The translations under genes and the position numbers were made by a program. The notes under the pieces were generated by a model. It was not told where the DNA came from, did not search any database, and saw only the letters and a list, made by a program, of their open reading frames with translations. From Gemmatimonadota bacterium (GTDB lineage Bacteria > Latescibacterota > UBA2968 > UBA8231), in contig JABHDC010000096.1 of the NCBI GenBank assembly GCA_018673255.1, positions 1 to 35,803 on the forward strand: a DNA stretch of 35,803 nucleotides, written 5' to 3'. Below are positions 1 through 35,803 of the stretch, piece by piece; within the stretch, counting starts at the first letter, position 1; the number at the start of each line of letters is the position of its first letter.

Positions 1-84
1 GGATCTGTCATTCATGAAGTGGATGGCGACGACGATGCGCAGGTGGAGATCGCCGAGCGCATGCGTCGGATCGTCGCCATGTAG
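1..84 (+). CDS. C-terminal end of an unidentified gene (partial)
   Basis: The first frame is open from base 1 and ends at TAG 82-84, giving the last 27 residues of a protein. The tail is acidic (E-V-D-G-D-D-D) and then turns into a short amphipathic stretch ending R-M-R-R-I-V-A-M. Nothing in it identifies a family. The bicupin gene starts 20 bp later on the same strand, so the two are probably co-transcribed. It could be chance open frame, but the tight spacing and the codon use favour a real gene end. Confidence 0.5.
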   Translation, partial: GSVIHEVDGDDDAQVEIAERMRRIVAM

Positions 85-104
85 ACCCGGGCAAGGACAC
101 GACG

Positions 105-827
105 ATGCTCTACGTTCGCAACTGGCGTGATGTACAACCGAAGATCGCCCACCTCAGTGCCGTGCACTGGGGCGGACTGCGGTCACGGGATGATGACGAT
201 CCGGATCCGGATGATGACCGGGATCGGTTGGAGCGACTCGGAGGATTCGCGCGCCATGCCTTGCAGGGGCGCAAGACGTCCGATCACCACCAGCATGAGA
301 ATCTGGAACAGGTGTACTACGTCCTGTCGGGTGCCGGCGAAGTTCTCTTTGACGACAGGCGCTATGCAGTGGGCACAGGTGACGCGATTTACCTGCCGGC
401 CGGTATTCATCATCAGATGTTCAACGATGACAACGAGGCGTGGCTGGAGCATCACGTCATCAGCCAGCGCGTAGAGGGCAATGGCGGCACCTTCGCCGTT
501 CGACCCTGGCGCCAGGCCTCGCCGGAGGGTGATGGCGCCGGAGGGATTCGCTGGCGGCAGCAGTGTCCGGAAGCAGAAGGTGGGCATCTGCGTGCCATGG
601 CTTACATCGACAGAGAAGCCGTTCAACCCGGCGGTGCCAGTGCATGGCGCCAGGAAGAGGTTGAGCGGATCTACTATGGTCTTGAAGGAGTGGGGATGGT
701 TGAGGTAGAGGGCGGCGATGAACACACCTACACTGAGGGCGACATGGTGCACGTGCCCGTTGGTGTGAGGTTCCGTGTCCGAAATCCGACCGATGCCTGG
801 ATCGTCTCCCTCGTCATGGCTGCCTGA
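105..827 (+). CDS. Bicupin protein (two cupin domains)
   Basis: 240 residues with two cupin domains. The first (about 55-120) shows the metal-binding pattern: H-H-Q-H-E-N-L-E-Q-V-Y-Y-V-L-S-G-x-G, then G-D-A-I-Y-L-P-A-G-I-H-H-Q. The second (about 155-238) has a similar fold pattern (R-I-Y-Y-G-L-E-G-x-G; G-D-M-V-H-V-P-V-G-V) but lacks the histidines, so probably only the N-terminal cupin binds metal. Cupins include dioxygenases, isomerases and sugar-binding proteins; the substrate cannot be told from sequence. There is no signal peptide, so it is cytoplasmic. The ATG at 105 follows AAGGA at a good distance. An acidic Asp/Arg-rich insertion (residues 28-41) is unusual. It is the first of two cupin genes in this left-hand cluster. 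Confidence 0.85.
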   Translation: MLYVRNWRDVQPKIAHLSAVHWGGLRSRDDDDPDPDDDRDRLERLGGFARHALQGRKTSDHHQHENLEQVYYVLSGAGEVLFDDRRYAVGTGDAIYLPAGIHHQMFNDDNEAWLEHHVISQRVEGNGGTFAVRPWRQASPEGDGAGGIRWRQQCPEAEGGHLRAMAYIDREAVQPGGASAWRQEEVERIYYGLEGVGMVEVEGGDEHTYTEGDMVHVPVGVRFRVRNPTDAWIVSLVMAA

Positions 828-857
828 CAATTCTTCGAGAAAGATCTACGCAATCTG

Positions 858-1073
858 ATGGATGATCTGCACAAGACACTGACTGAACTGATGTCCTCGA
901 TCTCAGCTGGAGATGATCGTGTCCGATCCCTGATTGGTCAGGTCGATGAACTGCACGCGTCGCTTCCAGCTGATGCCCCGCCCATGTTGCGGCACTGTCT
1001 CGAGAAGCGCAGCTACCAGAAGGCGCTGGACTTCCTCGAGGGAAGAGATGAGGCGGCTGCCCCCAACTGCTGA
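858..1073 (+). CDS. Small helical hypothetical protein
   Basis: 71 residues, predicted mostly helical, charged, without membrane segment or signal. I do not recognise a family. It begins 30 bp after the bicupin stop and its last 26 bp overlap the preferred ATL start at 1048, an arrangement compatible with translational coupling. The segment L-E-K-R-S-Y-Q-K-A-L-D-F-L-E-G resembles a helical-hairpin repeat but is too short to assign. The Shine-Dalgarno in front of ATG 858 is weak. The call rests on operon position and on this frame being the one that looks like protein before 1048. Confidence 0.55.
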   Translation: MDDLHKTLTELMSSISAGDDRVRSLIGQVDELHASLPADAPPMLRHCLEKRSYQKALDFLEGRDEAAAPNC

Positions 1074-1422
1074 GGGGGAGGCCGGCTCTCGCTGGCGCCT
1101 CTTCTACGACGTGGTGGAACAGATACCAGAGGGGATGGTAGCTACCTACGGTCAGGTGGCAGAACTGGCCGGCTTCAAGGGGCACGCGCGTCAGGTGGGC
1201 TACGCTCTGGCTGCTCTGAGTGAGGCGCGAGCCGAAGACGTGCCCTGGCATCGCGTGATCAATGCAAAGGGAGAAATCTCCCTGCGTACCTCCTCCTCCG
1301 GTCACCGGATTCAAGAGAAACTGCTGGAAGCTGAGGGCATCGTCTTCCGGCAGGGGCGCATTGATCTGCGTCGCTGGCGTTGGGATCCGGATGCCCGCGA
1401 CGATGCGGGCAGCGCTCCTTGA
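1048..1422 (+). CDS. Alkyltransferase-like protein (ATL; DNA base-flipping lesion sensor)
   Basis: 124 residues matching the DNA-binding domain of O6-alkylguanine-DNA alkyltransferases: V-A-T-Y-G-Q-V-A (residues 31-38), the A-R-Q-V-G-x-A-L recognition helix with the arginine finger at about R48, and the active-site loop V-P-W-H-R-V (65-70). The methyl-accepting Cys of the P-C-H-R motif is Trp67, the hallmark of ATL proteins such as E. coli YbaZ and S. pombe Atl1. These bind O6-alkylguanine and pass it to nucleotide excision repair rather than repairing it directly. ATG 1048 is preferred over longer upstream starts because GAGGGAAGAG sits in front of it and the family homology begins shortly after. 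Its stop overlaps the TTG start of the MATE exporter (TTGA). Confidence 0.9.
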   Translation: MRRLPPTAEGEAGSRWRLFYDVVEQIPEGMVATYGQVAELAGFKGHARQVGYALAALSEARAEDVPWHRVINAKGEISLRTSSSGHRIQEKLLEAEGIVFRQGRIDLRRWRWDPDARDDAGSAP

Positions 1423-2795
1423 GCACTTCCCTGAATGGACGGATTCTCCGTCTGGCGATTCCGAGTCTGCTGGCGTCGATTTCGGTGCCCCTCATCGGGA
1501 TCGCGGATACGGCCATGATCGGGCATCTGGAGGATGTCGCATTCCTGGGTGCCGTGGCCACGGCGAGTGTCGTTTTCGACATATTGCTGTGGGGGGCGGG
1601 TTTCCTTCGCATGGGCACGACATCCATCGTCGCCCAGTATCATGGAGCGGGTGACCGATCTGCCTGCAAGGCCAGTCTCTATCGTGGTCTTCTGATAGCC
1701 CTCGTTCTGGCAGCTGTTATGATCGTGCTCCGGGGGCCGGTCGCTGAGATCGGCTTTTCACTGGCCGGCGGCTCATCCTCGGTTCAGACATGGGCTCACC
1801 GGTATTTCGAGGTCCGGATTCTCGGTGTGCCCTTCGTGCTGGCCATCTACGTGCTCAATGGATTCTTCCTTGGCACGGCCAATGCGATGGCCCCCCTGGC
1901 GATCACCATCGTGACGAACGTCATCAACGTGGGGGTAGATTACGCGCTCATCTTCGGGCACTGGGGTGCACCAGCGCTCGGAGTCGTCGGGGCTGCGTGG
2001 GCGGCAGTGGCCGCCAATGCGGCAGGGATCCTGGTCGCCATTGGCCTGCTCCTGTGGCGCTATCAGCATATCCTGCGGGCGCCATTGCAGGAGTCGCTGT
2101 TCCAGACTGATCGCCTGCGCCATCTCTTCGATACCAACATCAATCTCTTCCTGCGAACCCTGTGTCTCCTCTATACTCAGTTCGCGATGCTGGCCATGGC
2201 GTCACGTATGGGGGAAGTCGCCCTGGCGGCACATGCTGTCGTGACACAGGTGTGGTCTCTCGTCAGCTATGGGATCGATGGATTCGCCCACGCAGGCGAA
2301 ACGCTCATAGGCAATACACTGGGGACAGGAGAGGTGGCTGGCACCCGGGATCTGGCGAGGCGAATCCTGTGGTGGGGCGCCGGGATCGGACTGGTCTTCA
2401 CCGTCGTATATGCCACGAGCCTTGAGCAGATCGCCGCATTGTTCACCGAGCATGAACAGGTGGTTGTTGCCGTTGCAGGTCTGAGCCTGCTGGTGGCATT
2501 CATGCAGCCCTTGAATGCGCTGGTCTTCGTCTTCGATGGGATTCTCATCGGCGCCAATGATGTCGCGTATCTCTTCCGCGCCATGGCCATTTCAGCCATC
2601 GTATTCTTTACGCCTGCGGCGTTGTTGCTGGTCGTTTGGAGTGATGGTGGGTTGTTGTCGGCCTGGATGGCCTATGCCATGATGATGCTGGGCCGGTTGA
2701 TGACGCTCACGTGGCGCTACCGCGGCGACGCCTGGCTCCGTTCATTTGTCACTGCGCCGTCGTTACCTGTCCCTGTCCCTGCCACTGGAGATTGA
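1419..2795 (+). CDS. MATE-family efflux transporter, DinF type
   Basis: 458 residues, about 12 membrane segments. The N-terminus I-L-R-L-A-I-P-S-L-L-A followed by V-P-L-I-G-I-A-D-T-A-M-I-G-H-L is the typical DinF/NorM-like first helix pair. MATE proteins export cationic or toxic compounds in exchange for H+ or Na+ across the inner membrane. The TTG at 1419 overlaps the ATL stop in TTGA; an in-frame TTG at 1380 would add 13 poorly conserved residues inside the ATL gene. In E. coli dinF belongs to the LexA-controlled lexA-dinF operon, so coupling to a DNA-lesion sensor is suggestive, but I see no SOS box here. The cupin gene follows 3 bp after the stop. Confidence 0.88.
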   Translation: MSTSLNGRILRLAIPSLLASISVPLIGIADTAMIGHLEDVAFLGAVATASVVFDILLWGAGFLRMGTTSIVAQYHGAGDRSACKASLYRGLLIALVLAAVMIVLRGPVAEIGFSLAGGSSSVQTWAHRYFEVRILGVPFVLAIYVLNGFFLGTANAMAPLAITIVTNVINVGVDYALIFGHWGAPALGVVGAAWAAVAANAAGILVAIGLLLWRYQHILRAPLQESLFQTDRLRHLFDTNINLFLRTLCLLYTQFAMLAMASRMGEVALAAHAVVTQVWSLVSYGIDGFAHAGETLIGNTLGTGEVAGTRDLARRILWWGAGIGLVFTVVYATSLEQIAALFTEHEQVVVAVAGLSLLVAFMQPLNALVFVFDGILIGANDVAYLFRAMAISAIVFFTPAALLLVVWSDGGLLSAWMAYAMMMLGRLMTLTWRYRGDAWLRSFVTAPSLPVPVPATGD

Positions 2796-2798
2796 GTC

Positions 2799-3170
2799 AT
2801 GCCCTTCGTCAGAGTTGATCAATTGCCGCAACTAGAGCTGTTCCCGAAGGCGCTCAGCGGTATCGTGGAAGGCGAGAAGATGATGTTATCCTTCCTTGTT
2901 CTGGAGACAGGATGTGAGATCCCAGAGCACAGCCATCCACACGAGCAGGCCGGTCTTGTGCTGGAAGGCCACTTCCGCTTCCGCATTGGTGACGACGAGC
3001 GGAAGGTTGGCCCCGGTGAGGCTTTCCTGATCCCGGCAAATGTCGTTCACGCCGGATTTGTTGATGAAGGACCTGTGCGGGTGCTGGATATCTTTGCACC
3101 GCCACGCAAGGACTACATCGAGCGCTACAACGATCACACTGAAACCAATCAGGACACACGCTGGCAGTGA
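2799..3170 (+). CDS. Single-domain cupin protein
   Basis: 123 residues, one cupin barrel. Motif 1 is P-E-H-S-H-P-H-E-Q-A-G-L-V-L-E-G (about 46-61) and motif 2 is G-P-G-E-A-F-L-I-P-A-N-V-V-H-A-G (about 71-86); the three His and one Glu of a metal site are present. This small type is common next to sugar-acid and uronate genes, where it resembles KdgF-like or pectin-degradation cupins, but the substrate is not determinable. It starts 3 bp after the MATE stop, with GGAG in front, and is followed after about 70 bp by the DapA-family gene. Confidence 0.85.
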   Translation: MPFVRVDQLPQLELFPKALSGIVEGEKMMLSFLVLETGCEIPEHSHPHEQAGLVLEGHFRFRIGDDERKVGPGEAFLIPANVVHAGFVDEGPVRVLDIFAPPRKDYIERYNDHTETNQDTRWQ

Positions 3171-3241
3171 GCTGACGCCAGTTCAATGCCGCCTGTGCCA
3201 CGAGTTGTTTCGTCGACTCTTTTCAATGGAAGGAAAAACAC

Positions 3242-4168
3242 TTGTCTCCACGTTTGCTGAGTGCCGCTGACTGTGCTGATGTACTCGTCGTCGCCATCAC
3301 GCCACGACGGGCCGATGGCCAGGTCGATCTGGAGGGAGTGCGACGCAATGTCGAATTCCTCTGTGAGCAGGGCGTACGCTTCCTTATGCCCATGTGTGGA
3401 ACGGGTCTGGTCTACGATGCGACCCTCGCCGAGTTCGAGGCTGTCACACAGGCATTTCTTGAGGCGGCAGGAGATCGCGCACTCGTCGTTCCGGGGATAG
3501 GACCAGGCTTTGGGCGGTCATTGGAGATGGCGAAGATCGCCCGAGGACTCGGCGTTGCCGGTGCGATGATCATGCCTATCGTCGGCCCCGCATCAGCGGC
3601 AGGTGTTCGCGCGGGCCTGAGTCGTATCGCCAGTGAAGGAGGATTACCCATCGTGCTGTACCAGCGACGGCTCGATATCATGCCGGTGGATGATGTTGTG
3701 GATCTGTGCGGTCACGAATCCGTGGTCGGCCTCAAATACGCCGTCGACGATATCGAATCCTTCCGCCGCATCGCCGGTGGAGCGGGAGACAGGGCGGCCA
3801 TGGTCTGTGGCATGGCGGAGGATCCCTGTCTGGATTACCTGCGGGCCGGCGCCGTCGGATTCAGTTCGGGTATGGCGAATTTTGCACCACGCATGAGTCT
3901 CTCCATTCTCTCATCCTATCAGGCTGGCAATGAGTCTGAAGCGGAGCGTCTGCGGTCGCTGATGGTACCCTTTGAGGATTTCCGTGGAGAGAACAGCGCG
4001 CGATACAGTGGTTCGGCCCTCCACACGGCGATGGAAGAGGTCGGCCTGGCAGGAGGACCGGTGGTGCCCTTCATCGAGGATGTTGCGTCAGAGGACCTGC
4101 CCCGCGTTCGTGAACTGATGAACCCGCTCAAGGCCGAAGAGGCGAAGCTGGTCGAGGCGGCTTCATGA
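3242..4168 (+). CDS. DapA/NanA-family class I aldolase or dehydratase
   Basis: 308 residues of the dihydrodipicolinate synthase/N-acetylneuraminate lyase family (TIM barrel, Schiff-base chemistry). The Schiff-base lysine is K165 in V-G-L-K-Y and the supporting tyrosine is Y140 in I-V-L-Y-Q-R. The usual G-T-T-G-E substrate loop is changed to C-G-T-G-L-V (about 52-57), so it is probably not a true DapA but one of the divergent members acting on keto-sugar acids or similar compounds. TTG 3242 is chosen because GGAAGG lies 8 bp upstream. The stop overlaps the start of the next gene by ATGA, implying translational coupling with the oxidoreductase. Confidence 0.85.
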   Translation: MSPRLLSAADCADVLVVAITPRRADGQVDLEGVRRNVEFLCEQGVRFLMPMCGTGLVYDATLAEFEAVTQAFLEAAGDRALVVPGIGPGFGRSLEMAKIARGLGVAGAMIMPIVGPASAAGVRAGLSRIASEGGLPIVLYQRRLDIMPVDDVVDLCGHESVVGLKYAVDDIESFRRIAGGAGDRAAMVCGMAEDPCLDYLRAGAVGFSSGMANFAPRMSLSILSSYQAGNESEAERLRSLMVPFEDFRGENSARYSGSALHTAMEEVGLAGGPVVPFIEDVASEDLPRVRELMNPLKAEEAKLVEAAS

Positions 4169-5325
4169 CAGACTCAGGAGCGATTGTGACAGATCCAGCA
4201 GTGTCTTCGGGCGTCCAACTACGTGTCGGGCTCATCGGTGTTGGCAGTGTGTGCGCGGCTGTTCACTATCCTGGGTTGGCAAGGATTCCTGGGGTGGAGA
4301 TTGCCGCAATCTGCGATGCCAATGCCGAGTTGGTCAGCCAACGTCAGGCGGAATGGAATGTTGAGCGAGGCTTCACGGATGTGGCCGACCTGTTCTCGCA
4401 GGGGTTGGATGCTGTCGTGATCGCCACGCCGAATGATCAGCACCGACCGCTGATCGAGGCGGCACTGGAGGCCAGGTGTCATGTCATGTGCGAGAAACCT
4501 CTGGGTATGAGTCTGGCTCAGACCATCCAGATCTACGAGGCGGCCGAGGCATCGGGCCTGCATCACATGACGGCTTTCACCTATCGATTCGTTCCGGCAA
4601 TGTACTACCTGCGACATCTGATCCGCACCGGTGAACTGGGCGACATCCGCCATGCCCGGATTCAGCGACTCCAGGACTGGGGAGAGCATGCGATCGGGTG
4701 GCGTCAGTATCGTCAGCAGGCGGGATTGGGTGAACTGGGCGACATGGGCATTCACCGCATCGACTACGCCGAAGACCTCCTCGGCCCCACGCGCAGTGTC
4801 TGTGCGAGTATGAAGCAGCTGGTACCAAGAGACCGAACCGAAGACGGGCAGGCGTGTCCTGCGCAGGATGTTGAAGACTGGGTTGCCTGGATGGCTGAAT
4901 ATGACTCCGGCGCGACGTGTGTCTTTGAGATGGGGAAGCTGTCGAAGGGTCGCGGCCCCGGCGGAGATCACGATCTGTGCGAGATCAACGGTACAAAGGC
5001 CTCTGCCGCCTACCACCTGCACACGCCGCATCAGTTGCTGATCGGTGGTCGTCGAGAACCGTACGAGATCGTTCCTGTTCCGTCCGAATTCCTCACCCGG
5101 CCAGGATCTCCGAGAGATCCCAGTGAGGGGGATCCGGTTCGGACGTTCCGATATGATCAGGCCTGGGAGTTTGTCAGTGCGATTCGAGAAGAGCGCCCAT
5201 GTCAGCCATCCTTCTGGCATGGTATGCGAGCGCAAGCAGTGGCTGAGGCGATCGTGACAGCAGATCGAGAGCGCCGATGGGTGGACATCCCGTCCGTGCC
5301 AGCACAACCTGAGTCAGTCTCGTAA
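4165..5325 (+). CDS. Gfo/Idh/MocA-family NAD(P)-dependent oxidoreductase
   Basis: 386 residues. N-terminal Rossmann fold with V-G-L-I-G-V-G-S-V (21-29) and I-A-T-P-N-D-Q-H; the family signature E-K-P-L-G at 110-114; and a C-terminal alpha/beta domain carrying the substrate-side D-M-G-I-H-R-I-D (193-200). Family members oxidise or reduce hydroxyl groups of sugars, inositols and related compounds with a nucleotide cofactor. The 4-bp overlap with the DapA-family gene suggests two steps of one pathway, possibly with the cupin as a third protein. The first 18 residues are extra and poorly conserved; the true start could lie slightly further in. The substrate is unknown. Confidence 0.88.
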   Translation: MTDSGAIVTDPAVSSGVQLRVGLIGVGSVCAAVHYPGLARIPGVEIAAICDANAELVSQRQAEWNVERGFTDVADLFSQGLDAVVIATPNDQHRPLIEAALEARCHVMCEKPLGMSLAQTIQIYEAAEASGLHHMTAFTYRFVPAMYYLRHLIRTGELGDIRHARIQRLQDWGEHAIGWRQYRQQAGLGELGDMGIHRIDYAEDLLGPTRSVCASMKQLVPRDRTEDGQACPAQDVEDWVAWMAEYDSGATCVFEMGKLSKGRGPGGDHDLCEINGTKASAAYHLHTPHQLLIGGRREPYEIVPVPSEFLTRPGSPRDPSEGDPVRTFRYDQAWEFVSAIREERPCQPSFWHGMRAQAVAEAIVTADRERRWVDIPSVPAQPESVS

Positions 5326-5394
5326 GTCGACGACTGGTCTGAGAGTGGTCCCTGGCCAGTCGCACAGGAGAGACTCATTCTTTCGATTTGTGTA

Positions 5395-5420
5395 GTCATG
5401 TCGCGTTTATGCGATATGAC
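5395..5420. repeat. 10-bp inverted repeat (hairpin)
   Basis: GTCATGTCGC at 5395-5404 pairs with GCGATATGAC at 5411-5420 with one G-U wobble and a 6-nt loop (GTTTAT). There is no T-run on either side, so it is not a classic intrinsic terminator. It may be an mRNA 3' end structure or an operator. Confidence 0.4.
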
Positions 5421-5597
5421 GATCAATTCGGCGCGATAATGAGATAACGAATAAAGCGTTTAAGAACAATATGTTAGGGATATAGTAGGCGCAATACTGC
5501 GACAAGTAAGAGATTCCTGACTACAGAAATCCAGGAGACAGTGCGAGGGGAAATATAGGAATAACAGCCTTCAAGTCATTGTTATTGCATGTCTTAG

Positions 5598-5611
5598 ACC
5601 TTGGTCAAGGT
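5598..5611. promoter_or_regulatory. Short dyad, possible operator
   Basis: ACCTTG-GT-CAAGGT: two perfect 6-bp arms around a 2-bp centre, about 100 bp upstream of the first small membrane peptide. The form fits a dimeric regulator site. No regulator can be assigned. Confidence 0.3.
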
Positions 5612-5709
5612 TGATATCTGCACACGTGGGCACGTTCTTTGCAAAGGGATCGGTGTCGGTGGAGGGTTTCCATCTGACAACCATTACTCGCAGCAAGGAA
5701 CAAGACTCA

Positions 5710-5826
5710 GTGAGCGACATGCTCAAAGCACTCAGTGGTCATCCAAGGCGTGGTGATCTGTTTGGTATCGCCGGGATGGTGGCTGCGACCACAGTACTGG
5801 TCGTCATCACCCTTCGGCTTGGTTGA
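5710..5826 (+). CDS. Small membrane protein, 38 residues
   Basis: GTG start preceded by AAGGA at suitable spacing. The product has a charged N-terminal half (M-S-D-M-L-K-A-L-S-G-H-P-R-R-G-D) and one membrane segment at about residues 17-36 (F-G-I-A-G-M-V-A-A-T-T-V-L-V-V-I), ending L-R-L-G. I do not recognise the family. A second tiny membrane peptide follows 47 bp later with its own strong Shine-Dalgarno, so the pair may be subunits or regulators of a membrane complex. The upstream extension of this frame has no ribosome site and is ignored. Without homologues the call remains tentative. Confidence 0.5.
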   Translation: MSDMLKALSGHPRRGDLFGIAGMVAATTVLVVITLRLG

Positions 5827-5873
5827 TGACCTGAGCAGCACGAACTAACAATGAGCTTCCCGTGAAGGAGATC

Positions 5874-5969
5874 ATGATGAAGATGTGGATGGAGTTGATG
5901 GGGCCGGTGGCACTGGCTACGATGGCCGTGGCTCTTGGCGCTTACACTTTCGCCAATCTTGCCTACTAG
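5874..5969 (+). CDS. Tiny membrane peptide, 31 residues
   Basis: ATG-ATG start directly behind AAGGAG (5865-5870), one of the better ribosome sites in the window. The peptide is Met-rich (M-M-K-M-W-M-E-L-M) and then one continuous membrane segment (V-A-L-A-T-M-A-V-A-L-G-A-Y-T-F), ending N-L-A-Y. It resembles in size the small accessory subunits of respiratory oxidases or transporters (for example CydX or KdpF), but no motif proves such a role. It follows the 38-residue membrane protein. Its stop codon lies in the first unit of a 13-bp tandem repeat. Confidence 0.5.
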   Translation: MMKMWMELMGPVALATMAVALGAYTFANLAY

Positions 5970-6018
5970 CCCAGACGAGGGTCCCAGATAAGGGATCCAG
6001 ACAAGAGTTCCAGGCAGG
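5967..6018 (+). repeat. Four degenerate 13-bp tandem repeats
   Basis: Units at 5967-5979, 5980-5992, 5993-6005 and 6006-6018 follow a consensus close to GGTYCCAGAYAAG. The array starts at the stop codon of the 31-residue peptide and lies just upstream of the 6031-6064 hairpin. Confidence 0.55.
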
Positions 6019-6030
6019 ATTGCGCATGTT

Positions 6031-6064
6031 CGAGCCGTCGGTTGCATCTGTGACCGGCGGCTCG
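6031..6064 (+). terminator. 12-bp hairpin between convergent genes
   Basis: CGAGCCGTCGGT (6031-6042) pairs with ACCGGCGGCTCG (6053-6064), one G-U pair, 10-nt loop. It lies between the small peptide genes (+) and the end of lnt (-). There is no T-run, so it may act as a Rho-assisted or 3'-protecting hairpin in either direction. Confidence 0.4.
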
Positions 6065-6100
6065 AGTGCTGTACAGCCCAGAAGGTGGGAGAGGCGGCTC

Positions 6101-8302
6101 TTACTGACGCAGAAACCCGATGACGTCGCGTAACACGCGTGGATCCTGCAATACCAGCGTATGTCGTGTACGGGGGTGTACCAGGAGCGCAGGCGGGTAG
6201 GATACGGCTACCTGAGCCGGATCAGGTGAGCGGGAGAGTGGATCGCCGCACAGGCGCAGGCTTAGGTCAACCGGTCGTAGTTGCACGATCTGCTGAATGG
6301 CCGTTGTGGCCTGACTCCGGGCACCCAGATCCAGCAGTGTCGCCGGGCAGTCTCTACCCCACCAGCGGGCCAGTGTGGCGAAGCGCGTGCCCCCGAAGGG
6401 CGAGGCGATCGTGATTACCTGTGTGTCTGTGCGCCCGAGTTCAGCGGCAGCCGACACACACACGAGTCCGCCAAGACTGTGGCCGACGAAGGCGACCGGA
6501 CGTGGGTCATCTCGATCCTGCAGGCCGTCGACATGCGCAGTCAGCGCCGCGATGGACAGATCATGCCGTAGATCGATGGCCGTGACGGCCCCCTCAACCT
6601 GGGTGAAGGAGCGCTGCACTGCGTCCAGCAGGGGAGCATACACGCTCGCATCACTGTCATATCCGGGCAACAGCACAAGCCGGTGTCGCAGAGGCACGGG
6701 CGAATGCGCCCAGCGGGTGAGTTGTTCGCGGGCACCCCGCAGTTCGGTCTCAATCCGATTCTGACGCCGACGCACCCACAAGACGACGCCGATGCCGGTG
6801 ATCAGGGCACAGATCACCACGATGACATCTCCAAGTTGCGTGTACGGTGTAAGTGCGTCACGCAACTCGATCTCCCCATGTACGGTGGTCTGGGTGAACA
6901 ACACGGTGGGCTGGTCAATCGCTCCCCGAGGGTCGATGAGGCACGATATTCCCGTGTTGGCCGCCCGCACGACGGCTCGACCATTCTCGACGGCGCGCAG
7001 GACGGCCATGGACAGGTGCTGAGCCGGAGCAGAGGTCGTCCCGAACCAGCCATCGTTGGTCGTGTTGATGAGGAACTGTGCGCCGGCAAGTGTCTGCTGC
7101 CGGGCGATCTGGGGGAAGATGGACTCATAACAGATGAAGACCGCGAATGGTGTCGTCGACACACCATGGGTCAACCTGAGGATCTTGTGCCCCATCTGGC
7201 CTGGATCGAATGCTCCGCTCTCGGCTGTCAGTTCATCGAGATAGCCGAAGATCCACTTCATCGGCAGGTATTCACCGAATGGCACCAGGTGAACCTTGTC
7301 GGCGTAGTCGCCGATGCGCCCATCGGCGTTGATCAGGAATGCGCGATTGTAGAGACCGGCTGCGCCTTGTTCAGAGGACGACCCCAGGGAGCCGACCAGG
7401 AGACTGGTGTCCAACTCCTGTGCAAGCTCGAAGAGCCAGCGTCGGTGGATCTCGTAGTTTGGGTGATCCAGGCGGAAGGGGAAGGCGGTCTCCGGAAAGA
7501 CGATGAGATCCTGCTGGCCCTCACGGTGAAGCTGGCGCGCCAGACGCAGATGCGTTCCCGTCGTCTGAGTCAGACTGACACGATTCCACTTCGTGCTCTG
7601 GTCCACACTTCCCTGGACGATCCCCACGCGCATTGTCTGCAAGGGAGGGGGGGAATCGACGCAGAGACTCGTCAGTAGAAGTCCGACTGCGAGAGGCAGA
7701 ATGAGAGGGGGTATGGACCAGGAAGACCGGCGCGACCCGAGCAATTGCGCCAGGCCGGCATTGGCGGCGACGAGGATGAAGCTGAGGCCGTGAACACCGG
7801 TCAGTGCGGCGACCTGCAGGACGATCGGCGTCTGATACTGGCTGTAGCCTATAAGCGCCCAGGGGAAGCCTGTGAAGGCCCACGAGAGAACCCAGTCCAG
7901 CAGGACCCAGAGGGCAGCGACCAGCCAGGCGTAGAGACGCAGGTGGTGTCGGGCAAATTGCCGAGAGATCCTGACCACGAGCAGGGGATAGGCACCGACA
8001 TAAGCAGCCAGCAGAAGCGTGGTCATATACGCGGCAGGCGCGTTGAGGCCACCGTAGTTCTGCAGGGTCTCACTTACCCAATAGACGCGGCCGATCCCAG
8101 CACTCAAGCCAGCGGCAGCACCCAGATACCACGTCTCTCGAGAGGTCGGTTCGAGGTGGAAGAGCAGATAGAGCGTCGGAGTCAGGCAGATCCAAGCGAG
8201 CCAGCCCATGTCGAATTTGGGCAGGCTCAACGTCCACAGCACCCCTGTGAGCAGACCCGTCAGGAGGCAAAGTGCGAGGCGCTGGCGATTGCTGGCAGCC
8301 AC
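6101..8302 (-). CDS. lnt: Apolipoprotein N-acyltransferase fused to a C-terminal alpha/beta-hydrolase
   Basis: 733 residues against about 510 for ordinary Lnt. Residues 1-215 form the multi-helix membrane part. Residues 225-480 are the periplasmic nitrilase-fold domain with the triad E271 (F-P-E-T-A-F-P), K336 (Y-A-D-K-V-H-L-V-P-F-G-E-Y) and C391 (F-I-C-Y-E-S); a last helix spans about 490-511. Lnt adds the third acyl chain to outer-membrane lipoproteins. After a charged linker, residues 540-733 form a lipase-like alpha/beta-hydrolase: oxyanion-side L-L-P-G-Y-D, nucleophile S609 in G-H-S-L-G-G, S-P-F-G-G-T, and likely catalytic H714. By Lnt topology this domain should be cytoplasmic. GTG 8302 has GAGGAG upstream. 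The sigma-like gene ends 11 bp before. Confidence 0.92.
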   Translation of the reverse strand: MAASNRQRLALCLLTGLLTGVLWTLSLPKFDMGWLAWICLTPTLYLLFHLEPTSRETWYLGAAAGLSAGIGRVYWVSETLQNYGGLNAPAAYMTTLLLAAYVGAYPLLVVRISRQFARHHLRLYAWLVAALWVLLDWVLSWAFTGFPWALIGYSQYQTPIVLQVAALTGVHGLSFILVAANAGLAQLLGSRRSSWSIPPLILPLAVGLLLTSLCVDSPPPLQTMRVGIVQGSVDQSTKWNRVSLTQTTGTHLRLARQLHREGQQDLIVFPETAFPFRLDHPNYEIHRRWLFELAQELDTSLLVGSLGSSSEQGAAGLYNRAFLINADGRIGDYADKVHLVPFGEYLPMKWIFGYLDELTAESGAFDPGQMGHKILRLTHGVSTTPFAVFICYESIFPQIARQQTLAGAQFLINTTNDGWFGTTSAPAQHLSMAVLRAVENGRAVVRAANTGISCLIDPRGAIDQPTVLFTQTTVHGEIELRDALTPYTQLGDVIVVICALITGIGVVLWVRRRQNRIETELRGAREQLTRWAHSPVPLRHRLVLLPGYDSDASVYAPLLDAVQRSFTQVEGAVTAIDLRHDLSIAALTAHVDGLQDRDDPRPVAFVGHSLGGLVCVSAAAELGRTDTQVITIASPFGGTRFATLARWWGRDCPATLLDLGARSQATTAIQQIVQLRPVDLSLRLCGDPLSRSPDPAQVAVSYPPALLVHPRTRHTLVLQDPRVLRDVIGFLRQ

Positions 8303-8313
8303 GGAGCCACTCC

Positions 8314-8640
8314 TCAGGAGTTCATATACTCGACGAGAGGGCCGCGAAGCTTATTCAGGGCGCTGCGTTCCAATTCGGCGGCCTGGTCTCGGTCCATCTG
8401 CAGGCGAGAGGCCACAGCGCCGGGAGAGCGCTTGTGCTGGTAACGTTGCTCAACGACGGCCAGTTCATCCGGGGTCAGGGTCTGCAGGGCTCGTGAGACG
8501 ATCTGTCGCAGTTCCTGGCTCTCCACACGATCCAGTGGCGTATCGGGCAGGAACATCTCCATAAAGCGTTCATCGAGTGAAACGCGGTCGGAGCGAGAAT
8601 TGGCGGAGAGATCGTCGCTGATGCGGCTGAATCGTGGCAT
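8314..8640 (-). CDS. Short sigma-70 region-4-like protein
   Basis: 108 residues. The C-terminal half (about 50-102) reads as a sigma-70 region 4 helix-turn-helix: L-Q-T-L-T-P-D-E-L-A-V-V-E-Q-R-Y followed by S-P-G-A-V-A-S-R-L-Q-M and a recognition-helix-like segment ending L-N-K-L-R-G. There is no region 2, so it cannot be a complete sigma factor. It may be an anti-/co-sigma-like regulator or a DNA-binding protein that borrows the fold. The N-terminal 45 residues are charged and Arg/Ser-rich. It is transcribed toward lnt with an 11-bp gap and lies downstream of the tRNA-fMet terminator. Confidence 0.65.
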   Translation of the reverse strand: MPRFSRISDDLSANSRSDRVSLDERFMEMFLPDTPLDRVESQELRQIVSRALQTLTPDELAVVEQRYQHKRSPGAVASRLQMDRDQAAELERSALNKLRGPLVEYMNS

Positions 8641-8724
8641 GGGATCACCCGAAATGCACTAAGAGGGGCCTGCAGCGTAATTGGGGGAAGCAGGAAGCCT
8701 GGGGTAGCGAAGGAGTCCGGGACA

Positions 8725-8767
8725 ACAAAAAAGAAGAGCAGGAGACCGACTTGCGGTCTCCTGCTCT
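8725..8767 (-). terminator. Intrinsic terminator after tRNA-fMet
   Basis: A perfect 14-bp stem, AGAGCAGGAGACCG (8735-8748) with CGGTCTCCTGCTCT (8754-8767), and a 5-nt loop. Read on the minus strand it is followed by TCTTTTTTGTTG, a classic U-run. It closes the tRNA transcript about 40 bp after the tRNA. Confidence 0.9.
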
Positions 8768-8805
8768 GATCGTTCCCAGGGATTCTGGCGTTCCCTGGCT
8801 AAAGA

Positions 8806-8882
<77 letters not shown>

Positions 8883-8893
8883 GCACGAGCAAG

Positions 8894-8922
8894 AATATAG
8901 GCGGAGGATGGCTTGTACGCAA
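8894..8922 (-). promoter_or_regulatory. Promoter of the tRNA-fMet gene
   Basis: On the minus strand TTGCGT (8922-8917), a 17-bp spacer and TATATT (8899-8894) form a good sigma70-type promoter. The -10 ends 11 bp before the first tRNA base, so transcription would start very near the mature 5' end. Confidence 0.7.
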
Positions 8923-8952
8923 CTTCGGTATGGCGATGCTCAGCGCCTGCTC

Positions 8953-10287
8953 TCATGCTGAGGCAGAGGCTGAATCGGCCCCGTCGGTATCAGCCCGGGG
9001 GACACGATGCATCCGTACACGGCCGATGCGCTGGCCCTCGACGGTGAGGATCGTGATGACGAAACCTGGGGCCTCGATAGACTGACCGGGTTCCGGGACA
9101 TGGCCCACGTGGTCGTAGATGTATCCACCGAGTGTGTCGAATCCGTCATTAGGCAGGTCGGAGTCGAGCAACTCGTTCAGTTCATCCATGTTGATTCGAG
9201 GATTCACGACCAGGATTTCGTCCGGTGTCTGCCACTGGTACAGAGCCTCTTCTTCGTCGTATTCATCCTGCAACTCGCCGACGATCTCCTCAACGAGGTC
9301 TTCCGTGGTCACCAAACCACCCGTGCCACCGTATTCGTCGACGACGATGGCCAACCGTGTGCGGGCGGCGCGAAGATCGCGCAGAAGTTGATCGATCTTC
9401 TTTGTCTCCGGCACGTAGTAGGGTTCGCGCAGCAGTTGGATCGGCTGTCCCTCGGGGGCCATGACCAACTCACGCAGTGGTGTATCGACCGTGATGTTGT
9501 GGTCTACGAGTTCGAGGACCAGGAGCAGGTCCTTGGCGTAGGCGACACCACGCACTGTGTCGAGTGATTCCTCGTAGATCGGAACCCGCGAATGGCCGGT
9601 CTCGCGTATGGTTCGAATGAGATCGCCCACTGTCGACTCCAACTCGACGGCAGTCACGTCGACCCGCGGAACCATGACCTCTCGAACGACACGTTCGTGG
9701 AAACCAAAAACGCCCTCAATCATGTCCCGCTCGCCCTCTTCCAGGACGCCGGATTCGCCTTCGGATTCCACGAGACTACGCAGCTCATCTTCCTTTTCGG
9801 CCTTGAATTCCTCATCCGTGTAGTCGCCGGAAGAGGAGAGTCGCTGCAGAAGCATGGCTGCAGGTACGAGCAGGAAGTAGAAGGGAACAAAACACAGCGC
9901 GATCACCGGAATTCGCGGCTCTTCACCTTCGGACTCAAAGCGGACGCGTTTCGCCACACCTGTGGTCAACAACACGACGCCGCCCACGGCAATGACGAGT
10001 AGCACTCTCAGGAGAGTCCCGGGCAGTGGTTCGAAAAGGCGGCCCAGGGCGATGGCCAGACACACGGCAGTGAGCCCCAGGCCGATGCGCACCATCACCT
10101 GGAGGCGATGCCGGGGGGCATAGATACGCATCATCATCGTGGCACGTTTCACGCCGCTCTCGCTGAGTCGTTCGAGAGAGGAACGGCTCAGTGCAGCAAA
10201 TGTGGCCTCATAGCTGGCCAGGGCGAGCAGGGCTAGCGCACATAGTATTACGACGCCGATCCAGAGTGCTAGTTGCGGGGGTTCCAC
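8953..10287 (-). CDS. CorC/HlyC-type CBS-domain membrane protein
   Basis: 444 residues. The N-terminal part (about 1-150) has four hydrophobic segments. A CBS pair follows (about 200-330; M-V-P-R-V-D-V-T-A, G-H-S-R-V-P-I-Y, V-V-D-E-Y-G-G-T-G-G-L-V-T-T-E-D), then a CorC_HlyC domain (about 345-425; P-N-D-G-F-D-T-L-G-G-Y-I, G-H-V-P-E-P-G). Members act in Mg2+/Co2+ homeostasis (CNNM/CorC) with the CBS pair binding ATP. The gene overlaps ybeY by 19 bp and is the last of the phoH-pgpH-ybeY-corC block. The segment around 140-200 is strongly acidic. Which ion it moves cannot be read from sequence. Confidence 0.9.
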   Translation of the reverse strand: MEPPQLALWIGVVILCALALLALASYEATFAALSRSSLERLSESGVKRATMMMRIYAPRHRLQVMVRIGLGLTAVCLAIALGRLFEPLPGTLLRVLLVIAVGGVVLLTTGVAKRVRFESEGEEPRIPVIALCFVPFYFLLVPAAMLLQRLSSSGDYTDEEFKAEKEDELRSLVESEGESGVLEEGERDMIEGVFGFHERVVREVMVPRVDVTAVELESTVGDLIRTIRETGHSRVPIYEESLDTVRGVAYAKDLLLVLELVDHNITVDTPLRELVMAPEGQPIQLLREPYYVPETKKIDQLLRDLRAARTRLAIVVDEYGGTGGLVTTEDLVEEIVGELQDEYDEEEALYQWQTPDEILVVNPRINMDELNELLDSDLPNDGFDTLGGYIYDHVGHVPEPGQSIEAPGFVITILTVEGQRIGRVRMHRVPRADTDGADSASASA

Positions 10288-10823
10288 GAAAGCGGTGGTG
10301 CTCCTTCCTCATGAGGCTGTCCGCCAGGACAGCTTCGGTCTGCAGGGATGTGCGTAGTGCCGTGTGCCAGAGAACTCATGTCGAGAAAGCGTTCGGTCTC
10401 GTTCTCCATGAATCTCAGCGTTTCCTCAGTATCGTGATCGTATCCGGCCAGATGCAGCAATCCGTGGATGATGAGCCGGCCCAGCTCTTCCTCCACGCCG
10501 ACGTTGATCTCAGCGGCCTGTGCTTGCGCCCGGTCGAGAGAAACGTAGATCTCTCCTGAAATCGGATCCTCTTCATTCTCTCCGACCATCAGCGGTTGCC
10601 CCTCGGTCATCGAGAAGGACAGCACATCCGTCGGGCGGTCGATGCCTCGGAATCCTGCATTGAGTTCCTGCAGCTTCTCATCGCCCGTCAACACCACATC
10701 GATGACTCCCGGCAGGGTATGTTCCTGCAGAACGACGAGGCCGATCCGGGTCAGCTCCGCACGCACCGCAGCGTCGGGCGTCTCAGCCCGCTCTTCCGGG
10801 CAATGAAGGTGCAATTGATCCAC
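10269..10823 (-). CDS. ybeY: YbeY endoribonuclease (16S rRNA maturation)
   Basis: 184 residues. The zinc motif is H120-G-L-L-H124-L-A-G-Y-D-H130, and R-x-x-D-R-P-T-D-V-L-S-F-S lies at about 59-71, both diagnostic for YbeY. It is a single-strand-specific metal RNase in late 70S quality control and 16S 3'-end maturation. The C-terminal 30 residues (Pro/Gly-rich) extend beyond the usual length. The ATG at 10823 overlaps the pgpH end by 41 bp, which is long; a later start would remove conserved sequence only slightly. It sits between pgpH and corC. Confidence 0.93.
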   Translation of the reverse strand: MDQLHLHCPEERAETPDAAVRAELTRIGLVVLQEHTLPGVIDVVLTGDEKLQELNAGFRGIDRPTDVLSFSMTEGQPLMVGENEEDPISGEIYVSLDRAQAQAAEINVGVEEELGRLIIHGLLHLAGYDHDTEETLRFMENETERFLDMSSLAHGTTHIPADRSCPGGQPHEEGAPPLSWNPRN

Positions 10824-13089
10824 CGCCGCGCCGCTCCTTTCTCTCCGCTTCCTTCTGCCACGGATACTGGACTCGACCGTGCAGTGTGCCCATCAACACC
10901 GGGATGAAGGCCTCTTCGATCGCATGTAGATCGCGTAGTGTCAACGGGCATTCATCCAGTTCGCCGGCAGTAAATTTCTGCTGCACGATACGCCGCACAA
11001 GTTGTCGGACACGGCTCGGTGTTCTTTCTGACAGCGTGCGCGCCGCCGACTCGACAGAGTCAGCGAGCATGAGAATTCCGGCTTCCTTGGTCTGTGGCTT
11101 GGGACCATCATAACGAAAATCGTCCCGGCGGACATTCTCTACGCCGAGTTCAATCGCGCGATTGTAGAAATACTCCAACACCGTCGTGCCGTGATGCTGA
11201 GGGATCAGGTCGATGATCGCCTGTGGAAGGCCATTCTCTTCGGCCAGCTCGATGCCATCTTTGACGTGCGAATCGATAATGAGCGCACTCATGCTGGGCG
11301 TGAGATGATCGTGCGGATTGCGGCCACCGCGCAGTCCCTGATTCTCGGTGAAATACTCCGGCTTCAGCATCTTGCCGATGTCATGGTAATAGCATCCGAC
11401 GCGAGCCAACAGGGAACTGGCAGTAATCCGTTGCGCTGCGGCCTCTGACAGATTGGCCATAATCAGCGAGTGCGTGTACGTGCCTGGGGCGCGGATCGCC
11501 AGCTCGCGCAGCAAGGGCCGGTTCAGATCCGACAACTCCAGGAGCGTGATATCTGTCGTGACCTTGAACAGGCTTTCGAAAATCGGCAGCAACCCCTGGA
11601 TGACGATCGGCGCTGCAATGCCGGTGAAGATTCCCGGCAGCACGTGCGAGTAGATCTGTTCGTGCGGCACAAAGCGCAACACGTCTGCCGCTGTGATCAG
11701 GACGCCGTAGGAGGCCGGTAGCAGGATCATGGCGCGGTAAAACTGATTCCGATGGCGCACGTGACGTACGGAGAAGACGGCCACAGCCGATGTGAGTGCG
11801 CAGATCAGGGCGACGTAGAAGTCACCGAAGAGGGAGCCGATGAACAAGGCCAGCAACAACGACACGACCAGTGCAACCTGATGCGTCAGCAGGATCGTGA
11901 GCAACATCGCCGCCAGCGGGGTCGGCGCGAAATACGTCTGAATGTCGTTGGTCTGGATATAGGAGGCCGAGCCCGCCGTCGTCAGCGTGACAATCGTGAG
12001 CAGAAGAAGCAGGCCGGCACTGTAATAGATCTGCGGCTCTCGGGTTGCCAGATAGTAGGCGAGAACGACGACGAGAAAGGCCGCGATCGTCGCGGCGGCG
12101 ACGGTCTGCAGAATCCTCGTGGTTTCGTCTTTCCGCTCTTCTTCAGCCAGGTGGGCAGCCAGCGATTCCAGGGCGTCGACATGCTGCTGCTCGACCTTCG
12201 TGTTCTGGTCGATGATCATCTCGTCCTGCAGGTATCGTTGCTTGATACTGGCTACAGACCGACGAGCTTCATCGCGCAGGCGCTGCGTCTGTGTGACATC
12301 GACGAAGAGATTCGGCTCGATGAAGAGACTGAGCAGCTCGTGAATGGCTTCTTCGGCGCCGCTGTCGACGAGAGGGCGATACCCCTGGATGAGGCTGAGC
12401 AATTCGCCGCGCCGCAGGGACTGTGCATCGTGGACAGCCTCGATCGACAACTCGCGCTCGCCGATATGGGCCTGACGCGTCACGCGGGTCAGGGGCCCAT
12501 CGCGTGACGACAGAATACCCGTAGCATACAGATCGGAGAGTAGTTGCTGACTGGCTGCCTCAAAGGCCTGCAGATCGGTAGCCGAGAGCCCGGAAAGACT
12601 CACATCCAGCTGAGTCAGGGCCGCCTCGGAGAGCGCGCCGATCACATCAGGCAATTCACGCTGCAAACGGCGCTGCTTGAGGGAATCCGGCATCTGCATG
12701 CGAAGATTCGGCAGCAGGGAGCTGTAGACCGAATCCATATGGGCAAGTTGGCGGGGCGCTGCCATCTCGTCGTGTGTCAGTACGGTCGGGATCGAACGCT
12801 CCGCAGCAAGGCGCTCATCCTCGAGCTCTTCAGGACTCTTGCGAACATAGAAGGGCAACGGGGCATTGATGCGCTCGGGCGCAACCGAGCCGACGCGAAG
12901 ATCGGTGATGCTGTAGGGGCGCTGAGAGGGAGAGAAATAGGTCAACAGGCCTACGGCAATGACCCCAAGCATCACACGGAAGACGCGCCAGCTTCGACGG
13001 GCCTGAGGCTGCGCCTGGGCCTGGCGCCCGGTGCCGCGCCGGCGTGCCCCAAGCGAGGTCCACCATCGCCTGATCTGCAGGGCATTCAC
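10783..13089 (-). CDS. PgpH-type 7TM-HD phosphohydrolase (c-di-AMP phosphodiesterase family)
   Basis: 768 residues. A basic cytoplasmic N-terminus is followed by one membrane helix (about 35-55), a large extracytoplasmic 7TM-HD domain (about 75-330), seven membrane helices (about 335-510), then an HD domain (about 530-715) with Y-T-H-S-L (H around 539), the H569-D570-I-G-K motif, and Q-H-H-G-T. This is the architecture of Listeria PgpH, which hydrolyses cyclic di-AMP. The order phoH-pgpH-ybeY is common in many phyla. Its start shares 4 bp (ATGA) with the phoH stop. No diadenylate cyclase lies in the window, so c-di-AMP as substrate is inferred from the family. Confidence 0.9.
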   Translation of the reverse strand: MNALQIRRWWTSLGARRRGTGRQAQAQPQARRSWRVFRVMLGVIAVGLLTYFSPSQRPYSITDLRVGSVAPERINAPLPFYVRKSPEELEDERLAAERSIPTVLTHDEMAAPRQLAHMDSVYSSLLPNLRMQMPDSLKQRRLQRELPDVIGALSEAALTQLDVSLSGLSATDLQAFEAASQQLLSDLYATGILSSRDGPLTRVTRQAHIGERELSIEAVHDAQSLRRGELLSLIQGYRPLVDSGAEEAIHELLSLFIEPNLFVDVTQTQRLRDEARRSVASIKQRYLQDEMIIDQNTKVEQQHVDALESLAAHLAEEERKDETTRILQTVAAATIAAFLVVVLAYYLATREPQIYYSAGLLLLLTIVTLTTAGSASYIQTNDIQTYFAPTPLAAMLLTILLTHQVALVVSLLLALFIGSLFGDFYVALICALTSAVAVFSVRHVRHRNQFYRAMILLPASYGVLITAADVLRFVPHEQIYSHVLPGIFTGIAAPIVIQGLLPIFESLFKVTTDITLLELSDLNRPLLRELAIRAPGTYTHSLIMANLSEAAAQRITASSLLARVGCYYHDIGKMLKPEYFTENQGLRGGRNPHDHLTPSMSALIIDSHVKDGIELAEENGLPQAIIDLIPQHHGTTVLEYFYNRAIELGVENVRRDDFRYDGPKPQTKEAGILMLADSVESAARTLSERTPSRVRQLVRRIVQQKFTAGELDECPLTLRDLHAIEEAFIPVLMGTLHGRVQYPWQKEAERKERRGGGSIAPSLPGRAG

Positions 13090-14189
13090 TCGGAGGGCTC
13101 AGCCGTCATCGTCGGTCGATGGGAAGAGGTGTGATCACTCTGACGATCGTCATGCTGTTCATAGGCCTGCACGATGCGCTGTACGAGCGGATTCCTGACG
13201 ACGTCGCGTTCACTGAGATGGATGAAGTCGAGGCCATCCACATCGCGCAGGATATTCCTCACCTCGATCAGTCCCGAAGGCTGCCCGCTGGGCAGGTCTA
13301 TCTGCGTGATGTCACCGGTGATGACGGCCTGTGAGCCGGCACCCAGGCGCGTAAGGAACATTTTCATCTGAGCCGGTGTCGTGTTCTGTGCCTCATCGAG
13401 GATGACGAACGATTCGTTGAGCGTGCGCCCGCGCATGAACGCCAGTGGCGCTACCTCGACCACCTTCATGCTCTGCAATCGAAGCATCCGCTCGGGCTCG
13501 AGCAATTCCTGTAGAGCATCATACAAGGGGCGAAGATAGGGGTCGACCTTGTCTTCCAGTGCTCCGGGTAGAAATCCAAGTTGTTCGCCCGCCTCAACTG
13601 CCGGCCGGGCCAGAACGATGCGGGAGACTTCTTTGCGTTTCAAGGCCGACACGGCAGAAGCGACGGCAAGGTAGGTCTTGCCCGTGCCAGCCGGGCCGAT
13701 GCAGAATACGATGTCCTGTCGGGACACGGCTTGCAAGTACGCCAGTTGCCCATGGCTGCGCGCCCGCACCGCCGTCCGATAGGTGTGGATGACGCGTTCC
13801 TGCAGTTCCATGCCCGGGCGCTCGTCGTGGGCGGCAAGGTCCTGTTTGAGCAGAGATGCAACGTCGTCCTGATGGATGTCAGGGTTGCGACGCAGACTCT
13901 CGATGGCCGTCTCTATCAGATCTGTAGCGACCTGGACAGACTCGGGATTGCCGTCTATGAGCAACTGGTCCCCGCGTGCGACAAGCGAGACGCCACACCG
14001 TTCCTGAAGGGTCAGCAGATTCCGATCACTCTGGCCGAAGAGCAGGACCGGATCGACTTCCGTAATGGAGATGCTCTTTCTCAGGGCCTTGGGTCTCTCG
14101 CGTTGTGGGTCACGTTGCTGGAGTGAGGGGATGAGCGTAGAGGGAAGAAAGCCGAAAGGGGTTCGGGCCGCAGACACCGAAGTGTCCAA
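13086..14189 (-). CDS. PhoH-family ATPase
   Basis: Up to 367 residues. A KH-like N-terminal region (about 40-100) is followed by the PhoH ATPase: Walker A G-P-A-G-T-G-K171-T, the R-P-A-V-E-A-G-E-x-L-G-F-L-P-G signature, and Walker B V-I-L-D265-E-A-Q. PhoH proteins are linked to RNA metabolism and genetically to YbeY. The start is a puzzle. The only in-frame ATG/GTG/TTG codons near the homology boundary are TTG 14189 and GTG 14177, both inside the upstream terminator hairpin; otherwise CTG or ATT near 14065-14085 would be needed. I give the longest frame; the true start may lie up to about 40 residues further in. Confidence 0.88.
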   Translation of the reverse strand: MDTSVSAARTPFGFLPSTLIPSLQQRDPQRERPKALRKSISITEVDPVLLFGQSDRNLLTLQERCGVSLVARGDQLLIDGNPESVQVATDLIETAIESLRRNPDIHQDDVASLLKQDLAAHDERPGMELQERVIHTYRTAVRARSHGQLAYLQAVSRQDIVFCIGPAGTGKTYLAVASAVSALKRKEVSRIVLARPAVEAGEQLGFLPGALEDKVDPYLRPLYDALQELLEPERMLRLQSMKVVEVAPLAFMRGRTLNESFVILDEAQNTTPAQMKMFLTRLGAGSQAVITGDITQIDLPSGQPSGLIEVRNILRDVDGLDFIHLSERDVVRNPLVQRIVQAYEQHDDRQSDHTSSHRPTMTAEPSE

Positions 14190-14204
14190 GGCCCGAACCC
14201 CTTT
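14141..14204 (-). terminator. Strong terminator after the LysM gene, overlapping the phoH 5' end
   Basis: AAAGGGGTTCGGGCC (14155-14169) pairs perfectly with GGCCCGAACCCCTTT (14190-14204). The loop contains a second hairpin, GACAC-TTCG-GTGTC on the minus strand. A T-rich tail CGGCTTTCTTCCC follows on the minus strand. It lies 58 bp beyond the LysM stop. Confidence 0.8.
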
Positions 14205-14261
14205 CCGAATCTGACTCCTCAGGAGCCTTGGCGGATCTCCAAGACTCTTAGCTCAAGAGCG

Positions 14262-15086
14262 TCAGTTTGACGGGATCTCCAGCACCTGTGCCGGGAATAT
14301 CAGGCTCGGTGCGACGATCTGCTCAGCATTGGCCTTGTAGATCTTGTGCCACATCGTCGGATCATTGTAGACGGCCGAGGCGATGCTGCTGAGAAAGTCG
14401 CCGGAGGTCACCAGATACTGGTTCTCACCGATGGCGATCGGAACATTGAGCACCTGATCAGGATAGATCATGTCAGGATCCTTGATCTGCTCACGATTGG
14501 CGCGGTACAGGCGGGGCCACATATAGGGATCGTCGTAGATCTCGGTCTTCGACGAAATACCCCAGAGGTGATCGCCCTTCATTACCGAGTAGCTGATGCT
14601 GTCCGGTGCGCGCATCCACAATTCGTCAAGCAGACGCTGGGCACGATCTATCCTGCGAGCCATCTCTGGCAGTGCCGCGATCTTGCTCATGCGCAACTCG
14701 TCTAGGAGCATGCCAGCTTCCTTAAGCTCACCGCGGCGGCGCTGCAGCTCCTCAGGCGCGAGGGCAGCAAGGCCCTCGAGCTGGCGGAGCAGACCGTCAA
14801 GCTGATGGCCGTAGGCTCGCACCTCTGCCTCAGAAGAAGAGACGAGGGAGAGGACCCGAGCGTTGAGCTCGTCGATCTGGCGCTGCACGGCGCTGATCTG
14901 GCCATTCAGTGTAACAACATCGGCGTCGAGGGTGACCATACCGGCCTTGGCCGTCGCCTCACGCTCAGTGTACTCGGCAAGACGCGCCACATACTCCTCG
15001 CGGGTCATTTCCTCTTGCGCCACAGCGCTTGTAGCGACCCCGAAGACGAAGAGCAGGACCAGCATGCTCGTGATACCCTTGGTCAT
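14262..15086 (-). CDS. Exported coiled-coil protein with two LysM domains
   Basis: 274 residues. Signal peptide M-T-K-G-I-T-S-M-L-V-L-L-F-V-F-G with probable cleavage after A-V-A; a long coiled coil (about 30-160, rich in Glu/Leu/Arg heptads); then two LysM modules at about 165-218 (Y-S-V-M-K-G-D-H-L-W-G-I-S) and 222-274 (Y-L-V-T-S-G-D-F-L-S-S-I-A), both containing the M-W-x-x-I/L-Y-x-A-N motif. It is likely a periplasmic peptidoglycan-binding spacer. ATG 15086 is chosen over the upstream frame because AAAGGA lies 8 bp before it and the signal peptide begins there. The lipoprotein gene precedes it by 64 bp, and the two coiled-coil envelope proteins probably work together. Confidence 0.88.
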   Translation of the reverse strand: MTKGITSMLVLLFVFGVATSAVAQEEMTREEYVARLAEYTEREATAKAGMVTLDADVVTLNGQISAVQRQIDELNARVLSLVSSSEAEVRAYGHQLDGLLRQLEGLAALAPEELQRRRGELKEAGMLLDELRMSKIAALPEMARRIDRAQRLLDELWMRAPDSISYSVMKGDHLWGISSKTEIYDDPYMWPRLYRANREQIKDPDMIYPDQVLNVPIAIGENQYLVTSGDFLSSIASAVYNDPTMWHKIYKANAEQIVAPSLIFPAQVLEIPSN

Positions 15087-15150
15087 TCTATCAGTCCTTT
15101 TCTGGTTGCCGAACCCCACCCGGTAGGGCAAGGGGGCGGCAGAATCTTCG

Positions 15151-15426
15151 TTATTGGTCGCTCGCGAGGTTTTCCTGCGTCTCAGCGAGCTTGCGCTCCA
15201 GCGCCTGCAGTTCGGCCTTCTTATTGGCCAGCTGGCGCTCGAGGCGAGCCTTTTCCGCCTTCTTCTGTGCCACCTGCTTCTCAGCGGCCTCCATTGCCAT
15301 GCGCCGCTCCTCGAGGAGACTCAGCTCCTTTTCCGAGGGCCCTGACGAGCAACCCGCCACGACGGCCAAGGAGGCAAAGGCAATGGCGAAGAGTCCTCGG
15401 CGGACCCTACGGACACGGTAGCTCAT
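15151..15426 (-). CDS. Small coiled-coil lipoprotein
   Basis: 91 residues. Arg-rich start, hydrophobic segment, and a lipobox V-V-A-G-C26 for signal peptidase II and Lnt. After C26-S-S-G-P-S-E the whole mature chain is one charged coiled coil (E-K-Q-V-A-Q-K-K-A-E-K-A-R-L-E-R-Q-L). Size and form recall Lpp-like or OmpH-like tethers. Ser follows the lipid Cys, so outer-membrane sorting would be expected under E. coli rules. It is the first gene of the unit with the LysM protein. Ribosome site GGGGAG. Three 15-bp direct repeats lie directly upstream. Confidence 0.85.
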   Translation of the reverse strand: MSYRVRRVRRGLFAIAFASLAVVAGCSSGPSEKELSLLEERRMAMEAAEKQVAQKKAEKARLERQLANKKAELQALERKLAETQENLASDQ

Positions 15427-15445
15427 CGAGCGAACTCCCCTTTGC

Positions 15446-15490
15446 AGTTGAACTTAGACAAGTTGAACCTATACAAGTTGAACTTAGATA
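15446..15490 (-). repeat. Three 15-bp tandem direct repeats upstream of the lipoprotein gene
   Basis: Units at 15446-15460 (AGTTGAACTTAGACA), 15461-15475 (AGTTGAACCTATACA) and 15476-15490 (AGTTGAACTTAGATA) are contiguous. They begin 20 bp upstream of the lipoprotein start, in its promoter or leader region. They could be iterated regulator sites or an array that alters promoter spacing. Confidence 0.8.
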
Positions 15491-15523
15491 TAAACAACAA
15501 ATCAGCGTCTGATACTGGCTTGA

Positions 15524-15552
15524 GGTGTCTATTGTACATGCCAATTGACACC
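15524..15552. promoter_or_regulatory. 11-bp dyad in the aspS-lipoprotein interval
   Basis: GGTGTCTATTG (15524-15534) and CAATTGACACC (15542-15552) form an inverted repeat with one mismatch and a 7-bp centre. It lies about 100 bp upstream of the lipoprotein start, and the minus strand reads TACAAT within it, a -10-like hexamer. It could be an operator or a hairpin. Confidence 0.4.
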
Positions 15553-15655
15553 CCTGAAAAGTCGCGGCAAAGTTAACACCCCCCTCAGGGGATGTCAAGA
15601 GCGAATCCCTGCCATTACAAAGGCTTAGGTCAATCTAGCGCCGTGGTTCAGCGCC

Positions 15656-17440
15656 TCAACGAAGACGGATTCCGAGTTCGCGCAACTGAGTTTCATCGAC
15701 CCCTCCCGGCGCGTCTTCCATAAGCCCCACGGCCCGGTTGGTCTTGGGGAAGGCGATCACCTCCCGAATGCTGCTCTGACCGGCCAGAAGTGCCACGAGC
15801 CGGTCGAACCCAAAAGCGATCCCGCCATGCGGTGGAGCTCCAAACGTGAGGGCATCGAGAAGGAAGCCGAATTTCGCCCGTGCCTCAGCCTCATCGATAG
15901 CCAGGAGTCGGAATACCTTCTCCTGCATTTCCTGTTGGAAGATTCGCACACTGCCACCGGCGACTTCATTGCCATTGATGACCAGGTCGTATGCCCTGGC
16001 GCGTACGGCCCCGGGATCACTCTCCATGAGGGCAATGTCTTCCTCCATGGGCGAAGTGAAGGGGTGGTGCTTGGCAACATAGCGGTTCTCCTCTTCGTCT
16101 CGCTCGAGAAGAGGGAACTCGGTGACCCACAGAGGGTTCCACGTATCCTCGCCAATCAGATCCAGCTGGCGAGCCAGTTCGAGTCGCAGAGCGCCGAGGA
16201 CCTTGGCTACCATGTCAGGTGTATCTGCGACCAGCAGCAGGAGGTCGCCGGGTTCGGAGCCCAGGCTCGAAATGAGCAACTCCTGCGCTGACTCCGGGAA
16301 GAACTTGACGATCGAAGCTTCGAGGCCTTTGTCCGTGTGTTTGATCCAGGACAATCCCTTGGCGCCCTGCTCTTGGGCGAAGGCGATCAGCGCGTCGATG
16401 CGGCTTCGCGGTAAAACGCTGCAGCCCTTCGCGTTAATGCCCTTAACCTGTCCACCGCCGTCGAGCACAGTCTGGAAGATCTTGTATTCAGATGCCCTCG
16501 CAGCTTGCTCCGTATCCACGAGTTCGAGGCCAAAGCGGGTATCAGGCTTGTCTGAGCCGTATCGATCCATCGCCTCGGCGTACGTCATTCGGGGAAAGGA
16601 ATCGGGCAGGGTCAGGTCACGTACCTCTGAACAGATCTGACGGGTGAGATTCTCGGCCAGATCCATGATGTCATTCTCGGCCACGAAAGACATCTCGATG
16701 TCGATCTGAGTGAACTCCGGTTGTCGATCAGACCGCAGGTCCTCGTCCCGGAAGCATTTTACGATCTGGAAGTACCGATCGAGGCCTGCCATCATCAGCA
16801 ACTGCTTGTACGTCTGGGGCGACTGGGGCAAGGCGAAGAAGCGGCCCCGATGCACTCGACTGGGTACCAGGTAGTCACGAGCGCCTTCAGGTGTGCTGCG
16901 AATCAGGAAGGGTGTCTCGATCTCGAGGAAGCGAGCCCCGTCGAGGAATCTGCGTGTTGCCTGATAGGCCTGGTGCCGGAGGATGAGATTCTGCTGCATG
17001 GTCGCACGCCGCAGGTCGAGATAGCGATAGCGCAGCCGCGTTTCCTCACCTACCTCGACCTGATCATCAAGTTGGAAGGGAATCGCCTCGGAAGTGTTCA
17101 GAATCCGGACGTCATCACAGTTCACTTCGATGGCGCCGGTCACGAGCCGTGGATTCCGCATGCCCTCGGGGCGGTGTTCGACCACACCATGGACCGCGAT
17201 CACGTACTCGCTGCGCAGCACGTCCGCCTTGTCATGGGCAGAGGAGGAGTGCTGAGGATTGAAGACGACCTGTGTGATACCATAGCGATCACGAAGGTCG
17301 ACGAAGATGACACCCCCGTGGTCGCGACGGGTCGCGACCCAGCCCATGAGGATGACCTCTTCGGTGAGGTGGTCCTCAGAGAGTGTGCCACAGTCGTGGG
17401 TGCGTTGCCAGTCGCCGAGGCGATCGAGTTGCTCGGTCAT
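15656..17440 (-). CDS. aspS: Aspartyl-tRNA synthetase
   Basis: 594 residues, full length for bacterial AspRS: an N-terminal OB-fold anticodon domain (about 15-115), then the class II core with motif 2 F-R-D-E-D-L-R-S-D-R-Q-P-E-F-T-Q, the bacterial GAD insertion (about 290-410), and motif 3 G-I-A-F-G-F-D-R-L. It charges tRNA-Asp. Residues H41 (R-R-D-H-G-G) and G93 (R-P-E-G) match the His/Gly pair of non-discriminating AspRS enzymes, which also make Asp-tRNA-Asn for GatCAB. ATG 17440 is used; a GTG 57 bp upstream is possible, and neither has a strong ribosome site. It is transcribed away from the cysteine operon. Confidence 0.95.
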   Translation of the reverse strand: MTEQLDRLGDWQRTHDCGTLSEDHLTEEVILMGWVATRRDHGGVIFVDLRDRYGITQVVFNPQHSSSAHDKADVLRSEYVIAVHGVVEHRPEGMRNPRLVTGAIEVNCDDVRILNTSEAIPFQLDDQVEVGEETRLRYRYLDLRRATMQQNLILRHQAYQATRRFLDGARFLEIETPFLIRSTPEGARDYLVPSRVHRGRFFALPQSPQTYKQLLMMAGLDRYFQIVKCFRDEDLRSDRQPEFTQIDIEMSFVAENDIMDLAENLTRQICSEVRDLTLPDSFPRMTYAEAMDRYGSDKPDTRFGLELVDTEQAARASEYKIFQTVLDGGGQVKGINAKGCSVLPRSRIDALIAFAQEQGAKGLSWIKHTDKGLEASIVKFFPESAQELLISSLGSEPGDLLLLVADTPDMVAKVLGALRLELARQLDLIGEDTWNPLWVTEFPLLERDEEENRYVAKHHPFTSPMEEDIALMESDPGAVRARAYDLVINGNEVAGGSVRIFQQEMQEKVFRLLAIDEAEARAKFGFLLDALTFGAPPHGGIAFGFDRLVALLAGQSSIREVIAFPKTNRAVGLMEDAPGGVDETQLRELGIRLR

Positions 17441-17533
17441 AGGGTCAGTGTCGATATGTCTGTTGGGGTGGCAAGTGAGGCCCTCCGAGATCGTCACATG
17501 AACGGGCTCTGTGGTCAGAATCCCCTACAGCGA

Positions 17534-17634
17534 GAATCGGCCCAGAAAGAGAATTGGCCCAGAAATCAGTGCAGAGCACCAGAAATCGGTGCAGATCAAA
17601 ATCAGTGCAGAGCACCAGAAATCGGTGCAGATCA
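17534..17634. repeat. Periodic tandem repeat array (two perfect 36-bp units plus degenerate copies)
   Basis: Two identical 36-bp units lie end to end at 17563-17598 and 17599-17634. Each is itself two similar halves of about 18 bp (AGAAATCRGTGCAGAKC). Upstream, GAATYGGCCCAGAAA occurs at 17534-17548 and 17551-17565; downstream, AGAAAT recurs near 17642. (A)GAAA-type cores thus recur every 17-20 bp. GCACC/GGTGC inverted repeats lie within each unit. Confidence 0.85.
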
Positions 17635-17683
17635 GAGGAGCAGAAATGACGGCTGCAAAACCTGCTAAACGTATGTTGGCCTT

Positions 17684-17693
17684 ACACTAGTGT
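17684..17693. promoter_or_regulatory. Perfect palindrome ACACTAGTGT
   Basis: A 10-bp perfect palindrome 30 bp upstream of the -35 element of the operon promoter. It is a possible activator or repressor site; no regulator is assigned. Confidence 0.3.
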
Positions 17694-17723
17694 CAATTCA
17701 TGTCACAGCAATCAGATGATGCT

Positions 17724-17751
17724 TTGACAGCCGCAGAGGCACCCCTATATT
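17724..17751 (+). promoter_or_regulatory. Promoter of the cysteine/TMTC operon
   Basis: TTGACA (17724-17729), a 16-bp spacer, and TATATT (17746-17751). This is the closest match to the sigma70 consensus seen in the window. The first gene starts at 17794, leaving a leader of about 35 nt. Confidence 0.75.
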
Positions 17752-17793
17752 CGCCCGCGCTGTGTAACCGTCGTCTCCCACCCGAGTTCTCTC

Positions 17794-18321
17794 TTGAGCA
17801 ATCCCAAGGCCCAGGCCCTACTGAAGGTTGTCGAACAGATTCCCATGTTCTCTCACGTGGGCAGAGAGAATGCGGCGCGTGTCGTGCAGGCCTGTGAGGT
17901 TCGGCACCTGGACGCCGGTGCCATCCTGTGCAGGGTGCGAGAGGCAAGTGATGCTCTTCATATCCTGCTCAGTGGCAGGTTGACGGTTGTGACCGAGAAT
18001 GGTATCGATCTTGCCCAGATCGATCCGGTGGCGCCTGTGGGTGAAATGGGCATGCTCACCGGCCAGCCAAGATCCGCCACGGTCCGGGCGCATCAACGAT
18101 CGACGATTCTGTCTCTGCGCAAGGCAGCATTCGAAGGGCTCATGCGGAAGCACCTGGCGATCGCGCGCCAGGTGCACCGGAATGTTCTGTTGATCCTGGC
18201 CACTCGCCTGGTCGAAGCGCACGACAATCACGATCAAGAACAGGCTCGACTCCATGAACTCGAACGACGCCTCGAGAGGGCTCAGGAGGAGGTCCGTACA
18301 CTGCATGCCAGCCATGGATGA
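17794..18321 (+). CDS. Cyclic-nucleotide-binding-domain protein without DNA-binding domain
   Basis: 175 residues. A CRP-type beta-barrel domain spans about 15-125 (L-H-I-L-L-S-G-R-L-T-V and G-E-M-G-M-L-T-G-Q-P-R-S-A-T-V-R-A). The phosphate-binding cassette keeps G-E and R-S-A, so a cyclic nucleotide or similar effector may be bound. The dimer-type helix follows, and then, instead of a helix-turn-helix, a charged coiled coil (E-L-E-R-R-L-E-R-A-Q-E-E-V) to the end. It is therefore probably a sensor acting through protein contact, not a repressor/activator. TTG 17794 sits about 40 bp from the promoter with a weak ribosome site. It is the first gene of the operon and its end overlaps cysM by 17 bp. 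Confidence 0.8.
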   Translation: MSNPKAQALLKVVEQIPMFSHVGRENAARVVQACEVRHLDAGAILCRVREASDALHILLSGRLTVVTENGIDLAQIDPVAPVGEMGMLTGQPRSATVRAHQRSTILSLRKAAFEGLMRKHLAIARQVHRNVLLILATRLVEAHDNHDQEQARLHELERRLERAQEEVRTLHASHG

Positions 18322-19318
18322 AGAGGCTGAAAGGTCGAGGACCGTCGTCGATGAAATCGGCCGGACACCTCTGGTCCGGATCCCTGATCCCACGCTGAAG
18401 AGCGGGGTCGAGATCTATGCCAAGTGCGAATTCTGCAATCCCGGTGGCTCCGTCAAGGACCGCCCGGCGCGCCGCATGATCCTCGAGGGGCTGGCCAGCG
18501 GCGATCTTGTCTCCGGCAAGGTGATCCTGGACTCTACGTCTGGCAACACGGGAATCGCCTACGCCATGATCGGCGCGGCACTCGGCTACCCGGTTCGTCT
18601 GGCCATGCCGGCCAGTGTCACGCCAGAGCGCAAGGCGATTCTTGCAGCCTATGGGGCCGAGGTCGTCCTCACGGATCCGGCGGAGGGCTCGGATGGCGCG
18701 ATTCTCGAGGCGAGGCGGCTCTATGAGGGAGATCGGGCACTCTACTACAAGCCGGACCAATACAACAATCCGGCAAACTGGTGGGCCCACCGAGACACGA
18801 CGGCACCGGAGGTGTGGGCGCAGACGAAGGGGAGGGTGACCCATCTGGTGGCCACTATGGGGACGAGTGGGACGGTGATGGGAACCGGCAGGGGCCTGAA
18901 GACTTTCAATCCCCAGGTGACGGTCGTGGGTGCTGAGCCGGCCGATTCCTTCCATGGGATCGAGGGGCTGAAGCACATGGAGAGTTCCATCGTGCCGGGG
19001 ATCTACGACGAGAGCACACTGGATCGAAAAATGGGCGTCGAAACCGAGGATGCCTACGACACCAACGTCTGGCTGGCGCGTGAATTCGGTATCCTCGTCG
19101 GACAGTCATCCGGAGCTGCGTACTGGGCAGCGCGTCAGATTGCTGAAGAAATCGATGCGGGGATCATCGTCGCCGTGTTCTGCGACGGTGGGGACAAATA
19201 CATGACGACGGCCATGTGGCAACCCGTGGTCGAAGCCGCCGTCCAATCACCACCGGGCCAGGGCGCCGTGCCAGGTTCCTGCGAACCACGGCTCCGGCTA
19301 GCGAAAGGGTTCCATTGA
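18305..19318 (+). CDS. cysM: CysM-type cysteine synthase (CysO-thiocarboxylate dependent type)
   Basis: 337 residues, fold-type II PLP enzyme. PLP lysine K51 in N-P-G-G-S-V-K-D-R-P; phosphate loop S-T-S-G-N-T-G-I-A (78-86). Features shared with M. tuberculosis CysM rather than CysK are K-D-R-P-A-x-R-M-I, G-T-S-G-T-V-M-G-T-G-R, and E-x-x-x-G-I-L-V-G-Q-S-S-G-A. That enzyme uses O-phosphoserine and the sulfur of CysO-COSH. Mec and CysO encoded in the same operon support this assignment. About 30 low-complexity residues extend the C-terminus. ATG 18305 has AGGAGGAGG 12 bp upstream; ATG 18314 is possible. Its stop overlaps the mec start (TTGA). Confidence 0.88.
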   Translation: MPAMDEEAERSRTVVDEIGRTPLVRIPDPTLKSGVEIYAKCEFCNPGGSVKDRPARRMILEGLASGDLVSGKVILDSTSGNTGIAYAMIGAALGYPVRLAMPASVTPERKAILAAYGAEVVLTDPAEGSDGAILEARRLYEGDRALYYKPDQYNNPANWWAHRDTTAPEVWAQTKGRVTHLVATMGTSGTVMGTGRGLKTFNPQVTVVGAEPADSFHGIEGLKHMESSIVPGIYDESTLDRKMGVETEDAYDTNVWLAREFGILVGQSSGAAYWAARQIAEEIDAGIIVAVFCDGGDKYMTTAMWQPVVEAAVQSPPGQGAVPGSCEPRLRLAKGFH

Positions 19319-19779
19319 AGATTCGTCGTTCAGATCTTGAGAAGATCCATGCTCAGGCTCGGGAGGAGTATCCTGCTGAGTGTTGCGGTATCCTCACGGC
19401 ACCGGACGTTGTGGCGCCATCGCAGGTACATCGCTGCCGGAATATCCAGGACGAACTCCACACCAAGGATCCCGAGCAATACCCCCGTGAATCGAAAATC
19501 GCATATTTCATCGATCCGCAGGAATTGTTTCAGGTCGTGTCGGGTGCAGAGAAATCCGGTGGCCTCGTTACAGGATTCTATCACAGCCACATCGACTGCG
19601 ACGCGTATTTCTCCGACGAGGACAAGGAACGCGCCATGGCCTGGGATGAGCCCGCCTATCCGGATGCCGTGTATGTCGTGGTCGCCGTCTATGGTGACGA
19701 GGTACGCATGACACGAGCCTTTGGATGGGATGAGGCGCGCAGAGATTTCATCGATGTCGAAATCGACATTGTCGACTGA
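19315..19779 (+). CDS. mec: Mec-type JAMM metallopeptidase (CysO-cysteine hydrolase family)
   Basis: 154 residues, MPN/JAMM (M67) zinc peptidase. E22 in P-A-E-C-C-G-I-L and the zinc motif H90-S-H92-(x7)-S100-x-x-D103 are complete. The closest functional type is mycobacterial Mec, which releases cysteine from the CysO-Cys adduct, and QbsD/Mec proteins that trim extra residues from sulfur carriers. TTG 19315 overlaps the cysM stop; AAAGGG lies upstream. In this operon CysO ends Gly-Gly-Cys, so Mec would be needed both to mature the carrier and to release product. The gene end overlaps the TMTC-like gene by 26 bp. Confidence 0.9.
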   Translation: MKIRRSDLEKIHAQAREEYPAECCGILTAPDVVAPSQVHRCRNIQDELHTKDPEQYPRESKIAYFIDPQELFQVVSGAEKSGGLVTGFYHSHIDCDAYFSDEDKERAMAWDEPAYPDAVYVVVAVYGDEVRMTRAFGWDEARRDFIDVEIDIVD

Positions 19780-21634
19780 CGGATCCTTTCGGCGCAGCGC
19801 CCTCCTGCTGGTGCTGTTGGTTGGCGTCATTTACAGTGCGAGTCTGCGCGCCGGGTTTCACTACGATGATTTCCATTCGATCGTACGAAATCCACACCTC
19901 AGTCTGACTCATCTCACTGCCTTCTTCGTAGACCCGGGCCTGTTCTCCGTCAATCCGGAGAGCGCCATGTATCGCCCGCTGTTGTTGACGACGTACGCCC
20001 TGAATCGCCTGATCTCGGCAGGTGATGCCTGGTCGTATCATCTGATCAATGTCATCCTCCATGCGGCCAGTACCATCGTCGTATGCAGGCTTCTTCGGCT
20101 CCTCGGGTCATCTTTCGGTATCAGCGTGTTGGCTGCGGTCCTGTTCGCTGTGCATCCGATCAACAGCGAAGCTGTGGCCTATGTCAGCAGCCGTTCGGAA
20201 TTGCTGGCGAGCCTGGGCATCCTCCTGTTCTGTTGCCTGGTCCTGACCTCGTCGCAGAAGGGGCGCACAGGCCTGATGGCCATCGGCTGTCTGGCCGCTG
20301 CCATTGCCTCCAAGGCGGTGGCCATCGTCTCACCTCTGCTGGCATTACTGGGGCTTGCCCATGCCGGTCGTCTGAAGGCAGATCGCCGTTCCCTGCAAGT
20401 CATCATCCTCAGTGGTGTACTCCTGCTCGGTTACCTGCTGATTGTGCAGAATCTGGTGTCGCGTGCATTCGTGGATGCGCCCGTTCGCGGGTTGAGTTCG
20501 CAGATGGCGACGCAACTGAAGGCTCTTGGATACTATCTGTGGCTGATGGTCATGCCGGTACATTTGAGTGTGGAGCATCAGTTTGCCGTCAGTCGCGACT
20601 TCGAACTGGTCGTTGGCGTGGCAGCCGCATGTGTTGGGTCCCTGCTGGTACTGGGTTGGCGTGCCCGGTATATCTGGCGCTGGGGATCAGCCTGGTGGTT
20701 CGTCTGCCTGCTGCCCACAGCTGCCGTACCTCTCATCGTTCTGGTGAACGAGCACCGGTTATACGGTGCCAGTGTCGGGGTGATGGCGCTGATCGCCTGC
20801 GTCCTGGGGGGACAGACAGACCGGCGACGTATGGCTGACGGCTGGATCGCCGTGTATACTATCTCGCTTGCGATCCTGACAATTCAGCGCGTCGATGTCT
20901 GGCACTCTGAGCGATCTGTATGGCAGGATGCGGCGATCAAAGCACCCGCTTCTCTGAAGGCCCAACTGCGTTGGGCCGATGCTCTGGCCAAAGATGGAGA
21001 GGTCGCCCAGGCCGAAGAGGCTTATCTGCGTGCCGTGGCGCTGCGACCGCATCACCCGGGTGCAAGAAACAATCTCGGGAGACTGTATCTACTGCAGGGG
21101 CGGTGGGATGAAGCGCGACATCAGTTTGAGACATTGCTGAACGTGTCGCCGGATAATCTGCCGGCACGGATGAATCTTGGTCAGATCCATTTTCGCCAAG
21201 GGCGCCCGGATGCGGCCAAGGTCCAGTATCTGGCTGCAATTGACCTGGGTGCGACCCGTGGCCGCGCCCAACTGCGAATCGCACAGATCGGACTTCGGCA
21301 CAATGCTGACGCATACAGCATTCTGACCTGGCTCGAAAGAGCAGTCGCCGCAGGAGAGAGTTCAATTGACGTGCAGGTGTCTCGAGGGATTGTCCTGCGT
21401 CGATTGGGTAGATTGCAGGAGGCGCGCATGGCCTATGAATCGGCCGTCGCCATCGATGCCAGTTCCGCCGACGCCTGGTACAACCTCGGCAATCTGTATG
21501 TCGAACTGAACCGGGATCAGAAGGCGGTTCATGCCTATGGACTGGCCGCTGAGCACAGTGTACAAGGGGACGCCATCTACAGGGCGGCCCGCAAACGACA
21601 ACAAGCAGTCATCAACAAGATCAGAAGAAACTGA
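19754..21634 (+). CDS. TMTC-like GT-C membrane protein with TPR repeats (paralogue 1)
   Basis: 626 residues. The first helix is followed by the GT-C style acidic motif F-H-Y-D38-D39-F-H-S-I-V-R-N-P-H-L, then M-Y-R-P-L-L-L-T-T-Y-A-L-N and L-F-A-V-H-P-I-N-S-E-A-V-A-Y-V-S-S-R-S-E. These are the hallmark segments of TMTC O-mannosyltransferases of animals. About ten membrane helices run to residue 400; 5-6 TPR units follow (about 415-620). It is likely an inner-membrane protein using a polyprenyl-phosphate sugar, with the TPR part engaging the acceptor. Donor and acceptor are unknown. ATG 19754 overlaps mec by 26 bp; TTG 19769 is an alternative. Confidence 0.82.
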   Translation: MSKSTLSTDGSFRRSALLLVLLVGVIYSASLRAGFHYDDFHSIVRNPHLSLTHLTAFFVDPGLFSVNPESAMYRPLLLTTYALNRLISAGDAWSYHLINVILHAASTIVVCRLLRLLGSSFGISVLAAVLFAVHPINSEAVAYVSSRSELLASLGILLFCCLVLTSSQKGRTGLMAIGCLAAAIASKAVAIVSPLLALLGLAHAGRLKADRRSLQVIILSGVLLLGYLLIVQNLVSRAFVDAPVRGLSSQMATQLKALGYYLWLMVMPVHLSVEHQFAVSRDFELVVGVAAACVGSLLVLGWRARYIWRWGSAWWFVCLLPTAAVPLIVLVNEHRLYGASVGVMALIACVLGGQTDRRRMADGWIAVYTISLAILTIQRVDVWHSERSVWQDAAIKAPASLKAQLRWADALAKDGEVAQAEEAYLRAVALRPHHPGARNNLGRLYLLQGRWDEARHQFETLLNVSPDNLPARMNLGQIHFRQGRPDAAKVQYLAAIDLGATRGRAQLRIAQIGLRHNADAYSILTWLERAVAAGESSIDVQVSRGIVLRRLGRLQEARMAYESAVAIDASSADAWYNLGNLYVELNRDQKAVHAYGLAAEHSVQGDAIYRAARKRQQAVINKIRRN

Positions 21635-21643
21635 GGAGAGATC

Positions 21644-21922
21644 ATGGCCATCACCGTTCACATCCCAACCCCTTTGCGCAAGCTCACCGGCAATGCTGCC
21701 GAGGTTGAAGTTGAAGCTGCCTCGGTTGACGAACTCGTCGAGAATCTGGAAGCGGCGCACGCAGGCATCAAAGAGAAACTTCTCGACGAGGCTGGCGAGA
21801 TTCGTCGTTATGTGAATCTCTACGTCAATGATGAGGACATCCGTTTCCTCGACGGCAAGCAGACGGCGCTCAATGCTGGCGATAGTGTAACGATCGTACC
21901 TGCCATCGCTGGTGGTTGCTGA
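21644..21922 (+). CDS. cysO: CysO-type ubiquitin-like sulfur carrier ending Gly-Gly-Cys
   Basis: 92 residues, beta-grasp ThiS/MoaD fold. Strong likeness to mycobacterial CysO: M-A-I-T-V-H-I-P-T-P-L-R near the start, V-N-L-Y-V-N-D-E-D-I-R-F in the middle, and G-D-S-V-T-I-V-P-A-I-A-G-G at the end. CysO is thiocarboxylated on the last Gly and donates sulfur to CysM. Here one extra codon, TGC (Cys92), follows the diglycine before TGA, so the carrier is made blocked and must be trimmed. GAGGAG stands in front of ATG 21644, 10 bp after the TMTC-like stop. No E1-like activating enzyme (MoeZ type) is in the window. Confidence 0.93.
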   Translation: MAITVHIPTPLRKLTGNAAEVEVEAASVDELVENLEAAHAGIKEKLLDEAGEIRRYVNLYVNDEDIRFLDGKQTALNAGDSVTIVPAIAGGC

Positions 21923-21953
21923 GCGAAGTTTCACACAACTGATCGGGGGGGGC

Positions 21954-23987
21954 ATGGGCCCGGGCAGCTTTTCGGTGAGGCAGTGGGTTCCCTGGCTGTT
22001 GTTGGCCCTTCTACTGGCCGGCTTGTACGGTCCTGCCTTGAGCTACCCCTTTCACTACGACGACATGCACAGCGTCGCCGAGAATCCGCACATTCGGAAT
22101 CTTGGCGGCGCTGTTTCCTTGTTGGATCCCACCGCCTTTTCGGCTGACCCGGATCGGGCGATGTTTCGCCCCCTTGTGGTGCTCAGTTACGTGATCAATG
22201 AACGGCTTGGCGGCAGCGATCCGGCCGGATATCACCTTCTCAATATCCTGCTTCATGCTGCGATGGCCGCGGCCGTTGGTTGGTTTGCAGTGACCAGTCG
22301 CCTGACCCGACAGGCATGGCCTGCAGCGGCGCTGTTTGCCCTGCATCCGCTCAATGTTGAGGCAGCAGTTTACGTCAGTACTCGATCTGAATCGCTTGCG
22401 GCTCTGGGCATTCTTGTCGCCCTCACGGCCTACATCTATTCGCGGCAACCCCGGCAGCAGCGATGGCGATGGGCGTCCCTGGTGGCGATGGGGTGGGGCC
22501 TGCTCGCGAAGGCAACGGCGATCACCACCGTGGGGCTGGTTGGGCTGTGGGAGATGCGATCGACTCGGCGACGCTGGATGGCGGTATTGCCCTTCAGCTT
22601 CCTCGCAATTCTCTATCTGGTGCAGAGTAAGTCTGCTCTGGGGCATGCCGTTGGCGAACCCGTGCGACCATTGTGGACGCAGGTGATGACGCAGATGAAG
22701 GCTCTCGTCTACTACGTGAGTCTGATGGTCACGCCGATCCACCTGAACGTCGAGCATGCCTTTGCAGAATCGCTGCATCTTGATGCAACGACTGTTCTTG
22801 CCGCACTCCTGGCAGCCTCGTTGGCGATCATCCTCTGGCGCTCGCGATCGAGGCGGCTGCAATTTGCCTGCCTTGGCTCACTGTGTCTTCTGGGCCCGTC
22901 GACACTGGTCCCGCTTAATGTGCTGGTCAATGAGCACCGTCTGTACCCTGTGCTCGGCCTCCTGATCCCGGCCCTGGCAGGGGGGCTGCATCTGTCGATC
23001 TGGCGAGATCGATTGTCGTCTCGATCGGCCGCTCAGGGGACTGATTCAGGGGGAGTTGATTCGTCGGGAGCCGATACACCGAGAGCCGGTGGCGCCCGAG
23101 GCTACTTCTTCGTCGCCGCGCTGCTCGTGCTGGCTGTCCTGAGTAGCCAGCGCGTCGAAGTCTGGTGTAGTGATCTGAGTCTCTGGACGGATGCTGTTGC
23201 CAAGGGGCCGGCCATGTATCGGTCACATATGCACCTCGGAGGGGCTCTCGAGGATCTTGGCGAGATCGCAGCAGCCCGGACCTCGTTCTCACGAGCTGTC
23301 GAGCTGGCGCCTGGCAACGAGCAGGTCCATTACAATCTGGCAAATGCACAGCGTGCCCTTGGAGATACACTGGCTGCACTGCGCAGCTATGAGCAGAGCC
23401 TCCGACTAAAACCCGATTTTGTCGATGCGGCGATCAATCTGGCGGCCCTCCATCGTGAGACTGGAGATGCCAGCATGGCCACATCGGTGCTGACGCAGAC
23501 CATCGCGCAACGCAGCCGGAATCCGGAACTCTATCGTCGCCGCGGACTCAGTTACCGGGATCAGAGTGATGAGAAAGCGGCAGCGGCAGATTTTCGTGCA
23601 GCGCTGAAGCTTGACGCGGCTCATGTGGAGAGTCATTTCAGTCTGGCGAATCTGTTGTTCGATACGGGACGTGCCCAGGAGGCAGTCACGCACTATCAGG
23701 CGGCCCTGGCGGTGCAACCAGGACATCAGGGCGCAGCATACAACCTGGCGGATCTGGCCCTGAAGAGCGGGGATCCCGCCATGGCGCAACGGGTAGGTGA
23801 GGCCGCCTTGCTTGTGGGACCGGTGCAGGGCAAGTTGTATTACCTGATCGGGCAGGCCCACGATCAACAGGGACGGGCTACGCAGGCCATTGCCAATTAC
23901 CGCCATTTCCTGCAGGCGTGGCCGACAGGACCGGCCATCCGGCAGGTCGTGGAGCAACGAATCAAGCTACTCGAGCGGCAACGCTGA
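21954..23987 (+). CDS. TMTC-like GT-C membrane protein with TPR repeats (paralogue 2)
   Basis: 677 residues. Same plan as paralogue 1: F-H-Y-D36-D37-M-H-S-V-A-E-N-P-H-I after helix 1, M-F-R-P-L-V-V-L-S-Y-V-I-N, L-F-A-L-H-P-L-N-V-E-A-A-V-Y-V-S-T-R-S-E, then L-N-V-L-V-N-E-H-R-L-Y-P in the last part of the membrane domain. A Gly/Ser-rich loop (about 360-385) precedes the final helix. Six to seven TPR units fill about 415-675. ATG 21954 has a G-run directly in front; a GTG at 21912 inside cysO is possible. The gap to cysO is 31 bp and to cysK 27 bp, so all are probably one transcript. Confidence 0.82.
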   Translation: MGPGSFSVRQWVPWLLLALLLAGLYGPALSYPFHYDDMHSVAENPHIRNLGGAVSLLDPTAFSADPDRAMFRPLVVLSYVINERLGGSDPAGYHLLNILLHAAMAAAVGWFAVTSRLTRQAWPAAALFALHPLNVEAAVYVSTRSESLAALGILVALTAYIYSRQPRQQRWRWASLVAMGWGLLAKATAITTVGLVGLWEMRSTRRRWMAVLPFSFLAILYLVQSKSALGHAVGEPVRPLWTQVMTQMKALVYYVSLMVTPIHLNVEHAFAESLHLDATTVLAALLAASLAIILWRSRSRRLQFACLGSLCLLGPSTLVPLNVLVNEHRLYPVLGLLIPALAGGLHLSIWRDRLSSRSAAQGTDSGGVDSSGADTPRAGGARGYFFVAALLVLAVLSSQRVEVWCSDLSLWTDAVAKGPAMYRSHMHLGGALEDLGEIAAARTSFSRAVELAPGNEQVHYNLANAQRALGDTLAALRSYEQSLRLKPDFVDAAINLAALHRETGDASMATSVLTQTIAQRSRNPELYRRRGLSYRDQSDEKAAAADFRAALKLDAAHVESHFSLANLLFDTGRAQEAVTHYQAALAVQPGHQGAAYNLADLALKSGDPAMAQRVGEAALLVGPVQGKLYYLIGQAHDQQGRATQAIANYRHFLQAWPTGPAIRQVVEQRIKLLERQR

Positions 23988-24014
23988 ATCTCACGTGGCC
24001 ATGGAAGGAATTTC

Positions 24015-24935
24015 TTGAAGCGAGCCCAGAATATCCTGGAACTGATCGGGGCGACGCCGATCGTGCGGTTGCAGACAGTCGTCGCCTCAGAGGGCGCGCA
24101 GGTGTGGGCGAAGCTCGAGTCAGTCAATCCCGGGGGGAGCGTCAAAGACCGGATCGCCTTGGCCATGGTCGAAGAAGCTGAAGCCAGTGGTCGCCTCCAG
24201 CCTGGTGGCACGATTGTGGAGCCCACCAGCGGGAATACGGGGATCGGGCTGGCCATGGTTGCAGCCGTCAAGGGATATCGTCTGATCGTGACGATGTTCG
24301 ACACCGCCAGTCGCGAACGGCGGCTGCAGATGCAGGCCTTCGGCGCCGAGGTTGTGCTCACCTCCGCCGCTGATGGGATGCGTGGTGCCATCGACCGGGC
24401 CGAGGAGCTGGTGGCGGAGAATTCTGGCTATTTCATGCCCCAGCAATTCGAGAATCCCGCCAATCCTGAGATCCACCGACTCACGACAGCCCGTGAGATC
24501 CTCAGTCAGATGCCCGAAGGAGTGGACGTTTTCGCAGCCGGCGTCGGAACGGGTGGCTCGATCAGCGGCGTGGGGGCCACATTGCGTCAGGAACTGGGCG
24601 ACCGGGTGCGAATCGTGGCCGGTGAGCCTGCGGGGTCTCCTGTATTGACAGGTGGTGAGCCCGGCATCAGCTATATCGAGGGGATCGGCGCCGGATTTGT
24701 CCCCGATACGCTGGATCGCAGTGTCGTTGACGAGATCCGCACGATCGAGGACGACGATGCCTACGACATGACCCGGCGCCTGGCTCGCGAAGAGGGGATT
24801 CTTGTGGGCGTCTCCGCTGGTGCCAATGTCTGGCTTGCAGGTGAGATCGCCCGCGATCTGTCGCCTGAGCAGCGCGTGGTCACCATCCTCTGCGACAGCG
24901 GCCTGAGATATCTGAGCACGCGCGTCTACGAGTAG
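24015..24935 (+). CDS. cysK: Cysteine synthase, CysK type (O-acetylserine sulfhydrylase)
   Basis: 306 residues, the normal length. PLP lysine K44 in N-P-G-G-S-V-K-D-R-I; E-P-T-S-G-N-T-G-I-G-L-A (69-80); F-E-N-P-A-N-P; and G-V-G-T-G-G-S-I-S-G-V-G. This is the sulfide-using CysK pattern, in contrast to the CysM of the same operon, so the operon covers two routes to cysteine. TTG 24015 has GGAAGG 8 bp upstream. The stop codon lies inside a 13-bp hairpin that probably ends the operon. Substrate preference (O-acetylserine or O-phosphoserine) is inferred from the family only. Confidence 0.92.
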   Translation: MKRAQNILELIGATPIVRLQTVVASEGAQVWAKLESVNPGGSVKDRIALAMVEEAEASGRLQPGGTIVEPTSGNTGIGLAMVAAVKGYRLIVTMFDTASRERRLQMQAFGAEVVLTSAADGMRGAIDRAEELVAENSGYFMPQQFENPANPEIHRLTTAREILSQMPEGVDVFAAGVGTGGSISGVGATLRQELGDRVRIVAGEPAGSPVLTGGEPGISYIEGIGAGFVPDTLDRSVVDEIRTIEDDDAYDMTRRLAREEGILVGVSAGANVWLAGEIARDLSPEQRVVTILCDSGLRYLSTRVYE

Positions 24936-24965
24936 GGGCTCGAGTGGGAGGGGAGCCCCTACTCG
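24929..24965 (+). terminator. 13-bp hairpin at the end of the cysteine/TMTC operon
   Basis: CGAGTAGGGGCTC (24929-24941) pairs perfectly with GAGCCCCTACTCG (24953-24965); the loop is 11 nt. It includes the cysK stop codon. No T-run follows, so termination could be Rho-assisted, or the hairpin may only protect the 3' end. Confidence 0.5.
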
Positions 24966-24969
24966 GGGT

Positions 24970-25092
24970 ATGCTCGTGCTGTGGGTGGTGCTGGCCAGCA
25001 TCCTGTCTTCCGGACCAGACGGCCCCCCGGTCGATTTCGATGACCACCACTGGATCCGGCTGAATCCTCACATCCATGATGCGGATCAGGCG
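24970..25092 (+). pseudogene. Truncated N-terminus of a fourth TMTC-like gene
   Basis: The frame from ATG 24970 encodes a hydrophobic helix (L-V-L-W-V-V-L-A-S-I-L) followed by V-D-F-D24-D25-H-H-W-I-R-L-N-P-H-I-H-D. This aligns with the first helix and F-H-Y-D-D-x-H-S-x-x-x-N-P-H motif of the three full TMTC-like proteins in this window. Similarity stops after about 40 residues; beyond 25093 the frame only runs antisense to the convergent TMTC-like gene. It is best read as a remnant left where the neighbouring gene was inserted or inverted. A functional 40-residue peptide is less likely. Confidence 0.6.
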
Positions 25093-26715
25093 CTATCGGC
25101 CACCCGGAATCACACGCTGACGCAGGGTCGGGTCCAATTGCAGGGCCCGCTGCAAAGAGCCCATGGCCTCGGATCGTTGTCCGGCATCGCGCTGAGCCAA
25201 CCCCAGATTCAGCCAGATCTCGCCACTTTCAGGCGACAGATGGGCAGCTCGCAGAAGAACAGGCACCGCCTCCAGCGGCCTGTTCAGCCCGATCAGGACC
25301 GAGCCAAGATTATTCAGAACCTCGCCGCCATCGGGCTCAAGCCGGGCCGCCTGCTGCAATATCTTCAGTGCTGCCGGAAGATCCCCCTGCTCTCGTAGGA
25401 GGGCCCCCAGATTGTTCATGGGTCGCACGTAATCTGGGTCCAGGCGCAGGGCTTCCCGGTAGTGTGATATGGATCTATCTGATTGTCCGGCAATGTGTTG
25501 TGCAAAGCCGAGATTGTAGTGAGTCGCTGCCATCTGCGGCCCGGCTTGCACCGCCGACCGCCAGATAGACTGCTCCGTGCGCCAGGCGGGTGCACGTTGC
25601 CAGCTCAGGATGAAGAAGACGCACAGAACGGCGGCCAGCAGGGGCGTCTTCACTCGTCGCGGCAACTCCACAACCATCCAGCACAGACCCGCCACCGCCA
25701 GATAGGGGCGATGGTCATTGACCAGGATATTCAAGGGGATCGCGAGTGTCGGGCTGAGACAGGCGACGAACCAGCCCATGCCGCGCCAGAGAGTTCGGGG
25801 TCTGAGTCGCCAGCAGATCACTGCCAGACTGAGGATCACTGCCCATGTTGCCATCTCGACCGGCTCGAGGCGGGTGCTCTGACTGAACTGGGGGTGGATG
25901 CTCAGTCTGACGGGCATGGCGGCGCTCATCGAGTAGTGGATGAGTGCCTTGGACTGCGTGAGGAGTTGAGACCCCATTGACCTCAAGGGTTGGGTGGCAG
26001 TTGATGCGGTAAGTGATTGATGAATCAGGAGATAGGCCATAGCCAATGCTCCAAATGGGGCGCTGGCTCGAAGGGACTTGCCAATAGATTGGGACGGGTA
26101 CAGTCTCGTGCTGATCAGGAAGATGAGGGCAGGCGCGACGATGGCTGTCGCCTTGCACATCAACCCCAGTCCGGCACTGACCACGGCGAGGGAAGACCAT
26201 CCGCGTGACCCGGTGCGCTGTGAGGAGACGAAGGCGACCAGGGTCAGAATGACGAAGAGGCCGGCCATCGATTCGGAGCGGGCAGAGGCGTAGTGGATGA
26301 CCTCTGACTGGAGTGGGTGCAGTCCGAACAGGAGGCCCCCGGCCAGGGCCGTCCACGGTGGCAGCATCAGGCAGAGCAGCCAGGTGGCCAGGCCCGCCGA
26401 CAGCGCATGAATCAGCAGATTGACGGCTACGAAGCCGCCCGGCTCGAGCCCGCTGAAGGCCAGGTTCAGGCTGTGCGTGACCAGGACCAGAGGCCGATAC
26501 ATCCGGTCCTCCGGGTTTTCGCCAAACAGAGAAGCATCTGCAAAGAAGAGAGGGAGATTGTTCAGATCCCGCAGGTGGAGATTGCGGACCAGGGAATGCC
26601 CGTCGTCGTAATGGAACTCTTCCGCTCCCGGTGCCTGCAGGTGTGCCAGGCAAACGGCGAAGCAGACCAGGGCCGCAGGGAACCAGCGGCGGTGGAGGAG
26701 GGACGTCACGTCCAT
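25093..26715 (-). CDS. TMTC-like GT-C membrane protein with TPR repeats (paralogue 3, inverted)
   Basis: 540 residues, the shortest of the three. F-H-Y-D37-D38-G-H-S-L-V-R-N-L-H-L after helix 1, M-Y-R-P-L-V-L-V-T-H-S-L-N, L-F-G-L-H-P-L-Q-S-E-V-I-H-Y-A-S-A-R-S-E, and L-N-I-L-V-N-D-H-R-P-Y. The membrane part runs to about 395; four TPR units fill about 410-530. It points toward the operon and ends exactly where the truncated fourth copy loses similarity. ATG 26715 was chosen because the first helix begins there; the ribosome site is weak and an upstream start at 26757 is possible. Donor and acceptor are unknown. Confidence 0.8.
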   Translation of the reverse strand: MDVTSLLHRRWFPAALVCFAVCLAHLQAPGAEEFHYDDGHSLVRNLHLRDLNNLPLFFADASLFGENPEDRMYRPLVLVTHSLNLAFSGLEPGGFVAVNLLIHALSAGLATWLLCLMLPPWTALAGGLLFGLHPLQSEVIHYASARSESMAGLFVILTLVAFVSSQRTGSRGWSSLAVVSAGLGLMCKATAIVAPALIFLISTRLYPSQSIGKSLRASAPFGALAMAYLLIHQSLTASTATQPLRSMGSQLLTQSKALIHYSMSAAMPVRLSIHPQFSQSTRLEPVEMATWAVILSLAVICWRLRPRTLWRGMGWFVACLSPTLAIPLNILVNDHRPYLAVAGLCWMVVELPRRVKTPLLAAVLCVFFILSWQRAPAWRTEQSIWRSAVQAGPQMAATHYNLGFAQHIAGQSDRSISHYREALRLDPDYVRPMNNLGALLREQGDLPAALKILQQAARLEPDGGEVLNNLGSVLIGLNRPLEAVPVLLRAAHLSPESGEIWLNLGLAQRDAGQRSEAMGSLQRALQLDPTLRQRVIPGGR

Positions 26716-26798
26716 ACGAGAAGGGTCCGCACCATCACAAGTATGGGCGGACCCCAAAATCCAATCCTACTGAATCCAGTCTCACGGAATCGATTCGT

Positions 26799-26833
26799 GC
26801 TGATCCAGACGCACTTACTGCGTGAGGATCAGC
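26799..26833 (-). terminator. Hairpin downstream of rpsT
   Basis: GCTGATCC (26799-26806) pairs with GGATCAGC (26826-26833), and inside it ACGCA (26809-26813) pairs with TGCGT (26819-26823). It lies 17 bp after the rpsT stop on the minus strand. No T-run follows, but position and stability suit an end-of-transcript structure. Confidence 0.45.
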
Positions 26834-26849
26834 CCAATTCCGTATTGAA

Positions 26850-27104
26850 TCAGCCCAGACCACGCACGAAATGCGTCAGTCGTGACTTGTACCGAGAGGC
26901 TGTATTCTTGTGGATGACGCCCTTCTTCTGGGAGACATCGATCACGGAGATGGCCCGGGCCAACGCCTCCTGACCACCGGTCGCATCGGCGGCTTCGCGA
27001 ACCTGCTTGATCGCAGATCTCATGGTGGAGGTGATGTGCTTGTTGCGGTCCCGCTGCTCGTAACTTTTGCGCAGGCTCTTCTTGGCAGATTTCATTTTCG
27101 GCAC
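26850..27104 (-). CDS. rpsT: 30S ribosomal protein S20
   Basis: 84 residues, the usual size. Start M-P-K-M-K-S-A-K-K-S-L-R-K-S with the basic helical pattern of bS20; K-G-V-I-H-K-N-T-A-S-R-Y-K-S-R-L is the conserved C-terminal helix. It binds 16S rRNA early in 30S assembly. The start codon is GTG (27102-27104) behind GAGGGAG. A weak start codon on rpsT recalls the UUG start of E. coli rpsT, which takes part in its autoregulation. The leader shows two short stems (CCGGG/CCCGG and GCGGTC/GACCGC) that could serve this purpose here. Confidence 0.95.
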   Translation of the reverse strand: MPKMKSAKKSLRKSYEQRDRNKHITSTMRSAIKQVREAADATGGQEALARAISVIDVSQKKGVIHKNTASRYKSRLTHFVRGLG

Positions 27105-27213
27105 GAAAGACTACTCCCTCTGCTGGCTGATCCGGGTAACATCTTCCCGGTAGCGGTCGTGCGGCCAAATGCCTCAGACCGCTGTAACGTATTGTGTTTT
27201 CTCAATTTGTAAT

Positions 27214-27229
27214 CACTTGGTCCCAAGTG
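27214..27229. promoter_or_regulatory. Dyad CACTTGG-TC-CCAAGTG
   Basis: Perfect 7-bp arms around a 2-bp centre, 110 bp upstream of rpsT on its 5' side. A further GCTCAAGTGC half-site lies at about 27240. It is a possible operator for rpsT or for a divergent transcript. Confidence 0.3.
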
Positions 27230-27389
27230 GCACAGGCCTTGCTCAAGTGCTGGCTGACAAATTGTTTCGTCCCTGGACTGCGGTGGCGATGGTCGTGATC
27301 ACCCCCCCGCTGTACCAAGGTGGCCAACGAGTAGCGCCGCCCAAATCACACGCACCACACGGGACACAACTTTTGTCTGAAAGCGGAGC

Positions 27390-27415
27390 GGAGCCGGCAC
27401 TTCGGTGTCGGCTCC
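27390..27415. repeat. 11-bp hairpin with TTCG loop
   Basis: GGAGCCGGCAC (27390-27400), loop TTCG, GTGTCGGCTCC (27405-27415), one G-U pair: a very stable RNA hairpin if transcribed rightward. The 12-mer CACTTCGGTGTC is also found in the loop of the phoH-side terminator (minus strand). Confidence 0.55.
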
Positions 27416-27716
27416 ACAGCCTTCTCTGGCCGAAGCCAAAGTGGCCAAACTATCAGAAGATAGTTGGCTCCAGGTGAATCGGCAACACAGTTTCGGTTGG
27501 GCCTCCGCAAATCTGTCGTGAAAGCACTCGCTACCGGGCGCCGGAGGCGTCCACATGTCTCTTCGGGGGAAGGGGCCTCTCTTACGAGGGTGTAGTGGCC
27601 AGGTAGGGCAGCGAGGAAGAACGCCGGCTGGGAGCGGATCCCGTTACAGACGGTTGGGCCGGAAAAATAATCCTGAAGTTCAAACTGGGGATGCCGATAC
27701 TTTGACTAAGGAACCG

Positions 27717-27754
27717 AGAGTTTCTACGTGTATACAGAGTTTCTACGTGTATAC
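27717..27754 (+). repeat. Perfect 19-bp tandem repeat
   Basis: AGAGTTTCTACGTGTATAC occurs twice end to end at 27717-27735 and 27736-27754. GGAACCG (27710-27716) and CGGTTCC (27759-27765) frame the pair as an inverted repeat. Each unit holds the palindrome GTATAC. It lies about 290 bp upstream of the giant secreted protein gene, suitable for a control site. Confidence 0.8.
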
Positions 27755-27856
27755 AAACCGGTTCCCATCGTTCCCCAGCAGATAGTAGCAGTAGGTAATA
27801 GATGTTTCAGCGATCGATGTCAGTATGTAACAGCTATAAGATGATCGTCTGGTGGA

Positions 27857-27931
27857 GGTGAAAATCACCGACACAGGATGACTCATCCGGTAAGAGTGGA
27901 GTTCCCGTCCGTGGGGGCGGAGAGGGAATTC
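27857..27931 (+). ncRNA. Structured leader of the giant secreted protein gene (unknown class)
   Basis: Three consecutive stems: GGTGA/TCACC (27857-27869), GGATG/CATCC (27876-27888), and GAGTTCCC/GGGAATTC (27899-27906 / 27924-27931, one G-U) enclosing TCCG/CGGA. Further small stems (GACTG/CAGTC, CACAA/TTGTG) follow up to the ribosome site. The dense order suggests a riboswitch-like or otherwise regulatory leader. I compared by eye with c-di-GMP, cobalamin, SAM, c-di-AMP and THF motifs and found no match. Confidence 0.35.
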
Positions 27932-28041
27932 TGAGTATGTGACACAGCCGGATTCGCAGATGATAGGGACATCACTGCCGCCGGTTGGACTGCTTCGCTT
28001 TCAGTCGCACAAAGTTGTGTCCATGGAAGGAGTAACAGACA

Positions 28042-31000
28042 ATGAGCTTTAAGCGCATGATTTGCAGCGCAATGCTCGGCGTTCTCGCTTTAGGGTTCGG
28101 GAGCCAGGTGATGGCTCAGCCGATCTTTGAGAACAATACTCCGACAGGTTTCTCCGTGTCGGATAGCACGAGCGCAACCAATTTCGTGACCGAGAAAGAG
28201 GTCACGGTACAGGTTGATCTCAACGACGCTGCAAACTTCGACTATCCCGTAATCGGCAACTTCCAGAAGATGGAGCGCAGTGTGCCCTTCTTCTCGACGC
28301 CGGCTACCGCATCATATATGCACCAGTCGCTGGAGGTAGACGCCAATGGCGTCATCCACCGTGCCTGGATTCAGCAGCGTGGCGTCGTGGATCTGACGAT
28401 CCCGACGAGTACGCCAGTCTACGGCGTCGTCTACGCCAAGAGTCTCGATGGAGGCAAGACGTTCCTCGATACGGTTTCCGTGTCAGGTTCCTTGCGCTTC
28501 GACATGATCACCCCGAATCTCTCGATGACATCCGGTTTCTCAACGCTGGACCTCGTCGTCGATAGTAAGGGGAATCCGCGTGTTGTCTACGCAATGAACT
28601 TCTCGGCCGACGGCATCATGGGGTGGGGTAACGACTCCCGCGTGGGCCTCGACCGTGATGCTAATCTTACGACCGATCTCGTTCGTTCCCACAACAACAT
28701 TTACTTCAACTACTCGAACGACGGTGGTAGTTCGTGGTTGCCGGCGAACAATGCTGTCGTAGTCAACGACACGGCGACAGCCGGTAGTGGTGTGGCCGCG
28801 ATTCCGTATCCGGGTCGCCATACGGCATTCCCGCGGATGGCGATCACGACCACGGATGACATCTTCATCACTTATCAGCGCGGCTTCAATGGAACCGCCT
28901 GGTTGACCACCGCAGCAGCTCGTCCGGATATCATGCTGGCGAAGATGGATTCGGACAGTCTGAAGCTCGGAAGTGCACAGCCTGTTCGTGTCGGATCAGA
29001 GGGAACCGTCGGGTCCACAGGTGGTGTTCGCCTGGATCCCGACGCTCTCCATGGTCTGTCGCCTGATATCGCAATAGGTGACGACGATAACCTGCATGTT
29101 ACGTGGTACGCGCCCATTGCAGGTACGATTCAGCACAAGCAGATCGACGTTGCGAGCTGGGACGACCTGAGCCAGTTTGGATGGGACCAGGGCGCAATCG
29201 GCTCCACGGTGGGTAGCTTCGCTGGCGACTTCGTTGCCAACCTTGGCATCACCCGTGGCGTTGCTGGGCGTGACGAGCACATCCTCAGCGGGCTCGTGCA
29301 TCTGTTCCCGACGATCGCCGTGGATCGCAGCCGGACGCCAGATCGCGTCTACGTGTTCTGGAAGCATACCGATGAGCCAGCTGCTGATACGGGCAACGAC
29401 GAGAACATTGCGTATGCCTTCTCGAACTACAATGGACAGGCCGGGAGTGGGGCTTCTTTCGGTTCCACGAACTTTGCCTTTCCCACCGGCACTGGTGTCG
29501 GAACAGTGGCGTCAACGCCGATGTTCCAGGCCAGTTCGAAGTATGTGATCGAGAACTACTGGCAGTTTGTTGATCGTGTGGCAGTGGCAATCGATCCCCG
29601 CAAGCCGAATGGCGCTGATATTCACATCGCCTTCACGGGTGGACAGAGCATCAGTCCATACGCCCTGGCCGGACCTCGAAATGGCACGGCACCGGAGGTG
29701 AACACAAGCGTCTTCTACTCGCGCTTCAATGGCACGGAGTGGGAGTTGCCGCAGGTCGTGGCGTCTCAGGCAAATGGTTCATCTGATGGATTCCTGAGCG
29801 CTTCTTTTGGAACTGGCGGTAACTCAAGAGCTCACTCCGAGGTATTTTCGCCTGATATCGCCATGCGGGATGGTGACGCTGGCGTCTATCTGACCTTCGT
29901 TGGTGGTTCATCGAGTGCTGCTGGTGCGGACGTTCGAGGCACCGCGGTTGGTGAGCAGTCGGGTCGTGGCTACGGCGCCAGTGGCTCTGGCGCGATCGCT
30001 CCGCTGCCCTACTTCAAGATCATTGGGCGCGATGTCAGCTTTGCTGACGTGTCGATTCCCAACGGCGCCAATGTCTACAGGCTGCAATACACCCCTGTGA
30101 ATCCGCCGCTGTTCAGTGGTGGTGCCACGGCCCTGACGAAGCGAATGGTGCAGATCTCTGCCGCCAACAATTCTGACGGCACGGGTATCGGTGCGGCGAC
30201 GCCAGGTGCATCCGCTGCTCCTGGCGGGTTCCTTACCGGTCAGTGGTCGCGCTTCAGTGCGACCTCGATGGGTGTCACGTCGCTAAATCCTGGTGAATCT
30301 GGGGCTATCTTCAAGGGTGCCATCAGTCTGAACCAGGCCCAGAACGACAACGGTGTGTGGCAGGGCAGTCTTGACGATGACGGCTCGGCAGGTCATGCCG
30401 AGTGGGGTGATGATGCTGACAAGGTCGGGATGCTGCTGAAGCTGAACGTCCTCGGAGGCGACTCGTCGACGAACCTGTTCGTGTTGACCGCAAGCAGTGC
30501 CGCGATCATCTCCACGAACACCGACTCCTCTTCTCAGAGCGTGTCCTTCGTAACGAGCAATGTCTTCAGTCCCGCTGCGACAGCGAGTGTCCTTACTTCC
30601 AACATTCCGAGCCGGATCGCCCGAGGCCTGACGTTCAACGGCCAGACGACGCGTCCGAACCCGGGAGCGAATACGGCCCCTGGAAGCACAATTCCGGTGG
30701 GTAGTTTCTTCCAGATGGGTGCGAACATCTCGATTGTTGCCGACAACAAGGCACCGATTGTGGATGTGGTGACGCCTGATGCGACCACGACTGACAATGG
30801 CGCCTTCTCGAGTGAGACGTTCGGAATCCGATACGTCCTGTTCGATGAAGATGACAATGTTGGTACGACGGCCGGTCCTGTGGCACCGGATACACTCAAG
30901 ATGGAGCTCTACGGCTATCCCGATAACGGTCTGTCGAATGTGCTTGATATTCGCACCTTCGGTCGTCTGATCGTTGACGAGAACGATGCCTTCACGACAG

Positions 31001-34000
31001 CCGTCACCGCTGGTACTGGTGACTTCTCCGAGGGCACGTCGTCGAGCAACGTGCAGCTCTACACCTGGGATGATCCGGGCGTGACGCTGCAGAATGCCTA
31101 CAACTTCGCGCCCATCACCAAGGAGCGTGACGGTACTTACTACATCTACGTCGTCGCCGATGACGGTAGCAACCCGCCTGTCTACGCTGTCAGTGACGGT
31201 CCCATGCGGCTCCGTCACGTGCCGCTGGTCAAGTCGGTGTCGCCCGTCGCTGTCGATACCGTCGATACCGGTGAATTCGACGATCTGGACAAGACCAATC
31301 CGTTTAAGATCTTGTTCTCGCTCGTCGACTACAATGACAATGCACAGGCCCGTCTCTTCTTCGCTACGGCGAGTAACCTGACGGCGGGTGATGTTGTCAT
31401 CACCGGAACCTATCCCAACCTGGACATCGGCCTGACGGGGGCGACCCCGATCCAGCTGTCCGACTCTCTGCGCACGGACGAGGACGTCGAGTTTGACTTC
31501 GATGTCACCGCCCAGGGTAGCACAGGGGACTCGATCATTGCCCAGGGTAACTACACGGTGTATGCGGTGGTCGCTGACGGTGATTCCTTCTCCGTTGGTG
31601 CTTCGACCTTCCCGCTGTCCGTCCGCCACTCGCCCGCCTTTGAGTTTACGGCGCCGTTGGCAGGGACAGTGAAGAAGATCTCTACCACCCGTCAGTTCGA
31701 CTACACCATCGAGTGGCAGCGAGGTCGCTCCGATCAGGATCTCGATGGCAATGCGATCATCAGCCTCTACTACACCGGAATAGATCCGAATACGTTCGAC
31801 TACTCCGGTCGTGACTCCACCACACTGGTGGCCACGAGTGGGTCCAATGCTGGCAATGCCATTCTCATCTCTGGCAGCATCCGTGAGGATGATGAAGGAG
31901 CTTCGGATCAGTTTGTCTGGAACTTCAAGAGCCCGCCAGGTGAGTTGCCCCGCGTCTACAAGCAGGTGTATGACGATGCAGGCGCTCCATCGCCCTACTC
32001 GCCACACGCCTATCAGATCGGCGCAGTCACCGATACGGCATGGGTCTATGCCGTGCTCAGCGACACGCTCGGCAATACGCGTGTTGCGGCTGGTGGTGCG
32101 GTCCTGCTGCTCGGTTCGCAGGAAACACCTGCGTCTCAGGCGCCGCGCGTGATCATGCGCACGCCGCCAGCCGGCGACCAGCTTCTGGTCAACGGTGACG
32201 TGGTCAAGCTCGAATGGGATGCGTTCCTGATCGATGATGGTACCGGCACCGACGATGCCTATCTGCGACTCTATGCAGCGCCGAAGGGGAAGTACAGCAC
32301 CCTGACGCAGCTGGAGACGAACATGACGGGTGTCGGTGGCGCTGCTGACGTCATTCTCATCAACAGCATCACTGGTACGGATACAACCGCTTCTCACGTG
32401 GTCACAATGCGTGAGAGTGGCGCCAAGTCCTACAACTGGGATACGAAGACGACATCCTTCGCCATCTCTGGTACGCCGACGGAATTCGACATCTTCATCG
32501 CCGGCAGCATGGACCCCTTCACGACGCACCATGCAGCACCGGTGTACGTGAACGGCCAGGTCGACTCCGTCGCCTCTGGTCTGGGTGCCAATTCGCAGCA
32601 GGCAGTCTTGTCGAAGGCCCCCGGTGTCCTGCGTGTTGAGGGCACGGATCCGCTCTACAGTCTTGAGTTGAGTCCGAGTTCCTTCACGGCCAGTTCGGGT
32701 GACACCCTTGAGTTCCAGTTGTTGGCGAACTCTCAGGGAAGCTCCATCGACCAGATGGCGTATCACCTGAATGTGCCACGCAGTCACTTCTCGGTCCTCG
32801 ACTGGGACGACAATGCGGCCAATGGTTTCCAGATGTTCCAGGATTCCTCTGGTGCTTTCCAGACCCCGAGCACGATCGCACAGAACGACACCACACCTGG
32901 TGACGATCAGTGGATCAAGCTCAACTTCGTCGAGGCTTCTATCCTCGGTGAGGTGGTCGGTCGAGTCGCGTCGCCGTATGACAGCTCGCAGGTCGTGGGT
33001 AGCTTCAAGCTTCTCGTCAACAACTACTCTGGCGGTGCGCCGCTGGATACGATGTTGGAATGGAGCACGGAGCCGGGTCGCCAGAGTGCTTTCTATCGTG
33101 GTACGACCGAGCTGGCTTCGCCGGCTCGTGATGCCAAGGTGATCCTGACACCTCGGGCTCGCCTGTTCGTCACCGTACCTCTGGAGGGTCGTTCAGACTA
33201 TTCCGAGACCATGGACGCTCACTTGCGTCTGATCGGGTCGACGCACGACATCACCGACCAGGATTACATCACGGCTAATGATGTGAGCCCGGTGTTCTCC
33301 GGTGGTGGTTCGTCCGGCGCCCTCGAGGACTCGGTCAATGTCAGCACGGATGCCTTCGGTTCGTTCACGCTCACCCAGATCCCACCGGGTGTATACGAAC
33401 TGACGGTGAAAGCGCCTGGTTATATCACCGGTCGCAGCGACACACTGACACTGTTCAATGGGAAGACGCAGTCGATCGAGCCGACCTTTGTCTCTGACGC
33501 CCTGGGCAATCTTTCGCCCGCCACCCCCCTTGGTTCACTCCGAGGTGGTGACGCGACGAATGACAACCAGGTCGATATCGCTGATGCCAACCTGATCTTC
33601 AGTGTCTGGAACGAGACCACCGCCGATCCTGGCTACGTCCGCGATGCTGATGTCAACAACGATGGCGTGATCAACACCATCGACCTCGGCTTCGTGACGA
33701 AGAACTTTGGTAATGACGGTTTTGGCGCCCCGCCGGTGTTCAAGTTGATCACCAGTGGTGGCGACAACAGCACAGCCATTGCCAAGGTCGAAGGGGTCGA
33801 GGATGTCGAAGCCTGGTGGCCTGGTCGGGTGTTCGAGGTAACCGCCCGTCTCGAGGACATGTCTGACGTTGCCGCCTTCGGGTTGCAGCTGACGTATGAC
33901 CCCGAGAAGGTGAAGCCTCTGGCCGCCGAACAGGCTGTCGCGCAGGGTGACGTCTTTGACGGCAACGCTGCAGGCTCGCTCTTCTTCCACCGCGTCGCAG

Positions 34001-34470
34001 CAGGCGTCGTCGAAGTGGCCTCCGGCCGCATCGGTGATGACTGGTCGGCCAGTGGAGATGGTGACCTCGTAACCGTCCGTTTCATGGCTCTCGCAGACGA
34101 GCCGGGTATCATTGAGATCGCCAGTGGAGTGGTCGTGAACAGCTCCCACTTCGGCATCCCGATGATGGTAGAGAAGGCGCCGTCGCTGCCCTCCGTGGCC
34201 GCACTGCACCAGAACTACCCCAACCCCTTCAACCCGTCGACGGAGATCCGTTTCGACATCCCGACAGCTCGGGACGTGCAGTTGCGGATCTACAACCAGC
34301 TGGGCCAGACGGTCCGCACGCTGGTCGACAATCGGATGAAGGCCGGGACCTACGCTCTGGAGTGGGATGGCCAGGATCAGATGGGTCGCTCGGTGGCCTC
34401 AGGTGTTTACTTCTACAACCTGGAAGCCGGTGACTTCAACCAGATCCGGAAGATGACGCTGGTCAAATAA
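28042..34470 (+). CDS. Giant secreted multidomain protein (sialidase-like propeller, Ig-like, cohesin- and dockerin-like, sorting domain)
   Basis: 2142 residues. Signal peptide 1 to about 25 (ends V-M-A-Q). The N-terminal 800 residues look like a beta-propeller with Asp-boxes S-L-D-G-G-K-T-F (about 134) and S-N-D-G-G-S-S-W (about 225). Four Ig/Fn3-like repeats follow (starting about 904, 1060, 1196 and 1366), each opening with a V-x-x-x-x-P-type strand. A cohesin-like domain spans about 1536-1700, a carboxypeptidase-regulatory-like domain about 1705-1825, and a dockerin-like pair of EF-hand loops about 1833-1895 (D-A-T-N-D-N-Q-V-D and D-V-N-N-D-G-V-I-N). A second cohesin-like domain lies at about 1925-2035. 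The end (about 2050-2142) is a FlgD/T9SS-type sorting domain, N-Y-P-N-P-F-N-P-S-T to G-V-Y-F-Y. AAGGAG precedes ATG. Likely cell-surface or released; no catalytic site is recognised. Confidence 0.85.
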   Translation: MSFKRMICSAMLGVLALGFGSQVMAQPIFENNTPTGFSVSDSTSATNFVTEKEVTVQVDLNDAANFDYPVIGNFQKMERSVPFFSTPATASYMHQSLEVDANGVIHRAWIQQRGVVDLTIPTSTPVYGVVYAKSLDGGKTFLDTVSVSGSLRFDMITPNLSMTSGFSTLDLVVDSKGNPRVVYAMNFSADGIMGWGNDSRVGLDRDANLTTDLVRSHNNIYFNYSNDGGSSWLPANNAVVVNDTATAGSGVAAIPYPGRHTAFPRMAITTTDDIFITYQRGFNGTAWLTTAAARPDIMLAKMDSDSLKLGSAQPVRVGSEGTVGSTGGVRLDPDALHGLSPDIAIGDDDNLHVTWYAPIAGTIQHKQIDVASWDDLSQFGWDQGAIGSTVGSFAGDFVANLGITRGVAGRDEHILSGLVHLFPTIAVDRSRTPDRVYVFWKHTDEPAADTGNDENIAYAFSNYNGQAGSGASFGSTNFAFPTGTGVGTVASTPMFQASSKYVIENYWQFVDRVAVAIDPRKPNGADIHIAFTGGQSISPYALAGPRNGTAPEVNTSVFYSRFNGTEWELPQVVASQANGSSDGFLSASFGTGGNSRAHSEVFSPDIAMRDGDAGVYLTFVGGSSSAAGADVRGTAVGEQSGRGYGASGSGAIAPLPYFKIIGRDVSFADVSIPNGANVYRLQYTPVNPPLFSGGATALTKRMVQISAANNSDGTGIGAATPGASAAPGGFLTGQWSRFSATSMGVTSLNPGESGAIFKGAISLNQAQNDNGVWQGSLDDDGSAGHAEWGDDADKVGMLLKLNVLGGDSSTNLFVLTASSAAIISTNTDSSSQSVSFVTSNVFSPAATASVLTSNIPSRIARGLTFNGQTTRPNPGANTAPGSTIPVGSFFQMGANISIVADNKAPIVDVVTPDATTTDNGAFSSETFGIRYVLFDEDDNVGTTAGPVAPDTLKMELYGYPDNGLSNVLDIRTFGRLIVDENDAFTTAVTAGTGDFSEGTSSSNVQLYTWDDPGVTLQNAYNFAPITKERDGTYYIYVVADDGSNPPVYAVSDGPMRLRHVPLVKSVSPVAVDTVDTGEFDDLDKTNPFKILFSLVDYNDNAQARLFFATASNLTAGDVVITGTYPNLDIGLTGATPIQLSDSLRTDEDVEFDFDVTAQGSTGDSIIAQGNYTVYAVVADGDSFSVGASTFPLSVRHSPAFEFTAPLAGTVKKISTTRQFDYTIEWQRGRSDQDLDGNAIISLYYTGIDPNTFDYSGRDSTTLVATSGSNAGNAILISGSIREDDEGASDQFVWNFKSPPGELPRVYKQVYDDAGAPSPYSPHAYQIGAVTDTAWVYAVLSDTLGNTRVAAGGAVLLLGSQETPASQAPRVIMRTPPAGDQLLVNGDVVKLEWDAFLIDDGTGTDDAYLRLYAAPKGKYSTLTQLETNMTGVGGAADVILINSITGTDTTASHVVTMRESGAKSYNWDTKTTSFAISGTPTEFDIFIAGSMDPFTTHHAAPVYVNGQVDSVASGLGANSQQAVLSKAPGVLRVEGTDPLYSLELSPSSFTASSGDTLEFQLLANSQGSSIDQMAYHLNVPRSHFSVLDWDDNAANGFQMFQDSSGAFQTPSTIAQNDTTPGDDQWIKLNFVEASILGEVVGRVASPYDSSQVVGSFKLLVNNYSGGAPLDTMLEWSTEPGRQSAFYRGTTELASPARDAKVILTPRARLFVTVPLEGRSDYSETMDAHLRLIGSTHDITDQDYITANDVSPVFSGGGSSGALEDSVNVSTDAFGSFTLTQIPPGVYELTVKAPGYITGRSDTLTLFNGKTQSIEPTFVSDALGNLSPATPLGSLRGGDATNDNQVDIADANLIFSVWNETTADPGYVRDADVNNDGVINTIDLGFVTKNFGNDGFGAPPVFKLITSGGDNSTAIAKVEGVEDVEAWWPGRVFEVTARLEDMSDVAAFGLQLTYDPEKVKPLAAEQAVAQGDVFDGNAAGSLFFHRVAAGVVEVASGRIGDDWSASGDGDLVTVRFMALADEPGIIEIASGVVVNSSHFGIPMMVEKAPSLPSVAALHQNYPNPFNPSTEIRFDIPTARDVQLRIYNQLGQTVRTLVDNRMKAGTYALEWDGQDQMGRSVASGVYFYNLEAGDFNQIRKMTLVK

Positions 34471-34480
34471 CCTGGTCGAA

Positions 34481-34539
34481 TGTTCGGATAAGTCCCTGGG
34501 GGTTTGCTCCGCTGCCCCTGGGGACTGCTCCACCGAACA
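34481..34539 (+). repeat. Nested hairpin in the 3' region of the giant gene
   Basis: Outer stem TGTTCGG (34481-34487) with CCGAACA (34533-34539); inner 12-bp stem AGTCCCTGGGGG (34491-34502) with CCCCTGGGGACT (34515-34526), two wobble pairs. It lies right after the stop and before the intrinsic terminator. Confidence 0.6.
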
Positions 34540-34557
34540 GCTGACGCAGATATGATG

Positions 34558-34600
34558 AAGGCGCCGTGAACGCAACTGTTCACGGCGCCTTTTTCTTTGG
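34558..34600 (+). terminator. Intrinsic terminator of the giant gene
   Basis: AAGGCGCCGTGAAC (34558-34571) pairs perfectly with GTTCACGGCGCCTT (34578-34591), loop of 6 nt, followed by TTTCTTT. It is a textbook rightward terminator. Confidence 0.92.
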
Positions 34601-34937
34601 TGGGTTGGGTGCTCAATCGGGCAAAGAGGGGAAGCGATTTCCCTTACGACAGAATTCTGAAGCAGGCGAGTTATTGCCTGCGATTACACGGAACCCCCAC
34701 ACGACCACAGGAGTCCTATATTACTGGGGGAGTGATGGTTAGATTCTCTGTGGCAGCGCCAGCCCCGGCTCTCGAATCGGCAGAAATCAACCAACCAGAT
34801 GCGGACCCCTGCAGGCAAGAGGCCAGGCACGTGATTTGCGTGTGATCCGCTGGAGTTCCGTGCAGTTCTGACTCGCTGTTGGCCCCGACTGTATCTGTCT
34901 GGGTCGATGAGCCGAGTGACTGGTGACGACAGGAATC
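34601..34937. other. Gene-free interval before the last gene
   Basis: About 340 bp after the terminator. A small stem GCAGGC/GCCTGC (about 34662-34681) and a -10-like TATATT near 34718 are visible, but no convincing -35. A 36-codon frame at 34735 has a G-rich sequence in front but no protein-like pattern. The region presumably holds the promoter of the cohesin-like gene. Confidence 0.4.
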
Positions 34938-35803
34938 GTGAAACACCATCTAATTGCCGTGATCGCCGGACTGACCCTTCTGATGGGATGGGTCCAAACG
35001 AGCGATGCTCAGACCCTGCGCCTGCGTCAAGCGGGCACGAGGGAGACTCGCGTCGTGGCCACAGTAGGGCAGACGATCGAGATCGAGGTGTATGCTGAAC
35101 TTCAGGGACAGGTCGCTGCAGGAAGCAGCTTCTTCCTGTCGATCCCGGATCGCGAATTCTTCGATGTCCAGGATTTCGGCGCACCCGGGAATGTGGGCGT
35201 GCAGCCCTTTCGACAAGGCCCCTTGTTCGATGGGGGTGCCGAAGTGTCCAATAGCCTTCTGCCAGAATCAGATCTGGTCGCGGCCCAGTTGAACGGTCAG
35301 CAGCTTGATTACGGTGCCGTGATCGGCTTCGGTGGCGATCGAGAACGAACCGGGTCCGGCGTCATCGCTACGTTCTCTCTGCTGTGCTTGCAGCCGATCG
35401 AGAGTGGCTCGCTGGAGATTGACGACAATCCGATTCGTGAGACGCGACTCGTCCTGGCAGACGGACTCTCAGAACCTCGCTATGTCACCACCCAGGGCAT
35501 GGAGATCACGGTTACGGGAATCGAGTTGAGAAATGTCCCTGATGTGATTCTAACGCCTGGCCAGTCCGACAGCGTGCAGATCGGTTCCCTCGATGGCTAC
35601 ATCCTGAATACACTGGCATCCGTCGACGACATCACCTGGACCTTCGAGCCGACATCCCTCGAGAGTCTGAGCGTCGAGATTCGACCCGATGAGGGGAACA
35701 AGGTGGTGATCATCCCTGTCGAAGGCTGGCGGGGTAAGCAGCGGATCGTCTGGACGGCGACAGAGCCGCCGCGGATCGCCGGTCGGCCGCCACTGACGGT
35801 GAC
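34938..35803 (+). CDS. Secreted cohesin-like domain protein (partial, runs off the window)
   Basis: GTG 34938 behind AGGAA opens a frame that stays open to the last base (288 codons). Signal peptide: M-K-H-H-L-I-A-V-I-A-G-L-T-L-L-M-G-W, cleavage after T-S-D-A. Residues about 26-195 read like a cohesin domain: V-G-Q-T-I-E-I-E-V-Y-A-E-L near the start, hydrophobic strands spaced as in cohesins, and G-S-G-V-I-A-T-F-S-L-L before the end. A second beta-rich domain follows. A dockerin-bearing protein is encoded immediately upstream, which suggests a partner role, but the dockerin-cohesin match is inference. The C-terminus is outside the window. Confidence 0.75.
   Translation, partial: MKHHLIAVIAGLTLLMGWVQTSDAQTLRLRQAGTRETRVVATVGQTIEIEVYAELQGQVAAGSSFFLSIPDREFFDVQDFGAPGNVGVQPFRQGPLFDGGAEVSNSLLPESDLVAAQLNGQQLDYGAVIGFGGDRERTGSGVIATFSLLCLQPIESGSLEIDDNPIRETRLVLADGLSEPRYVTTQGMEITVTGIELRNVPDVILTPGQSDSVQIGSLDGYILNTLASVDDITWTFEPTSLESLSVEIRPDEGNKVVIIPVEGWRGKQRIVWTATEPPRIAGRPPLTV

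What the first reader, a model, noticed from the sequence alone, without database searches (positions are those of the whole stretch)
17794..24935. Operon mixing protein-thiocarboxylate cysteine synthesis with TMTC-like glycosyltransferases and a cNMP sensor
Seven same-strand genes with overlaps or gaps of 31 bp or less, behind a near-consensus promoter: cNMP-binding protein, cysM, mec, TMTC-1, cysO, TMTC-2, cysK. The mec and cysO genes are separated by a membrane GT-C/TPR gene that overlaps mec. Such tight interleaving suggests a functional link: perhaps cysteine supply for, or CysO-type modification of, exported glycoproteins, or a shared redox/sulfur signal read by the cNMP protein. I know of no described system of this composition.
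Basis: partly seen in the sequence, partly recalled or inferred. Interest (0 to 1): 0.85.

Follow-up and report, generated by a model that had tools for sequence, protein, structure and literature searches.

The report
Cysteine operon interleaved with membrane glycosyltransferases
In one little-known group of bacteria, genes that make cysteine through a small sulfur-carrier protein alternate in one operon with genes for membrane sugar-transferring enzymes; the mix is real and old, but the two sets look like separate modules sharing a promoter rather than one machine.

Summary
In detail: cNMP-cysM-mec-TM1-cysO-TM2-cysK lie on one strand with overlaps or gaps up to 31 bp, behind TTGACA-N16-TATATT boxes conserved in two relatives.

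It is conserved, not chance: 15 of 41 mec neighbourhoods examined in the phylum carry a TM beside mec. TM1 is one clade of 12. An outgroup-rooted tree needs one gain and two losses. Both losses left cysM-mec-cysO (with cysK in one) between aspS and rpsT.

TM1 models confidently as a GT-C glycosyltransferase whose TPR domain is predicted periplasmic. Of 16 cassette genomes, 14 hold 11-23 TM matches, many in a tandem array in a surface-polysaccharide locus; 14 also encode a giant secreted protein seen in 0 of 48 others.

Best reading: a CysO/Mec/CysM cysteine pathway plus members of a surface-glycan GT-C family, co-transcribed but separable. Direct TPR-CysO/Mec contact and cysteine supply for the giant protein (one cysteine) are unlikely. 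One genome keeps mec-TM1-cysO-TM2 without cysM and cysK beside them, so a dedicated CysO/Mec-glycosyltransferase link is not excluded.

The parts
17724..17751 (+). promoter-like TTGACA-N16-TATATT of the operon
   Evidence: both boxes invariant in L001 and L038
17794..18321 (+). single-domain cNMP-binding protein, TTG start; GE..RSA stretch looks like a phosphate-binding cassette (motif recalled); facultative member
   Evidence: PF00027 2.8e-17; relatives
18314..19318 (+). cysM-like PLP cysteine synthase (ATG 18314 or 18305)
   Evidence: PF00291, TIGR01138 below cut-off; best solved matches are cysteine synthase B chains 2jc3, 2bhs
19315..19779 (+). mec, JAMM metallopeptidase of the CysO pathway, TTG start
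   Evidence: PF14464; H-x-H-x7-S-x2-D
19754..21634 (+). TM1: GT-C glycosyltransferase-like membrane domain plus TPR superhelix predicted periplasmic (ATG 19754 or 19730)
   Evidence: model pLDDT 94; GT-C matches; topology
21644..21922 (+). cysO, ubiquitin-like sulfur carrier ending AGG-C (one residue past GG)
   Evidence: PF02597; chain 3dwg_C 5.4e-22 (that this is M. tuberculosis CysO is recalled); tails
21912..23987 (+). TM2: GT-C/TPR paralogue (GTG 21912 or ATG 21954)
24015..24935 (+). cysK, cysteine synthase A, TTG start
   Evidence: TIGR01139 over cut-off
25093..26757 (-). TM3: third GT-C/TPR paralogue, convergent, between cysK and rpsT
   Evidence: (in a TM3 clade of 6, SH-aLRT 100)
15656..17497 (-). 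aspS, left flank of the conserved site
   Evidence: conserved in relatives with and without TMs
26850..27104 (-). rpsT (S20; name from the reading, no family scan), right flank of the conserved site
   Evidence: matched in relatives with and without TMs
28042..34470 (+). giant protein, taken as secreted (signal-like start, FlgD_ig/sorting-type tail, dockerin, CarboxypepD_reg), 1 Cys; co-occurs with the TM cassette

Best explanation
Two modules share one promoter. Module A (cysM, mec, cysO, cysK) makes cysteine: Mec first trims the extra C-terminal residue of CysO to expose GG (inferred); a MoeZ-like E1 encoded elsewhere puts a thiocarboxylate on CysO (gene shown in relatives, activity inferred); CysM transfers that sulfur onto an aminoacrylate to give CysO-cysteine, and Mec releases cysteine (known for M. 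tuberculosis, inferred here); CysK makes cysteine from free sulfide (inferred from family). Module B (TM1, TM2, TM3, often the cNMP protein) consists of GT-C glycosyltransferases with an extracytoplasmic TPR domain. They belong to a paralogous set that serves a surface glycan or glycoprotein system (tandem array in a polysaccharide locus, giant secreted proteins). The TMs entered the old cysM-mec-cysO-cysK operon once, are inherited vertically, and are lost as a block when the surface system is lost. Interleaving gives co-expression, probably to tie envelope building to the same growth or sulfur state; no physical or chemical step shared by the two modules is needed.
Against: G009 keeps mec-TM1-cysO-TM2 between aspS and rpsT with no cysM or cysK there, and the five best of its ten PALP matches include none over 39% (cysM) or 49% (cysK) identical to the window's (the five weaker ones were not compared). 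This is not what a purely cysteine-making module A predicts. Co-occurrence rests on about one gain and two losses, so the counts are not independent. Two cassette genomes (G059, G061) show no giant protein, and G050 and G059 show only 4 TM matches; no completeness figures were given for these genomes. G036 and G021 have 13 and 11 TM matches without a cassette seen (G021 has no Mec match). TM match counts include pieces of one gene and were capped at 29 scored candidates a genome. TM-free G057 and G058 have another kind of large Ig-repeat protein in the place of the giant, so 'surface system lost' means this family. No transcript or biochemical data exist. Co-expression for envelope/sulfur coordination is inference.
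Confidence: 0.6

Rival explanations
1. Pure hitchhiking: TM genes landed in a well-expressed operon and stay there only because clean excision is rare; co-expression has no benefit.
For: The TM family is large and mostly elsewhere; clean TM-free versions of the site exist.
Against: The same order with position-specific TM orthologues persists over Mec identities to the window's down to about 40%, and the promoter boxes are conserved in the two nearest relatives.
Confidence: 0.18
2. Chemical coupling: the surface glycan pathway consumes CysO-borne sulfur or cysteine (for example a thio-sugar or a cysteine-capped glycan), and the TMs transfer the product.
For: Interleaving; methyltransferase and radical-SAM genes in the surface loci of G001, G002 and G005, and one sulfatase-like gene in G002; use of sulfur carriers for thiosugars is recalled, not found (one search returned no paper).
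Against: TM loss leaves CysO/Mec/CysM in place twice; no thiosugar synthase was recognised among the genes scanned, which were only part of the locus; the giant protein has 1 Cys.
Confidence: 0.1
3. CysO acts as a ubiquitin-like modifier of the TM proteins or other envelope proteins, with Mec as the deconjugase.
For: G009 keeps mec-TM1-cysO-TM2 without cysM/cysK beside them; CysO scores 54 bits on the SAMP1 model (cut-off 60) and Mec 58 on a desampylase model (cut-off 130).
Against: The TPR domain and catalytic loops are predicted outside the cytoplasm; such similarities are shared by MoaD-like and JAMM proteins in general (recalled); G009's branch is 1.02 on the mec+cysO part of one tree and 0.6 on aspS+mec+phoH, a rough hint of relaxed constraint.
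Confidence: 0.06

Closest known systems
CysO-CysM-Mec cysteine pathway of Mycobacterium tuberculosis (pathway statements from passages of PMC3227635; gene order mec-cysO-cysM recalled)
   Same: Ubiquitin-like CysO with AGG, JAMM protease Mec, PLP CysM, ThiF-type E1 encoded elsewhere in relatives
   Different: CysO has one residue after GG; gene order cysM-mec-cysO-cysK with GT-C/TPR genes between; CysM nearest to cysteine synthase B chains among solved structures, no M. tuberculosis CysM recognised among the 60 of 129 shown
TMTC1-4 O-mannosyltransferases (passages of PMC7801869)
   Same: GT-C membrane domain followed by extracytoplasmic TPRs; DD in EL1; (Y/F)RP in EL1; Arg and Tyr in EL5. That paper mentions full-length prokaryotic homologues, one at 24% identity to TMTC3
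   Different: No PF08409 hit; SHKS part of motif M2 absent; RxE for RxD; KET reduced to K; EHRxY for ERxxY
ArnT / Stt3 / ALG12 GT-C enzymes
   Different: About 10% identity; TPR superhelix instead of their own soluble domains
Sulfur carriers with a removable C-terminal cap (QbsE/QbsD, HcyS/HcyD; recalled, searches listed nothing relevant)
   Same: GG followed by extra residue(s) and a JAMM protease encoded nearby
   Different: Here the cap is one variable residue in 12 of 13 cassette-group sequences and the product is presumed to be cysteine

Membership tests
CysO/Mec/CysM cysteine pathway | Ubiquitin-like carrier homologous to CysO with C-terminal GG | tested here: met
   (3dwg_C, E 5.4e-22); GG present but followed by Cys
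CysO/Mec/CysM cysteine pathway | GG is the exact C-terminus of the encoded carrier | tested here: not met
   42 of 43 distinct CysO sequences have residues after GG, window included (one further sequence was cut by the contig end); trimming untested. So filed as a variant that works like the pathway
CysO/Mec/CysM cysteine pathway | JAMM metallopeptidase motif in Mec | tested here: met
   H-x-H-x7-S-x2-D in 131 of 131 mec ORF hits over 140 bits, not deduplicated
CysO/Mec/CysM cysteine pathway | Adenylating/sulfurtransferase E1 in the genome | tested here: met
   PF00899 over cut-off in 12 of 13 relatives' genomes, not in G001; the window's own genome is not held; rhodanese fusion only inferred from about 400 aa length
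CysO/Mec/CysM cysteine pathway | CysM uses CysO thiocarboxylate with O-phosphoserine | not testable with these tools
   Needs enzymology
GT-C glycosyltransferase superfamily | GT-C fold with acidic catalytic residue in the first external loop | tested here: met
   for TM1; FHYDDxHS in all three window TMs
TMTC family | PF08409 TMTC_DUF1736 match | tested here: not met
   No match at E<=1e-3 for TM1, TM2, TM3
TMTC family | Seven motifs M1-M7 of human TMTCs | tested here: inconclusive
   M1 DD met; M2 only (Y/F)RP; M3 RxE; M4 only K; M7 EHRxY; M5 and M6 not assessed (matched by eye)
TMTC family | TPR repeats C-terminal to the GT-C domain on the extracytoplasmic side | tested here: met
   (prediction by positive-inside rule, 0.223 against 0.067 K+R per residue)

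The most novel reading that the evidence does not exclude
CysO and Mec in this clade have a second, cysteine-independent job tied to the GT-C/TPR glycosyltransferases (sulfur delivery to a surface sugar, or ubiquitin-like control of envelope glycosylation). That would explain why one lineage has dropped cysM and cysK from the locus but kept mec-TM1-cysO-TM2 in order between aspS and rpsT.
Probability: 0.08. Interest if true: 0.85.

Novelty: new variant of a known kind. Interest (0 to 1): 0.5.

Why it matters
It is a natural experiment in operon mixing: a protein-thiocarboxylate cysteine pathway and TMTC-like glycosyltransferases merged once, stayed interleaved over a deep clade, and were separated cleanly twice at the same site, giving TM-free comparators. 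It points to a large uncharacterised bacterial GT-C/TPR family, 11-23 matches in 14 of 16 genomes that carry the cassette, tied to surface polysaccharide genes and giant secreted proteins. It also shows CysO carriers made with a removable C-terminal residue beside a JAMM protease.

Tried and rejected
Chance neighbourhood: rejected, since the order recurs with orthologous TMs. As a quick first sign, 22 of 68 Mec rows on contigs of 2,900 bases or more (best 120 of 464 listed) share their longest-contig length with a TM1 row (119 of the 120 listed rows were entered); jittered lengths gave a mean of 0.23 and a maximum of 3.

Plasmid origin: no support; tblastn of TM1 against plasmids gave 8 records, none covering over 34%, all from residue 383 on, in the TPR part.

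Riboswitch or other known RNA at the operon: only a tRNA at 8809-8882 in the window at gathering scores.

Giant protein as cysteine sink: rejected, 1 Cys. In TM-free G057 and G058 the same place after rpsT holds a He_PIG Ig-repeat protein with no significant likeness to the giant in the one tested, G057; in G062 the genes scanned there are metabolic. So the giant-cassette link is about this family only.

TM2 and TM3 labels are not all clean: four of twelve TM2 rows (window, L001, L038 together; L003) and one of seven TM3 rows (L038's plus-strand copy behind cysK) lie outside the main clades on long branches; left open. TM pieces under 250 profile positions and the duplicate loci L105-L134 were left out of that tree. 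The 50 rows shown of Foldseek's list are TPR matches; GT-C matches appear in the second look.

Papers: PMC7801869, PMC3227635 and PMC12993501 seen as found passages only; the rest as search listings. PMC12993501 notes TPR proteins and cysK in Latescibacterota but has no CysO mention.

Not done: three of 44 strong mec genomes (G042, G043, G046) were not looked at; G039 has mec at a contig edge; 36 of 116 Mec stretches were not returned; metagenome contigs could not be scanned; the loci L212-L214 fetched were not analysed; the phylum name is inferred from mixed NCBI titles (Gemmatimonadetes, Latescibacterota, Handelsmanbacteria).
Full report
What is there. Starts can be refined: cysM ATG 18314 (or 18305), mec TTG 19315, TM1 ATG 19754 (or 19730), cysO ATG 21644 with AGGAG, TM2 GTG 21912 or ATG 21954, cysK TTG 24015. 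A third paralogue, TM3, sits convergent at 25093-26757, then rpsT, then a 2142-residue protein that looks secreted. The promoter boxes are conserved in L001 and L038 although most of the spacer has diverged.

Conservation. A Mec profile (A1) scanned over a collection with one genome per species gave 116 relatives, of which the best 80 loci were returned. In 15 of these 80 a TM lies beside mec, and all 15 belong to genomes of one phylum; L049 has only a weak TM match 9 kb away. All seven genes in order are seen in L001, L008, L011, L012, L024, L038 and L052 (L010 lacks cysK and has a broken cNMP gene); others show parts, several cut by contig ends. In the phylum of L001's genome, 47 of 64 genomes have Mec at E<=1e-3, 44 of them below 1e-40. 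Of these 44 I saw the neighbourhood of 41: 15 have a TM next to mec and 26 do not (one of the 26, G039, is cut by the contig end). G060 shows TM2-cysK-TM3-rpsT at a contig edge without mec, giving 16 cassette genomes.

Without TMs. A sister group (G051, G052, G054-G058) has phoH- aspS- | cysM mec cysO cysK | rpsT-, and G062 has aspS- | cysM mec cysO | rpsT-. Deeper members place a FAD-dependent oxidoreductase between mec and cysO (L016, L020, L027) and an Rrf2 regulator between cysO and cysK (L019, L027, L046), while L013 has a ThiF-rhodanese gene in the first slot and L040 a methyltransferase after mec. On a tree of cysM+mec+cysO+cysK rooted on four outgroup loci (39 rows), TM presence needs three changes: one gain at the base of a 23-row clade (99/95) and losses in G062 and in the seven-genome sister clade (L039 and L003 fill under a third of the columns). 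An aspS+mec+phoH tree places both losses the same way (one row, L007, was mislabelled there).

Paralogues. With a membrane-domain profile (A2), 59 of 64 genomes have a match at E<=1e-10; 14 of the 16 cassette genomes have 11-23 matches (G050 and G059 have 4 each), and two of the other 48 have 11 or more (G021, G036). Matches can be pieces of one gene, and at most 29 candidates a genome were scored. Many copies form a tandem array: 10 in G001 (28-48 kb of contig 26), 9 each in G002, G003 and G005. Array neighbours, scanned mainly in G001 and G005, are SLBB/Poly_export and Wzz proteins, GT4, Asn synthases, polysaccharide deacetylase, PGA_cap, DegT aminotransferase-sulfotransferase, LepA and a signal peptidase. 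In G002 cassette and array lie on one contig about 63 kb apart, with two large secreted-type proteins, GT2/GT4, methyltransferases, radical SAM and flippase-like genes between. In a tree of 113 TMs, TM1 is one clade of 12 (SH-aLRT 100), six of seven TM3 rows group (100), eight of twelve TM2 rows group (98) with the window's TM2 among the four outside on long branches, and array members group largely by position.

Giant protein. Its first 1000 residues match 14 of 64 genomes at E<=1e-10, all of them among the 16 cassette genomes.

Cys pathway. A ThiF E1 is present in 12 of 13 relatives tested. CysO ends AGG plus extra residues in 42 of 43 distinct sequences; in the cassette group exactly one residue (C, Y, R, S, H or N) in 12 of 13. 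Since chains 3dwg_C and 4n6e_B end at GG, the cap must presumably be removed first, most simply by Mec; this is inference. G009 keeps mec-TM1-cysO-TM2 between aspS and rpsT but has no cysM or cysK there; of its ten PALP matches the five best were compared and reach 39% and 49% identity. Its Mec keeps the JAMM motif, and TTGACA-N17-TATACT boxes precede it (read by eye).

Judgement. The operon is real, old and unusual, and my searches listed no description of it (open-licence papers only, capped listings). Its parts behave as two modules that separate cleanly, so co-expression rather than a joint reaction is the best reading; a dedicated CysO/Mec-glycosyltransferase link rests on G009 alone.

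Noticed in passing
window 21644-21922; L001, L003, L008, L010-L012, L024, L038, L039, L052, L173: CysO proteins end one variable residue after GG (C, Y, R, S, H, N); deeper relatives end GG-CSF, GG-RC and the like, suggesting a cap removed before activation.
   Followed up: partly
L135-L149, L151, L152: Tandem arrays of GT-C/TPR genes (10 in G001, 9 in G002, G003 and G005), members largely orthologous by position, with Asn synthase or GT4 genes inside and surface-polysaccharide genes around.
   Followed up: partly
window 28042-34470: Giant protein with dockerin, CarboxypepD_reg and FlgD_ig domains; two or more copies in at least nine of the 14 genomes that have it, and among the 64 searched only in cassette genomes.
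   Followed up: partly
window 6101-8302 (minus): Apolipoprotein N-acyltransferase (LNT_N + CN_hydrolase) in one frame with a C-terminal alpha/beta-hydrolase domain.
   Followed up: no
window 17659-17700: Block of about 40 bases upstream of the promoter, almost identical in L001 and L038; read on the minus strand it holds a TTGACA, perhaps the aspS promoter.
   Followed up: no
L016, L020, L027, L019, L046: In TM-free relatives the slot between mec and cysO holds a FAD-dependent oxidoreductase (L016, L020, L027) and the slot between cysO and cysK an Rrf2 regulator (L019, L027, L046).
   Followed up: partly
L039 5590-16332: mec-TM1-cysO-TM2 kept between aspS and rpsT without cysM, cysK or cNMP.
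   Followed up: partly
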